Shown here: piece after piece, positions 1 through 46,340 of the stretch | Position numbering within the stretch: the stretch's first letter is position 1 | Layout of the letters: every line of letters starts with the position of its first letter | Assembly (NCBI GenBank): GCA_011389855.1 | Contig: JAABTM010000006.1 | Location: forward strand, 1 to 46,340 | Direction of reading: 5' to 3' | Source: Desulfobacteraceae bacterium | GTDB taxonomy: Bacteria; Desulfobacterota; Desulfobacteria; Desulfobacterales; JAABSP01 | DNA length: 46,340 bases | The notes under the pieces: model-generated | What the model was told of the DNA's origin: nothing | Seen by the model: only the letters and a program-made list of their open reading frames with translations | The model's database searches: none | Position numbers and translations under genes: made by a program

Positions 1-1
1 G

Positions 2-352
2 GAGGGCCTTCAAAGGATTTTTTTTACCTCCCTGCTTTTTGCTTCGGCTGAAAACGGCGTTGTTCTGATCGATGAATTCGAGAACGCCATCCATGCGGAT
101 TTGATTGAAATTTTCGCGCCTTTTATCCACTCCCTGGCAAAAGAGTTTAATGTTCAGGTGTTTCTGACAAGCCACAGCAAGGAATGCATCGATTCATTTG
201 TCAAAAATATATCTCAGGCGCAAAAGGATGATTTCACGTTCCACGCGCTCGTCCGGGATGGGAACGGGAAGACAATGATTCGAGAATTTTTCGGGAAGGA
301 TTTTTCCAGACTCATTGAGGCGGGAGATGTCGACCTGCGGAGAGCGCAATGA
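2..352 (+). CDS. AAA-family (AAA15/21, OLD-like) ATPase, C-terminal part
   Basis: The 5' end lies outside the window; the reading frame is open from base 2. The visible 116 residues carry a Walker B segment (VVLIDEFENAIH), then a helical stretch and an H-loop-like FLTSHSKEC, the end of an ABC/SMC-type ATPase head as in OLD and AAA15 proteins. Such ATPases usually act with a nuclease or TOPRIM partner encoded directly downstream. Here the stop codon overlaps the start of a TOPRIM-like remnant (ATGA overlap), which fits that pairing. The gene sits just upstream of brxL, so it is probably an accessory pair carried inside a BREX locus. What it senses cannot be told from this fragment. Confidence 0.75.
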   Translation, partial: EGLQRIFFTSLLFASAENGVVLIDEFENAIHADLIEIFAPFIHSLAKEFNVQVFLTSHSKECIDSFVKNISQAQKDDFTFHALVRDGNGKTMIREFFGKDFSRLIEAGDVDLRRAQ

Positions 353-471
353 ATTCATTTGTAAAGGCCCTCCTGATCTTTTGCGAGGGGCCGCATGACG
401 CTCTCCGCGCTTGTCCCATTACAGCGGGATTTGTCGAGTTTATCAGTGAGTTTTGGAGGATGGCCGACTGA
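349..471 (+). pseudogene. Stump of a TOPRIM-like (DUF3226/OLD-type) partner gene
   Basis: A 40-codon frame begins in an ATGA overlap with the preceding ATPase gene. Its first 17 residues end in FCEGPHD, the start typical of TOPRIM-type proteins whose first catalytic Glu lies in an EGxxD strand. The frame then runs through about 23 unrelated-looking residues and stops at a TGA that overlaps the brxL ATG. A complete TOPRIM partner would be roughly 200 residues or more, so most of the domain, including the DxD part, is missing. An in-frame internal deletion would produce this structure. The identification rests on a short motif and on position; a small genuine protein cannot be excluded. Confidence 0.5.
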
Positions 472-2516
472 TGGAAATGGACGCCCTGGACAAAAAGGCC
501 GCTTCGGCCCTAGACGGCTACCTGGTCCGCAAGGATTTGGTGCGCACCTTCAGCCGCCAGTTCCCGGTGCCCACCTACGTGGTCGAATTCCTGCTGGGCC
601 GGTACTGCGCCGGCACCGATCCGGAGGAGATCGAAGAGGGACTTGAGATCGTTCAGCGCCAGTTGAAGTCCCGAACCGTCAAAGCCGGGGAGGAGGAACT
701 GTTCAAATCCCGCGCCCGGGAAAAAGGCGAAGTGAAGATCATCGATCTGCTCAGCGCCCGGCTGGATGCGAAGACCGATTCCTATCTGGCCACCCTCCCC
801 AGCCTGCAACTCAAGGATGTCCGCATCAACCCGGAACTGGTCAACGCCCACGAGCGGATGCTCACCGGCGGCTTTTACGCCGAAATCGCCCTGTCCTACG
901 ACGCCGCCATCGCCCAGGAGAAAAACGGCCGGCCCTTCTGCGTCGAAAGCCTTCGGGAGATCCAGCTTTCCAAGCGCGACGTCCTGGACACGCTGTCCGA
1001 AGCCCGGAAAGCGTTCTCCACCGACGAATGGAAGGCGTTTTTACTGCGGAGCATCGGCGTGGAATCGGAACACCTGTCCGACCGCGCCAGGGACGCATTC
1101 TTCCTCCGGATGGTCCCCTTTGTGGAGCGCAACTACAACCTGGTGGAACTCGGCCCCCGTGGCACCGGCAAGAGCCACTTGTTCCAGCAGGTCTCCCCCT
1201 ACGCGCACCTCATTTCCGGCGGCAAGGCCACCGTGGCCCGGATGTTCGTCAACAACAACACCGGCCAGCGCGGCCTGGTCTGCCAGTACGACGTGGTCTG
1301 CTTCGACGAGATTTCCGGCATCTCCTTCGATCAGAAGGACGGCGTCAACATCATGAAGGGCTATATGGAATCCGGCGAATTCAGCCGGGGCAGGGAGAGC
1401 ATCCGGGCCGACGGCGGCATCGTGCTGGTGGGCAATTTCGATGTGGATGTGGCCCATCAGCAGCGGGTCGGCCATCTCTTCGGCCCCATGCCGCCGGAGA
1501 TGCGCGACGACACCGCCTTCATGGACCGGATTCACGCCTACCTGCCGGGTTGGGACGCGCCCAAAATCAAAAAGGAGATGCTGACCGATCATTTCGGTCT
1601 GGTGAGCGATTTCCTGTCGGAATGCATGAGCCGCCTCCGGTCCCAAAGCCGCGTGGCGGCCCTTCAAAACCGGGTCTTTTTCGGCGGCGCGCTCAGCGGC
1701 CGGGACATCAACGCCGTGAACAAAACCGCCAGCGGCTTGCTGAAGCTGCTGCGGCCCGATGACGGCGACGCCATACCGGACGAGGAACTCGAATGGGCCG
1801 TGCGTCTCGCCCTGGAAGCCCGAAGGCGGGTCAAAGAGCAACAGAAACGGATCGGCGCGGCGGAGTTCCGGAACACCCATTTCAGCTACGTCATGGGAGA
1901 GGAAGGCGTTGAAAAATTCGTGGCCACTCCGGAACTGCAAAGCGAAAACCGCATCGGCGGCGACCCCCTGGAGCCCGGCCAGGTCTGGTGCATCAGCCCC
2001 GGCGGCGCGGATGAACACCCCGGCCTGTTTCGCATCGAAGTCAACGAAGGCCCCGGTTCCGGCGTCAAAATCCTCAACAAACCCGTGCCGCCGCCGTTCA
2101 AGGAGAGCATCTCCTACGCCGAACAAAACCTCTACGCCTGCTCGCCCCAGTTGATCGGCGACAAAAACCCCCGCCAGCACGAGTTCACCCTCCAGCTCCG
2201 GGCCTTCGACGCCGCCAAAACCGGCGCGAAACTCGGCGCCCCGGCCCTCATCGCCCTCTGCACGTCAATGCTCAAAAAAAGCACCCGGGGCGGCCTGATC
2301 ATCGTCGGTGAAATCAACCTGGGCGGATCTATCGAACCCATCCACAACGCCGTCGCCATCGCCGAAATCGCCGTGGAAAAAGGGGCCGCCGCCCTTCTCC
2401 TGCCCGTTGTCTGCCGTCGCCAGCTCTTCGACCTCTCCGACGACATGGCGACCAAGGTGGATATTCAGTTTTATTCGGATGCCCGGGATGCGTTGTTGAA
2501 GGCGATCGCGGATTAG
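471..2516 (+). CDS. brxL: BREX system Lon-like AAA+ protein BrxL
   Basis: This 681-residue protein matches BrxL of type 1 BREX systems, an AAA+ protein with a Lon-protease-like C-terminal domain that is needed for phage exclusion. An N-terminal region of about 220 residues is followed by Walker A GPRGTGKS (near residue 228) and Walker B VVCFDEIS (near 275). The Lon-like fold covers roughly residues 565-681. At the place where Lon has its catalytic PSAG serine this protein reads GAPAL, and no matching lysine is obvious, so proteolysis looks unlikely. The ATG at 471 was chosen because GGAGGA lies 10 bases upstream; a TTG at 453 is in frame but has no such site. brxL usually closes the BREX operon, so the other genes should lie left of the window. 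Confidence 0.9.
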   Translation: MEMDALDKKAASALDGYLVRKDLVRTFSRQFPVPTYVVEFLLGRYCAGTDPEEIEEGLEIVQRQLKSRTVKAGEEELFKSRAREKGEVKIIDLLSARLDAKTDSYLATLPSLQLKDVRINPELVNAHERMLTGGFYAEIALSYDAAIAQEKNGRPFCVESLREIQLSKRDVLDTLSEARKAFSTDEWKAFLLRSIGVESEHLSDRARDAFFLRMVPFVERNYNLVELGPRGTGKSHLFQQVSPYAHLISGGKATVARMFVNNNTGQRGLVCQYDVVCFDEISGISFDQKDGVNIMKGYMESGEFSRGRESIRADGGIVLVGNFDVDVAHQQRVGHLFGPMPPEMRDDTAFMDRIHAYLPGWDAPKIKKEMLTDHFGLVSDFLSECMSRLRSQSRVAALQNRVFFGGALSGRDINAVNKTASGLLKLLRPDDGDAIPDEELEWAVRLALEARRRVKEQQKRIGAAEFRNTHFSYVMGEEGVEKFVATPELQSENRIGGDPLEPGQVWCISPGGADEHPGLFRIEVNEGPGSGVKILNKPVPPPFKESISYAEQNLYACSPQLIGDKNPRQHEFTLQLRAFDAAKTGAKLGAPALIALCTSMLKKSTRGGLIIVGEINLGGSIEPIHNAVAIAEIAVEKGAAALLLPVVCRRQLFDLSDDMATKVDIQFYSDARDALLKAIAD

Positions 2517-2564
2517 TGGATTCAGATCAACTATCGCCGGGGAACCGGCTCATGTTGCACCCAA

Positions 2565-2601
2565 CAAAAAAAAGGGGCCATGACCTAATGTCATAACCCC
2601 T
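2565..2601 (-). terminator. Rho-independent terminator of tRNA-Arg
   Basis: Read on the minus strand, a 12-bp stem (AGGGGTTATGAC with its partner GTCATGGCCCCT, two G-U pairs) closes a 5-base loop and is followed by a run of eight T. It lies 10 bases beyond the 3' end of the tRNA-Arg gene. Confidence 0.8.
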
Positions 2602-2610
2602 CGATATAAT

Positions 2611-2687
<77 letters not shown>

Positions 2688-2713
2688 AAATGTTTTCACC
2701 CAAAACTGGGTCT

Positions 2714-2742
2714 TATCTACGCGATACGCGGTCGGATGTCAA
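2714..2742 (-). promoter_or_regulatory. Sigma-70 type promoter for tRNA-Arg
   Basis: On the minus strand a perfect -35 (TTGACA, 2742-2737) and a -10 TAGATA (2719-2714) are separated by 17 bases. The expected transcription start is about 20 bases before the tRNA. Nothing else is visible between this site and the next terminator. Confidence 0.7.
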
Positions 2743-2885
2743 TGATAATTCAATTCCATTCAGCCGTTTCGGATGGAGGGGGGCGTTTTTACCCGGTCGA
2801 AGGTCCTGTTCGGCCGATGGCGCCGAGGGGTGCGCGGTTTCTGTGTAAATAATCCTTGATTTGCCGCGCGCTACCGGGATACAAT

Positions 2886-2920
2886 AAAAAAGGCTTTCGA
2901 GGGAAATCCCCGAAAGCCTT
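2886..2920 (-). terminator. Terminator of tRNA-Thr (possibly bidirectional)
   Basis: A 10-bp perfect stem (AAGGCTTTCG with CGAAAGCCTT), extended by a GGG/CCC pair around a single-base bulge, lies just beyond the tRNA-Thr 3' end. A-runs precede it and T-runs follow it on the plus strand, so it could stop transcription from either side. Confidence 0.8.
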
Positions 2921-2929
2921 GATTTTTTT

Positions 2930-3005
2930 TGGAGCCGACGAGCGGATTCGAACCGCTGGCCTGCTGATTACGAATCAGCTGCTCTACCGGCTGAGCTACG
3001 TCGGC
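2930..3005 (-). tRNA. tRNA-Thr (anticodon CGT)
   Basis: On the minus strand the acceptor GCCGACG pairs with CGTCGGC, the D-arm is GTAGCTCAGCCGGTAGAGC, the anticodon stem GCTGA/TCAGC holds loop TTCGTAA (anticodon CGT, reading ACG), and the T-arm contains GGTTCGAATCC. CCA is encoded. All arms pair well. It is divergent from mfd, with only 29 bases between the tRNA 5' end and the mfd start codon. Confidence 0.95.
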
Positions 3006-3020
3006 GGCTCAATAGCTATC

Positions 3021-3049
3021 TAACTACTGTTTTTATGATCGAAAATCAA
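3021..3049 (-). promoter_or_regulatory. Candidate promoter for tRNA-Thr
   Basis: On the minus strand TTGATT (3049-3044) and TAGTTA (3026-3021) are 17 bases apart, with the tRNA 5' end at 3005. The -35 element overlaps the first codons of the divergent mfd gene. Confidence 0.5.
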
Positions 3050-6000
3050 GAGAAAAAATCCCTGGACGAGGTACTGGCCCATTTTTGCAGCGGCAAAACC
3101 GAGGTGCGCTGTTCCGGTCTGGAGGGCGCGTCCCTGGCCTACGCCGCGTCCCGGCTCCACGCCGAATGCCGCGCCCCCCTGCTGATGGTCGTCGCCTCCC
3201 CCAAGGCGGCGGAGGCGCTCATGGCGGATCTTTCCTTCTTCATGGGGCCGGCGCCGCCGCCCCTCCTTTATTTTCCGCCCTACAACGTGCTTCCGTTCGG
3301 ATCGCTCACCTATCACAACGACCTGGCGGCCCGGCGCATCCGGGCGCTTTACGAGCTGGAAAACGCCGACCGGCCGCCGGTCTTCGTGACCACGGTGGCC
3401 GGCCTGCTCCAGAAGCTCGTCCCCAAAGAGATCCTCAACGATTATTCGGAACCCGTCGAAGCCGGGGAGGAGATCGACCGGGAGGGGCTGGTCCGGAAAC
3501 TGGTGGCGGGGGGCTATAGCCGGTGCGCCATCGTGGAGGAGCCCGGCGATTTTTCGGTTCGGGGCGGGGTCCTGGACGTCTTCACCCCCCTGTACGACGA
3601 CCCGCTGCGCATCGAACTGTTCGGCGACATGGTGGAATCCCTCCGGTTTTTCTCCCCCACCACCCAGCGGACCGCGGCCCACGCCCGGGAGGCGGTGATC
3701 CTGCCGGCCCGGGAGGCGATCCTCGACATGGCCGAAGTGGCCCCTGCGCTGGCGCGGATCCGGGACGGCGCCCACGCCGACGGCCTGCCCATCCCCAAGA
3801 TCCGGGAGGTGGGGGCCCGCATCGAGGCGGAGGGCGCCTTTCCCGGCCTGGAGCGGCTCATGCCCTTTCTCTATGGACGCATGGACACCCTTTTCGACTT
3901 CCTGCCCGGGGGATGCCGCATCCTCCTCTCCGGCCCCGAAACCCTCCGGGAGACGGCCGCGGAGCTGTGGGGGTCCATCGAGGAGCGATACGCCGCCGCC
4001 TTCGAGGAGGGACGGGTCTGCGCCCGGCCCGAGGCCCTTTTCGACGCCTGGGACGCGGTGGAAAGCCGGTTAGAGGACAATCCGCCCTTTTCCATCAGCC
4101 CGCTCCCCGTGACCCGGGGCGGCGGCCACCGCCCGGAAACCCACCATTTCAGCGTCAGGGAGAATACCGACATCGCCCTGGAGCTGAAAACCCGCCGGGG
4201 CGGCACCCTCGCCCCCCTGGTGGACTGGGTCCGGGAGAAGAAGGGGGACGGCGCCGGGGTGGTCTTCTCCGTGGCCGGCCCCTCGGGCGCCGACCGGCTC
4301 CGGTCGCTGCTGGAGCCCTACGGGGTCCGGCCCGATCCCGTCGAGGGGTTCCCCGATCCCAGGCGGGCCGGCGGCCGGGTCTTCATCCGCCAGGGCCGGG
4401 TCTCCGGCGGGTTCTTCTGGCCCGACGAGTCCCTGGCCGTCATGACCGAGGCGGAGATCTTCGGCGCCCGGCGGCCGGCCCGGCGCAAGGTCAAGCCCAA
4501 GGTCCAGACCGACCTCCTTTCTTTCGCCGATCTCAAGGGGGGGGACCTGGTGGTCCACACCGAACACGGCATCGGCCGGTACGATGGGCTGGTCAAGCTG
4601 ACCCTGGACGGGTTCGACGGCGATTTTCTTCTGATCCGGTACCGGGACGAAGACCGGCTCTACCTCCCCGTGGACCGGATGAGCGCCATCCAGAAATACA
4701 TGGGGGTGGAAGGGTACGCGCCGACCCTGGACAAGATGGGCGGCAAAACCTGGGACAAGGTCAAGGAGAAGGTGAGGCGGTCCGTGGAGCGGATCGCCGG
4801 CGACCTACTCAAGCTCTACGCCGAGCGGAAGGTGAGGGATGGGCACACCTTCGCGCCGCCGGACGAGACCTTCCGGGCCTTCGAGGCCGATTTCCCCTAC
4901 GAGGAGACCCCGGACCAGCGGCGGGCCATCGAGGACGTGCTGTCGGACATGGCCGCCGAGACCCCCATGGACCGGCTCATCTGCGGCGACGTGGGGTACG
5001 GCAAGACCGAGGTGGCCCTGCGGGCGGCGTTCATGGCGGTCAACGACGGCCGGCAGGTGGCCGTACTGGTGCCCACCACCGTGCTGGCGGAACAGCACTA
5101 CGCCACTTTCAGCGAGCGGTTCGACCGCTACCCGGTGCGGGTGGAATGCCTCAGCCGGTTCCGGTCCCCCAAGGAGCAGCGGGTGATCGTGGCGGGGCTC
5201 AAGGACGGCACGGTGGACATCGTCATCGGCACCCACCGGCTTGTGCAAAAAGACATCCAGTTCAAGGACATGGGGCTGATGGTGCTGGACGAGGAGCAGC
5301 GGTTCGGGGTCCGGCACAAGGAGAAACTGAAGCAGATGCGGGCCAACGTGGACGTGCTGGCCCTCACCGCCACCCCCATCCCCCGGACCCTCCACCTCTC
5401 CATGGTGGGGATCCGGGACATCAGCGTCATCTCCACGCCCCCCGAAGAACGCCGGGCCATCGTCACCTACATCTGCGAACCGGAGGACGGCCTCATCGCC
5501 GACGCGATCCGGCGGGAGCTGAAGCGCGGCGGCCAGCTCTTTTTCGTCCACAACAACGTCCACGGCATCGAGCGGGTCGCATCCCGGATCAAGGATCTGG
5601 TCCCGGAAGTCCGGCTCGACGTGGCCCACGGCCAAATGGACGAGGCCGACCTGGAGCGGGTCATGCACCGGTTCATGCAGCGGGAGATCGACATGCTCGT
5701 CTGCACCACCATCATCGAGGCGGGGCTCGACGTGCCGTCGGCCAACACCATCCTGGTCAACCGGGCCGACCGGTTCGGCCTTTCCCAGATCTACCAGCTC
5801 CGGGGCCGGGTGGGCCGCTCCGACGAGCAGGCCTACGCCTACCTCTTCATCCCCGAGGAGAGCACCCTCGGCAAGAACGCCCGGAAACGGCTCAAGGTGC
5901 TCATGGAGCACAACGACCTGGGGGCCGGGTTCCAGATCGCCATGAACGACCTCAAGATCCGGGGGGGCGGCACGATTCTGGGGGCCTCCCAGTCGGGCCA

Positions 6001-6535
6001 CATCGCGGCGGTGGGGTACGACATGTTCCTGAAGCTCATGGAAAACGCCGTGTCGGAAATGAAAGGCGAACCGGTCCAGGAGGACCTGGAACCGGAGATC
6101 AACGTCTCCATGTCGGCCTACCTCTCCGAGGACTACATCCCGGACATCGACCAGCGGCTGACGGCCTATCGGCGGCTGGCCCGGATGACCGACCTGAAGG
6201 AGATCGCCGACTACAAGGCCGAACTCACCGACCGGTTCGGCCCCCTGCCGACCGAGGCGGGCAACCTGCTGCTCAAGATCCTGCTCAAGGCCCTGTCCGT
6301 CCGGGCCGGGGTCCGCCGCCTCGACCTGACGGATCGGCACATGCAGATCCACTTCTCCGAGGCCCATCAGAAAAACCCCTTCGGCATCACGGGGATGGTG
6401 ATGGAGAAGCCCGACCGGTACCGGCTCACCCCCGATCACGTCCTGAAGGTCGATCTCTCCCGGGTCAAGGCCAAGAGTCCCGTGGCCGGGGCCAAAAATA
6501 TCTTGAAAGAAATCGCGCAACGTGTTAATAATTGA
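3035..6535 (+). CDS. mfd: Transcription-repair coupling factor Mfd
   Basis: This 1166-residue protein has the full length and domain order of Mfd, the DNA translocase that removes RNA polymerase stalled at lesions and recruits UvrA. A UvrB-like N-terminal part is followed by a CarD-like RNA polymerase-interaction domain near residue 500 (DLVVHTEHGIGRYDG). The RecG-type motor has Walker A GDVGYGKTE near 652, DEEQRFGV near 752 and the GRVGRSDEQ motif near 930. The C-terminal TRCF domain ends the protein. The chosen ATG has no clear Shine-Dalgarno sequence, so translation may start weakly or at another codon. The stop lies just before the next gene, suggesting one transcript with the two SurA-type genes. 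Confidence 0.97.
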   Translation: MIENQEKKSLDEVLAHFCSGKTEVRCSGLEGASLAYAASRLHAECRAPLLMVVASPKAAEALMADLSFFMGPAPPPLLYFPPYNVLPFGSLTYHNDLAARRIRALYELENADRPPVFVTTVAGLLQKLVPKEILNDYSEPVEAGEEIDREGLVRKLVAGGYSRCAIVEEPGDFSVRGGVLDVFTPLYDDPLRIELFGDMVESLRFFSPTTQRTAAHAREAVILPAREAILDMAEVAPALARIRDGAHADGLPIPKIREVGARIEAEGAFPGLERLMPFLYGRMDTLFDFLPGGCRILLSGPETLRETAAELWGSIEERYAAAFEEGRVCARPEALFDAWDAVESRLEDNPPFSISPLPVTRGGGHRPETHHFSVRENTDIALELKTRRGGTLAPLVDWVREKKGDGAGVVFSVAGPSGADRLRSLLEPYGVRPDPVEGFPDPRRAGGRVFIRQGRVSGGFFWPDESLAVMTEAEIFGARRPARRKVKPKVQTDLLSFADLKGGDLVVHTEHGIGRYDGLVKLTLDGFDGDFLLIRYRDEDRLYLPVDRMSAIQKYMGVEGYAPTLDKMGGKTWDKVKEKVRRSVERIAGDLLKLYAERKVRDGHTFAPPDETFRAFEADFPYEETPDQRRAIEDVLSDMAAETPMDRLICGDVGYGKTEVALRAAFMAVNDGRQVAVLVPTTVLAEQHYATFSERFDRYPVRVECLSRFRSPKEQRVIVAGLKDGTVDIVIGTHRLVQKDIQFKDMGLMVLDEEQRFGVRHKEKLKQMRANVDVLALTATPIPRTLHLSMVGIRDISVISTPPEERRAIVTYICEPEDGLIADAIRRELKRGGQLFFVHNNVHGIERVASRIKDLVPEVRLDVAHGQMDEADLERVMHRFMQREIDMLVCTTIIEAGLDVPSANTILVNRADRFGLSQIYQLRGRVGRSDEQAYAYLFIPEESTLGKNARKRLKVLMEHNDLGAGFQIAMNDLKIRGGGTILGASQSGHIAAVGYDMFLKLMENAVSEMKGEPVQEDLEPEINVSMSAYLSEDYIPDIDQRLTAYRRLARMTDLKEIADYKAELTDRFGPLPTEAGNLLLKILLKALSVRAGVRRLDLTDRHMQIHFSEAHQKNPFGITGMVMEKPDRYRLTPDHVLKVDLSRVKAKSPVAGAKNILKEIAQRVNN

Positions 6536-6537
6536 AA

Positions 6538-7272
6538 ATGTTTAGCTTTTTAGCGGCCTGCGGCGGTTTTTCCCGCCTGCCGATCCTCCTGTTCCTCATC
6601 GGATTCCTGGCCGGGGGATGCACCGACGCCGGATCCCGCAAAGAGAAAGAGCCGGCCCCCCTCATTCGGGTGGGGGATGTTACGATCAGGGCCGAGGAAT
6701 TCGACCGGGCCTTCGAGATGGCCATGACGGCCTATCCCTACGAGATCGTCAGGCAGCCCCGGGCCCTCCGGGCGGCACGGGCCCAGGTGCTCCGGGAGCT
6801 GGTGGAGCGGGCGGTGCTGGCGGCCCGTGCCGGGGAACTGGCCATCGAGGTGACGCCCGCCGAGCTGTCCGACGCCATCGCCCGGATCCGGAAGGGCTAT
6901 CCCGAAGGGGCCTTCGAGCAGGCGCTGCTGGAATCGGCGGTCTCCTACGAGGCCTGGAAGGCGGCCCTCCAGCGCCGGCTGCTCATGGAGAAGGTGGTGG
7001 CCCGGGAGCTGGAGAGCCGGATTTCGACCACCGACGAGGAGATCCGCGACTATTACCGGGACCATTACGCCGGGGGCGCCGAGCCCTCGGCGGACCTACA
7101 TCCGGACATCCGGAAGGTCATCGCCCGACGGTTGAGGGCCGAGAAGATCGAGACGGCCTACGGGGCCTGGCTGGAAAACCTGAAAAAAACCTACCCCATC
7201 GAGATCGACCAGGCGGAATGGCGGCGCATCGCCGGTGAAGAAAGACCCAATGGAGAAAGACCCAATGACTGA
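6538..7272 (+). CDS. SurA N-terminal-domain lipoprotein (no PPIase domain)
   Basis: This 244-residue protein begins with a lipoprotein signal: a hydrophobic stretch ends in LAGGC with the lipobox cysteine at residue 28. The rest is charged and helical and resembles the SurA/PrsA N-terminal chaperone region (an IRVGDVTI start, then long helices, then a DEEIRDYYRDHY segment). The parvulin domain normally following is absent; the protein ends about where it would begin. It probably holds unfolded outer-membrane proteins in the periplasm together with the complete SurA encoded next, whose start codon it overlaps. I chose the ATG at 6538; an in-frame TTG at 6532 overlaps the mfd stop. Confidence 0.75.
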   Translation: MFSFLAACGGFSRLPILLFLIGFLAGGCTDAGSRKEKEPAPLIRVGDVTIRAEEFDRAFEMAMTAYPYEIVRQPRALRAARAQVLRELVERAVLAARAGELAIEVTPAELSDAIARIRKGYPEGAFEQALLESAVSYEAWKAALQRRLLMEKVVARELESRISTTDEEIRDYYRDHYAGGAEPSADLHPDIRKVIARRLRAEKIETAYGAWLENLKKTYPIEIDQAEWRRIAGEERPNGERPND

Positions 7273-8290
7273 AATAAGACAAAAAGAGAACCGAATCAGG
7301 ACAAACGCCCGCCGACTGACGGCGTGGGCGGCGGTCGCGCTGTTGCTGGCGCTGGCCGGCGGACCGGCCGCGGCGACGGCCCAGGAGACCGAAGTGGTCG
7401 ACCGGGTGGCGGCGGTGGTCAACAACGACATCATCCTGCTCTCGGACCTGGAGGAGAAGCTGGCGCCCTTTGCCGAGAAGGTCCGGGCCGCCGGTTATTC
7501 CGCGGAAAAAGAGCGGGAGACGCTTTACAAGGTTCGCTCGGAAATCCTGGAAAACCTCATCGACCAGAAGCTGACGGATCAGGAGGTGAAGAAATACGGC
7601 ATCGAGATCGGCGAGAAGAGGATCGACCGGACCATCGAGCGGGTCAAGGAGGCCAATTACTACACCGACGAAGAGCTTCGGGAAGGGTTGCGTGAACAGG
7701 GCCTGACCCTCGAAGAGTACCGGGCGCGGATCCGGGAGCAGCTCCTGCGCACCGAGCTGGTCAACCGGGAGGTGAAATCCAAGATCGTCGTCACCGAGGA
7801 AGATATCCGGGAGTTTTACGAGGCCAATGCCGACGTCTACGGCGAAGAGAAGAAATACCACCTCCGGAACATCCTCATGCGGGTTCCCGAGTACGCCGCG
7901 GCCCAGGAGGAATCGGCCATCGAAGGGAAGATGGCCTCGGTGCTGGCCCAACTGAAGGCGGGCAAACCCTTCGCCGAGGCGGCCCGGGAGTATTCCGAGG
8001 TGCTGGCGGACGAAGGGGGCGACATCGGCGACTTCGCCCTGGACGCCCTGGCCCCGGAGATCCGGGAGTCGATCCAAACCCTTTCCCCCGGCGAGTTCAC
8101 CGATGTGATCCGGACCGATCTGGGGTACCAGATTTTCTACCTGGAGGAGATCCTGGAGGCCGGCGGCCTTCCCCTGGAGGAGGTGGAGGAGGAGATCCGG
8201 GAAAAGCTCTACCAGGAGGCGGTCAACGACGCCTTCCGGACCTGGCTCGAAGGTCTTCGGAAGCGGTCCCACATCAAGAAGGTCCTCTAG
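7265..8290 (+). CDS. surA: SurA-type periplasmic peptidylprolyl isomerase
   Basis: This 341-residue protein has a signal peptide with probable cleavage after ATA near residue 39. A SurA N-terminal domain follows (VVDRVAAVVNNDIILLSDLE), then one parvulin PpiC domain at about residues 192-297 (KYHLRNILMR to GYQIFYLEE). E. coli SurA has two parvulin domains; one is usual in deltaproteobacterial members. It should assist folding of outer-membrane proteins. The ATG at 7265 was chosen because its first bases overlap the preceding stop (ATGACTGA) and GGAGAAAG lies just upstream; a GTG at 7235 is also in frame. Confidence 0.88.
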   Translation: MTEIRQKENRIRTNARRLTAWAAVALLLALAGGPAAATAQETEVVDRVAAVVNNDIILLSDLEEKLAPFAEKVRAAGYSAEKERETLYKVRSEILENLIDQKLTDQEVKKYGIEIGEKRIDRTIERVKEANYYTDEELREGLREQGLTLEEYRARIREQLLRTELVNREVKSKIVVTEEDIREFYEANADVYGEEKKYHLRNILMRVPEYAAAQEESAIEGKMASVLAQLKAGKPFAEAAREYSEVLADEGGDIGDFALDALAPEIRESIQTLSPGEFTDVIRTDLGYQIFYLEEILEAGGLPLEEVEEEIREKLYQEAVNDAFRTWLEGLRKRSHIKKVL

Positions 8291-8303
8291 GGGCAAATCC
8301 GCC

Positions 8304-9656
8304 ATGCCATCCAAGCGCCACAAAGTCCTCACCGAGAGCATCAAACGGCTGCTGCGCCGCAACGCGGGGAACCATCTGCGGAAGATCGTGAACAAGACCC
8401 ACGCCGCGGACCTCTCCATTGTCTTCCCTTCGCTGCCCATCTCCAACCAGCTCCGGCTCTTCGACATGATCGGGTCCATCGAGAAAAAGGGGGTGCTCGT
8501 CAGCGAACTGGACGAAGACACCTTCCACGATCTCATCGAGGGGATTCCTATCGAGGAGATCGTGGATATCCTCGACACCATGGCCCCGGACGACGTGGCG
8601 GACCTCATCGGCCGGCTCCCCGAGGAGAAGGCCACTTCCATTCTGGAAAAGATGAAAAAGGAGGGCTCCGAGCAGATCGAGGGGCTGCTCCGGTACGGCG
8701 ACGACACCGCCGGCGGCATCATGGTGCCGGACTTCATCGCCCTGAAGGAAGATCTCACCGCCAAGCAGGCCATCGAATCCCTCCAGAAGGAGCATCAGGA
8801 CGTGGAGATGCCCTTCTACATCTATGTGGTCAATGAGTACGGCAATCTGGTGGGGGTCATCTCCCTGCGCCAGTTGGTGGTGGTGCCGCCGGAAACCCAG
8901 CTGAGGGAGTTCATGTCCATCGACGTCTTTTCGGTGACCACGGACATGGACCAGGAGGAGGTGGCCAAGATCGTGGCCCGGTACGACATCCTGGCGGTGC
9001 CGGTGGTGGACAGCATGGGCAAGCTGGTCGGCATCGTCACCGTGGACGACGTCATAGACATCTTCCGGGAGGAAGCCACCGAGGACTTCCTCAAGATGGC
9101 GGGCGCCGGCGGCGAGTTCGTGGAGACCAAATCGGTGATGAAATCCACCCGGATCCGGCTGCCGTGGCTATTCGCCTCCTGCCTGGGCGGGATCATCGCC
9201 TTTTTCATCATCGGCCACTTCGAAGAGAGTCTCCACGAGTACACCTACCTGGCCGCCTTTATCCCGGTCATTATGGGCATGGGCGGCAACATCGGCACCC
9301 AGTCTTCCACCATCGTGGTCCGGGGGCTGGCCACCGGCTTCCTGGACGTCCGGGACACCTGGGCGGTGGTCGGCAAGGAGCTGGCCGTGGGGCTCATCCT
9401 GGGGGTGACCTATGCGGTGCTCATCGGTTTGGTGGCCCAGTTCCGGTTCAGCCTGTGGGCCCTGGCCGTCTCCGTGGGACTGGCCCTCATCTGCTCCATG
9501 TCGGTGGCGGCCCTGGTGGGGTCCCTGGTGCCCATGCTCTTCGTCCGGATCAACATCGACCCGGCCGTGGCCACCGGCCCCTTCGTCACCACCGCCATCG
9601 ACATCATCAGCGTCTTCTGCTATTTCCAGATCGCCACCATCCTTCTGGGCTTATGA
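8304..9656 (+). CDS. mgtE: Magnesium transporter MgtE
   Basis: This 450-residue protein has the three parts of MgtE: an N-terminal superhelical domain (to about residue 130, with repeated DVADLIGRLPEEKA-type helices), a CBS pair (about 135-255, including GNLVGVISLRQL and GKLVGIVTVDDV), and a five-helix membrane channel starting near residue 283. The pore signature is visible in MGMGGNIGTQSSTIVVRG. The cytosolic domains sense magnesium and close the channel when it is plentiful. The gene starts 14 bases after surA and is followed almost at once by recO, so the block is probably one operon. Confidence 0.95.
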   Translation: MPSKRHKVLTESIKRLLRRNAGNHLRKIVNKTHAADLSIVFPSLPISNQLRLFDMIGSIEKKGVLVSELDEDTFHDLIEGIPIEEIVDILDTMAPDDVADLIGRLPEEKATSILEKMKKEGSEQIEGLLRYGDDTAGGIMVPDFIALKEDLTAKQAIESLQKEHQDVEMPFYIYVVNEYGNLVGVISLRQLVVVPPETQLREFMSIDVFSVTTDMDQEEVAKIVARYDILAVPVVDSMGKLVGIVTVDDVIDIFREEATEDFLKMAGAGGEFVETKSVMKSTRIRLPWLFASCLGGIIAFFIIGHFEESLHEYTYLAAFIPVIMGMGGNIGTQSSTIVVRGLATGFLDVRDTWAVVGKELAVGLILGVTYAVLIGLVAQFRFSLWALAVSVGLALICSMSVAALVGSLVPMLFVRINIDPAVATGPFVTTAIDIISVFCYFQIATILLGL

Positions 9657-9660
9657 CGTC

Positions 9661-10434
9661 ATGTCCGACTTCACCGGCGCGGCCATCCTGCTTCGGCGCA
9701 TCGATTACGGGGACTGCGACCTCATCCTCACCTTCCTGACCCGGGAAGACGGCAAAGCCTCGGCCATGGCCAAATCGGCCAAAAAGAGCGTCAAACGGTT
9801 CGGCGGCATCCTGGAGCCCTTTTCCCTGCTTCAGGTGGTCTGGAAGCAGGGGCGCGGCGGGCTCCCCATCCTCCAGGAGGCCTCCCTCGAATCCGCTTTC
9901 TTTTGCATCCGCGGCGACATCCGGAAAACCGCCTACGCCAGCTACTGGACGGAGCTGGTCCACGAATGGGCCGAGGAGGGCGCCCCCCAGGCGTCCCTCT
10001 ACGAACTTCTCCGCCAGGTTCTCCACGGCCTGGACGCCGGCGTCGTGCCGGCGCCGGTGCTGAGCATCCTCTTCCAGATGCGGTTCGCCACCCTCACCGG
10101 GTTCCGCCCGGAGCTGGACCGCTGCAACGTCTGCGGCCTGCCGGTGGAAGCCATCCCCGCCGGCCGCATCGCCGTCGATATCCCCCGGGGCGGCATCGTC
10201 TGCGAGGGATGCGGGGGCCGCGCCGCCGGCAACTCCCCCATTTCCAGGGGCGCCGTCAAACAGCTCCTCTGGGCCGGCCGGGACGATTACGGCCTGGCCT
10301 GCCGGGTCCGGTTCTCGGACCGGTCCATCCGGGAAGGATTGGGGTTCCTGGAAACCTTTATTCCCTATCATTTGGGCAAACGCCCAAAAAGCCTCGCGTT
10401 TTTACAGAAAATCCGCGGGACGGCCAACGGTTAA
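9661..10434 (+). CDS. recO: DNA repair protein RecO
   Basis: This 257-residue protein has the RecO layout: an N-terminal OB-fold (TGAAILLRRIDYGDCDLILTF), a helical domain, and a zinc-binding site with CNVC near residue 155 and CEGC near 181. RecO works with RecR to load RecA on SSB-coated single-stranded DNA. The ATG at 9661 follows the mgtE stop by four bases. The C-terminal PYHLGKRPKSLAFL is typical of the family. Confidence 0.93.
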   Translation: MSDFTGAAILLRRIDYGDCDLILTFLTREDGKASAMAKSAKKSVKRFGGILEPFSLLQVVWKQGRGGLPILQEASLESAFFCIRGDIRKTAYASYWTELVHEWAEEGAPQASLYELLRQVLHGLDAGVVPAPVLSILFQMRFATLTGFRPELDRCNVCGLPVEAIPAGRIAVDIPRGGIVCEGCGGRAAGNSPISRGAVKQLLWAGRDDYGLACRVRFSDRSIREGLGFLETFIPYHLGKRPKSLAFLQKIRGTANG

Positions 10435-10443
10435 GGAGACGTC

Positions 10444-11478
10444 ATGGTAGTTTTGGTACTGGTGGTGACGGCGACGATTTTGATTTCGTCCCAGTGTTCA
10501 CTGTATGAAGCCATTCTCTATTCCACCCGCATGGGCACCCTGGAGGCCGAGCGCACCGACGAGCGCCGGCGGCTGAAGGCCCGGCGCATGATCGAGATGA
10601 AGCAAAAAATCTCCGTCCCGCTGTCGGCGATTCTCATCCTCAACACCCTGGCCAACACCGCCGGGGCCACCATCGCCGGCATGTACGCCCACAAGGCCCT
10701 GGGACCGGGCATGGTGCCGCTCTTTTCGGTGCTGTTCACCCTGGGCATCCTCTTTTTCGCCGAGATCATCCCCAAAACCGTGGGCGCGGTCTACTGGCGC
10801 CGGTTCTGGCCCGCCATCATCTGGCCCCTGACGATGATGAAATACGCCCTCTACCCGGCCATCCTCGTGACCCAGAAGCTGTCCGAGGCCATCACCGGCC
10901 GCGAGTCCGGTCCGGTCATCACCGAGGAGGACATCCTGGGAACCATCCGCCTGGGCGCCAAAGGCGGAGAGATCACCCAGCAGGAAAGCCTCATGCTCCA
11001 CAACATCATCCGCCTGGAGACCATCCCCGTGACCGACGTCATGACGCCGCGGACCGTGATGTTCGTTCTGGACGAGGAATCGACCGCCGAGGAGGGGTTC
11101 GAGGCGGCCCTGGAAAAAGGGTTTACCCGGATTCCGGTTTTCCGCAAAGATCGCGAGAACATCGTCGGCTATGCGATGATCCACGACCTGAGCGTGGCCA
11201 GGGTCAAGACGCCGGAGGCCCGCTTGTCCGAACTGATGAAGCCCATCCCCATAATCCAGGAAAACCAGAACTGCCTGGCCCTCCTGACCCAGTTTCTCAC
11301 CACCCGCCGCCAGATCGCCGTCATCTGGGACGAATACGGCGGCGTCGCCGGCGTGCTCACCCTCGAAGACATCGTGGAAACCCTGTTGGGCGCCGAGATC
11401 GTGGACGAAAACGACGCCGTAGTTGACCTGCGGAAACTGGCCCGGACGCAACGGCAGAAGCGGTTTACGGAGGCGTAG
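10444..11478 (+). CDS. CNNM/CorC-type membrane protein with CBS pair
   Basis: This 344-residue protein has a DUF21/CNNM membrane domain: hydrophobic segments near residues 1-20, 58-80, 92-115 and 120-145, including LFFAEIIPKTVGAVYWRR, the conserved acidic/proline motif. A CBS pair occupies about 200-325 (VTDVMTPRTVMFVLDEE, then WDEYGGVAGVLTLEDIVETLLG). Family members transport or regulate magnesium or other divalent ions. It lacks the CorC_HlyC C-terminal domain and ends soon after the second CBS motif. It starts 9 bases after recO behind AAGGAG. It is the last core gene before the accessory island. Confidence 0.85.
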   Translation: MVVLVLVVTATILISSQCSLYEAILYSTRMGTLEAERTDERRRLKARRMIEMKQKISVPLSAILILNTLANTAGATIAGMYAHKALGPGMVPLFSVLFTLGILFFAEIIPKTVGAVYWRRFWPAIIWPLTMMKYALYPAILVTQKLSEAITGRESGPVITEEDILGTIRLGAKGGEITQQESLMLHNIIRLETIPVTDVMTPRTVMFVLDEESTAEEGFEAALEKGFTRIPVFRKDRENIVGYAMIHDLSVARVKTPEARLSELMKPIPIIQENQNCLALLTQFLTTRRQIAVIWDEYGGVAGVLTLEDIVETLLGAEIVDENDAVVDLRKLARTQRQKRFTEA

Positions 11479-11562
11479 GGGGCGTGGGATTGAAATTCGG
11501 TTTGGGAATGGGAATGCGTGATGCGCGATCCGCTTTTCCGGTTGACGAACCGTCGCTTGAAG

Positions 11563-11624
11563 CAATATCCGTGAATGAATGAAGAATTCAGTCGGTTTTA
11601 CAGAGAATTCGTTCACGGATATTG
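11563..11624. repeat. Inverted repeat between core block and island
   Basis: CAATATCCGTGAA at the left end matches the reverse complement of the right end (TTCACGGATATTG). The match extends imperfectly inward through GAAT and GAATTC. There is no T-run, so it is not an ordinary terminator. About 35 bases further on, a C-rich/G-rich hairpin (11661-11685) precedes the ribosome site of the next gene. Either could be the remains of a small mobile element at the island border. Confidence 0.6.
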
Positions 11625-11717
11625 GATTTTCACCGATAGCCCACCCCCACCCCATCGTCCCCCCCTCTCCTCTCAGGGGAGGGGGCCGGGGGGAGGGGTT
11701 TAAAGGAGACCCCAACC

Positions 11718-13460
11718 ATGCAATACCCCCTCCCCGAATCCATCGGCAATCCGGACCTTCTCGCAGGCCGCGAAAAGGAATTCGCCCTGTTTAACAAATG
11801 GATATCCCGGATTCCAAAGCGGCTATCCAAATCAAGGGCCATCCTGGCCCGGCGCAAAAGCGGGAAGACATCGTTTTTGCAGCGCATTTTCAACCGATTG
11901 TGGAGCGAAAACGGAGAGGTGATCCCATTTTACATCAATATTTCGGAAAAGAAGATGTGGCTGCCGGATTTCGCCGAACAGTTTTATCGCGCGTTTGCGT
12001 CCCAGTACATTTCTTTCCTGGAACGAGACGAGGCAATGGTCAGAGAACCGCTGTCGCTTGATGCGATCAGGCAGTATGGGCTCGATAATGGCAACAACTC
12101 CCTTGTCAAGGATATCGACTTGATTCGCCATTATCGGGAACAGGGGAGTTTCGATCTGGCGTGGGACACCGCCAGCGGGGCCCCCCATCGCCACGCGGGC
12201 GTTTCCGGCGTCTCTTTTCTGGTCATGATCGACGAATTCCAGAACACCGGCGAATACATTTATATGGATGAGCACCACCAGCACGTTGACAACTCCATCC
12301 CCGGCACCTGGCACGACCTGTCCGAATCCAAACTCGCCCCCATGCTCGTTACCGGATCTTATGTCGGCTGGCTGATCAACATCATCGACACGTATCTGGA
12401 GGCCGGGCGGTTAAAACGGTACATGATGAATCCGTATCTTGAGCCGGAAGCCGGGCTCGAGGCGGTTTACCGCTACGCGGCCCATTACGAAGAATCCATC
12501 ACCAATGTAGCCGCCTTGCAAATCAACCGGTTGTGCATGTCCGACCCGTTTTTTATTTCCTGCGTGATCCAGAGCGATTTCGAAGGCAAGAACCTGACTT
12601 CGGAGGAGGGCGTGATCAACGCCGTCCATCACGAAATTACGGATCGGGCTTCCGAGATGTCCATGACCTGGGGCGAGTACATCGAATTGTCCTTAAAGCG
12701 GATCAACACCGTCAACAGCAAACACATTATGCTGCACTTGAGCAAGCACGCCGATCGGGAATGGACGCCGAGGGAATTGAAGCAAGAGCTAAGGCTTGAG
12801 ATCGATGAAAAGGAAATCAAAAAACTTTTGCAAAACATGGTCAAAGCCGATTTGATTCAGCGGGGCGGTTCGGACATCGATTACCGGGGTCTTACCGACG
12901 GCACGCTGGCGCTGATTCTCCGTCATCGGTTCGAAAAAGAGATCGCCACCTATCAGCCCAATGTGGAAACGACGGACCTGAAACAGGATTTTGGCGATGA
13001 AATCAAGCGTTTGAAAAAAGAAAAGCGGTCCCTGCGGGGGATGGTCAACCACCTCAGCGGCATGATGGCCGAATATATGTTATTCAACGAGTTCAGAAGC
13101 AAAAAGCGCTTCCGGCTTTCCCGGTATTTTGAAAACGTAAACCCTGACGTTGAATTGAACATCACCGATGTCGTCATGCGGACAAAATTTGAACGTCCCG
13201 ACGGCAAAGCGATGGAAATCGACGTGCTGGCCACATCGGCCCGCGCTTGGCTTCTGGCCGTGGAGGTAAAGAAAACCAAGGCGCCGGTGGGATTGCCGGC
13301 TGTCGAGGATTTCCTGGAAAAGGTCCGGGTTTTCGCCGACCTGCGGCCGGACAATGTTGTTCTGCCGGCGTTCTTTTCCGTGGGCGGTTTTACGGAGGAT
13401 GCCATGCGGTTTTGCGAGGAAAAGGGGATTGCGGTCGCCACTAGGATTGAGATATTTTGA
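11718..13460 (+). CDS. STAND-like ATPase fused to a PD-(D/E)XK nuclease-type domain
   Basis: This 580-residue protein resembles archaeal-type ATPases. A P-loop reads ARRKSGKTS (residues 44-52; the usual first glycine is alanine), and a Walker B segment reads FLVMIDEFQNT (near 168-178). A winged-helix-like region follows (about 344-385, EWTPRELKQELRLEI). The C-terminus contains EIDVLA, then AVEVKKTK (about 500-521), the D...ExK pattern of PD-(D/E)XK nucleases. Related proteins are usually uncharacterised and common in mobile regions. GGAGACC lies before the ATG. The gene is less GC-rich than the core block. A defence role is plausible from location only. Confidence 0.75.
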   Translation: MQYPLPESIGNPDLLAGREKEFALFNKWISRIPKRLSKSRAILARRKSGKTSFLQRIFNRLWSENGEVIPFYINISEKKMWLPDFAEQFYRAFASQYISFLERDEAMVREPLSLDAIRQYGLDNGNNSLVKDIDLIRHYREQGSFDLAWDTASGAPHRHAGVSGVSFLVMIDEFQNTGEYIYMDEHHQHVDNSIPGTWHDLSESKLAPMLVTGSYVGWLINIIDTYLEAGRLKRYMMNPYLEPEAGLEAVYRYAAHYEESITNVAALQINRLCMSDPFFISCVIQSDFEGKNLTSEEGVINAVHHEITDRASEMSMTWGEYIELSLKRINTVNSKHIMLHLSKHADREWTPRELKQELRLEIDEKEIKKLLQNMVKADLIQRGGSDIDYRGLTDGTLALILRHRFEKEIATYQPNVETTDLKQDFGDEIKRLKKEKRSLRGMVNHLSGMMAEYMLFNEFRSKKRFRLSRYFENVNPDVELNITDVVMRTKFERPDGKAMEIDVLATSARAWLLAVEVKKTKAPVGLPAVEDFLEKVRVFADLRPDNVVLPAFFSVGGFTEDAMRFCEEKGIAVATRIEIF

Positions 13461-13626
13461 CGGACCTATCCCTTTGCACCCGCCGTCTTTGTTGAGCATT
13501 TATCAGGAAATGGTCGTATCACCGGTCGATTTGCTGAAAAACCATGCTCTCAAAGTGATAAAAAGCGCGGTTCACTTGATAAACAACCAAAAGAAGTTAC
13601 AGTTCTTAGCGTGTATAATATGTCCT

Positions 13627-14598
13627 ATGCCACTATTTGACGCCTACATCTTCGCCGATTGGAGCGCCGCCAACAGCCCCGGACCCGGACGCCCGTCCGC
13701 CAACGCCGTATGGGTCGGCGAATGCCTCCCGCAAAAGGATCATCAACAGGAAACCTATCATCGAACCCGGCGCAACGGCGCTGACCATGTCGCCCATATC
13801 CTGGAAGACCATGTCAGTCACGGCCGCAGAGTTCTGGTGGGGTTCGATTTTTGTTACGGTTATCCCGCCGGTTTCGGCAAGGCGCTGGGGCTGCCGTCCG
13901 GTCCTGAATCCTGGTGGTGGATCTGGGCCCAACTGGCCGACAGAGGTCGGGACTCGGAAACCAATGTCAACAACCGGTTCCATGTCGCTGGAAAACTGAA
14001 CGGAATCGTGGGCGATGGTCGGCCCGGCCCGTTTTGGGGTTGCCCCGCGGGAAAGGACATTCCTAACTTACGGCCCCGGTCGCCGGGATTTCCCTTTCGC
14101 GCCGCGAACGGCGTCTCGCTGGAAAGGCTTCGCATCGTCGAAACCCGTCTGTCAGGAGTCCAGGAAACCTGGGGGCTTTATGGTCCCGGACGGGTCGGCG
14201 GCCAAACCCTGACAGGACTTCCCTGTGTTTATGGGCTGCGCAAAAGGCCGTTGTTCCGTCGCTGTAGCCGCGTCTGGCCGTTTGAAACCCGATTCACGGA
14301 AGTGCTTCCGGCTGATGAACGCCCATTCATCCTGCACGCTGAAGTCTGGCCCGGCGTCGTGGAAACGCGCTTCAAGGAACTGATAAGGGCAGCCCCCTCC
14401 CTGATCAGAGACAGGGCCCAAGTCAGGGCGCTTTGCCAATGGGCCTCCGAATTGGACGACCAAAACGCCCTCGGCCGGTTTTTCGATGCGCCGGAAGGCT
14501 TAACGTCCCAACAGCTTCGGGGTTGTATGGAGGAGGAAGGGTGGATTTTGGGGGCGGCATTAAATGATAGTATGCTTGCAGGGCAATATGTTTCATGA
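13627..14598 (+). CDS. Uncharacterised protein of a family often labelled CbiG
   Basis: The 323-residue protein carries the family landmarks YIFADWSAAN at the N-terminus, RVLVGFDFCYGYPAGF (about residue 75), NNRFHVAGKLN, PFWGCPAG and RVWPFETRF. Many databases name this family cobalamin biosynthesis CbiG, but there is no other cobalamin gene here and no CbiG motif I recognise, so the name is probably a carried-over error. Acidic residues after beta strands suggest an RNase H-like fold as in DUF429, an inference. I chose the ATG at 13627; upstream codons look non-coding. A TATAAT at 13614-13619 leaves almost no leader. The stop overlaps the next start (ATGA), so the gene is translationally coupled to the helicase. 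A fossil relative lies at about 19.9 kb. Confidence 0.65.
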   Translation: MPLFDAYIFADWSAANSPGPGRPSANAVWVGECLPQKDHQQETYHRTRRNGADHVAHILEDHVSHGRRVLVGFDFCYGYPAGFGKALGLPSGPESWWWIWAQLADRGRDSETNVNNRFHVAGKLNGIVGDGRPGPFWGCPAGKDIPNLRPRSPGFPFRAANGVSLERLRIVETRLSGVQETWGLYGPGRVGGQTLTGLPCVYGLRKRPLFRRCSRVWPFETRFTEVLPADERPFILHAEVWPGVVETRFKELIRAAPSLIRDRAQVRALCQWASELDDQNALGRFFDAPEGLTSQQLRGCMEEEGWILGAALNDSMLAGQYVS

Positions 14599-17500
14599 AT
14601 AAAAAACAGAAAAAGATCGCGTTGAAGGCTCTCCAAAACTTGCGTTTGCGCCTTCTGGATCTCACAGCCCGGAATCGTCTGATTAATTTCCGTCATACAA
14701 AAACAGGAAGTTTGCGCATTATCGATGCGTTGCCGGATCAGTTGGTTGCAACATTGCTGTCTGAAACTGAAATGCGATTTCTGCCAGTCTCAGAGCCAAC
14801 CCGCGAGGAACTGGTTAATTCGGGTCATATTGAAATTGACGAAGACACGGGGCAGGAGATTTCTTTGCAGAAAGACCCCTCTGCTGAGGAATGGGCAAAG
14901 CAATTGGGACTTAACACTTCCTATGAGGTTCCGTCGCCTGAAACCGGGACAACAGGCGTTCAACATGCGCCCGCCGCAATGCAAACATTGCTCTACCCTT
15001 ATGAATTGGAAAGCCGGCTCAAAAGTCTGACAAGGGTTTCTGAATCCGCTATCCAGGAAATGGGGGCCAATATTCTGTACATGGGTTTCGGATTTTTAGA
15101 GTGGTTTGAAAATGCCAGTGACAATTCCCGCATTGCGCCATTGTTTTTAGTGCCGACACGTCTAAAGAAAGGGCGGTTGAATCCACAAACCAGAACCTAT
15201 GAATACGCCTTAAAATACTCCGGCGAAGACATCATTGCCAACCTTTCTTTACGGGAAAAGCTCCGGGCTGATTTTGCCATGGCTTTGCCGGCGTTAGATG
15301 AGAGTACAAATCCTGAAGCCTATTTTGAAGAGGTGGTGGAATTGATTAAGGCTAACCAGCCGCGCTGGCGATTGCGTCGCTTCATCACGCTTACATTGCT
15401 GAATTTCAGCAAGCTGCTGATGTACCTTGATCTTGATCCCTCTCATTGGCCGAAGGATGCAAATATTGTCGATCATTCGTTAGTCGGGCGTTTTCTAATC
15501 GGTTGCGACGCAGACCAAAATCAAGGGGAGCCCAACGGCAGTTTTGAGTTTTGGGAAGAACATTCCATTGACGATCTGGAGGATGTCCACGCGAAGTACC
15601 CCTTAATTTATGATGCCGATAGCTCCCAGCATAGTGCTCTAATCGACGCAGTGGATGGAAAGGATTTGGTAATTGAAGGCCCGCCGGGGACGGGAAAATC
15701 ACAAAGCATTACAAACCTGATCGCCGCGGCCATGGCCCGGGGTAAAAAAGTGCTTTTTGTCGCCGAAAAGCTGGCGGCCTTGCAGGTGGTGCGCCGTCGA
15801 TTCGATGCCGCTGGTCTGGGACAATTCTGCCTGGAATTGCATAGTCACAAATCTCAAAAGCGGAAGATGCTGGATGAGATCGAGGCTCGTATGAACAATC
15901 ACGGGCGTTTCCGAATGCCAAAAGACATTGAACTTGATATCGTCCGTTATGAAGAGCTGAAAAAAAGTTTGAAAGATTATGTGGAGCGAATCAATCAGCC
16001 CTGGAAAAATACCGGGCAAACATTGCATGACATCTTTATGGCAGCCGTTCGCTATCGCAAGGAAATCGGCGCCAATCCGGAGGTGCTGCATCCAGAAAAC
16101 TATGACGGCGATAGTTTGGGTCGCGACGTCCAGCGGCGCATGGCGGACCAGCTCGATGCATTTTGTAAAATCTATCAGGCGGTAACAGATCAGCTCGATG
16201 ATGCTTCAACATTACAACAGCACCCTTGGCATGGTGTACGCAATTCCGATCTTCAAATATTTGATTCGGATCGGGTTCAGGCAGCATTGAACAATTGGCA
16301 ACAATCTCTCCAGCTTTTGAGTGAAGAAAGATCAAAGATAGCGGAAGTGTTGGATTGCGGACGGAGTGCCATCGCGGATAGCTTGAATGAAATTTCGTTG
16401 TTGTTGAATGATCTTGAAGGACTGCCATCTCTCAAAGGCAATGAAATACTGGACCTGTTGCCGGCGCTGCAAGGCGCCGTTCTGGACGAGGCGCATCAAT
16501 GCATAACACTTTTTGAAGAAATCCAGTCGCTTTACGCCGATCTCCAAATGCAAGTCGGGGTAGAGGTGTTGCAGGATCTTTCCGTTGTTGACAGCTTTCT
16601 TGATGGAAGTGAACAATTGGCCCAGCTTGTAGGTCCGATGGTCGAGTTGGGTGCGTTAGCAGAGACCATAAACCGGCTGACGGCAATGCGGGACCAACTG
16701 ACAGACCTGGAAGAACCGCTTCAAACAATTCAGGATATTGTGGGAGAAAACGCTGCCGCACACCTATTGCCTACTGAAGCAGGGCTTTTAGAGTTCAGGG
16801 TTTTCGTTGATCTGGTTTCTGGTCTTCATCCATCTTATTGGAAACTTCGCGATGAGCGGTTCGACAATGAGGAGATGGATGAATTGCTGCCCAGCCTTCG
16901 GAATGAACTCAACCGGCTTCATGCTTTGCGTGATGAATTAAGCAGCGTGTTTCGGCTTGATTCTTTACCTGAGCATAGTGAATTGAGGCGAATCAGGGAA
17001 GACATCGATGCCGGAGGGTTTTTTCGCTGGTGCAATAGCAGTTGGCGGTCTGCTCGCAAAGAGGCGCTCAATCTCGCAGAGGATAAATCGATACGATTGG
17101 CCAGACTGCGTTCTCTGATAGAAAAAGCAGAGGATTTTTTGGCAATGCGCCGGAAATTTGAGGAGAATAATCACTATAAAGAAGTATTCGGCGATTATAT
17201 GAAAGGGCTTGAAACAGATCTTAAAACCCTGGAATCATTGCGTGAGTGGTATAAAAGTGTGCGGCGGCAATATGGTTTGGGATTTGGACCAAAAGTTGCT
17301 CTTGGTAACGCCATTATCGAATTGCCGACGGAAATTGCCAGAGCGGTGCGTTCGTTGTCCGAACAAGGCGTTCAAAAACAATTGACGGATTTGCTGGATG
17401 ATCTCGAAACGCTCAAAAAAATATTTTCACCGGTTTCGGAACTGACCAATATCACAACACTGTTAGCGGGCCAGGAAGGCATGATTTCACGTCTCCTTAC

Positions 17501-19742
17501 ATCAGTGAATGATGCGTTGTTATCTTGCAGGCCCCTGGCCATTGACAAAGCGATGTCAATGGCGGATCTGGCTGATCGCATAGAACGCCTCGACTTGCTG
17601 AAAAAAGCTGTCGGGAAATGGGAAGCCGCTGATTATAACAACAGACTATTCCAGGGTCGCGTTTATTTGACGCTTGGAGTTTACGCCGACAATGACAATT
17701 TTTTATCCGTGATGCGAAATACGCTGAAAGTTGCGGGTTATACTGATCGGCAATTGCATAACGACCAAGTGCGGCAATGCATTTACGCCCGCCCCGAATC
17801 CCCCACCTTTGACAATTTAAAGGACGTTTCATCGGATTTGGGAAAACAAATGGAAATTCAAGAGACCAGATGCAAAGATTTTTGCCGATTGGTAGCGTTG
17901 GATCTCGACGACTGGATGAAGGCGTCGGGCGATCGGCTGGAAAGCCTTATCGAGAGGAACAACCGCGCGCTTCAAAGCAGCGAGAGCTTGCAGAATTGGC
18001 TTGATTATGCACGGGTGCGGGATCAAACCGAAACCATGGGGCTTGGTAAATTGGCAACAGCGATTGAACAAGCGGATATTAAAATCGATCAATCTGATAC
18101 GGCGTTCAAGGCGGGACTTTTTGACCTTCTGTCTCGCGAGATACTGCGAGAACAGCCGGAATTGGGCCGGTTTTCCGGCCGGAATCAGGAAGCCCTTCAA
18201 AAACAGTACAGGCAATATGACAACCAGCTAAAAAAATTACAGTGTGAGAAAATTGCCTGGCAGATCGACCAAGTGAGCATTCCGAAGGGGGCGTGCCATG
18301 GCCCTGTGAGCAACTACTCAGAGCTTTGCCTGATTGAGCATGAATGCAGCAAGAAAAAAAGACATATCCCTATACGACAACTTTTGCATAGAGCGGGGGG
18401 CGCGTTGGCAGCTTTGAAACCCTGTTTTATGATGGGGCCGATGTCGGTGGCCCAATATCTGGCGCCCGGCAACATTGAATTTGACCTGATCGTTATGGAT
18501 GAGGCTTCGCAGATCAAGCCGCAGGACGCGCTGGGGTCAATTGCGCGAGGCGAACAGTTGGTGGTTGTCGGAGATCCCAAGCAGTTGCCGCCTACCAGCT
18601 TTTTTGAGCGTGTTATTGATGATAACGAAGAAGATCCGACAACAATCGAAGAATCAGAAAGTATTTTAGACGCAACATTGCCGATGTTTCCAATCAGACG
18701 ACTTCGTTGGCATTATCGATCCCAACACGAAAGCCTTATTGCGTTTTCAAATCACTCATTTTATGATGGAAATCTAGTGCTGTTTCCATCGCCTTATAAA
18801 AAAACAGACGCCTATGGCGTAAGATATGAAAGGATACAGAACGGCTGCTTCGTCAACAGACGGAATAGAGAGGAGGCGAAGGTTATCGCAGAAGCTGTTA
18901 GAGAGCATTTCAGGCTTCGGACAAAAGAATCTTTGGGCGTAGCGGCAATGAGCGCAGAACAGCGTTTGCAAATTGAAAGCGCAATTGAAATATTAGCTAA
19001 AGAAGACAGCATGTTTCAGGAATGGCTGGAAGAAGACGGACGAAGGGACGACCCCTTGTTCATTAAAAATCTGGAAAATGTTCAAGGCGATGAGCGAGAT
19101 GTGATTTTTATTTCGATGACGTATGGGCCAAAAGAACCAAATGGGAAAGTTTTTCAGCGTTTTGGTCCAATAAACTCTGAAGTGGGCTGGCGTCGTCTGA
19201 ATGTGCTTTTTACTCGCGCGAAGAAACGAATGCATGTTTTTAGCTCTATGGGATCGGAGGACATTGTTGCGGACTCGTCAACAAAGCGCGGCGTAAAGGC
19301 TCTTAGAGATTTTTTGGCATATTGCGAAACTGGCATTTTACATACAAACGAACAAGAGACGGCGCGCCTTCCGGATAGTGATTTTGAAATCGCGGTAATG
19401 GCGGCGCTGCAAGACAAAGGCTTTGAATGCCTTTCCCAGGTCGGCGTTGCGGGATTTTTTATTGATATAGCGGTTCTTGATCCTGGCAATCCAGGACGCT
19501 ATCTGATGGGCATAGAATGTGACGGCGCCACCTATCATTCAGCAAAATCAACGCGAGACCGAGATCGACTACGGCAGAAAATCCTGGAGCGGCTTGGATG
19601 GCGAATTCGCCGGATATGGTCGACTGACTGGTTCAAAAATCCTCACGCGGAGCTTCAGCCAATTATCCGGGAATTGAACTCGTTAAAAACCAAAAGAGTG
19701 AAAAAAGTTGAGAAGAAAATAGAAGCAAAACACAAAAGATAG
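14595..19742 (+). CDS. DUF4011-type SF1 helicase with Vsr-like (MTES_1575) nuclease domain
   Basis: This 1715-residue protein starts with a DUF4011-like region (LRLRLLDLTARNRLINFRH). It has a Upf1-type SF1 motor split by a long helical insert: Walker A GPPGTGKS (about 363), DEAS (about 1301), GDPKQLPPTSF (about 1325) and RRLNVLFTRAKKRM (about 1530). The C-terminal nuclease-like domain (about 1596-1695) contains DIAVLD, LMGIECDGATYHS, RDRDRLRQKILERLGW and RIWSTDWF, the MTES_1575 Vsr-related fold. Single large proteins of this kind have been reported as phage-defence genes; I recall the name Hhe but cannot check it. GC content is clearly below the core genes. The normal C-terminal tail appears out of frame just downstream. 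Confidence 0.88.
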   Translation: MNKKQKKIALKALQNLRLRLLDLTARNRLINFRHTKTGSLRIIDALPDQLVATLLSETEMRFLPVSEPTREELVNSGHIEIDEDTGQEISLQKDPSAEEWAKQLGLNTSYEVPSPETGTTGVQHAPAAMQTLLYPYELESRLKSLTRVSESAIQEMGANILYMGFGFLEWFENASDNSRIAPLFLVPTRLKKGRLNPQTRTYEYALKYSGEDIIANLSLREKLRADFAMALPALDESTNPEAYFEEVVELIKANQPRWRLRRFITLTLLNFSKLLMYLDLDPSHWPKDANIVDHSLVGRFLIGCDADQNQGEPNGSFEFWEEHSIDDLEDVHAKYPLIYDADSSQHSALIDAVDGKDLVIEGPPGTGKSQSITNLIAAAMARGKKVLFVAEKLAALQVVRRRFDAAGLGQFCLELHSHKSQKRKMLDEIEARMNNHGRFRMPKDIELDIVRYEELKKSLKDYVERINQPWKNTGQTLHDIFMAAVRYRKEIGANPEVLHPENYDGDSLGRDVQRRMADQLDAFCKIYQAVTDQLDDASTLQQHPWHGVRNSDLQIFDSDRVQAALNNWQQSLQLLSEERSKIAEVLDCGRSAIADSLNEISLLLNDLEGLPSLKGNEILDLLPALQGAVLDEAHQCITLFEEIQSLYADLQMQVGVEVLQDLSVVDSFLDGSEQLAQLVGPMVELGALAETINRLTAMRDQLTDLEEPLQTIQDIVGENAAAHLLPTEAGLLEFRVFVDLVSGLHPSYWKLRDERFDNEEMDELLPSLRNELNRLHALRDELSSVFRLDSLPEHSELRRIREDIDAGGFFRWCNSSWRSARKEALNLAEDKSIRLARLRSLIEKAEDFLAMRRKFEENNHYKEVFGDYMKGLETDLKTLESLREWYKSVRRQYGLGFGPKVALGNAIIELPTEIARAVRSLSEQGVQKQLTDLLDDLETLKKIFSPVSELTNITTLLAGQEGMISRLLTSVNDALLSCRPLAIDKAMSMADLADRIERLDLLKKAVGKWEAADYNNRLFQGRVYLTLGVYADNDNFLSVMRNTLKVAGYTDRQLHNDQVRQCIYARPESPTFDNLKDVSSDLGKQMEIQETRCKDFCRLVALDLDDWMKASGDRLESLIERNNRALQSSESLQNWLDYARVRDQTETMGLGKLATAIEQADIKIDQSDTAFKAGLFDLLSREILREQPELGRFSGRNQEALQKQYRQYDNQLKKLQCEKIAWQIDQVSIPKGACHGPVSNYSELCLIEHECSKKKRHIPIRQLLHRAGGALAALKPCFMMGPMSVAQYLAPGNIEFDLIVMDEASQIKPQDALGSIARGEQLVVVGDPKQLPPTSFFERVIDDNEEDPTTIEESESILDATLPMFPIRRLRWHYRSQHESLIAFSNHSFYDGNLVLFPSPYKKTDAYGVRYERIQNGCFVNRRNREEAKVIAEAVREHFRLRTKESLGVAAMSAEQRLQIESAIEILAKEDSMFQEWLEEDGRRDDPLFIKNLENVQGDERDVIFISMTYGPKEPNGKVFQRFGPINSEVGWRRLNVLFTRAKKRMHVFSSMGSEDIVADSSTKRGVKALRDFLAYCETGILHTNEQETARLPDSDFEIAVMAALQDKGFECLSQVGVAGFFIDIAVLDPGNPGRYLMGIECDGATYHSAKSTRDRDRLRQKILERLGWRIRRIWSTDWFKNPHAELQPIIRELNSLKTKRVKKVEKKIEAKHKR

Positions 19743-19926
19743 CCAACGTCTCTTGCGTCCCGCAATGCTTGAAGCTTTTCTGGAACACCGTCCTTTGAGC
19801 AAAACAGAGTTCCTTCAATTTATTCCAGCCTATCTGAGGCAGGCTACCCATTCCAATGAGGGCCGCTTTCTTGAGGATATTTTTGGAATTATTAACGATA
19901 GCGAAGAAAAAGAAATCGGAAAATGA
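19723..19926 (+). pseudogene. Out-of-frame C-terminal tail of the helicase
   Basis: In the +1 frame relative to the helicase, an open stretch overlaps its last codons and reads SQRLLRPAMLEAFLEHRP, then SKTEFLQFIPAYLRQAT and FLEDIFGII, about 55 residues. LRPxML...EF...IP...LR is, from memory, the usual end of large DUF4011/DUF3320 helicases. The in-frame end of the present helicase is instead a lysine-rich run (KTKRVKKVEKKIEAKHKR). A one-base indel or a small deletion near 19.7 kb would explain both. Confidence 0.55.
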
Positions 19927-20078
19927 CGTTAAAAACCGGTTCCGCGCCACCGGAGATCTGAACGGGATTGTGGCCAACGGTCGGATCGGATTTCTGGACC
20001 CGCCAGGCGGGAAAGGATATACCCAACTTGCGGCCATGGGCGCCGAGATTCCCTTTTTGTACGCGAAAATGAGCAGCG
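19916..20078 (+). pseudogene. Fragment of a CbiG-labelled paralogue
   Basis: The frame encodes NDVKNRFRATGDLNGIV, then GRIGF, GGKGYTQLAAMGAEIPF. This aligns with NNRFHVAGKLNGIVGDGRPG and the following CPAGKDIPNLR...FPFRAAN of the intact gene at 13627-14598, and the DNA is similar too (ACCGGTTCC, CTGAACGG). Only about 50 codons of the middle of the gene remain and both ends are missing. Confidence 0.65.
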
Positions 20079-20081
20079 CGA

Positions 20082-20268
20082 CTATGATTCCCGCGCCTCC
20101 CTCCCCGCCGTCTCCGCATCCACCCTTCCCGTCCAAATCGGCGACAGCAGGTACCCGAAAAGGTACAGAAAGGCCACGTGCCCGAAATAGGGCGTGAAGA
20201 CGAAGGCCACGATGAGCAGGGCGCTGGCCCGTCCGAACCAGGGTTTGCGGCTCATGTATCGGCCTAAG
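20082..20268 (-). pseudogene. Duplicated 3' end of the CDP-alcohol phosphatidyltransferase gene
   Basis: On the minus strand this encodes MSRKPWFGRASALLIVAF and continues through LLSPIWTGRVDAETAGREARES to a stop. The last membrane helix is the same as in the intact gene at 22556-24004. Bases 20161-20243 are identical to 22620-22702; both flanks have diverged. This copy ends in a different C-terminus, possibly the original one. The interval 20269-20360 shows nothing recognisable. Confidence 0.85.
20161..20243. repeat. Direct repeat, left copy (83 bp, identical to 22620-22702)
   Basis: The 83 bases match base for base between the fragment here and the 3' end of the intact transferase gene about 2.46 kb away, in the same orientation. 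The two copies bracket the PARIS-like pair. Confidence 0.95.
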
Positions 20269-20360
20269 CCGAAACGAGGAGGTTGTTGAACTGGAATGGG
20301 TCGAAGTATGGATGGAAACCGGCGGGGACAGCGCCTGAATCTAAGGCGAATTACGGAAAT

Positions 20361-20562
20361 GAATATCCCAACAAGGCGAATTCAACGGCGCCGCTCGCCA
20401 TTTGCCGCGCGGGAGTAAACTCCCACGCTATTTTATGATGTCCCTACAGGACATTTTTTGCAATTTTAGTCCTGTAGGGACGACACATAGTAGCGTGGGA
20501 GTTCACTCCCGCGCGGTCGGGCGGGATCAAATTTGGTATATTGATTCCAGCAATTCACCTAA
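20361..20562. repeat. Border repeat, copy A (interrupted by a 104-bp insertion)
   Basis: Starting at AATATCCCAACAA and ending at GCAATTCACCTAA this matches 43756-43854 with only a few changes, except for an extra 104 bases in the middle. It overlaps the stop codon of the DUF4435-type gene. Both copies lie at the edge of accessory DNA. Confidence 0.9.
20405..20516. mobile_element. Small inverted-repeat (MITE/REP-like) element
   Basis: The ends are inverted repeats of 26 bases with one mismatch; the outer 8 bases are CCGCGCGG, itself a palindrome, and the inner part contains CTCCCACGCTA with TAGCGTGGGAG. An internal hairpin pairs GTCCCTACAGGAC with GTCCTGTAGGGAC. It has no coding capacity. The related repeat at 43756-43854 has a single CCGCGCGG and no insert, so this is a filled site compared with an empty one. 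Confidence 0.85.
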
Positions 20563-21449
20563 GAAGTTATTCTTTCATGGATCAATTGCCTCAACTCTAT
20601 AAAATCCCGTGGCTGAACGGCGTCATTTTGTTGAAGAAGATCTTTCGCAACATCATTGATCTTTTCCTTGATGTCGGTCACAACGGTTCCATCCGCCGTC
20701 TGAACGCGAAATGATGTCGAATTGATCAATTGGGACACTATTTTTTTACCCTGGATCAAGCTCACCCACTGGCCGGCGCCGAAATCAAGCGTGTTCTGGC
20801 CGCCGGTCATTCTTTCGAGGCATTCGCGTAATCGGCGCGCCACTTCGGCTGCCGACACAGTCCGAGCGACCGTATTCCGGTGATCTTCAAATTCTCTGGC
20901 GGCTTGCAATCTGCTCAAAGCCGCTTCCGCGTCCGGGAACTCCTGGGGATTGGAAAATATTTCAATCCACTTCCTTTTCAATTCTTCGCGAATGGAGATG
21001 ATTGCGCAATTGGCGGCGTCCAGGAAAAGTCTGGCGTTTGCAAACCGCAAAACCTGTTCCTTGAGTTCATCCCGCGCAACGCGACAAAAGCGGGAATGAG
21101 ACAAATACTCGGGTTCCAAAAAATAGTTTTCGATTTCCCTGCGTCGCCACACGAGAAGATTATGGGTGCCGGGGTCGGGAAAATTTCTCCAGCAATCCTG
21201 GATAAAGGTCTCATCGTGGTGGTCGCGATCCACCAGAAAATAGTAATTGGGGTGATAGACGTAGAGCGCTTCCGCAACGCTTTTCACTGAATATGAAGGA
21301 CCAAGCGGCTCCACCCGAATGTCTGGGGCCAACAAATGGCTCAAGACATTCGGGTCGATTGCGTTCCTGTCTTTTCCTTCAACAAAAAGAACATGCCGTC
21401 CTCCGAAACGGACTTCATCGGGGCGAATTCCAGTCCTCGGTCTTGTCAT
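20559..21449 (-). CDS. DUF4435/TOPRIM-like effector of a PARIS-like pair (AriB-like)
   Basis: The 296-residue protein has an early HVLFVEGKDRNAID, then YYFLVDRDHHD (about residue 90) and WRRREIENYFLEPEYL (about 125). These are the Glu, Asp-x-Asp and EIENYxLxP landmarks of DUF4435, the TOPRIM-like family that includes AriB of PARIS. In PARIS the AAA ATPase AriA holds AriB inactive until a phage anti-restriction protein is sensed, after which AriB cleaves host tRNA. Both acidic motifs are present here, so the protein looks catalytically intact. It follows the ATPase gene with a one-base TAATG overlap. An OLD-like anti-phage pair not responding to the PARIS trigger remains possible. Confidence 0.72.
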   Translation of the reverse strand: MTRPRTGIRPDEVRFGGRHVLFVEGKDRNAIDPNVLSHLLAPDIRVEPLGPSYSVKSVAEALYVYHPNYYFLVDRDHHDETFIQDCWRNFPDPGTHNLLVWRRREIENYFLEPEYLSHSRFCRVARDELKEQVLRFANARLFLDAANCAIISIREELKRKWIEIFSNPQEFPDAEAALSRLQAAREFEDHRNTVARTVSAAEVARRLRECLERMTGGQNTLDFGAGQWVSLIQGKKIVSQLINSTSFRVQTADGTVVTDIKEKINDVAKDLLQQNDAVQPRDFIELRQLIHERITS

Positions 21450-22528
21450 TAATTCCCCTCCTGATCGTTCACCAAGAGAATTCGCCGGTCTTTGTTGACC
21501 GCGTCCATGACATCCTCGGAATGGGTGGCCAGGATGTATTGATTGCCAGGAACCAGGCTCGCAAGTTTTTTTACAAATTTACCATGCCATTGGGCGTTCA
21601 GATGAAGCTCCGGCTCGTCAATCAATACAACCGATGGTCTGTCTTTTGTGTGAAGCCAAATCATAAACAACGTGGAAATGATTTCCTTTTGGCCGGAACT
21701 CAGGCCATCGAAAGAGAAAGAACTTTCTCCATTGATTGGCGTGATGCGAAAATCAACCGTATTGTCGGATGAAGGGCGCAGTTTGCCGATTGTGCCGCCC
21801 GCGTAAAACGCGACAAGTTCGTTGAGCTTGTCCATGCCTTTGTTCGCGTCCTGATCTTCAACAGACTCAAACAAATCGCCCTTTTGCATCAAGGATCGCA
21901 AAATTTTAAGTTTAAATTCGCTCATTGCAAACTCAGACCACGCGGCCCTCGGCAATCTGTTTTTTTGAAAATTTCGATCCACTATCATGCCGAGTTGCGG
22001 ATTGCCTTCCTGGATTTTTCGATAACTATGAAACAAAAGAAAAAAATGTCCAACGGCAGGGTTGGGATTGAATCCACATATTGTTTTTATAAGCTCAAAT
22101 TCAGCAGCTTTGTTTGATTTGTTCGGATAGTCGCTCTTGATCGGGAAATCGCCGGATATTGAAATTTTCTCATTCCGATTTATTTGGAGTTGCACGGTTG
22201 CCCGATCATCGCCAATGTCGATGTCGCCAGAAATTGTAGCAGTTTCAGCCCCGGCTTTGATAAGCAAATCAGGCACATCCACAATGAGATGTTGATGGCG
22301 CAAATTAAAAACGGATCGGGCGGCTCCAAAACTGAGCGCCATCAGCAATAAGCTGCAACACTCCAATACGGAAGTCTTCCCAACGCCATTTTCACTTCCC
22401 AGGGCGAAAATGTCTGGATCATTGGGCATCCGGGGTTTTGGAAAATTCAATTCAAATTTATCAATGCCTTTGTAGTTCTCTACAAACACTCGCCTGATTT
22501 TGACAGCCCCGTTTCGAGCGTTTCCCAT
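21449..22528 (-). CDS. AAA15-type ATPase of a PARIS-like pair (AriA-like)
   Basis: This 359-residue ABC/SMC-type ATPase has Walker A GSENGVGKTSV (about residue 43), signature LSSGQKEI (about 272), Walker B VVLIDEPELHL (about 298) and H-loop ATHSED (about 338). This is the usual layout of AriA and other AAA15/21 sensors. A strong AAGGAGAG site precedes the ATG, and the gene begins only 27 bases after the stop of the co-oriented phosphatidyltransferase, so it may be transcribed by read-through from it. It is somewhat shorter than the E. coli AriA I remember. GC content is below that of its right-hand neighbour, supporting recent arrival. Confidence 0.75.
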   Translation of the reverse strand: MGNARNGAVKIRRVFVENYKGIDKFELNFPKPRMPNDPDIFALGSENGVGKTSVLECCSLLLMALSFGAARSVFNLRHQHLIVDVPDLLIKAGAETATISGDIDIGDDRATVQLQINRNEKISISGDFPIKSDYPNKSNKAAEFELIKTICGFNPNPAVGHFFLLFHSYRKIQEGNPQLGMIVDRNFQKNRLPRAAWSEFAMSEFKLKILRSLMQKGDLFESVEDQDANKGMDKLNELVAFYAGGTIGKLRPSSDNTVDFRITPINGESSFSFDGLSSGQKEIISTLFMIWLHTKDRPSVVLIDEPELHLNAQWHGKFVKKLASLVPGNQYILATHSEDVMDAVNKDRRILLVNDQEGN

Positions 22529-22555
22529 TGCTCTCTCCTTGCTTTCGCTTGGCTC

Positions 22556-24004
22556 TTAATCCATTTCAGAACACCGAATACCCCGCCCCGTCCACAATGG
22601 CGACAGCAAATAACCAAAGAGGTACAGAAAGGCCACGTGCCCGAAATAGGGCGTGAAGACGAAGGCCACGATGAGCAGGGCGCTGGCCCGTCCGAACCAG
22701 GGGCGGCGGCTCATGTAGCGGCCCAGGTGGAGGTACCGGATCGGGTAGAAGTTCATGAGGACGGCGGCGGCGATCATGAGCCAGAAGCAGAAGAGCGCCC
22801 AGAACCGGGCCCAGTCGGGGGCGGCCGCCGCCTGACTGAAGATAATCAGGGGCGAGGTTGCCAGCAGGGCGGCCGCCGGGGTGGGGAGCCCCTTGAAAAA
22901 TCCCGGAATGGGCGATGTGTCGAGGGTGAAATAGATCAGCCGGGCGATGCCGGCCAGGGTGTAGAGAACGGCGACCAGGGCCGCGGGCAGCCCGGCGGAC
23001 GCCGTTGGTCCCTGGAGGGTGAGGTAAAAAATCCAGGCGGGGACGATGCAGAAGCTGACGGCGTCGGCGATGTCGTCCATGATAGAGCCCACGTTGATGC
23101 GGCCCCCTTCGACGGCGCCCGGCAGCGGCTCGGTGAGCCCCAGACGCCGGGCCACGGCCCCATCCAGTTTATCGAACATGGCCGCGCCGATGAGGAGGAG
23201 GTATGCCTCCCGGATCCGGCCCTGGTAGGCGAAAAAGACCGCCAGAAGCCCCATGACGGCGTTCATCACCGTCAGGGCGTTGGGGAAGACGGAAAGTATC
23301 CGCCGGCGGAGCATCTCGTCTCCCAGGCAGAGTTCGTCCAGGCAGGGGGCGCCGTACTTCCGGCAGTACCGGGCGATGGAGCCGAAATTGATGATCAGGA
23401 AGATGATCTCGATAAAGAAGAGCACCCGGATGGGCAGGTTCCCCAGCCAGGAGAAGGCGTAGTAGACAAAGGACGTGGGCCCCTCCGGGACGAAAAAGGC
23501 GTGGGCGTAGAGCAGCGCCCCCACCGGCGCGGCCACCGCGGTCCGCAGCCGGGTGAATTCGCTGGGCTCCGGCTCGGGCCCCCTGGGGCCGGCGAACCCG
23601 CGGATGAAGTGGGCGAAATTGTCCCGGAACAGGACCACGATGCAGATGATCAGCACGAAAATGGTGTGGAGCATCTGGAGCCGGCTCGGCGCCGGGGTGT
23701 GGGACAGCCGCCACATCATGCCCACCGCCGCCAGTGGGAAGATGGTGGCGAAGACCACCTTGTCCATGATCCGGTCGGCCAGATGGGCCAGGGTGGGATG
23801 GGGGGTGAACCGGGCCGCGAACCAGCCGTCCACGATGTCGAAGCTCATGGAGATGATCAGCAGGATCACCCCGACGGTGTAGACCTCCGGGCTGCGGGTC
23901 CACATGACGGCAAGGGCGCAAAGCAGGCCCCCGAAGACCAGGGGCAGCCGCCCGTAAACCAGGACGGCGGTGAATTTCTGGGGGATTTGAAGATGTCTTG
24001 GCAT
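22556..24004 (-). CDS. Two-domain CDP-alcohol phosphatidyltransferase (PssA-like)
   Basis: The 482-residue multi-pass protein has two transferase-like halves. The second (about residues 235-450) has DGAVARRLGL and, after an insert, GSIMDDIADAVSF, matching DG-x2-AR...G-x3-D-x3-D. The first half (about 50-90) reads DGWFAAR...ADRIMDK and lacks the usual AR spacing and glycine, so it may be inactive. Phosphatidylserine synthase-type activity is the best guess; the alcohol acceptor cannot be read from sequence. The last about 50 codons are duplicated at 20.1-20.27 kb, and the C-terminal residues (GIRCSEMD) differ from that copy, so its end may have been replaced when the neighbouring cassette arrived. 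Confidence 0.8.
   Translation of the reverse strand: MPRHLQIPQKFTAVLVYGRLPLVFGGLLCALAVMWTRSPEVYTVGVILLIISMSFDIVDGWFAARFTPHPTLAHLADRIMDKVVFATIFPLAAVGMMWRLSHTPAPSRLQMLHTIFVLIICIVVLFRDNFAHFIRGFAGPRGPEPEPSEFTRLRTAVAAPVGALLYAHAFFVPEGPTSFVYYAFSWLGNLPIRVLFFIEIIFLIINFGSIARYCRKYGAPCLDELCLGDEMLRRRILSVFPNALTVMNAVMGLLAVFFAYQGRIREAYLLLIGAAMFDKLDGAVARRLGLTEPLPGAVEGGRINVGSIMDDIADAVSFCIVPAWIFYLTLQGPTASAGLPAALVAVLYTLAGIARLIYFTLDTSPIPGFFKGLPTPAAALLATSPLIIFSQAAAAPDWARFWALFCFWLMIAAAVLMNFYPIRYLHLGRYMSRRPWFGRASALLIVAFVFTPYFGHVAFLYLFGYLLSPLWTGRGIRCSEMD
22620..22702. repeat. Direct repeat, right copy (inside the transferase gene)
   Basis: Identical to 20161-20243. It codes for the last membrane helix of the transferase on the minus strand. 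Confidence 0.95.
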
Positions 24005-24148
24005 GGCCTTGCCTGTGTGTTTTCAATTCGTTGGATGGTCGGCGCAGAGCGGAGCATCGGTCTGTTCAAAACTCTTTTATATCAGTTCGGCCGGAGGTTG
24101 TAAAGACGCGGGCGAAGCGGCGGGAACGGGTCGGGATGGATAAAGTTT

Positions 24149-24175
24149 TTGACAACGATTCCATTTTATTATAAA
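24149..24175 (+). promoter_or_regulatory. Candidate promoter for cytochrome c3
   Basis: TTGACA (24149-24154) is followed after 15 bases by TATAAA (24170-24175); a 17-base spacing gives the weaker TAAAGG. About 95 leader bases separate it from the start codon. The interval 24005-24148 upstream of the divergent transferase gene shows nothing else. Confidence 0.5.
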
Positions 24176-24269
24176 GGGCTCTTTTTAAACCGGTCAATGC
24201 GGCGGTCGCCCTCCGCCACGGGGTTTTGGATGAATATAACGGAATAAGGCAGGAAAGAGGAGGTTCTAC

Positions 24270-24896
24270 ATGGACAAAAAATCCGTACTGTTAATCACCG
24301 GAGGTGTGGCGATCGTGCTGGCGCTGTTCGTTTCCATTGCCGTCGATCATCCTTTTCCGGACTTTTACACCCGGCCGGCCGTGGTCGGTCCCGAAGCCGC
24401 GCCCCACGGCGAGGGAGAAGTCGAGATGTACGCATCGGAGGCCGTCGCGGCGGAGAGCGCGGCTCCTGCTGAACCGGAAGAGCCCAAGAGTCCGTATGCC
24501 GGGGCCGTCGCCGCCGCCGACGATGCGGCGTTTCCCAAAACCATCGCCTTGAAAACCGAGGCCTATCCGGAGCACACCAAGCCCATCGTCGCATTCTCCC
24601 ACGCAAAGCACGTGGTCGATTACATGACCGGGTGCGGAGATTGCCACCACAACGAGGACGGCGAACCCCTGGACGACCTGCAGGTGGGCGACGACGCCGC
24701 CAAGTGCATCGATTGCCACACCAAGCCCAGCGAACCGCCCAAGGGCAAGGACGCCCCGGATTTGAGCGACGTCGAAGAGCGGGAATACCACGCCGAGGCG
24801 CTCCATCAAAATTGCAAGAACTGCCACATGACCTACAACAAGGAGAACAACACCCGGGCGGCCCCCACCAGTTGTTCCAAGTGCCACGCGAAATAG
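24270..24896 (+). CDS. Membrane-anchored tetraheme class III cytochrome c
   Basis: This 208-residue protein has an uncleaved-looking N-terminal helix (about residues 5-24) and a low-complexity Ala/Glu/Pro linker to about residue 85. The cytochrome c3 domain has four CxxCH heme sites: CGDCH (122), CIDCH (146), CKNCH (182) and CSKCH (202). Histidines in FSHAKHVV and EYHAEALHQN are candidate distal ligands. Periplasmic cytochrome c3 passes electrons between hydrogenases or formate dehydrogenases and membrane complexes in sulfate reducers, and it is the best marker of lifestyle in the window. GAGGAGG lies before the ATG. The gene has its own promoter and no obvious operon partner. Confidence 0.92.
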   Translation: MDKKSVLLITGGVAIVLALFVSIAVDHPFPDFYTRPAVVGPEAAPHGEGEVEMYASEAVAAESAAPAEPEEPKSPYAGAVAAADDAAFPKTIALKTEAYPEHTKPIVAFSHAKHVVDYMTGCGDCHHNEDGEPLDDLQVGDDAAKCIDCHTKPSEPPKGKDAPDLSDVEEREYHAEALHQNCKNCHMTYNKENNTRAAPTSCSKCHAK

Positions 24897-24902
24897 CCGT
24901 TT

Positions 24903-25925
24903 CTAAAGATTTCCGCCCAATTGTCCGCAGGCGGCCATCACGTTTCGCCCTTTGACGGCGCGCCCGCGGACAAATATTTTATGGCGCGTCAGTCGCTCCC
25001 GGAATCCTTCCACGGCCTCGGGGGCGGGGGGCCCGAAGGGATGATCCGACCGGGGGTTGCAGGGGATCAGGTTGACCTTGACCCGGAGGGGGCTCAGGAA
25101 GTCGGCCAGTTCGTCGGCGTGTTCGGGCCGGTCGTTGACCCCTTTGATGAGCACGTACTCGACGAAGATCGCTCCCTTGGGATCCAGGGGATAGGCCAGC
25201 AGGGCCCGACGGAGATCCGCCATGGGATGAACCCGGTTTACGGGCATGATCCGGGACCGGATCCGGTCGTTGGACGCGTTGAGGGAAACCGCCAGCCGGG
25301 GCAAAGGCCCGTCCGGGTCGGCCAGCCGGCGGATGCCGTCCACGAGCCCCGCGGTGGAGAGGGTGATCCGGCGCCGGGCGAGGTTGAACCCGTGGTCGCC
25401 GGCGAGCACCCGGACGGCCTGCCGCACCGAAGCGAAGTTGTCCAGGGGTTCCCCCATCCCCATGAAGACGACGTTGCCCACCGGATATCCCAGCACGGAT
25501 CGCGCCAGGTAGACCTGCCCCACGATCTCCCCGGCCGTCAGGTTCCGGCGCAAGCCCATCCGGCCCGTTTCGCAGAACCGGCACCCCATACGGCATCCCG
25601 CCTGGCTGGAGATGCACAGGGTGGTGCGGGCGGCCATGGGGATGATCACCGATTCCACCGTCTCGCCGTCCCGAAGGCCCACGGCCAGCTTGACCAGGTC
25701 CCCTTCGGTTTGCTTGCGAAGGATCTGCCCGGTCTGAAAATCCAGATCCCGCATCAACCGCCGTGTGAGCCCGGGCGAGGCCCGGAAGGCGTCGGCGCGA
25801 TGCCAGTCCGGGTTTCCGTTCCGGTGGATTTCCCGGCAGAGGGCCGCGGCATGGTATCGTCCCTTTCCGTACCGGGCGGCCATTTCCGCTGCAAGATCGT
25901 CAAAGGTCATCCCCAGAATGTCCAC
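24903..25925 (-). CDS. rlmN: RlmN-type dual-specificity RNA methyltransferase
   Basis: The 340-residue radical-SAM protein has C111, C115 and C118 in CRMGCRFCETG, the iron-sulfur binding CxxxCxxC. It also has the GMGEPLDNF motif and a late cysteine in MAACGQLGG that matches the methyl-carrier cysteine. RlmN methylates A2503 of 23S rRNA and A37 of some tRNAs. I place the start at a GTG (25925) because VDILGMTFDDLAAEM fits the family N-terminus and GGAGAAGGGG precedes it. The gene is convergent with cytochrome c3, six bases between stops, and divergent from the ubiG-like gene. Confidence 0.9.
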   Translation of the reverse strand: MDILGMTFDDLAAEMAARYGKGRYHAAALCREIHRNGNPDWHRADAFRASPGLTRRLMRDLDFQTGQILRKQTEGDLVKLAVGLRDGETVESVIIPMAARTTLCISSQAGCRMGCRFCETGRMGLRRNLTAGEIVGQVYLARSVLGYPVGNVVFMGMGEPLDNFASVRQAVRVLAGDHGFNLARRRITLSTAGLVDGIRRLADPDGPLPRLAVSLNASNDRIRSRIMPVNRVHPMADLRRALLAYPLDPKGAIFVEYVLIKGVNDRPEHADELADFLSPLRVKVNLIPCNPRSDHPFGPPAPEAVEGFRERLTRHKIFVRGRAVKGRNVMAACGQLGGNL

Positions 25926-25963
25926 GCCTTTTTCCCCTTCTCCATAAACGTCCGAGGGCCATT

Positions 25964-26782
25964 ATGACAAAAACCGACCCGAATCACAACGCCGGACCCG
26001 CGCCGGACGTCATCGACATGCCCGGCGCCGACTTCTTCGATGCCGATCCGCTCAATGTCGATCCATTCAATGTCGATCCGGCCGAGATCGCCAAATTCGA
26101 GGATGCGGCCCGTTACTGGTGGGACCGGAACGGGGCCCTCAAGGCCCTTCACGACATCAACCCCCTGCGACTGGGGTATATCGACAACCGGTCCGGTGGA
26201 CTGGCGGGAAAGCGGGTCGTCGATGTGGGGTGCGGCGGGGGGCTTCTGTCGGAGGCCATGGCCCGCTTGGGGGCCGAGGTGACGGGGATCGACATGGGGC
26301 GCGCCCCCCTGGCAGCGGCCGAGGCCCACCGCCGGGAGGCGGGCCTGGACATCGCTTACCGCCGGTCCACGGCCGAAGACTTCGGCGCATCCCATCCGGC
26401 GGCCTTCGACACGGCGACTTGCCTGGAGCTGCTGGAGCACGTGCCCCGGCCCGATTCGGTGGCGGCGGCCTGCCGGAAGCTGGTCAAGCCCGGCGGGGAC
26501 GTCTTTTTCGCCACCCTCAACCGGAACCCCAAGGCTTTTCTCTTCGCCATCGTGGCGGCGGAATACATCCTGGGGTTCGTGCCCCGGGGCACCCATGCCT
26601 ACCGGAAGTTCATCAAACCGTCGGAGCTGACGGCCTGGGCGGAAGGGGCGGGGCTGGCACGCGCGGACCTGACCGGCATGCACTACAATCCGATCCTCCG
26701 CCGGTACTCGCTGGGCGGCAACCACCACGTCAATTATCTGATGCATTTTCGGCGGGTGCGGGTGGGCGCCGTTCCCGTTTAG
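25964..26782 (+). CDS. ubiG: UbiG-like SAM-dependent O-methyltransferase
   Basis: This 272-residue protein has the UbiG signature: a KFEDAARYWWD segment, then HDINPLRLGYI, a SAM-binding VDVGCGGGLLSE, and later YNPILRRYSLGGNHHVNYL. In aerobes UbiG performs both O-methylations of ubiquinone synthesis. A sulfate reducer would be expected to use menaquinone, so the substrate here is uncertain; another quinone-like or phenolic compound is possible. The N-terminus holds a short imperfect repeat (DADPLNVDPFNVDPAE) that reflects a DNA repeat of TCAATGTCGATCC. No other ubi gene is nearby. Confidence 0.8.
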   Translation: MTKTDPNHNAGPAPDVIDMPGADFFDADPLNVDPFNVDPAEIAKFEDAARYWWDRNGALKALHDINPLRLGYIDNRSGGLAGKRVVDVGCGGGLLSEAMARLGAEVTGIDMGRAPLAAAEAHRREAGLDIAYRRSTAEDFGASHPAAFDTATCLELLEHVPRPDSVAAACRKLVKPGGDVFFATLNRNPKAFLFAIVAAEYILGFVPRGTHAYRKFIKPSELTAWAEGAGLARADLTGMHYNPILRRYSLGGNHHVNYLMHFRRVRVGAVPV

Positions 26783-26811
26783 ATGCTATCCCCGAGCGGC
26801 CGTTTTTTTTC

Positions 26812-26841
26812 TTCATATATCCCACCGAGGTGTGATATACT
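26812..26841 (+). promoter_or_regulatory. Candidate extended -10 promoter before the PHA-linked coiled-coil gene
   Basis: TATACT (26836-26841) has an upstream TGA extension, and TTCATA (26812-26817) lies 18 bases before it. About 40 bases separate it from the next start codon. Confidence 0.5.
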
Positions 26842-26881
26842 CCCTGTATTTCCCTGAAAGAACAGAAAGGCGGGACCGTGC

Positions 26882-27394
26882 ATGGATAAAAATTTTCTCG
26901 AATGGTGGGGCAATTTCCTTCTCAGCGTGGCCAGTGGACAGCGGCGGATGGACGACATGGACCGCTGGCTTTCCCGGGGTTTTAAAGGGTTCCCCGACCT
27001 GACGGACATGATGAAGCAGGCCTACGGCGTGAAGGACGACGCCCGGAAGGAACCCGACGCCTCGGCCCAGTGGCATAAGGCCAACGAACAGTTCCTCGAA
27101 TCCTACGGCGAGCTTCTCGACGGCATGGGGGTGGTTCCCAAGGCGGATCATCTCCGGCTGGTGAAAAAATACGAAGCCCTCAAGGAAAAGGCCGCCGAAC
27201 AGGAGGAGACCATCCGTCACCTCCGGATGCTGAGCGCGGAAAAGCCGCCGGGCGAGGAAGAGCAGGAAGCGGCGGTTCAGGGCTTCCAGGAGATCCTCCA
27301 GCGGCAAACCGAGCAGTTCCAGGAACTGATGGGCAGTCTCGGCCGTTTATACGGTGACAACGCCCCGACGTCGTTGGAAAACGAGGCGGATTAG
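26882..27394 (+). CDS. Coiled-coil protein at the PHA locus (function unknown)
   Basis: The 170-residue soluble protein is rich in charged and aromatic helix-forming residues. It starts FLEWWGNFLLSVASGQ, and about residues 95-155 form a probable coiled coil (VKKYEALKEKAAEQEETI...). It has no signal peptide and no catalytic motif I recognise. Its amphipathic tryptophan-rich start and its place beside phaJ and phaC suggest a granule-associated or PhaE-like helper, an inference from context. It is transcribed towards phaJ (convergent), so it is a separate unit. An AGAAAGGCGGG site precedes the ATG. Confidence 0.6.
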   Translation: MDKNFLEWWGNFLLSVASGQRRMDDMDRWLSRGFKGFPDLTDMMKQAYGVKDDARKEPDASAQWHKANEQFLESYGELLDGMGVVPKADHLRLVKKYEALKEKAAEQEETIRHLRMLSAEKPPGEEEQEAAVQGFQEILQRQTEQFQELMGSLGRLYGDNAPTSLENEAD

Positions 27395-27427
27395 GCCGGT
27401 CGTTCCCCGCCTCCCGGCGCGTCGCAT

Positions 27428-27871
27428 TTACCCGCCAAAGCTTTGAGGCGTCGGCGCCTTGGGCGGGCTGACCAGGGCCTCCCCATCCACCACCAGGGTT
27501 CCTTCGCCGTTGGCGCAGGTGGTCCGCAGGGTCACGCGGTTCTTTTCGCCGTTTATCTCGATGACCTCGGCCCGGGCGGTGATGGTGTCGCCGATGCGGA
27601 CCGGGGCCAGGAATTTGATCTCCTGCTTCATGTAGATGGTTCCGGGGCCGGGAAGCTTCATGCCGATGACCGCCGAAATGAAGCCCGCCGAAAGCATGCC
27701 GTGGGCGATGCGGGTCTTGAAGAATGTGCCGCCGGCGTAAGCCTCGTCGATATGGGCCGGGTTAAGATCCCCGGTCACCCCCGCGAACAGGTAGACGTCC
27801 GTTTCCGATACGGTTTTTGTGAAGGTTTCGGCGTCGCCGACGTTGATCCGGTCTATGGTTTTTCCGAGCAT
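27428..27871 (-). CDS. phaJ: (R)-specific enoyl-CoA hydratase, MaoC family
   Basis: This 147-residue single hotdog-fold protein has the hydratase 2 motif in DLNPAHIDEAYA, then RIAHGMLSAGF, with the catalytic Asp and His. PhaJ converts trans-2-enoyl-CoA from beta-oxidation into (R)-3-hydroxyacyl-CoA, the monomer for PHA synthase. Its place next to phaC and phaE supports this use. GGAGTAG lies just before the start. The last residues (PPKAPTPQSFGG) are a flexible tail. Confidence 0.88.
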   Translation of the reverse strand: MLGKTIDRINVGDAETFTKTVSETDVYLFAGVTGDLNPAHIDEAYAGGTFFKTRIAHGMLSAGFISAVIGMKLPGPGTIYMKQEIKFLAPVRIGDTITARAEVIEINGEKNRVTLRTTCANGEGTLVVDGEALVSPPKAPTPQSFGG

Positions 27872-27883
27872 TCCGCTACTCCT

Positions 27884-27942
27884 TCCTCCAGGGGTTGAAA
27901 CCTTTGGCTATACGCCGTTGCCGCTTCGCGGCATTCAATTGA
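27884..27942. repeat. Dispersed hairpin repeat related to the element at 45.5 kb
   Basis: The stretch CAGGGGTTGAAACC...GGCTATACGCC...GCCGCTTCGCGGCATTCA aligns with 45505-45558 (GGGGTTGAAACCCC...GGCTGTATGCC...GCCGCTCCGCGGCATTCA). This copy lacks the outer inverted ends and its hairpins are less perfect, so it looks decayed. It fills the gap between phaJ and the GAF gene. Confidence 0.75.
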
Positions 27943-27971
27943 TGAAAAAACGCGTTGATCGCGCCAGGCGT

Positions 27972-29516
27972 TTAGAACCAGGACCGATGACTCCAGATAT
28001 CCTCTTCCAGATCCTTTTTGTCCTCCTGGAGCTTGAGATACATGGAGGCGTTCTGGATGGCCAGTCCTCCCTGGTGGGCCAGGGCCATGGCCAAAATGAC
28101 ATCGTCCTCGGGAAAATCCCGCGGATGTTCGCTGTAGAGCCGCATGACGCCGATGACCCCCTCCCGGGCGTTGATGGGCACGGTAAGAAGAGCGAGGATC
28201 CCCTCGTTTAGCATCTCCTGGGGGTACTGGATATCGTCGCTTTGACTCACGTCCCGAACGATCACGGGTTTGTTCTTGAGCGATTCCGAGATTCCCTTTT
28301 CCGCATAAAGCGGCCCCTTGTCGAGGTAGGTTTCGCTCAGGCCGTAGGACGCCACCAGGTGGAGAGTCTTTTTCTCCTCGTCCAGCAGCCGGATGGAGAC
28401 GCCTTTGACGCCGAAAACCTCCGCCACGTCGGACGACAGGATATGGAGGATCTTTTTGACGTCCAGGGTGGAATCCATGGCCACGGCCAGATCGTTGAAG
28501 ATCTCGCTGTTCATCCGGATGCGGCTCAGGAGTTTTTCCTTTTCGATGGCCACGCCCCCCTGGTGGGCCAGGGCGGTGAGCATCTTGACGATGTGGTCGG
28601 GAAATTTCCGTTTGACGGCGCTGTAGAGGCGCAGTTCTCCGATGATCTTGTTCTGGGACTGGATGGGAACGGCCAGGGCCGATACGATCCCTTCCCGCCT
28701 GGATTCCTCCGGGTACTGGAGCCGCGGATCCTTGCCCACATCCTCGATGACCACCGTTTCCCCGGCCAGGATCTGGGTCACCACCTCGCTTTTGTCGGCG
28801 GAAATCGATCCCTTTTTCAAAAACGCCTCGCTCAGCCCGTGGCTGGCCGCCAGGTCCATCATTCCGGTTTTCGGGTTGTAGAGGCGGATGGAGACAGCCT
28901 TCATGGCGAAGGCATCCCCAATTTCAGCCGACAGGGTGTGGAAGATCTGTTTCAGCTCCCGGCTGGAGTTGATGTTGTCGGCCAGGCGGAAGTATAGATC
29001 GGCGTTCCGGTCGATGCGTTCGTAGAGCCTTGCGTGCTGGATGGCGATGCCCCCCTGATCGGCCAGGGCCTGGAGGAAAGCGACCTCGTCGTCGGAGAAC
29101 TCGCGGTGCTCCGCCGTATAGAGCGTGAGGACGCCGATGCCTTTGCCCTCCACCATGACCGGCACCACCAGGATGGAGGCGATGCCCTCCTTTTTTTTGG
29201 CCTCGTGGTTGTCCAGCCGCGGGTCCGACGCGGCGTCGGGAAAGGCGATGAAGCCGCCGGCCGCCATGAGATCCTTGACGACGGTTTCGATCTTCATGGG
29301 CTCGGCGTGGAGGTAGTCTTCCGACAGTCCCTTCTGGGCCGCGGGCACGGACACCCCCTTTTCCTCGTCGGCCATGAAGAGGCAGGCCGCCCTGGCGTCC
29401 AGGCTGTCGATGGCGCTCTGGACGATGAGATCCAGCAACTGGTCTTTTTTAAGGGTTGTGCCAAAGGCTTTGCTGATCTTGCAGAAGGTCCTGAAGTAAT
29501 CGGTCTTTTTTGCCAT
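27972..29516 (-). CDS. Triple GAF-domain protein
   Basis: This 514-residue cytoplasmic protein is built of three successive GAF domains (about residues 20-165, 185-330 and 345-495). Each has a similar core: (A/S)xxGLSE...L, then a VxDVxxDxRLQYPE-type strand and SALAVPIQxxxxIIGELRLYS. There is no kinase, cyclase or DNA-binding domain, so it is a sensor or scaffold without its own output. It lies 26 bases after the phaC stop on the same strand and behind a GGAGACC site, so it is probably co-transcribed with phaE-phaC. The ligand is unknown. Confidence 0.8.
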   Translation of the reverse strand: MAKKTDYFRTFCKISKAFGTTLKKDQLLDLIVQSAIDSLDARAACLFMADEEKGVSVPAAQKGLSEDYLHAEPMKIETVVKDLMAAGGFIAFPDAASDPRLDNHEAKKKEGIASILVVPVMVEGKGIGVLTLYTAEHREFSDDEVAFLQALADQGGIAIQHARLYERIDRNADLYFRLADNINSSRELKQIFHTLSAEIGDAFAMKAVSIRLYNPKTGMMDLAASHGLSEAFLKKGSISADKSEVVTQILAGETVVIEDVGKDPRLQYPEESRREGIVSALAVPIQSQNKIIGELRLYSAVKRKFPDHIVKMLTALAHQGGVAIEKEKLLSRIRMNSEIFNDLAVAMDSTLDVKKILHILSSDVAEVFGVKGVSIRLLDEEKKTLHLVASYGLSETYLDKGPLYAEKGISESLKNKPVIVRDVSQSDDIQYPQEMLNEGILALLTVPINAREGVIGVMRLYSEHPRDFPEDDVILAMALAHQGGLAIQNASMYLKLQEDKKDLEEDIWSHRSWF

Positions 29517-29542
29517 TATCGGTCTCCTTTACCCTTGGCGCG

Positions 29543-30724
29543 TTAACCGGCCTGTTGATGCTCGGAAGCGGCGGCGTCCGTTTTTTGCCCTTTTTTCCCC
29601 TTGCCCTTGGATCCGGCGGCTTTTTTCGTCTTTTTCGGAGCGGAAACGGTCCGCTCCCGCTCCCCGAGCCATTGGACGATCTTGGGCGCGAACTCCCGCT
29701 GAAATTTGGAACTGACGTAGATGCCGATGTGGCCGGTGTCGAGGCAGAGGTCCTCGGTGTCCTCGCTGCCCACGGCGGCGGTGAGTTTGTCGCAGGCCTC
29801 GGGCGGCACCAGGTGGTCGTACCGGCCGTAGATGTTGAGCAGCGGCATGGTGAGCTTCTCTAAATCGACCCGTTGACCGCCCACCTCCAGCCGGCTCTGG
29901 ATCAGGAGGTTTTTCCGGTAGCAGTCTTCGATGAACTGTTTGAAAGTGGCGCCCGGAACGTCCGGGCTGTCGAAGATCCATTTTTCCATGCGGACGAAAT
30001 TTTCAACGAAATCGCGGTTGTCCATGTTCTCCATGAACCCGACGTATTTGTCGATGATCAGCCGGGCCGGATTGAGCAGGAGGAAGCCGAGGTTCATGAG
30101 GTCGCCGGGCATGTTCCGGTAACACTCCGCCATCCGGTCGGCGGAGGTCCTTTTCATCCAGATATGGAGCAGCCCCTTGTCGGTGTCGAAATTGCTGGGG
30201 GTCACGGTGGTGATGAGGTTCTGGATCTTCTCCGGGTGAAGGGCGGAATAGATGACCGAAAAGGCGCCCCCCATGCAGATGCCCATGAGATTGACCTGCT
30301 CCAGGCCGTGGGCCTTTCGGATGAAGTCCACGGCGTTGTCCATGTAGCCGTTCACATGGTCGTCTATGGTCAGGTACTGGTCCTTCCGGGTGGGGTAGCC
30401 CCAGTCGACCATGTAAACGTCCAGCCCATTGTCCAGAAAGGTCTGGACGACGCTTCGGCCGGGCTGAAGATCGAGCATGGTTTCCCGGTTGATGAGGGCG
30501 TAGACCACCAGCAGCGGGGTCCCTCCCTTGGGTTCGGGCGGGCGGTAGTACTTGAGCTTGACCCGATCCTCCTTGTAGACCACCTCGTAAGGGGTCGTGG
30601 CCAGATCGGTTTCCAGATCCCCCAACAGCACCTCCGAGGCTTTCCGGGCCCGGTCCTTGGTCTTTTCCGTGCTCTCGGCCAGGTTTTTCAGGATGAGATC
30701 GACGGCGATTTTGGATTGAGTCAT
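29543..30724 (-). CDS. phaC: Class III PHA synthase catalytic subunit PhaC
   Basis: This 393-residue alpha/beta-hydrolase has the lipase-like box GICMGG with nucleophile Cys150, Asp303 in YGRYDHLVPP, and His332 in DTGHIGIYV, the synthase triad. The short length and the neighbouring phaE mark class III. It polymerises (R)-3-hydroxyacyl-CoA on granules. The last 35 residues are an Ala/Lys-rich tail (PKKTKKAAGSKGKGKKG) not usual in class III PhaC. Start and phaE stop overlap as ATGA, so the subunits are translated together. Confidence 0.93.
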   Translation of the reverse strand: MTQSKIAVDLILKNLAESTEKTKDRARKASEVLLGDLETDLATTPYEVVYKEDRVKLKYYRPPEPKGGTPLLVVYALINRETMLDLQPGRSVVQTFLDNGLDVYMVDWGYPTRKDQYLTIDDHVNGYMDNAVDFIRKAHGLEQVNLMGICMGGAFSVIYSALHPEKIQNLITTVTPSNFDTDKGLLHIWMKRTSADRMAECYRNMPGDLMNLGFLLLNPARLIIDKYVGFMENMDNRDFVENFVRMEKWIFDSPDVPGATFKQFIEDCYRKNLLIQSRLEVGGQRVDLEKLTMPLLNIYGRYDHLVPPEACDKLTAAVGSEDTEDLCLDTGHIGIYVSSKFQREFAPKIVQWLGERERTVSAPKKTKKAAGSKGKGKKGQKTDAAASEHQQAG

Positions 30725-31614
30725 GTCCCGCCTCCTTTCGCGTTAGGGGGCGCGCCGGCGGACGCCTCCAGTCTTTTGGTGAGCGACTTTATCTGTTTTT
30801 TCATCTCGTAGATGTCTCTGTAGAGTTCGTCCATTTCCTTTTGGGTCGGAATGGGAAACTGGCTGATGATGTCGTTGAGCATCTCCTCCCGCGCTTTTTT
30901 GTACTGGACGAGGGCATCGATGGTGTGGGTCATGACCTGGGTGTATTCCGGCGACTTGAGGAGGGTCATGTAGTGGCCTTCGAGAACCTTGATCCAGGTG
31001 CGGTAATAGCTCTTTACGTCGTCGTGCAATTCTCCCTTGTCGGCCATCTCCTCGAATTTTTCCTGCATCGCCAGCAGCGATTTTTCGATGGGGATGTAAA
31101 ATATCTGGAGAAATTCGTTTAAGGCGGTCTGGTAGAGGGTGAACTTGTCGAGATACCGGTTGAAGCGTTCCTGCTGGAAGCGGGTCAGGCCCAGGGGCGG
31201 AACCTGGAGGTATTTCTGAAATTCCTTTTCGTAGATTTCCCGGAAGGCTTTGAAGATCTCCTGGTCGATGTTCTCGAAGGAGTATGCCTTGGTCTGCTGA
31301 CCGATGCGGGAGGCCCGATCCATCCATTCGCTGTTGAAGGTCATCCAGGCGTCCAGGGTCTGCTGGGCCATGTCCATGGCGAAGTCGGGGGCCATGCCCG
31401 CGCTCTTCAGGGCCGCCTCCATGCCGTCGGGTTCGGCCAGGGACGACAGCAGGGCCTGAAACACCCTGGCGCTCGATTCCCACGTTTTGTGCGCCTTCCA
31501 GGCGGGGTCGGGGGACGACGGGGCCATGTTCCCCCAGAAATCGACGGCGGATTTCATCCAGTCGGCGAAAAATGACATCGGGTCTGTTTCCGGCCTCTTC
31601 TTCTCGTCTGCCAT
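30721..31614 (-). CDS. phaE: Class III PHA synthase subunit PhaE
   Basis: The 297-residue, mostly helical protein has the PhaE features: a tryptophan-containing N-terminus (FFADWMKSAVDFWGNMA), a central LGLTRFQQERFNRYLDKF segment, and a C-terminal coiled coil (MDELYRDIYEMKKQIKSL). PhaE binds and activates PhaC in class III synthases. Its stop overlaps the phaC start. It is the first gene of the phaE-phaC-GAF unit. Confidence 0.88.
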   Translation of the reverse strand: MADEKKRPETDPMSFFADWMKSAVDFWGNMAPSSPDPAWKAHKTWESSARVFQALLSSLAEPDGMEAALKSAGMAPDFAMDMAQQTLDAWMTFNSEWMDRASRIGQQTKAYSFENIDQEIFKAFREIYEKEFQKYLQVPPLGLTRFQQERFNRYLDKFTLYQTALNEFLQIFYIPIEKSLLAMQEKFEEMADKGELHDDVKSYYRTWIKVLEGHYMTLLKSPEYTQVMTHTIDALVQYKKAREEMLNDIISQFPIPTQKEMDELYRDIYEMKKQIKSLTKRLEASAGAPPNAKGGGT

Positions 31615-31700
31615 ATCGAACTCCGTCTGTTGGCTGTGGGTGGCGGAATGTGCTGATCAGTATTGATTTTATGATAGGGCATTCATTCTGTTATTTCAAA

Positions 31701-32180
31701 TCAATTTTTTAAATTTTTATCCGATCCGGGCGCCGGCGCCCGTTTGCCGGCGGCCTCGAAAACGTCCGGAAAACCGGGGCGGTCCCGCACCATCCGCTTC
31801 GTGAGCGAGGACAGGTCCATCCCCAGTTCAAGGCAGATGCGCAGTTGTTCGTCCATGTTCTTCCGGTAGGCCAGATAGGACTGGATCGCCCGTTCCAGGT
31901 ATTTCTCGAAGAATTCGCTAAGCAGATCTTCGCCGAACCGGATGACCAGGTGGAGAAAGGGCGCGGGCAAGAGGCTGTTTTGGCGTTTGGCGTTCTCCAT
32001 TATGATCTGGGTGAGGATGAAGGCCGTCACCTCCTCGTCGGTCTTGACGTCGAAGACCTCCACCTCCCGCCCCTCCCGGATCATCTCGGCGACATCCTTG
32101 AGGGTGGCGTAGGCGCTCTTTTCCGTATCGTAAAGACGCCGGTTGGGATATTTCTTCAGGGTAACCTTGTTTGAATCCAT
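31701..32180 (-). CDS. phaR: PHA synthesis regulator PhaR
   Basis: The 159-residue protein starts with the PHB_acc_N DNA-binding domain (KKYPNRRLYDTEKSAYATL, residues about 9-27, to about 66). PHB_acc-like helical regions follow (FGEDLLSEFFEKYLERAI). PhaR represses phasin and its own gene and is released when it binds PHA granules. It is divergent from the phasin genes. A TTGACA on the minus strand (32311-32306) with a poor -10 could be its promoter, and a GTGCAATG-type site lies between that and the start codon. Confidence 0.88.
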   Translation of the reverse strand: MDSNKVTLKKYPNRRLYDTEKSAYATLKDVAEMIREGREVEVFDVKTDEEVTAFILTQIIMENAKRQNSLLPAPFLHLVIRFGEDLLSEFFEKYLERAIQSYLAYRKNMDEQLRICLELGMDLSSLTKRMVRDRPGFPDVFEAAGKRAPAPGSDKNLKN

Positions 32181-32234
32181 GGACGATTCCTCTTCGTTGC
32201 GTATGCGCCGCCGTCCGCCGACGGCGCGGCCGTC

Positions 32235-32253
32235 ATGTTACATTGCACCAAAT
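32235..32253 (-). promoter_or_regulatory. Candidate PhaR operator, phaR side
   Basis: Read on the minus strand the site is ATTTGGTGCAATGTAACAT. It matches the site at 32356-32373 except for one extra G and a few end bases, in opposite orientation. PhaR proteins elsewhere bind TGC-containing sequences. Confidence 0.5.
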
Positions 32254-32355
32254 CGGCCCTATAAATTAAAGAGCCAAATGGTATGTTTTCATTTAAACGC
32301 CTAATTGTCAAGCTGATTATACGGCTAAGCCCGCCGCTCTAAGCGCGGATTTGTG

Positions 32356-32373
32356 ATTTGTGCAATGCATCAT
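32356..32373 (+). promoter_or_regulatory. Candidate PhaR operator, phasin side
   Basis: ATTTGTGCAATGCATCAT lies seven bases before the -35 of the phasin promoter and repeats the core GTGCAATG of the phaR-side site. This position suits a repressor. Confidence 0.5.
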
Positions 32374-32380
32374 TTTTCCC

Positions 32381-32409
32381 TTGACATCCGGCGTCCGTGG
32401 GTTTATTAT
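32381..32409 (+). promoter_or_regulatory. Sigma-70 promoter of the phasin genes
   Basis: A perfect TTGACA (32381-32386) and TATTAT (32404-32409) are 17 bases apart. About 67 leader bases follow, then AAAGGAGG before the start codon. Confidence 0.75.
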
Positions 32410-32482
32410 AGCTCTTAAGAATGACGAACGCGGTTCGAACCGCGACATTGAATCCCTGACATCCCAACAAAGGAGGTAAAAG

Positions 32483-32746
32483 ATGATGGAACCCGGCAAG
32501 ATGGGCCAGCAGATGGTGACGTTTCAGAAAACGGTCTTCGACAGCAGCTTCAACGCCATGTCCATGGTGTTGGACCAGACCGAGCAGATGACCGAAAGTT
32601 ACATGAAGCAGCTTTCCTGGGTCCCCGAGGAGAACAAAAAGGCCATGGGCGACGCCATCGGCTTCTACAAAAAGGCCCGCGAGGATTTCAAAAAGGCCGT
32701 TTACGAAGGATTCGACAAAATGGAGGAGATGTTCAAAGCCAAATAG
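32483..32746 (+). CDS. Small phasin-like granule protein 1
   Basis: This 87-residue, entirely helical amphipathic protein has FQKTVFDSSFNAMSMV, later WVPEENKKAMGDAIGFYKKA and a C-terminal FKKAVYEGFDKMEEMF. It has no signal peptide or catalytic residues. Its size, composition, strong promoter, excellent ribosome site (AAAGGAGG) and divergence from phaR fit a phasin, which coats PHA granules. It is about 50% similar to the next gene, evidently a tandem duplicate. Confidence 0.75.
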   Translation: MMEPGKMGQQMVTFQKTVFDSSFNAMSMVLDQTEQMTESYMKQLSWVPEENKKAMGDAIGFYKKAREDFKKAVYEGFDKMEEMFKAK

Positions 32747-32820
32747 TCGGTTTCCCTCTGAACCCGACGGCGCCGGCATCCACCGCGGATATTTAATTTT
32801 GGAAAGAAAGGCGCACCCAC

Positions 32821-33102
32821 ATGACCATGGATCAGAAAAAGATGTTTAAACAGATGATCGACTTTCAGAAGACCACGTTCGACAATTCCTTCAACGCCAT
32901 GACCACGCTACAGGAACAGGGCGAAAAGATGACCGGGGCGTTCCTGGATCAGGCCCAATGGCTGCCGTCCGAGGGCAAGAAGGTGATCAACGACTGGATT
33001 CAGGCGTACAAGACCGGTCGCGAAAGCTTCAAGAAGACCGTGGAAGACAATTTCAGCAAGGTCGAGGAGTTTTTCGCCGAAAACGAAACCGCGAAAAAAT
33101 AG
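32821..33102 (+). CDS. Small phasin-like granule protein 2
   Basis: This 93-residue helical protein is aligned end to end with the preceding one (FQKTTFDNSFNAMTTL, WLPSEGKKVINDWIQAYK, FKKTVEDNFSKVEEFF). It differs mainly by an acidic-basic tail (AENETAKK). It lies 74 bases downstream, with AAAGAAAGG before its ATG, so it is likely on the same transcript. I identify it as a phasin by similarity to its neighbour and by context. Confidence 0.72.
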   Translation: MTMDQKKMFKQMIDFQKTTFDNSFNAMTTLQEQGEKMTGAFLDQAQWLPSEGKKVINDWIQAYKTGRESFKKTVEDNFSKVEEFFAENETAKK

Positions 33103-33191
33103 ATCCGACGCCGGCCCGCGACCTAGTGTCGCCGGCCGGGGCCGCGAAAAAGACGCTGCGGACAATCGGCGCAACAGAAGGAGAGATGTTT

Positions 33192-34895
33192 ATGGCAAAG
33201 ACACCAAAGCCGACGGAGGGCTCGGATCCCGGTTTTTCGGAAGAAATGGAAGCGGCCCTCATGAAACCGTTCAACATCGCCGCCCATCAGATGGGGGCGG
33301 TTCAGAATTTCTGGGCCGGTTTCAGCCGGTATGCCGCCGAGTTCATGATCCCCTATCTTCTCTCGACCCAGTACTTAGCCCGGGCGGAAAAAGAGCGGAT
33401 GACGACGACCACGCCGTGGGAGTCCTTCCTTTCCCATATGGAACTGGCGGAGTTCAACCAGGACATCGCCCTCAAAAATCTCATGGCCAGCATCCGGGCC
33501 GTCAACGACATGGGCGGCCGCGAAATGAAAAACGCCGTCGCGGCCCTCTTCAACACGGTGACCGGAAAAGGCGGGGAGGGCGAGGATCTGGAGGCGTATT
33601 TCGCCCGTCAGGCCCTGATGATGGACCGGGTCGCCAACGTCTACCCCCAGGCCATCCGGGATATCGAACCCGAGTACGGCTTCCATTTCGAACGGGGAAA
33701 CCACGAACTCTTCGTCGAATCCGATCGGTTTTACGTCTACAAGATCGCGCCGACGGACCCCGGCGTCCGGACCGACGACAGCGCCAAACCGATCCTCATC
33801 CTGCCCCCTTATGTGCTTGGCGCCAACATCCTCGGATTTCTGCCCGGCGATGACCGCAGCTATACCCATTGCTACGCCAATCTGGGAATCCCCACGTATA
33901 TCCGGATCCTCAAAAAAGTGACCGAAACCCCGGCCCTGCAGACCATGACGGGGGAGGACGACGCCCTGGACACCCGGGTTTTCTGCGAGAAGATCATGGC
34001 CCGCCACGGCAAGCCGGTGACGCTGAACGGATACTGCCAGGGTGGATTTTCCGCCGTGTGCAACCTCCTCTCCGGCGAACTGGACGGCGTCGTGGACGCC
34101 CTGCTCACCTGCGTGTCCCCCATGGACGGGACCCGGAGCCGCGGGCTGGCGGCCTTCCTCCAGAGCCTGCCCCAGCGGTTCAATGATCTGGATTACGGGA
34201 CCAAAACCTTGGAAAACGGCAACCAGGTGGCCGACGGCAAACTCATGGGATGGGTCTACAAGCTCAAGTCCATCGAAAACGAGGCCCCCATTGTGGCCTT
34301 CTACCGGGACATGATGATGGTCGGCCCCCGCGAGGGGAAGGTTCCCAAAATCAGCAAGACCGCCCTGGCCCTCAACTACTGGCTCACCTACGAGCGGACG
34401 GACCTGCCGCTTTGCATCACCGAGATGAGCTTCGCCTCCTACAACACCCCGATTACGGAAGACGGAGTCCTGCCGGTGAAACTCTTCGGCCGGACCCTCA
34501 ACCTTAAGCGGCTGGCGGAGAAGAACATCCCCTGGCTCATCTGCTACGGCGAGCGGGACGACCTGGTGGAAAAGGAAACCGCGCTGGCGCCCCGGGATTA
34601 CATCGACGTGGAGATTTCCCCCTTCCCCAAGGGCCATGTGGCCATGGCCACCTCCTGGTCCGATCCCAAATCCGAGTACGCCCTCCACACCCGGTTCGGC
34701 GACAACCAGGAATTCCGGGGACCGGTCCGCTACCACCTGGATCTCGACAAGGCCCTCGACCAGGCGGCGGCCCGGGCCGCCGAATCGGCCAAAAAACCGA
34801 AACCGACGCCGAATGCCGAAACGAAAGAGACCCCGCGACCGGTGGCTAAAGCGCCCAAAAAAGCGGCGTCTAAAACGTCGGAAAAGGCCAAATAG
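33192..34895 (+). CDS. Second PHA synthase-like alpha/beta-hydrolase
   Basis: The 567-residue protein has a helical N-terminal part resembling class I/II synthases (MKPFNIAAHQMGAVQNFWAG). Its hydrolase core has NGYCQGGFSA (Cys near residue 282), YGERDDLVEKE (Asp near 455) and FPKGHVAMA (His near 480), a full synthase-type triad. It is not paired with a phaE. The last 35 residues are rich in Lys, Pro and Ala. It could make or remodel PHA with a different monomer preference. I chose the ATG at 33192 because GAAGGAG is 8 bases upstream; the ATG at 33186 is too close to it. Confidence 0.8.
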   Translation: MAKTPKPTEGSDPGFSEEMEAALMKPFNIAAHQMGAVQNFWAGFSRYAAEFMIPYLLSTQYLARAEKERMTTTTPWESFLSHMELAEFNQDIALKNLMASIRAVNDMGGREMKNAVAALFNTVTGKGGEGEDLEAYFARQALMMDRVANVYPQAIRDIEPEYGFHFERGNHELFVESDRFYVYKIAPTDPGVRTDDSAKPILILPPYVLGANILGFLPGDDRSYTHCYANLGIPTYIRILKKVTETPALQTMTGEDDALDTRVFCEKIMARHGKPVTLNGYCQGGFSAVCNLLSGELDGVVDALLTCVSPMDGTRSRGLAAFLQSLPQRFNDLDYGTKTLENGNQVADGKLMGWVYKLKSIENEAPIVAFYRDMMMVGPREGKVPKISKTALALNYWLTYERTDLPLCITEMSFASYNTPITEDGVLPVKLFGRTLNLKRLAEKNIPWLICYGERDDLVEKETALAPRDYIDVEISPFPKGHVAMATSWSDPKSEYALHTRFGDNQEFRGPVRYHLDLDKALDQAAARAAESAKKPKPTPNAETKETPRPVAKAPKKAASKTSEKAK

Positions 34896-34925
34896 CCTGC
34901 GGCGAAAAGACCCTGAAAGCCCCCT

Positions 34926-34966
34926 CCGGCCGGCGATGCCTGAAATATCGCCGGCCGGTTCTTTTT
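34926..34966 (+). terminator. Rho-independent terminator after the second synthase gene
   Basis: A 12-bp perfect stem (CCGGCCGGCGAT with ATCGCCGGCCGG) closes a 9-base loop and is followed by TTCTTTTT. It separates the PHA cluster from the RAMP operon. A weak TATGAT at 35033-35038 downstream has no good -35 partner. Confidence 0.88.
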
Positions 34967-35104
34967 CCGAACCCCGCCATCTCTCCGCTTGAACGCCCCA
35001 CGCCCGAATTCCGTTTGTGATCCTTCCGCGGATATGATACAGTTTTTCCCCAAAAAAACGGCTGCTGTCGAATCATGCGACGACTATCAACACGGAGGAA
35101 CGCC

Positions 35105-38100
35105 ATGCGGATCAAAGGAGAACTTTTAGCCGAATCGCCCATCTACCGGGGCAACGCCCGAAAAACCCTGTTTACCCGGGACGGGGACGGATCCCACCGC
35201 CTCGTCTCCCTGGCGGGCGAGGTGGGGGGAACGGCTCAGTCACTCATGGACGCCTTCATCGGCCAGTCCAAGAACGGCAAGAACATCGGACTGCTGAACG
35301 AACTTTGGCGCCGGCTCTACGGCGCCGCCCTGCCCGGCGGGCTCATCCGCCAAGTGGAGTGCAAGCTCCAGAAAGACAGCTACCCCCGGAACAATTTCTT
35401 CGACATGCGCATGGGCATCCGCCTCAACGAAGACCGGTGGGCCGCCGAGGCCAACGCCAATTACAAGATGGAGACGATCCTGAGAAAGAGCGTCTTCGAC
35501 TTCTCCCTGGAGGTGGCCGACGACCTCCTGGACAAGGACGGCAACCGGAGCCGCATCTACTATCTTCTCCAGGAACTCAGAGAGGGCCGGTTCTGGTTCG
35601 GCGCCGGGAAGAGCAAGGGGCTGGGTCGGCTCCGGCTGCTGACGGATCTCCCCATCAAAGCGCCGGAGACTCCGCCGAAACTCTCGGCCGGGGCCAATCA
35701 CCTCCGGATCGACCTGGCCTTCGACGCCGAAAACCCCCTCCTGGTGGGGTGGAACTGGGGCAAGATCGACCCCCACACCGCCGCCTTCCCGGCCATCGAA
35801 GGCCGGCTTCTGGTGGAGGCCATGAAGGACATCCCGGCCTCCATCCGCCAGCGGCTGGAGATGGTCCTGGGCGGGGCCATCCTCAGCACCGACGACTGGA
35901 AGGGGAAGCTGGCGGAATTCCTGCCCCGGATCGTGGCCATCTGGCTCAAGGAGCAGTCCGCCGGCAGCGCCGAAGGCCACCTGTTGCCCGAGGCGGCAAT
36001 CTCCAAGCTGAGCAAGGGCAAGCACGCCCTGACCAAAAAGCTCCTCAACAAGATCAAGCCCTTCGCCGGCCAGATGTTCCCCTCGGAAGAAGCGGCCGAC
36101 GCGGCATTCGCCGAGGCCCTGGGCAAGAAGGCCAACATGTCCAAGCGGGTGACGGCCCAGCTGGAGCATGTAAAGATGGAACAGCAGGATCTGAACCGCG
36201 ACGCCTGGCGTGAGGTGGCCGACGGTCTGGGGTTGGATCGAAAGCTGGGGGACGATCTGAAGGACATCCTCGACAACGAGGACGCCATCATCGAAAAGCT
36301 GACCCCGGCGATCAGTTCGGCGCTGCCCCGGCTCCACGAACAGGTGGACCAGCAGGTCAAGCTCCTCCAGAGCGACGCCTGGGTGGATGCCGAGATCAAG
36401 TCCCGGGAAGAGCACCTCCAGATCAAGACCCTGCTCAAGGAGGGCAAGATCACCGAATACCAGTGGAACGATCCCGGCATGCCCCCCGAGGGGATTCGCT
36501 CCGCCACCTGGCGGGAATTCCTCGACGCCCACAGTCGGGTCCGCTTCCGCCACATGCTCAATGCCCAGAACCTTAACAAGAGCATCGTCAACGACAAGAA
36601 CCAGATCGAATTCCTCAAGACCTACCGGGACCGGACCCGGCAGGAGCTGGCCCAGCCCCGCCACATCGACTTCCGGGCCGGCGGACCGGGAAACCGGGAG
36701 ATCTCGAAAAAATACGGCAAGCCCTACGACACGATTTTCATGCGGATGCTGTCCTGGGCCCCGTCCCAGTCGGAAAAAGGGGCCTGGGAGATCTACATCC
36801 CCGGCGGCACCCTCAAGGGGGCCTTCCGGAAGCGGGCCTCACAGGCCCTCAAGACGTTGTGGGGCGAAACCCGGAAGACCGACGAGGCCCTGACCCGGCT
36901 CTTCGGCGCCCAGGGCCGGCGGGGCATGGTCTTTTTCTCCGACGCCTACCTTGTCGACCCCGACGCCCCGGACAGCGCCTGGTGCTCCATGGACGGCGTG
37001 AAGATGAACCCCACCACCGGCCAGCCCATCGAATCGGCCAAGCACGACTATCTTTACGCCTACGGCAAGGCTCTCAAGTTCGGGGCGCGGCTCGACATCC
37101 AGGACATCCGGGAAGGGGATCCGGACATGCTCTCCATCCTGTTCCATCTCATCGACGATTACCGGCGCGGGGACATCCCCATCGGCGGGGAGAAGACCGC
37201 CGGTTTCGGCTGGACCGCCGGCTCGGTCTCCCGGCTCCAGTGGCTCGCGGGCGACCCGTCGGGGGTCGGGAAGACGCTGTTCGGAGACCGGCCCACGAAG
37301 CCCTCGGGCCCGTGGCGCGCCATTGTCCTGGAGGGCGACGAGGCGGAATCGGCCCTCAAGCCCGCCGAGCCCATCGCGACCGAGGGCAAGGGCGTCTCCA
37401 AAACCCCGCCGGTGGCCAACGAGGGGTTCATTTCCCACCGGGCCTTTGGCGGATACTGCGGCACGCTCACCGTGGACGCGGAACTCCTCACCCCCATGAA
37501 CGTCCGGGAGAGCGGCGAACCCTCCTTCACCGCCGATCTGGACGGCCAGAGGGTCAACGGGTGGGATTTCTTCTCCATGTCGCCCCCCGAGGCGGCCAAG
37601 CGGGAGAGCGACCGGCAATACGCGCTGCCGGGGCGGAGCCTCAAGGGGATGATCCGCCACATCTATTCCATCGCCACCGATTCCCGCCAGGAGAGCGGGG
37701 CCATCGGCCGCCTCAACCCCGCCGAGAGCCTCTTCGGCTGGGTGGGGGACGGCCCCAACCAGGCCCTCATGGGGCGGGTCTCCGTGACCACCGCCCTTTT
37801 CGACGCCCCGCAAAAAGAACCGGTCTGGTTCAAGGTTCCCTATCCTTATGGCGGATGGCGGTTCAAGGGCGGTCAATGGAAAGAGACCCCCGGCGGCCAG
37901 GCGGACCCCACCTTCATCGACGGCCAGTGGCGTATCTTTCCCCACGCGCCGCTGGCGCCGGCGGCCGACGAAAAGACGGATTTCTCGCCGGACACGGTCC
38001 AGGCCAGCTATTTCCGGGCCCTGATGCCCGGCGAGCGGGCCCGGTTCACGATCCGGTTCTGGAACCTGATGGAAGAGGAGCTGAAGCGGCTGATCTGGTG

Positions 38101-38335
38101 CGTGGCCCTGGAACCGGAGATGGCCCATAAGATGGGCAACCACCGGTACCTGGGCTTCGGCAGCCTCCGGCTCCACATCGCGGAGGAGAGCTTTCTCATC
38201 GACTGGGACAAGCGGTACGCCGGCGAGAGCGCCGACCAGTGGCGCCGGCCCCTGTCGGTTCGGGACTATTTGGATCCCCAGACCATCCGCCACCACGACA
38301 AGCTGAAAAAGACGCTGGATGCTGGCGCGTTATGA
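35105..38335 (+). CDS. Triple-RAMP (Cas7-like) fusion protein, gRAMP-like
   Basis: This 1076-residue protein contains three Cas7/Csm3-Cmr-type RAMP domains. RAMP 1 (about 1-185) starts GELLAESPIYRGNARKT and ends in glycine loop GAGKSKGLGRLRL (about 165). A largely helical region (about 230-515) follows. RAMP 2 (about 520-716) has YIPGGTLKGAFRKRA, FFSDAYLVD and GGEKTAGFGWTAG (about 693). RAMP 3 (about 776-1040) has LPGRSLKGMIRHIY, LFGWVG and NHRYLGFGSLRL (about 1010). Such domains form the crRNA-binding backbone of type III effectors. Fused RAMPs are known from type III-E Cas7-11, which is longer. GGAGGA precedes the chosen ATG; an ATG 30 bases upstream lacks a site. No cas10, cas5, cas1/2 or array is seen. 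Confidence 0.85.
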   Translation: MRIKGELLAESPIYRGNARKTLFTRDGDGSHRLVSLAGEVGGTAQSLMDAFIGQSKNGKNIGLLNELWRRLYGAALPGGLIRQVECKLQKDSYPRNNFFDMRMGIRLNEDRWAAEANANYKMETILRKSVFDFSLEVADDLLDKDGNRSRIYYLLQELREGRFWFGAGKSKGLGRLRLLTDLPIKAPETPPKLSAGANHLRIDLAFDAENPLLVGWNWGKIDPHTAAFPAIEGRLLVEAMKDIPASIRQRLEMVLGGAILSTDDWKGKLAEFLPRIVAIWLKEQSAGSAEGHLLPEAAISKLSKGKHALTKKLLNKIKPFAGQMFPSEEAADAAFAEALGKKANMSKRVTAQLEHVKMEQQDLNRDAWREVADGLGLDRKLGDDLKDILDNEDAIIEKLTPAISSALPRLHEQVDQQVKLLQSDAWVDAEIKSREEHLQIKTLLKEGKITEYQWNDPGMPPEGIRSATWREFLDAHSRVRFRHMLNAQNLNKSIVNDKNQIEFLKTYRDRTRQELAQPRHIDFRAGGPGNREISKKYGKPYDTIFMRMLSWAPSQSEKGAWEIYIPGGTLKGAFRKRASQALKTLWGETRKTDEALTRLFGAQGRRGMVFFSDAYLVDPDAPDSAWCSMDGVKMNPTTGQPIESAKHDYLYAYGKALKFGARLDIQDIREGDPDMLSILFHLIDDYRRGDIPIGGEKTAGFGWTAGSVSRLQWLAGDPSGVGKTLFGDRPTKPSGPWRAIVLEGDEAESALKPAEPIATEGKGVSKTPPVANEGFISHRAFGGYCGTLTVDAELLTPMNVRESGEPSFTADLDGQRVNGWDFFSMSPPEAAKRESDRQYALPGRSLKGMIRHIYSIATDSRQESGAIGRLNPAESLFGWVGDGPNQALMGRVSVTTALFDAPQKEPVWFKVPYPYGGWRFKGGQWKETPGGQADPTFIDGQWRIFPHAPLAPAADEKTDFSPDTVQASYFRALMPGERARFTIRFWNLMEEELKRLIWCVALEPEMAHKMGNHRYLGFGSLRLHIAEESFLIDWDKRYAGESADQWRRPLSVRDYLDPQTIRHHDKLKKTLDAGAL

Positions 38336-39194
38336 TTGGCTCCGCCGGTGCCGGAAGGGGAGCGAACTGCTGGCGACCTTAAACCTGGCGGCGGCCCGGC
38401 CCGAGCTTTTCAGTCCGGACAGCGGGCCCGGGCCGCCCCTGACCCTGTTCCACCGCCCCTGCCGCCGATGCTGGATCTATCCGCCCGCGGACGGGGACGG
38501 ATCCCCCTACTGCGCCGCCTGCCACGCCGTGATCACGGGCGAACACGACGCTCGGGGGCACGTTCGCCGCACCGTCCTTGTCTGGGGTTTCGTCAACCGG
38601 GTTCCGGACCGGCTCCATCCGCCGTCGTCGTCGGACTGCCAAATCCGCGGCGTCCATGTGGCGGACGACCAGAGGTTTCTTCTGGCCCTGGATCGCCGGG
38701 CACTCAAGGTCTGGCTCCAGGAACTGCTCCTCTACCACGGGACCGGCCTCAAGGGGCTGCTCCAGATTTTTCCCACCACCGGCGACAGCCCCAGGGGATG
38801 CATGGGGGACGTTCTGGCCAAGGCGGCCCATCTCGAGGCCCGGTATCCGGCGGACATGTTGCGGGTCCGGTTTTTTTCCAATGCGTATCATCTCTTTGCC
38901 GCGGACCGGCAAGGCGAAGAGGCCGGCCCCGTTTTCGATGCGACCGAGTTTCTCCGGTTTCTGGAGATGGCGGCGGTGTTCCGGTCCCTGCTCCGGCCCG
39001 AGGGGCAGCAGATGCTCCACGAGCTGTTCGACCTGACGGACCCGCAGGAAGAGCGGTTCTACTGGGGCCGGTTCATGGGGTTTCTTTCCCCCGAGGCCCG
39101 GGACATGCTCGACGCCTGGAAGATTCGCCAGTGGCCCAAACCCCAGGTCCGGCTCCTCTACGATTTGCTCGATTATGTCGTCTATACGTTTTAA
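38319..39194 (+). CDS. Zinc-finger protein of the RAMP operon (unknown function)
   Basis: This 291-residue protein has one likely zinc site: CRRC and CYAAC-like CAAC about 15 residues apart (near residues 49 and 68). The remainder is mainly helical and rich in Arg, Leu and Trp, with no enzyme motif I recognise. Its start overlaps the end of the RAMP fusion gene by 17 bases, and its end overlaps the next start by 20, so translation is coupled on both sides. That tight packing suggests a dedicated subunit, for instance a small effector subunit or RNA-binding adapter. It does not look like Cas10, Cas5, Csm2/Cmr5 or any Cas7-11 partner I know. Confidence 0.7.
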   Translation: MLARYDWLRRCRKGSELLATLNLAAARPELFSPDSGPGPPLTLFHRPCRRCWIYPPADGDGSPYCAACHAVITGEHDARGHVRRTVLVWGFVNRVPDRLHPPSSSDCQIRGVHVADDQRFLLALDRRALKVWLQELLLYHGTGLKGLLQIFPTTGDSPRGCMGDVLAKAAHLEARYPADMLRVRFFSNAYHLFAADRQGEEAGPVFDATEFLRFLEMAAVFRSLLRPEGQQMLHELFDLTDPQEERFYWGRFMGFLSPEARDMLDAWKIRQWPKPQVRLLYDLLDYVVYTF

Positions 39195-40173
39195 TCTCCT
39201 CCGGTATCTCATCGCCCTGAGGGTCTCCGCCCCCCTGGTCCGGCTCCTGGACCATCCGGCTGTGGAATTCTCCCTGGCCCTGGGCACAGCCATCGCCGAC
39301 GGGCTTCCCACGTCCGAGGCCCGGACGTGGCGGAAAGCCCTGGCCAACTGGGACCCCTGTTTCAACAGCCAGTCCAGGCGGGGGATCCCGCTGCTGGGCG
39401 CCAAGGGGTTCCAGGGACCGCCGGACATTTCCTGGCCCATCGACGCGGTCCTTTTTTTCTATCCCCACAAACGCCACTACGGCCGGGGGGAGCCCATTCT
39501 CTGGGAATTGAAACTTTTGGGCGACGCCGCCGATCACGCCTTCTTCCTGGAGGTGATCCTGCCGGCACTGGAGACACTGGGCCGGCAGGGGCTGCCGGAC
39601 CGGCAGTACGCCCACTGCCTGTGGGGCCATTTCGACGTCGATTCGGTCTACGTCGCCTCCGGGGACCGGTGGAACCCCCTGGCCCGGGAGGGACGGCTCG
39701 ATCTGGGATACCGGCCCGCCCCCGATCAATGGGCCCGGGGATGGGCGGAACATCCCGAAGCCCGGTCGAACCGCCGCTCCCTGGCCTGGCTGACCCCGGT
39801 GGAACTCCAGCCGGGCCGGAGCCTCTACGAACCGCCGGCGGACGCGCCTTTGCCGGGCCACATCCTGGAGGCATTCACCCATCGATTGAGCGCTTTGCTT
39901 TTCGGGCGCCATTATGATATCGATGCCTTCTGGTCGATGCTGAACGACAGGGAGGCCCTGGAATTCATGGCCGCCTCCCGGGAGGCGACGGAAATCTGCG
40001 TGGCGCGGGACGACGTGGCCCGGGTGTCCAACCCCTGGCCCGGGCGATGGACGGGGCTCCAGGTCTTCGACCGGCCGGTGTCGGAGGCGCTCCTGGGCTG
40101 GCTGGCACTGGCATCCCTGATCCACATCGGCCGGTACACCCATTTCGGCTGCGGGACCTTCATCATGGACTGA
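39175..40173 (+). CDS. Cas6-like RAMP protein (PF10040 type)
   Basis: This 332-residue protein has the two RAMP halves of CRISPR_Cas6 family PF10040. The N-terminal half contains YGRGEPILWELKLLGDAA and LPALETLGRQGL, the family's conserved strand-helix. The C-terminus ends with LASLIHIGRYTHFGCGTF, the glycine-rich loop GxxxTxFGxG. Cas6 enzymes cut CRISPR precursor RNA. The catalytic histidine cannot be assigned by eye, and without an array the substrate is unknown. Its start overlaps the zinc-finger gene. A divergent RNA-binding role is possible. Confidence 0.75.
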   Translation: MSSIRFNLLRYLIALRVSAPLVRLLDHPAVEFSLALGTAIADGLPTSEARTWRKALANWDPCFNSQSRRGIPLLGAKGFQGPPDISWPIDAVLFFYPHKRHYGRGEPILWELKLLGDAADHAFFLEVILPALETLGRQGLPDRQYAHCLWGHFDVDSVYVASGDRWNPLAREGRLDLGYRPAPDQWARGWAEHPEARSNRRSLAWLTPVELQPGRSLYEPPADAPLPGHILEAFTHRLSALLFGRHYDIDAFWSMLNDREALEFMAASREATEICVARDDVARVSNPWPGRWTGLQVFDRPVSEALLGWLALASLIHIGRYTHFGCGTFIMD

Positions 40174-40210
40174 CGGCCGGCCAACCCCGGCCAGCGGGCG
40201 GGATCTCCTC

Positions 40211-43200
40211 ATGAACACAAAGCGGCTCTATCTCTGGTCCGTCATCGGCGGCTTTCTGGTGATCGCCATCGTCTTGGGACTGGCCTGTTACCCGTATTTC
40301 CAGAAAGACGACGACGCCCTCCACATCGCCCTGGCCTGCTCCATGACCGGGGAGAGCGCCGGCGTGGGCAACGCCTTTCTCCAGGGCATCGAACTCTACC
40401 TCGACCGGGTCAACCGCCAGGGCGGGGTGAACGGGAAGCAGGTGGTCCTCGACGTTTACGACGACCGGAACAGACCGGAACTGGCGGAAAAGCGGGCCGC
40501 GGATATCGTCGAGGATGGCCGGGCCGTGGCGGTGATCGGCCATTACTACAGCAGTTGCTCCATCCGGGCCGGGGAGATTTACAAGACCTACAAGGTACCG
40601 GCCGTCAGCCCCGCGGCCACCAACGTCAAGATCACCCAGGACAACCCCTGGTATTTCCGCACCATCTTCAACGACCGGTCCCAGGGCCGGTTTCTGGCCA
40701 CCTACGCCAACAAGGTTTTCGGGTACAAGACCGCCAGCATAATTCACGAAAACCAGGAGTACGGCGCCTACCTCGCCAAGGTCTTCGAGCAGACCTGCTC
40801 GGCCCTGGACGTGGAGGTGAAGTACAAGTGGGGGTTCGATGCGAAGGACGACCTGCTCGACCAGAACCTGATCCAGATCGTCAACGAACTCCAGTACAAA
40901 CCCGACGCCGGGGCGATCTTTCTGGCCACCCACGCCCCCGAGGGGGCCCGGCTGGTCCGGCTGATGAAGGACAGCCTGGTGGAAAACCCCATCATGGCCC
41001 CCGACGCCTTCTCCTCCGAGTCCTTCCGGGATATTTTCAGGGAATTTCCCAAGGAGCGGACCAATCCCGGTTTCTACACCGACGGAATGTACGTGACCAC
41101 GCCGCTCATCTTCGACACCACCAACGAACAGGGGCTCCAGTTCAGGGAGGCATATATGGACGCCTACGGCGAGGAGCCGGGATGGCATTCGGCCTTTGCC
41201 TACGACACGGCCATGATCCTGGTGGCGGCCCTGGAAAAGACCGGCGTCGCCGGGCGTCCGGAGACGGTGGAAACGGACCGGGAGAAGATCCGCCGGTTTC
41301 TGGCCAACCTGACCAACCCCTACGACGCCATCGAGGGGGTCACGGGCTACAATTACTTCGACGATAAGGGCGACTCCCAGAAGCCCATCTTCATCGGCGT
41401 CTACCGGCGGCAAAACATCGTCTCGGCCATGACCCAGTTCCGCCCCATCCCCAACCTCAACGACGTGCCCAATTTCGACAAAGCCGTGAAGGAGGGGCGC
41501 ATCCTTCTCTTCGACGGCCGGTATTCCTATAAGATCAACGTGGTCTACACCGGCATCCGGATCAATTCCATCACCGACGTGGACCCTGAAACCTTCAACG
41601 CGACCATCGATTTCTACCTCTGGTTCCGGTACCGGGGGGACATCGATCTGAAGAACATCGAGTTTCTTAACGCCCTGGAGCCGGTCCGGCTGGGAGAACC
41701 GGTCCGGGAGCAGATCGAGGGGGATCAGGTCTACCACCTTTACCATGTGAAAGCGCCCTTCCAGTCCGATTTTCTGCCCGGCCAGCACATCTTCGGGCAG
41801 CACATCCTGGGGATCAGGTTCCGGCCACGGGGCCTCGACCGGAACAACCTGATTTTCGTCAAGGACGTCCTGGGGATGCGGTTGAAAAAAGGCGTCTCCC
41901 CGGCGGAGAACCTGCGGGAAAACGGGGTGATGGCCTCCACGGAAGGATGGCGGATTTCCCGGGCCTGGTTCTTCCAGGACATCGCCGAGAAGGACTCCCT
42001 GGGCGACCCCGATTACCTTCACCTGCCCACCGGCGCCCTGGAATTCTCCCGGTTCAACGTGGGGATCCGCATCAAGCCCGACCGGTTCTCCCTCCGGCGG
42101 GAGGTCCCGGAAGCCTGGGCCGGGTGGATGCTTTTGATCGCCGCCCTGGTGAGCCTCTTTTTGTCCCAGTCCATCAAGGGGCGGCTGCCCCGGGTCGTCT
42201 CCCTCCGGCTGAACCCCAAATCCAAGATCCTGTGGGGGCTTCAGATCCTGGTGGCCTCGGTTTTGCTACTGTCCGCCGAGGTCTACCTTCTACAGCAGAT
42301 GGGGCCGCGCCTCAACGCGACTTATTTCGAGACGGTCCGCACGGTTTTCGACGTCCTCTGGTGGCTGGCGGCGGCCCATTTTCTCTCCGTGGGGCTGGAG
42401 CGGTTCATCTGGGTCCCGCTGGAGGAGCGGACCGGGCGGGACATCCCCCATATCGTCCGGAACATCATCGCCTTCATCATCTATATGATGGCCCTGTTCG
42501 CCATCGTGGCCTTTGTCTTCGACCAGAAGCTCACCAGCCTCCTGGCCACCTCCGGGGTCATCGCCATGATCCTGGGGCTGGCCATCCAGATCAACATCGC
42601 CAATATTTTTTCGGGAATCGCCATCAACCTGGAGCGGCCCTTCCGCATCGACGACTGGGTCAAGATCGGAAGCTTCACCGAAGGCAAGGTGGTGGACATC
42701 AACTGGCGCACCACCCGGCTCCTGACCCGGGACCGGACGATCCTCTCCATCCCCAACAGCCAGGCCTCGGAGTCCTCCATCGAGAACTTCAGCTTTCCCA
42801 ACGACACCTATTTCAAGTATTTCACCGTCCATGTGGAGCCCCATCACGAGCCCGAGCGGGTGAAGAAGGTGCTGCTCAACGCGGCCCTGGCCACCGACGG
42901 CGTGGTCTACGACCCGCCCCCGGCCACCCGGTTTCTGGGTCTCACCGACGAAATGACCGGCCCCAGCCGGGCCTGGGCCGCCAACTACCTCATCTCGGTG
43001 GTGGTCCGGGATTACGGCATGAAGTTCGCCCACAACGAGATGATCTGGCTCAACGTCTGGACCCACCTCCATCACGCCGGCATCCGGCTCCTCACCGAGC
43101 GCCACGAGATTCAGATGGCCATAAAAGGCAAAAAGGAGACGGTGGCGCGGCCCCTTTCCCTCCTCCAGGAGATGGACATCTTCGACCCATTTTCCCACGA

Positions 43201-43654
43201 AGCCAAGATCTATCTCAGCAAACGGATGAAGCGCCGCTGGTACGACCCGGGCCAGGAAGTGGTCCGGCAGGGGGACGCCGGCGACTCCCTTTTCGTCATC
43301 GCCGAGGGCGTGCTGAGCGTCCGGGCCAAATCCGGCGAACGGGAAGCCATGGAAGTGGCCCGGCTGGGCGCCGGCGATTTCTTCGGGGAGATGGCCCTGC
43401 TCACCGGCGAACCCCGCACGGCCACCCTCGCGGCGGTTACCGACACCCTGCTCTACGAGATCACCAAGGAGGACATTTCCCCCCTTTTGGAGCGCCAGCC
43501 GGAGATCTCCTGGTCCCTCACCGATGTCCTGGTCAAGCGGAAACAGGCCACTGCCACCGCCACCGCCAAAACCGTCTCGGATCGCGAAGCCGAAAAGACC
43601 CTGTCGGCCCAGATTCTGGGCAAGATTCAGAAGTTTTTCGGGTTTAGAAGCTGA
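40211..43654 (+). CDS. Fusion: periplasmic binding protein, Cys-loop-like domain, MscS channel, cNMP-binding domain
   Basis: This 1147-residue protein has an N-terminal membrane anchor (about 8-27), then a branched-chain-amino-acid-type periplasmic binding domain (about 37-410, IALACSMTGESAGVG, SPAATNVKIT). Next, about 440-625, comes a beta-rich domain whose YTGIRINSI...ETF...DFYLWF pattern resembles the ligand-binding sandwich of bacterial Cys-loop channels. Membrane helices begin near 634. An MscS pore and beta domain covers about 745-975 (LGLAIQINIANIFSG). A cNMP-binding domain (about 988-1100) has FFGEMALLTGEPRTATL with the phosphate-binding Arg. It should be an inner-membrane channel gated by periplasmic ligand and cytoplasmic nucleotide. 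It lies 38 bases after the Cas6-like gene, possibly co-transcribed. Confidence 0.85.
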   Translation: MNTKRLYLWSVIGGFLVIAIVLGLACYPYFQKDDDALHIALACSMTGESAGVGNAFLQGIELYLDRVNRQGGVNGKQVVLDVYDDRNRPELAEKRAADIVEDGRAVAVIGHYYSSCSIRAGEIYKTYKVPAVSPAATNVKITQDNPWYFRTIFNDRSQGRFLATYANKVFGYKTASIIHENQEYGAYLAKVFEQTCSALDVEVKYKWGFDAKDDLLDQNLIQIVNELQYKPDAGAIFLATHAPEGARLVRLMKDSLVENPIMAPDAFSSESFRDIFREFPKERTNPGFYTDGMYVTTPLIFDTTNEQGLQFREAYMDAYGEEPGWHSAFAYDTAMILVAALEKTGVAGRPETVETDREKIRRFLANLTNPYDAIEGVTGYNYFDDKGDSQKPIFIGVYRRQNIVSAMTQFRPIPNLNDVPNFDKAVKEGRILLFDGRYSYKINVVYTGIRINSITDVDPETFNATIDFYLWFRYRGDIDLKNIEFLNALEPVRLGEPVREQIEGDQVYHLYHVKAPFQSDFLPGQHIFGQHILGIRFRPRGLDRNNLIFVKDVLGMRLKKGVSPAENLRENGVMASTEGWRISRAWFFQDIAEKDSLGDPDYLHLPTGALEFSRFNVGIRIKPDRFSLRREVPEAWAGWMLLIAALVSLFLSQSIKGRLPRVVSLRLNPKSKILWGLQILVASVLLLSAEVYLLQQMGPRLNATYFETVRTVFDVLWWLAAAHFLSVGLERFIWVPLEERTGRDIPHIVRNIIAFIIYMMALFAIVAFVFDQKLTSLLATSGVIAMILGLAIQINIANIFSGIAINLERPFRIDDWVKIGSFTEGKVVDINWRTTRLLTRDRTILSIPNSQASESSIENFSFPNDTYFKYFTVHVEPHHEPERVKKVLLNAALATDGVVYDPPPATRFLGLTDEMTGPSRAWAANYLISVVVRDYGMKFAHNEMIWLNVWTHLHHAGIRLLTERHEIQMAIKGKKETVARPLSLLQEMDIFDPFSHEAKIYLSKRMKRRWYDPGQEVVRQGDAGDSLFVIAEGVLSVRAKSGEREAMEVARLGAGDFFGEMALLTGEPRTATLAAVTDTLLYEITKEDISPLLERQPEISWSLTDVLVKRKQATATATAKTVSDREAEKTLSAQILGKIQKFFGFRS

Positions 43655-43685
43655 ACGCATAAAAACATCCACACGGAGGAAGGGC

Positions 43686-43757
43686 ATGCGGTTTGGGAAA
43701 AAATCGAGGGTCTCCGGCTCGGAAGAGCAAACACGGCTGACCGGCGGGGTCTATTGA
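43686..43757 (+). pseudogene. Truncated 5' end of a gene at the island border
   Basis: A 23-codon frame (MRFGKKSRVSGSEEQTRLTG...) follows a very good ribosome site (CGGAGGAAGGGC) 32 bases after the channel gene. It stops exactly where the border repeat begins. The arrangement suggests that the rest of a downstream gene was cut off when the repeat and cassette DNA arrived. The lost product is not recognisable. Confidence 0.5.
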
Positions 43758-43854
43758 AATATCCCAACAAAGCGAATTCAACGGCGCCGCTCGCCATTTG
43801 CCGCGCGGTCGGGCGGGATCAAATTTGGTATATTGATTCCAGCAATTCACCTAA
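43756..43854. repeat. Border repeat, copy B (uninterrupted)
   Basis: These 99 bases match 20361-20562 apart from a few changes and the 104-bp insert there. They hold a single CCGCGCGG at 43801-43808, where the other copy carries the small element. Confidence 0.92.
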
Positions 43855-44204
43855 TAAGGTTAATCATTACCCAAAAAGAGGGATTATTTTTGTTTTAACG
43901 CCGGCGTTTTGTTGACATTCTCAGACGTGTCGATCATGCTTGATTTCCATTTGTCGTTCAACATTAACATTTGCGCAATACCCGACTTTGCCGGAAAAAG
44001 GCGACAGTCGGATAAAATCAATATTCTGCATGTTGACCGACAAAATCTTGCCAAGCAATGAAATGGAATGGATAATAAAATAAAGAGGTTGGCAGAAAAG
44101 AATTTGACGTATAGCGGTAAGTCTGGTTTGTGGGAGGAATGCTTTTATTTCGAGTGTTGGCCGGAAACCGTATAATCACTGGTTAGACGCACGAAAGGAA
44201 ACGA
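43855..44204 (+). promoter_or_regulatory. AT-rich gap with a TATAAT box and an attI/attC-type core site
   Basis: No reading frame of note is present; GC content drops sharply from the preceding gene. Near the right end are TATAAT (44171-44176) and GTTAGAC (44182-44188), which fits the GTTRRRY core at which integron cassettes join. I could not find the matching RYYYAAC and inverted arm of a full attC upstream, so this may be an attI-like or degenerate site. A ribosome site (AAAGGAA) precedes the next ATG. Confidence 0.45.
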
Positions 44205-45005
44205 ATGTCAGAGAAGAATCTGATCAAGTCCGAAATCCTTACAACACCTGATTACTACTTCGCAGCTCAGCAAAAGACCCTTGAAGCGAGAATTAAAGAA
44301 ATCAAGATTCCGCAGGAGGAGGAGGCGGGTATCGTAGCCGAAAAGGCTGCAAAGACAGTGCGTGATAAGCTGCTTGGCCTTTTTAAAGTGGGCGAGTTAA
44401 TCAGTGAGATATTAAACTGGAACGAATCTGTGGATGCAGACCTTCGAGAGGCAAAGAAGGAGTTTCTTCTCGCGCAGTACGTACAGGCCAGCGAGAATAA
44501 TGAAATAGCCATTAGCCAACTTCGCGATTTTCTGTCGAGCCCGCAGGGGAACACTTTATTCAACAAGATCGTACGCATTTTAGACGATTCGCCACCAGAT
44601 CTCGAACTTGCTAACCACCTTTCGAGCGCCCTGCAACATATCGTGAGCAGCGATTTCATTAAGCTATTCGAGGCTCACAGGTACGCTCTTGCGCAAATCG
44701 AGCGTCTCACGGCCCAAGCACTGACCATTCTCAGCGACTATCGAGCCTGGCCTCAGGTCAAGCTGGGCAGCTTTAATGCCAGCGGAAGCAGAGTCACCTC
44801 GGATTGGTTGATGGAATTCACAGGAACATATGCCCAAACGAAGCAAATTTCCGACACCGCCATGGAGAATCGAGTTCGCCACTCTGTGAACGAACTTATT
44901 TCTGCAAGGTTTATCGAAGCCCATCTTGTTGGCGATGGAGGGATTGCAAAGTGTGTCGTGACAGAGGTCGGCCAAACGTTGCTGCCGTATGTGAACAACG
45001 CCTAA
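44205..45005 (+). CDS. Cassette-borne hypothetical protein
   Basis: This 266-residue soluble protein is not recognised. It begins with a charged region (about residues 25-60, KTLEARIKEIKIPQEEE) and continues as mostly helices. The C-terminal 65 residues (MENRVRHSVNELISARFI, then VTEVGQTLLPYV) look like a winged-helix fold, as in some regulators. GC content is well below the neighbouring core genes. The stop codon lies inside the first bases of an attC-like site, and a GTTAGAC core lies just before the start, so the gene forms a typical integron cassette. Function unknown. Confidence 0.65.
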   Translation: MSEKNLIKSEILTTPDYYFAAQQKTLEARIKEIKIPQEEEAGIVAEKAAKTVRDKLLGLFKVGELISEILNWNESVDADLREAKKEFLLAQYVQASENNEIAISQLRDFLSSPQGNTLFNKIVRILDDSPPDLELANHLSSALQHIVSSDFIKLFEAHRYALAQIERLTAQALTILSDYRAWPQVKLGSFNASGSRVTSDWLMEFTGTYAQTKQISDTAMENRVRHSVNELISARFIEAHLVGDGGIAKCVVTEVGQTLLPYVNNA

Positions 45006-45055
45006 CCTGCGGGGGACGACAAAAAGCGCACCGCCGTTGACTTGCCGGTTTAGAC
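45000..45055 (+). other. attC-like recombination site 1
   Basis: It runs from GCCTAAC (RYYYAAC type) to GTTTAGAC, close to but not exactly GTTRRRY (one extra T). The inner part (GGGGGACGACAAAAAGCGC) is clearly related to site 2. It overlaps the stop of the preceding gene, as attC sites often do. Confidence 0.6.
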
Positions 45056-45068
45056 ATCAGGAGTCATT

Positions 45069-46054
45069 ATGGAAGAAAATCTTACACCAGTCGAACAACT
45101 CTCATACAGCACCGTAAGAATTGAAGCAGATTCAACTGATGGCGGTGTCAGCACAGGAACAGGTTTCTTTTTTAAGCTAAAAGAAAATGCAGATGGATCT
45201 CATATACCAGTTATAGTAACAAACAAGCATGTAGTTTCCAACACAACAAAGGGACGGTTTCAACTTACCTTAAAAGATGGTTCAGGAAAGCCATCTATAC
45301 GAGATCATTTCTCTTTCGAGCTTGATCAATTTGAAAAAAGGTGGATTCCTCATCCGGATGGTAGCACTGATCTGTGCGTAATGCCTATAGCGCCTCTTCT
45401 TAATTTGGCCAAAGAACAAAATAAAGAATTCTAGGCCTTGATCATCGTTTCGGCCATTCACCTGCCAGCGCCCCTTCAGGGCGCATTGGGGGGGGGTCGC
45501 TCCCTTCCTGGGGTTGAAACCCCAGGCTGTATGCCTTTGCCGCTCCGCGGCATTCATTGGCCGAAACGATGATCAAGACCGAATTCTATTTCATTTCTCT
45601 CACAAAAGAATTGTTACCAGCCGCCGCTGATTTTAATGATATGTTCGGTATGGATGATATAACTATGGTGGGTTATCCCATTGGGATTTGGGATAGTGTT
45701 CACAATTTGCCGGTCTTTCGAAGAGGCATTACCGCTTCAAATCCTAAAAATGATTGGAATGATAGAAAAGAATTTTTAATCGACTGCGCATGTTTTCCAG
45801 GCTCAAGCGGTTCTCCTGTTCTTCTGCTTAATATAGGTGGTTATTTTTCGAGAAAAGGAATGAATTTAGGCGGAATACGATTGAAATTGTTAGGGGTACT
45901 ATATGCGGGACCACAACACACAGCAACTGGTGAAATAGAAATTATAAATGTTCCTACAAAGCAGCAGCCTATTGCGGTTTCACGTATACCTAGTAATTTA
46001 GGCATAGTTATAAAATCTGAGAAACTCTTAGATTTTGAAAACAGCTTTTCTTAA
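45069..46054 (+). pseudogene. Trypsin-like serine protease gene split by a small element
   Basis: The two parts encode one trypsin-2-type protease. The first (45069-45434) has His54 in VIVTNKHVV and Asp101 in GSTDLCVM. The second has the nucleophile in FPGSSGSPVL (Ser195 of the repaired sequence). Removing the 147-bp element and one copy of GAATTCTA restores one frame of 276 residues with no other change (NKEFYFISL). Without it translation stops right after the left target copy. The complete protein would be cytoplasmic (no signal peptide), as are trypsin-like partners of several defence systems, though its role is unknown. It ends just before attC site 2. Confidence 0.85.
45434..45580. mobile_element. 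147-bp inverted-repeat element (MITE) with 8-bp target duplication
   Basis: The terminal inverted repeats are 22 bases with one mismatch (inner part CTTGATCATCGTTTCGGCC). The target GAATTCTA is present exactly on both sides (45426-45433 and 45581-45588). The interior has no gene but several hairpins (CCTGGGGTTGAAACCCCAGG, GCCGCTCCGCGGC). A decayed relative of its right half lies at 27884-27942. It would need a transposase supplied elsewhere. Confidence 0.92.
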
Positions 46055-46055
46055 T

Positions 46056-46117
46056 GTCTAACCTCGCTGGTGCAGGGGACGGCAAAAAGCGCGCCGCCCC
46101 TGACCAGCCCGTTAGGC
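46056..46117 (+). other. attC recombination site 2
   Basis: A 62-base site with GTCTAAC at the left and GTTAGGC at the right, fitting RYYYAAC and GTTRRRY. The arms GCTGGTGCAGGGGACGGC and GCCGCCCCTGACCAGC can pair with a few bulged bases, as folded attC sites do. Confidence 0.78.
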
Positions 46118-46150
46118 AAACAATGTCCATTGTTAGATTATAGGCAGAAA

Positions 46151-46340
46151 ATGAAGCAAACTGGGATACTTGACAACAAATCTCTGGGAAATGTTGTTTC
46201 CGAAATCAAAGGAAATATTTCTGCCGGATGCACTCTCTCCGTGGTTTCCGCTCTGTTTTCTCTTTACGCCTATGACGAGCTGAAAAAGGAGCTTTCAAAG
46301 GTTTCCAGGTTCAGGCTCCTTGTTCCAAGATATGGCGGCG
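46151..46340 (+). CDS. N-terminus of a probable PLD-type helicase (cut by window end)
   Basis: Sixty-three codons are visible. The LSVVSALFSLYAYDELKKEL, then SRFRLLVPRYGG pattern is like the phospholipase-D-like start of large SNF2/DEAD helicases found in defence islands, where it reads roughly SVVSAYFTIYAFxxLKxEL. The sequence runs out before any helicase motif, so this rests on the N-terminus alone. It starts 34 bases after attC site 2 and may be the next cassette or the first gene beyond the array. Confidence 0.5.
   Translation, partial: MKQTGILDNKSLGNVVSEIKGNISAGCTLSVVSALFSLYAYDELKKELSKVSRFRLLVPRYGG

What the first reader, a model, noticed from the sequence alone, without database searches (positions are those of the whole stretch)
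13627..19742. Coupled pair: CbiG-labelled protein plus DUF4011-helicase-Vsr-like protein
The two genes overlap by ATGA in a low-GC defence-rich stretch, and a fossil of the first family lies on the other side of the helicase. The repeated association suggests the small protein is a partner of the helicase-nuclease rather than a cobalamin enzyme.
Basis: inference. Interest (0 to 1): 0.65.

Follow-up and report, generated by a model that had tools for sequence, protein, structure and literature searches.

The report
Lone Hhe defence gene with neighbour
A known anti-phage helicase-nuclease gene (Hhe) here overlaps a small gene with a predicted nuclease-like fold, but the two were found together only in this bacterial genus, so the small protein is more likely a lineage-specific neighbour or optional helper than an established partner.

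Summary
The pair is real. Gene A is 13627-14598; gene B is 14595-19742, overlapping it by ATGA. Gene B belongs to the known defence family Hhe (NCBIfam 2360 bits, cut-off 2000), but about 137 nt are deleted near its 3' end, out of frame, costing roughly its last 110 residues. Gene A matches no Pfam family, CbiG included; the label most likely comes from relatives fused to CbiC. Others are fused to MoeA, hydantoinase or an AAA ATPase. A confident model (pLDDT 94.8) looks RNase H/RuvC-like, with invariant acidic residues.

A sister species has the same pair, overlap and downstream fragment. The pair is far more alike between the two species (dS 0.09-0.14) than four neighbouring genes (0.52-0.72), so it was exchanged as a block. 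No association was found beyond the genus: 1 of 80 nearest gene-A loci has Hhe nearby (the sister), and the nearest Hhe outside the genus (67% identical) has no gene A. The fossil covers about 55 residues fused to the end of hhe and looks like an insertion scar, not a second association. Hhe most likely works alone; gene A is a passenger or optional nuclease.

The parts
13627..14598 (+). gene A ('CbiG-labelled'), 323 aa, predicted RNase H/RuvC-like fold; invariant D11, D74, E239, D262 (and E304)
   Evidence: ORF; no Pfam, PADLOC or PHROG family; NCBIfam PRK14495 below cut-off; model pLDDT 94.8; alignment A2
14595..14598 (+). ATGA overlap of gene A stop and gene B start; also present in the sister species
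14595..19742 (+). gene B, Hhe (DUF4011 - SF1 helicase - Vsr/REase-type), 1715 aa, C-terminally truncated
   Evidence: NF042953 2360 bits, cut-off 2000; PADLOC Hhe; Pfam domains
19738..19926 (+). out-of-frame remnant of the Hhe C-terminus after a ~137-nt deletion
   Evidence: (positions 1737-1797 of NF042953)
19935..20110 (+). fossil: internal fragment of gene A (about residues 107-166), shared with the sister species

Best explanation
Gene B is an Hhe anti-phage protein that most likely acts alone: by analogy with the named family, the helicase core would sense or translocate on foreign or replicating DNA and the C-terminal Vsr/REase-type domain would cut it (inferred; not tested here). Gene A is an independent RNase H/RuvC-like protein, probably a metal-dependent nuclease, of a promiscuous family that elsewhere stands alone or is fused or next to metabolic enzymes. 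In this genus an hhe gene was joined to the 3' end of a resident or incoming gene A by recombination; the same event left a second, partial gene A at the end of hhe, which has decayed into the fossil. The joined pair then spread between at least two species as a block. Shown: gene identity, overlap, shared fossil, block exchange, purifying selection on gene A. Inferred: the order of events, the nuclease activity, and that Hhe does not need gene A.
For: Hhe membership. The nearest Hhe outside the genus (G025, 67% identical) is preceded by a different 497-aa ORF, not gene A; Hhe in G278 and G318 is preceded by an ATPase and a 297-aa ORF; a Klebsiella and a Vibrio plasmid Hhe have no gene A beside them. 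Gene A without Hhe: 79 of the 80 nearest loci, 0 of 6 plasmid gene-A records with Hhe as the annotated neighbour in the 3 looked at. In 340 order members, full-length gene A occurs in 3 (2 in this genus) and Hhe at E<=1e-200 in 3 (2 in this genus). Different base composition of the two genes, 0.60 and 0.477. Gene A runs 12 residues past the usual end of the family, so the ATGA may be the first stop met after loss of the native one.
Against: Pair, overlap and gene A reading frame are kept in two species; gene A is under purifying selection (41.5 nonsynonymous and 30.5 synonymous changes over 735 and 234 sites, p = 0.0008); both genes have low dS (0.14, 0.09) compared with pgsA 0.52, rlmN 0.72, ubiG 0.59 and the cytochrome-like gene 0.58, as a functional unit would. 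Selection could also act through gene A's own separate function.
Confidence: 0.6

Rival explanations
1. Genuine two-gene variant of Hhe: gene A is a co-translated accessory nuclease that works with the Hhe helicase-nuclease, for example by trimming or resolving the strands that the helicase exposes, or by widening the range of phages stopped.
For: ATGA overlap kept in both species; block exchange of both genes; purifying selection on gene A with its acidic residues intact; nuclease-like fold. A distant 256-aa relative overlaps an Mrr restriction endonuclease gene in another Desulfobacterota genome.
Against: No recurrence outside the genus; upstream genes of Hhe differ between lineages; gene A evolves faster than hhe (dN/dS 0.41 against 0.16); different base composition.
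Confidence: 0.27
2. Both genes are decaying passengers: the window copy of Hhe has lost its C-terminus and is non-functional, and gene A has no role here.
For: ~137-nt out-of-frame deletion in hhe; fossil next to it; a 142-nt direct repeat beside it shows recent rearrangement.
Against: The Vsr/REase-type domain is complete (residues 1597-1694) and the rest of hhe is under strong constraint between the species (dN/dS 0.16); the sister copy is full length at 1824 aa.
Confidence: 0.08
3. Gene A is a cobalamin or molybdenum cofactor enzyme that happens to lie here.
For: Relatives are fused to CbiC or MoeA or lie in mobA-mobB-X-glp operons.
Against: No Pfam hit for any cobalamin domain; stand-alone members in mixed contexts; the model resembles RNase H/RuvC-like proteins.
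Confidence: 0.05

Closest known systems
Hhe anti-phage protein (NCBIfam NF042953; PADLOC Hhe)
   Same: Full domain order DUF4011 - SF1 helicase - Vsr/REase-type, score over the curated cut-off; the sister copy covers profile positions 1-1797.
   Different: Window copy lacks about the last 110 residues; preceded by an overlapping gene A, which Hhe elsewhere lacks in the loci examined.
PRK14495 C-terminal 'unknown domain' (MobB fusion, NCBIfam NF011066) and the CbiC/MoeA-fused relatives
   Same: Gene A aligns over residues 4-313 (E 2e-39) and shares all invariant residues of alignment A2.
   Different: Gene A has no MobB, CbiC or MoeA part and scores 136 bits against a cut-off of 596.
DUF429 (PF04250), RNase H-like clade D (PMC3985635, passages read)
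   Same: Same order of motifs: D; D-x-P with G and P after it; E-x-x-P; D. Same fold class by model.
   Different: Pfam DUF429 does not match gene A; profile-profile comparison is not significant (probability 5.2 and 2.2).

Membership tests
Hhe | score over the curated NF042953 cut-off (2000 bits) | tested here: met
   2360.4 bits
Hhe | DUF4011, SF1 helicase and Vsr/REase-type domains in one chain | tested here: met
   PF13195, PF13086/PF13087, PF18741
Hhe | complete C-terminus | tested here: not met
   match ends at profile position 1696-1698; positions 1737-1797 lie in another frame
Hhe | protects against phage | not testable with these tools
   needs a plaque assay
CbiG (cobalamin biosynthesis) | a CbiG Pfam domain | tested here: not met
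   0 Pfam families at E<=0.01
DUF429 | match to PF04250 | tested here: not met
   0 Pfam families; genome search with PF04250 did not match the window genome
DUF429 | profile-profile similarity | tested here: not met
   probability 5.2 and 2.2
RNase H-like superfamily | RNase H fold | tested here: inconclusive
   strand-strand-strand-helix-strand start; best VIA rows are phage RuvC Z 7.2 (rmsd 3.5, 129 aligned), Tex, Spt6, terminase nuclease, IS621; all Z under 8; Foldseek none at E<=0.001
RNase H-like superfamily | conserved acidic residues on strand 1, strand 4 and the last helix | tested here: met
   D11, D74, E239, D262 invariant in 56 sequences; same positions kept in the 256-aa subfamily
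two-gene defence system | same gene pair recurs in unrelated lineages | tested here: not met

The most novel reading that the evidence does not exclude
A two-gene form of Hhe in which a co-translated RNase H/RuvC-like nuclease from a family known only from metabolic contexts has been recruited as an accessory subunit and spreads with the helicase between species.
Probability: 0.25. Interest if true: 0.5.

Novelty: new member of a known kind. Interest (0 to 1): 0.3.

Why it matters
It corrects a misleading cobalamin label, gives a widespread unnamed domain a likely RNase H/RuvC-type fold, and shows how a recombination scar beside a defence gene can imitate a conserved partnership. If gene A does help Hhe, it would be a rare glimpse of an accessory gene being recruited to a stand-alone defence protein.

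Tried and rejected
Rejected: fossil as second association (it is joined to the end of hhe, covers only residues ~107-166, and shows ~78% identity between the species where gene A shows 98.7%). Rejected: gene A as plain DUF429. A first idea that relatives L082 and L056 are pseudogenes was dropped for L082: its stop is the natural end; L056 has one frameshift. Searches that gave nothing: gene A in 50,697 phage records, gene A in solved structures by sequence (best E 0.43, ribosomal L5, chance), PHROGs for gene A, PADLOC for gene A and for two AAA-fused relatives, pair-junction pattern in viral contigs. Literature: DUF4011 occurs in 3 held papers (one read by passages), 'Hhe system' and similar terms in 5, none read (search listing only); PMC9122126 passages hold no Hhe or DUF4011. 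I recall that Hhe was named in a 2020 screen of defence genes, but did not see that paper. No complex of the two proteins could be modelled; Hhe exceeds the length limit.

Full report
What is there. Gene A (13627-14598, 323 aa) and gene B (14595-19742, 1715 aa) overlap by ATGA. Gene B passes the NCBIfam cut-off for Hhe (2360 against 2000 bits) and is PADLOC Hhe, with DUF4011, SF1 helicase and a Vsr/REase-type MTES_1575 domain. It is truncated: the Hhe profile match stops at position 1696-1698 and positions 1737-1797 reappear in another frame; about 137 nt are missing relative to the sister species.

Gene A. It has no Pfam, PADLOC or PHROG family and matches NCBIfam PRK14495, a MobB/unknown-domain fusion, below its cut-off. 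Its relatives are fused to CbiC (L065, L059), MoeA (L069), hydantoinase A (L097) and an AAA_16 ATPase (L062) in the 8 proteins scanned, and lie in molybdenum cofactor operons in the 3 plasmid records viewed. That explains a cobalamin label, which I did not see in any record; the link to the label is inference. A model from 56 aligned sequences has pLDDT 94.8 and pTM 0.92. Its best structural matches are RuvC, Tex/Spt6 YqgF-like, terminase nuclease, IS621 and RuvX entries with Z 7.2 or less; Foldseek gives nothing at E<=0.001. Z under 8 alone would be weak; the strand order and the invariant D11, D74, E239 and D262 agree with it. The motif order resembles DUF429, which one paper places in RNase H-like clade D (PMC3985635, passages only), but Pfam and profile comparison do not support membership.

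The sister species. The 580-aa ATPase gene and the PARIS-like pair of the window are absent there. Window 13568-19736 is 96.2% identical to it, the flanks 79-88%. dS is 0.143 for gene A and 0.089 for hhe, against pgsA 0.516, rlmN 0.724, ubiG 0.588 and a cytochrome-like gene 0.584. So the pair was exchanged as a block after the species split. Gene A is under purifying selection (p = 0.0008), but more loosely than hhe (dN/dS 0.41 and 0.16).

The fossil. In the sister it matches residues 108-161 of gene A at 59% and begins within the last codons of hhe; the window copy matches the same part with frame breaks. It is about 78% identical between the species in its core (window 19985-20123), like neutral flanking DNA. 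A simple history is that an hhe carrying a piece of gene A recombined into a gene A, leaving one full and one partial copy, the latter then eroded. This is inference. A similar scar flanks the next insertion: 20123-20264 repeats the pgsA tail at 22582-22723.

Hhe is found in 1 of 80 loci, the sister itself; both flanks reach 5.5 kb in 51 of 80, at least one side 2 kb in 78 of 80. In 49 of those genomes (50 of 80 given), 6 carry an Hhe-like gene at E<=1e-50, none over the cut-off, and none of those lies within the held flanks of gene A. Gene A is in 2 of 395 phylum genomes (one weak) and, over its full length, in 3 of 340 order genomes (8 of 340 with partial matches). Two viral contigs carry a 36% relative beside phage tail genes, without Hhe.

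Survey from Hhe. In 395 phylum genomes 19 have a match at E<=1e-100 and 4 are over the cut-off; among 55 relatives 3 are over it. Together that is five genomes: G000, G001, G025, G278, G318. In 62 fetched Hhe or Hhe-like loci, several overlapping and some partial so that the upstream gene is out of view, gene A is found only in those of G000 and G001. The nearest Hhe outside the genus, G025 at 67%, follows another ORF. In G278 and G318 the upstream genes are an ATPase with PADLOC NsnB/HEC-03B-like matches and a 297-aa ORF. Plasmid Hhe genes of Klebsiella and Vibrio (two regions viewed of 458 records with a match) have no gene A.

Judgement. Observation confirmed; the cobalamin doubt is right; the partnership rests on one genus. 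Hhe acting alone with a lineage-specific neighbour is the most likely reading (0.6), an accessory nuclease the main rival (0.27).

Noticed in passing
window 20559-22528 (-): PARIS-like pair: AriA/PtuA-type ATPase and AriB-like DUF4435 protein, absent in the sister species, flanked by a 142-nt direct repeat of the pgsA tail (20123-20264 and 22582-22723, 90%).
   Followed up: partly
window 20405-20516 and 43758-43862: Palindrome with 48-nt arms whose outer parts recur at 43758-43862 (96-98%): a MITE-like or REP-like element.
   Followed up: no
window 11718-13460 (+): 580-aa ATPase-like gene with no family match over any cut-off, absent in the sister species.
   Followed up: partly
L168, L169 (G278, G318): Hhe preceded by an AAA ATPase (NsnB/HEC-03B-like in PADLOC) and a 297-304-aa ORF without a family.
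   Followed up: partly
L171-L175: A 256-269-aa distant subfamily of gene A in Desulfobacterota with the same acidic residues; the L175 copy overlaps an Mrr-type restriction endonuclease gene.
   Followed up: partly
L136, L137: A gene A relative next to tail tape-measure and baseplate genes in two IMG/VR viral contigs.
   Followed up: partly
L062, L064: Gene A domain fused to an AAA_16 ATPase in two gammaproteobacterial genomes (L062 scanned; neither matches PADLOC).
   Followed up: partly

Follow-up and report, generated by a model that had tools for sequence, protein, structure and literature searches.

What kind of protein is encoded by the gene at positions 40211–43654 (+ strand, as for all features below) of the 46,340-nucleotide stretch of DNA that we analysed from a sulfate-reducing bacterium, hereafter the window? 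The original prediction was that two different periplasmic ligand domains precede an MscS pore and a cyclic-nucleotide-binding domain (CNBD), and all four modules are indeed present in one intact ORF, which starts with ATG, contains no internal stop codon and encodes 1147 residues. Pfam recognizes Peripla_BP_6 at residues 38–378 (129.4 bits, E = 3e-37; gathering cut-off 31.7), the MscS β-domain (MS_channel_2nd, PF00924) at residues 796–861 (positions 42596–42793; 66.0 bits, E = 3e-18; cut-off 20.2) and cNMP_binding (PF00027) at residues 1009–1095 (43235–43495; 79.5 bits, E = 2e-22; cut-off 27.5). The four-module ORF is neither a chance product nor a mis-assembly, since proteins of the same length (86%, 67% and 60% identical) occur in three other genomes and since the periplasmic binding (PBP), MscS and cNMP domains are found in 24/24 full-length relatives. 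The protein begins with a membrane anchor oriented N-in (residues ~4–30, 40220–40300; hydropathy 2.49, helical in the model) and ends with a helix (residues 1098–1142, 43502–43636) that is modelled with low confidence at its end.

The first periplasmic module (residues 36–415, 40316–41455) is a LivJ/LivK-type binding domain: it matches Peripla_BP_6, aligns with 4gnr, 3td9 and 1usg, and its model matches LivJ with a TMt of 0.87. The matches listed by a fold search with the whole-length protein were PBP-type proteins only, which supports the PBP module alone. The alignment to 4gnr, 3td9 and 1usg reveals the amino-acid-type pocket residues S114, T137, Y184 and D265, present in 24, 23, 24 and 22 of the 24 full-length relatives, respectively. 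We take S79, T102, Y150 and E226 of the leucine-binding protein to be its contacts with the amino-acid backbone. Both the profile and the backbone-binding residues of PBP type I (Peripla_BP_6, LivJ-like) are thus found in the domain, which resembles LivJ/LivK in its fold and in its backbone-holding set of Ser/Thr/Tyr/acidic residues; however, LivJ/LivK are ABC-transporter components, whereas the domain here is a membrane-tethered part of a channel.

The second module (residues 430–625, 41498–42085) is matched by no Pfam or NCBIfam model. Its TGI...F-L-W segment (residues ~447–471) had been likened to GLIC, and a comparison of residues 430–630 with known folds had been proposed. We therefore modelled residues 430–625 with AlphaFold from an alignment of MscS-linked relatives only, free of pLGIC sequences (pLDDT 74.5). 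All of the best 50 listed Foldseek matches (E = 6e-8 to 1.6e-7, probability 1.00) were either AChBP or Cys-loop receptor ectodomains, nAChR among them, with moderate TM-scores (0.49–0.54 by query, 0.53–0.59 against isolated ectodomains). A PDB sequence search with the MscS-linked second-domain profile alone retrieved no pLGIC chain; because this search was uninformative, sequence intermediates were needed in addition to the fold search. These are provided by PBP-fused pLGICs, proteins of ~740 residues organized as PBP–ectodomain–4TM (best matches to Neur_chan_memb and Neur_chan_LBD, 1.3e-6 and 0.014). With hhalign, the MscS-linked ectodomain aligns with that of the PBP-fused pLGICs over the whole domain length (E = 2e-64, 38% identity). 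A profile of the latter finds ELIC, GLIC and GABA-A receptors (1e-16 to 1e-10; ELIC/GLIC, 1e-13 to 1e-10), and the MscS-linked profile itself matches classic pLGICs of ~354–404 residues elsewhere in the phylum (1e-15 to 1e-11). The likeness to GLIC was thus borne out by the fold match and by the sequence intermediates to ELIC/GLIC; within the segment and just beyond it, W471-F472-R473 is invariant in all 28 MscS-linked relatives. We conclude that residues 430–625 are a homologue of the extracellular domains of pLGICs (Cys-loop receptors). It is scarcely credible that they form an unrelated β-sandwich merely resembling such a domain, as the moderate TM-scores and the PDB sequence search could be read to mean: the hhalign partners carry a genuine pLGIC 4-TM domain, and the structural matches listed comprise Cys-loop ectodomains and AChBP only. 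Note that we do not assume a neurotransmitter-type ligand for the second domain, as the data name no ligand.

While the β-sandwich ligand-binding ectodomain of the pLGIC superfamily is present, the C-terminal 4-TM (M1–M4) pore is absent, Neur_chan_memb matching 0/24 relatives. The ectodomain fold and its conserved core are shared with GLIC, ELIC and DeCLIC, but these have the M1–M4 domain that the channel lacks; the description of DeCLIC does not identify its N-terminal domain as a PBP (PMC12664993). A PBP type I domain followed by a Cys-loop ectodomain is known from prokaryotic pLGICs (Tasneem et al. 2004; PMC549065). Such PBP-fused pLGICs share the first two modules and their order with the channel, the ectodomains being 28–39% identical within the host order, but use the pLGIC 4-TM pore instead of an MscS pore and a CNBD. 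They also keep the proline and the acid of the Pro-loop and the arginine preceding M1, both features being lost here. Indeed, in a joint alignment, the Pro-loop (Cys-loop; residues ~522–530, 41774–41800) is degenerate, with LPGQHIFGQ replacing the DFHxYPFDx of relatives. The Pro-loop proline is present in 20/20 pLGIC-type proteins versus 4/28 MscS-linked ones, and the acid is Asp or Glu in 16/20 of the former and Asp in 3/28 of the latter; the window reads I-F-G, and the motif with its proline and acidic residue is therefore missing. Similarly, the pre-M1 arginine is found in 19 of 20 pLGIC-type proteins versus 1 of 28 MscS-linked ones (10 of the 28 have Lys), and the window has P623 (42077–42079) rather than a basic residue at this position. 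In the MscS-linked proteins, the pLGIC coupling residues have thus been selectively lost and the ectodomain core retained.

Ahead of the pore helix, the model contains four transmembrane helices (residues 634–655, 668–697, 703–741 and 747–769; 42110–42517). Hydropathy delineates segments 632–659, 671–698 and 745–775 and does not resolve the third helix separately; the loop 655–670 is strongly positive, consistent with the proposed topology. The MscS TM3-type pore helix, LLATSGVIAMILGLAIQINIANIFSGI (residues 774–808, 42530–42634), is placed by the model, which is weak here (pLDDT about 40–50 at residues 784–804), and by an alignment to YnaI over residues 739–860 (E = 7e-15). The MscS β-domain is followed by the MscS α/β cytoplasmic domain (residues ~862–957, 42794–43081), recognized from the secondary structure of the model and matched by PF21082 in 16 of the 24 relatives. 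The protein therefore has both the β-domain and the pore helix of the MscS superfamily. Pore-helix residues A785-M786-I787, G789, N795, N798 and S801-G802-I803 are invariant in 24/24 relatives, which suggests that the pore is under selection.

The CNBD matches PKA, PKG, SthK and MloK1, and its phosphate-binding cassette, FFGEMALLTGEPRTATL (residues 1057–1073, 43379–43429), is intact as predicted, Glu1060 and Arg1069 both being present in 21/24 full-length relatives. A working cassette is absent in the other three, and three further relatives are devoid of a CNBD altogether; control by cyclic nucleotides is therefore not essential to the family. An MscS pore with a C-terminal CNBD is the organization of bCNG channels (Caldwell et al. 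2010, cited in PMC4560390). With its intact cassette behind the MscS domain, the window protein has the same pore and cytoplasmic ligand domain as these channels, in the same order. Its nearest pore relatives are bCNG-type, stand-alone MscS–CNBD proteins of ~500 residues from the host order, beside which its pore clade sits on long branches. Two bCNG-type relatives (L107 and L109) lack the two periplasmic domains and, to our knowledge, so do bCNGs in general.

In inspecting the gene neighbourhoods, we counted flanking ORFs as evidence only if they had a domain match, because in high-GC contigs the listing took ORFs on the wrong strand and overlooked cas genes next to the channel in L043. A class III cyclase gene lies directly downstream of the channel gene in L057 and L064 (17 and 120 bp) and two genes away, in divergent orientation, in L044, i.e. 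three cases near channel loci versus 0.25 expected, an indirect pointer to opening by cyclic nucleotides. In the window, no cyclase adjoins the channel gene; across the whole host genome there are 13 matches to class III cyclases. MCP genes are found near five independent channel loci versus 1.15 expected. The latter could mean that the protein is a receptor with a vestigial pore that signals through partners such as neighbouring chemoreceptors, a chemotactic role having been proposed for bacterial pLGICs by Tasneem et al. (PMC549065). We consider this improbable, as neighbouring genes differ from locus to locus and as the invariance of the pore-helix residues suggests selection on the pore itself.

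The protein is probably a bCNG-like channel of the MscS type whose periplasmic half derives from a PBP-fused pLGIC, putatively gated by an amino-acid-like ligand on the periplasmic side and by cAMP or cGMP on the cytoplasmic side. Gating by small molecules from both sides of the membrane would proceed as follows: an amino-acid-like ligand would close the LivJ-type lobe domain, whose movement would be passed to the pLGIC-type β-sandwich just above the membrane and, through the helices newly placed between sandwich and pore, to the MscS pore helix, while the CNBD, on binding cAMP or cGMP, would set the ease of pore opening. Once open, the pore would let ions or small solutes cross the inner membrane, and the resulting change in membrane potential or turgor might serve as a nutrient or chemotaxis-type signal. 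Ligand gating as such, the identity of the ligands and the direction of their effects are inferred, as are the stoichiometry, the selectivity for ions and the role in the cell. The channel need not be ligand-gated, because MscS-type channels respond to tension, including at least one bCNG, Ss-bCNGa, which is reported to gate with tension. With its complete β-domain and pore helix, the protein could thus be an osmotic safety valve opened by tension, the periplasmic and cNMP domains just shifting the threshold. This seems unlikely, however: a strongly conserved 600-residue ligand-binding half, with pocket residues in 22–24 of 24 relatives, would be superfluous for a valve, as would cyclase or chemoreceptor neighbours, and the host genome already has several further MscS-type genes.

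The joining of such a head to such a pore also raises a problem of symmetry: MscS is a heptamer whereas pLGIC heads are pentamers, and the head may therefore form no classic ring. Possibly, although we would put it at somewhat less than an even bet, the head sits on a heptameric MscS pore as a seven-membered ring or as part of an assembly with asymmetry or mismatch, and the channel integrates an amino-acid-like ligand outside with cAMP/cGMP inside the cell. If so, this would be a natural experiment in which pLGIC sensing and pore prove to be separable modules.

The genes immediately upstream bear on another possible role. Type III-I cas genes occupy positions 35075–40173 on the same strand, separated from the channel gene by a 37-base gap; the arrangement is retained in a same-genus genome (about 90% DNA identity). 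One could therefore envisage an ancillary effector of the CRISPR operon, whose pore would be opened by a nucleotide signal to kill or silence the cell, all the more so as the Pycsar models of PADLOC match the CNBD. Yet these matches hit the generic CNBD only, and periplasmic sensors would be pointless for an intracellular defence signal. Moreover, the cas linkage is genus-specific, since in the other III-I genomes sampled gRAMP and channel are on separate contigs or megabases apart; linkage in a single genus and no CARF match are not what is expected of type III ancillary effectors. We thus rejected this role as the main reading and regard it as very improbable.

How, then, did a pLGIC ectodomain come to sit on an MscS pore? 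The 28 MscS-linked ectodomains form one clade (support 100/100), and the same split was obtained, with a support of 98, when the tree was rerun without the membrane columns, which alone might have separated the groups. The single clade means that the pore was swapped once. The nesting of the MscS-linked clade within the pLGIC-type clade is not firm (95/70); after trimming, the tree has no root and shows a split into two groups. The direction of the swap, from pLGIC to MscS pore, is proposed mainly because pLGIC-type ectodomains occur widely. The PBP tree is mostly concordant, the PBPs of four MscS-linked proteins grouping with the pLGIC type with modest support.

The original prediction left room for the architecture being common and already annotated. 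It is not: the four-module order is common to at least 24 full-length proteins, confined among the genomes sampled to the host's bacterial order, and a search of the open literature (outside InterPro and subscription journals) found no description of PBP, pLGIC ectodomain, MscS and CNBD in one protein. As far as could be searched, the pore swap onto a pLGIC ectodomain is thus apparently undescribed. How the ectodomain of pLGICs is coupled to the pore is a long-standing question, mostly studied with engineered within-family chimeras. Here, an ectodomain was fused once to an unrelated pore, and the fusion was kept across a bacterial order though the putative coupling residues are gone. It also asks whether a pLGIC head can assemble outside fivefold symmetry, in a bacterial channel that would offer separable putative ligand inputs from outside and inside. 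The Desulfonema magnum genome encodes both MscS-type (L046, 1148 residues) and pLGIC-type PBP–ectodomain proteins, and such same-genome sisters make the roles of the Pro-loop and of the pre-M1 arginine directly testable.

The channel gene (40211-43654, plus strand) is an intact ORF of 1147 aa, carried by one of the 569 contigs of the 5.26-Mb host genome. The binding protein (PBP), MscS pore and cNMP-binding domain (CNBD) of the original prediction were borne out by Pfam and by PDB sequence matches: Peripla_BP_6 (residues 38-378), MS_channel_2nd (796-861) and cNMP_binding (1009-1095) all scored far above cut-off, in accord with matches to LivJ/LivK-type binding proteins, to YnaI and to PKA, PKG, SthK and MloK1. 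These models occur together in 24 of 24 full-length relatives. The closest named relative (86% identity) belongs to a Desulfobacteraceae MAG; proteins of Desulfonema magnum, a Desulfatirhabdium butyrativorans MAG and Desulfobacterales bacterium HSG16 are 58-59% identical to the channel. These relatives place the host in the Desulfobacterota, most likely among the Desulfobacterales. The N-terminal anchor, a positive loop (655-670) and the positions of the MscS and CNBD modules fit an N-in protein whose two periplasmic domains are followed by five further helices and a tail in the cytoplasm. The domain anatomy of the channel is a PBP, a second domain, an MscS pore and a CNBD. Confidence in the full-length model is around 90 for the binding domain and mostly 80-90 for the ectodomain, and is poor for the pore helix.

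No Pfam or NCBIfam model reaches residues 430-640. When residues 429-663 were used as a query against 146 genomes, nearly all of the host's order, 29 gave a match, whereas the second domain was present in some form in only 5 of 395 genomes across the phylum. The matching proteins fall into several sizes: PBP-domain 2-MscS-CNBD (~1130-1190 aa), the same without CNBD (~980-1000 aa), and proteins of ~720-880 aa, mostly near 740, without MscS, in which the first two domains are followed by ~100-130 residues. Proteins of this last kind end in a four-helix membrane region; their best match to Neur_chan_memb is at 1.3e-6 and to Neur_chan_LBD at 0.014, and a profile built from them retrieves ELIC, GLIC and GABA-A receptors (1e-16 to 1e-10). 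As judged from these matches, they are pentameric ligand-gated ion channels (pLGICs) fused to a PBP, a kind already described (Tasneem et al. 2004, PMC549065). The second domain of the MscS-linked proteins (ectodomain ahead of an MscS pore) aligns with theirs over its full length (hhalign E 2e-64, 38% identity). A check of the fold of residues ~430-630, pLGIC or other, returned only Cys-loop receptor ectodomains and AChBP among the structural matches listed: a model of residues 424-652, computed from an alignment confined to 28 MscS-linked sequences (mean pLDDT 74.5), gave 50 of 50 listed PDB matches to AChBP or to the ectodomains of nicotinic or GABA receptors (probability 1.00, E 6e-8 to 1.6e-7), with moderate TM-scores of about 0.5-0.59 for isolated ectodomains. 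Outside the host's order, the MscS-linked profile, run on 395 genomes spread over the phylum, finds classic pLGICs of ~354-404 aa. Sequence and model together identify the second domain as a pLGIC ectodomain. The resemblance to GLIC noticed originally was correct, the segment then named (VYTGI...F-L-W) aligning to ELIC strands.

All 28 MscS-linked sequences group as a single clade in the tree of ectodomains (support 100/100), which persists with the membrane columns cut out of the alignment (support 98); on this phylogeny, the pore was exchanged once. The pores of the channel family likewise form one clade, separate from the ordinary MscS proteins found in the host's order, and neighbour stand-alone ~500-aa MscS-CNBD proteins (98 and 95 SH-aLRT, long branches). 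The latter have the architecture of bCNG channels, a family reportedly treated by Caldwell and colleagues in 2010. Both halves of the channel are of known kinds, the front half resembling PBP-fused pLGICs and the back half bCNG channels; among the genomes sampled, their combination was confined to the host's order. It was absent from the open-access literature searched, which is not proof, since subscription journals, preprints and InterPro lay outside that scope. The joined channel has unusually clear experimental value.

Several core residues of the ectodomain are kept whichever pore follows: W471 and R473 (each 28/28 MscS-linked, 19/20 pLGIC-type), and F472 and S613 (each 28/28 and 20/20). 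Few sites consistently distinguish the two groups, most of them in the Pro-loop or the pre-M1 stretch. By contrast with the core, the residues through which the head is coupled to a pLGIC pore are mostly missing from the MscS-linked group. The Pro-loop Pro is present in 4/28 MscS-linked versus 20/20 pLGIC-type sequences, the Pro-loop acidic residue in 3/28 versus 16/20, and the pre-M1 Arg in 1/28 versus 19/20, with Lys at that site in 10/28 MscS-linked sequences. The charge interaction between the acidic residue and the Arg has been described as a universal feature, possibly for gating (Tasneem et al., PMC549065). Its disappearance exactly at the pore exchange is the clearest sign that the coupling between ectodomain and pore was rebuilt. 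The main question that this channel poses is one of symmetry, since MscS forms heptamers and the heads of pLGICs form pentamers.

Aligning the binding domain to the leucine-binding protein (1usg) placed Ser79, Thr102, Tyr150 and Glu226, the residues that hold the amino-acid backbone there, at S114, T137, Y184 and D265. Because these positions are conserved (24/24, 23/24, 24/24 and 22/24, respectively), the ligand is probably an amino acid or similar. On the cytoplasmic side, the Glu and Arg of the phosphate-binding cassette are both kept in 21/24; the cassette is lost by clean deletion (about residues 1050-1070) in two paralogous channels of one genome (L055, L056) and lacks its Arg in L071, while L065, L068 and L069 are without CNBD. 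We infer that the channel is most likely gated by ligands from both sides: the outer lobe domain would close on its ligand, the ectodomain would pass this closure on to the rebuilt membrane helices and then to the MscS pore, and cAMP or cGMP from inside would set the open probability.

Class III cyclase genes lie near three of the relatives' channel genes versus 0.25 expected from the cyclase density in eight of their genomes: 17 bp downstream (L057, histidine kinase-receiver-cyclase), 120 bp downstream (L064, Cache-cyclase) and two genes off, divergent (L044). Chemoreceptor genes are close to five independent channel loci versus 1.15 expected; both neighbour counts are small and assume a gene slot of 1.05 kb. 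In the host genome, Guanylate_cyc gives 13 matches. An apparent operon at L057:5567-18458 encodes two different four-module channels on either side of an SBP_bac_5 protein (gaps of 25 and 13 bp), together with the cyclase hybrid (17-bp gap), bringing together binding protein, channels and nucleotide source. At L055, an SBP_bac_5 gene lies 303 bp downstream of the channel.

A type III-I CRISPR operon (35075-40173) ends 37 bases before the channel gene, with NCBIfam matches to Cas7-11i (gRAMP; NF049957, 1810 bits), Cas10i (NF049958, 385 bits) and Cas6i (NF049959, 254 bits). This arrangement is kept in G001, a genome of the same genus, at about 90% DNA identity across 11 kb; there, the Cas7-11i match is split over two frames (C35:10365-13587; frameshift or assembly error). 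A role for the operon in the channel system was set aside: in the other sampled genomes with a III-I effector, the effector is not beside a channel, and we therefore treat it as a neighbour. Farther upstream, a defence island (3035-19742) is suggested by two genes, one for a large helicase that has Cas3-like matches (3035-6535) and one for a nuclease protein of 1715 aa with the domains DUF4011-AAA-MTES_1575 (14595-19742). A second copy of the final 133 bases of the channel gene (43522-43654; 86% identity) occurs on another contig, C113 of G000 (L089:4163-4295), where it precedes the MCP gene that immediately follows the channel in G001. The pattern resembles the outcome of a rearrangement, or of an insertion, at the gene's 3' end.

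Finally, eight loci (L073, L075, L076 and L078-L082) carry ~740-aa PBP-fused pLGIC genes, mostly as tandem pairs, adjoining a ~910-aa protein composed of Peripla_BP_6 and SBP_bac_5. The combination of two different subunits and a double binding protein points to a pLGIC system that is heteromeric and senses peptides or amino acids. The split form of the PBP-pLGIC pairing occurs at L085 in genome G186, where an unfused pLGIC-type ORF adjoins a separate, PBP-like gene.

Follow-up and report, generated by a model that had tools for sequence, protein, structure and literature searches.

The window (the whole 46,340-nucleotide stretch analysed here, from a Desulfobacteraceae bacterium) carries in its last 2.2 kb, near the end of contig C248, a block of two genes followed by an attC site. 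The first gene (44205–45005, + strand) encodes a protein of 266 aa without a family match. The second, also on the + strand, is a trypsin-like protease gene present as two halves: an upstream half of 121 aa (45069–45434), which contains the His and Asp of the catalytic triad and ends in TAG at the junction, and a downstream half (45589–46054), which contains the Ser. Between the halves lies a 147 bp element (45434–45580, + strand), delimited by direct reading and a repeat search, that is very probably a non-autonomous MITE.

The element is bounded by a left terminal inverted repeat, GGCCTTGATCATCGTTTCGGCCA (45434–45456, + strand), and a right one, GGTCTTGATCATCGTTTCGGCCA (45558–45580, − strand), both recovered by the repeat search and the end-core search. 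The first-pass annotation had described inverted ends of 22 bp; the ends themselves were confirmed, but the repeat search gave arms of 23 nt, with 22 of 23 positions paired (96 % complementary, one mismatch). Directly outside the arms, GAATTCTA occurs at 45426–45433 and again at 45581–45588, so that the exact 8 bp duplication claimed earlier for a 147 bp element was borne out by direct reading and by the repeat search. Three internal hairpins were found, GCGCCCCTTCAGGGCGC (45468–45484; direct reading and folding), CCTGGGGTT..AACCCCAGG (45507–45526; repeat search and folding) and TGCCGCTCCGCGGCA (45538–45552; direct reading and folding), and no transposase gene was present in the element as judged from its reading frames and by direct reading. 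The hairpin interior was also detected elsewhere without terminal repeats, at 27887–27937 of the window (84 % identity over 51 bases) and at several further places in the same genome; it may be an independent short repeat, perhaps captured by the MITE.

At the left junction, the TA that closes the duplication and the opening G of the element together make up the stop codon. Removal of the element and one copy of the duplication restores the protease frame, as had been proposed, leaving 831 bases, a number divisible by three. The catalytic H and D of the upstream half and the S of the downstream half were all conserved in six relatives, which agrees with the earlier reading of a complete triad across the two halves. 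Matches to Trypsin_2 were weak for each half and clear for the intact homologue (E 1.9e-10). With a stop at the junction, and with His and Asp set apart from the Ser, the gene can no longer yield a complete protease, and protease activity would thus have been lost through the insertion.

An uninterrupted version of the cassette, which the first-pass annotation had suggested should be sought in other strains, was found in genome G072, a member of the same order but of another family that is assembled as one contig of 3.9 Mb. When 96 genomes were searched with the downstream half of the protease, G072 was the only one to match besides the window's own, at 98 % protein identity. Its DNA aligned without gaps to the window at 44166–45433 (98.3 % identity) and 45581–46114 (98.9 %), covering both genes of the cassette, and at the insertion point it contained a single GAATTTTA, no element and a protease frame open over 297 aa. 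A wider search of 389 genomes of the class revealed six others with a match to the protease, none with a stop within the matched stretch, and the interruption is therefore not common to all homologues. The empty site supports the ancestral arrangement deduced earlier from the window, except perhaps at one letter of the target: a single silent base distinguishes G072 from the window at this point, and the target may originally have read GAATTTTA instead of GAATTCTA.

The high identity with G072 begins at a core site, GTTAGAC (44182–44188, + strand), at the start of the cassette and breaks off inside the GTTAGGC that closes the 3′ attC (46056–46117, + strand). This attC folds on the + strand (z −4.70), whereas a degenerate attC-like stretch separating the genes (45001–45056, + strand) does not (z 0.84 and 1.07), and both genes therefore probably travel as one unit. 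The ‘cassette’ gene of the first-pass annotation is accordingly better described as part of a two-gene unit with a degenerate internal attC; the core-site boundaries and the folding attC bear out the cassette itself. A single integron integrase above the family cut-off was identified in the window's genome, on contig C168, and none on C248, where the window stops just past the attC, or in G072. The 266 aa protein had no Pfam or PADLOC match. Its gene was present in only two of the 389 genomes, the window's and G072, next to the protease both times, and the protein is a possible partner of the protease. MITE-like structures reportedly flank and mobilize a class 1 integron, to judge from the title of a 2009 report by Gillings. 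The present case resembles that one in the association of MITEs with integrons and differs in that the MITE lies within a cassette gene instead of flanking the integron.

The intact protease of G072 matched the PADLOC profile PDC-S45 nearly end to end (profile positions 11–283 of 293, E 3e-115). PDC-S45 is termed a hypothetical defence system in a prophage paper that reports it (PMC12429752). The window differs from such a system in that its protease is broken and the 266 aa partner gene is without a PADLOC match. Given the match of the intact protein, the insertion probably killed a candidate phage-defence gene. In G072, the intact cassette lies upstream of genes for an OLD/AriA-like ATPase, an SduA (Shedu) protein and a type II/IIG-like methyltransferase (L130, 6290–13616), a neighbourhood that, by its gene content, is likely to be a defence island.

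The 147 bp element gave 87 matches in the window's genome, many of them to an end only. Nineteen matches, 82–100 % identical, spanned 115 or more of its 147 bases, and the closest sister copies were 99 and 98 % identical. With up to three mismatches allowed, the 19-base core of the end was found at 67 places, compared with none for the reversed control. Target duplications were compared among 19 distinct copies in which both ends were present, two of the 21 rows having been dropped as long pairings of tandemly repeated ends. The duplication was 8/8 in nine copies, 7/8 in four and lower in six, whereas 420 mismatched flank pairs gave 8/8 in none and 7/8 in 1.4 %; the two dropped rows stayed in this control and were the source of part of its 7/8 cases. 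The difference between the copies and the mismatched flanks shows repeated transposition with 8 bp duplications. The same ends also enclosed other interiors (e.g. L031, L035 and L038), and the copies therefore represent a set of MITEs, not a single one. Next to three copies, the right part of the copy is repeated in tandem together with the neighbouring flank (L041 on C299, 4908–5222; L040 on C108, 9543–9755; L014 on C68, 1499–1752); it is the right part every time, and slippage at hairpins is our guess as to its origin. In being short and gene-less, with inverted ends, a target duplication of constant length, many copies and internal hairpins, the element is like other bacterial MITEs; it is unlike them in that its ends belong to a transposase group listed by Pfam as DUF6399.

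The first-pass annotation had also suggested a search for a transposase with matching terminal repeats. The end sequence was present in 18 of the 96 genomes, including the window's own, and the seven genomes positive for DUF6399 were all among these 18 (probability by chance about 3e-6 in a hypergeometric calculation by hand, which ignores kinship). In genome G026, from the order to which the window's genome belongs, contig C333 carries a long open frame that matches DUF6399 (Pfam PF19936, E 2e-42) and is flanked on each side by the end sequence. This was the only locus with clear ends (L116) among the 19 found in the first PF19936 search when these were scanned at up to seven mismatches; L113 and L114 gave weak stray matches only in that scan. 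The ends of L114 and L118 are diverged forms of the element's repeat, and L109 has its own 25 bp inverted repeats with other ends and an 8 bp duplication, TAGTTTAC, read by eye from its flanks. Some of the DUF6399 loci of the first search are thus branches with other ends. The element on G026 contig C333 (L101, 893–2814) was the closest-looking full one; its right end is a MITE-like stretch and no matching duplication is present, which would fit a MITE having taken the place of the DUF6399 element's end or become attached to it.

A scan of genome contigs yielded 43 DUF6399 relatives with named hosts, of which 29 entered the end tests, 14 short or partial loci (L165, L166, L171 and L173–L183) being omitted. 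End-like sequences (at least 17 of 23 positions) were found on both sides in 16 of the 29 loci and on at least one side in 23; with 200 shuffled ends, the corresponding figures were 0 loci and a mean of 0.04. Exact 8 bp duplications lay outside the paired ends of L142, L143, L145, L146 and L152, and L144 had 7/8. Duplications of at least 7/8 at well-paired, end-like repeats were thus seen in only six of the 29 loci, chance duplications at unlike repeats (e.g. at L147, L168 and L170) not being counted; decay or diverged ends may account for the loci without them. A copy with an 8/8 duplication lies on a plasmid of Candidatus Thiodictyon syntrophicum, where its product is annotated only as ‘DUF6399 domain-containing protein’. 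DUF6399 proteins encoded between repeats of the kind sought were therefore recovered, several with exact 8 bp duplications, and on these grounds the element is assigned to the MITEs of an IS group with DUF6399 transposases. The empty site in G072, the sister copies with their own 8 bp duplications and the matching ends of the DUF6399 group together agree with the non-autonomous transposition proposed from the window alone, and that first interpretation was right in all its main points.

Residues D160, D214 and E485 (L145 numbering) were invariant in 18 DUF6399 sequences. An AlphaFold2 model of a DUF6399 protein (mean pLDDT 84.8) showed N-terminal helices and a five-strand core with strands at 153–185 and 206–233, in which strand 1 bears the first D and the second D comes directly after strand 4. 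A long helical stretch is inserted ahead of the E, and E485 falls within a low-confidence stretch (483–498) of the model. With this model as query, the top Foldseek match was the ISCth4 transposase (E 2.3e-3), ahead of retroviral integrase cores, and VIA gave Z about 12 over 120–150 residues for integrase cores and Z 11.8 over 258–259 residues for ISCth4. By predicted RNase H fold and by their D, D and E residues, the DUF6399 proteins are probably DDE transposases. The IS256 family (ISCth4) and hAT (Hermes) appear to share with the model an RNase H core into which helices are inserted ahead of the catalytic E. Both families have this layout and target duplications of about 8 bp; their end sequences differ from those of the DUF6399 elements. 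ISCth4 and the DUF6399 model shared only 6–8 % identity in the structural alignment, and the Pfam IS256 model was not among the matches of the DUF6399 protein at E up to 1. As the Foldseek and VIA scores are modest, kinship with IS256 is best treated as a lead and not as a classification. No NCBIfam model matched the DUF6399 transposase. Searching PDB sequences with the alignment produced three matches with E no higher than 1, none of them to a transposase core; in the best (E 0.011), a short chain matched the N-terminal region.

No DUF6399 gene was found in the window's own genome (569 contigs, 95 % complete) by searches with PF19936 and with the G026 protein, or in its congener G001 by PF19936, although the ends are present there. 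Since both genomes have the ends and no recognized DUF6399 gene, the helper may be absent or have been lost, have decayed or be unassembled, or may have operated while the cassette was in a previous host. The same absence from the assembled genome is what a MITE served by a different transposase sharing these ends, for example one unassembled here, would lead one to expect, but such a helper is improbable: the end similarity of the DUF6399 loci is far above that of shuffled controls, the DUF6399 elements share the 8 bp duplication length, and every DUF6399-positive genome is end-positive. More improbable still is an assembly artefact. A multicopy repeat in a genome of 569 contigs could be misjoined, but the flanks run on without loss into the same gene, gap-free against the empty site of G072, and an exact duplication is what transposition is expected to leave. 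That the insert is self-spliced or read through, with the protease still made, can be practically discounted despite the strong fold of the element (z −7.65), as inverted ends and hairpins explain the fold, a stop codon stands at the junction, copies with target duplications occur at unrelated sites, and a self-splicing or structured RNA was rejected for want of any Rfam match at the gathering threshold in 44000–46340.

With high confidence, therefore, the 147 bp stretch is regarded as a MITE whose ends are recognized by a DUF6399-group DDE transposase and which was probably moved in trans into the protease gene; on the evidence of the ends and duplications, the enzyme that moved this copy was probably a DUF6399 transposase. 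In the proposed course of events, a DUF6399 transposase would bind the 23 bp ends in trans, and the element would be taken from another site, by cutting or by copying, and inserted at a cut in the protease gene staggered by 8 bases. Filling of the gaps would then produce the two copies of GAATTCTA, with a stop codon arising at the left junction and the His-Asp part split from the Ser part.

The name DUF6399 was not found in the PMC papers searched, the end sequences of the element appeared there only in one unrelated bird paper, and searches on new IS families and on MITEs with Desulfobacter gave nothing on the element, nor was anything relevant among the papers listed for PF19936 with MITE. 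A broader proposal, held tentatively and at somewhat short of even confidence, is that DUF6399 proteins are the transposases of an IS group unrecognized in public annotation, with elements of about 1.8–1.9 kb, ends like GGCCTTGATCATCGTTTCGGCCA and 8 bp duplications, distributed in Desulfobacterales, purple sulfur bacteria, Chloroflexi and Planctomycetes, and that its MITEs outlive their helper and have here silenced a mobile candidate defence gene. The group may already be named in ISfinder.

The insertion of a MITE is in itself ordinary; the useful part is the link between DUF6399 and these ends. At this locus, a filled site and its empty counterpart can also be compared cleanly within a mobile cassette that probably carries a phage-defence candidate, which allows one to ask whether such genes are readily lost. 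For a family listed as being of ‘unknown function’, the results provide a probable function, the ends and the length of the target duplication, so that many small repeats in these genomes can be annotated.
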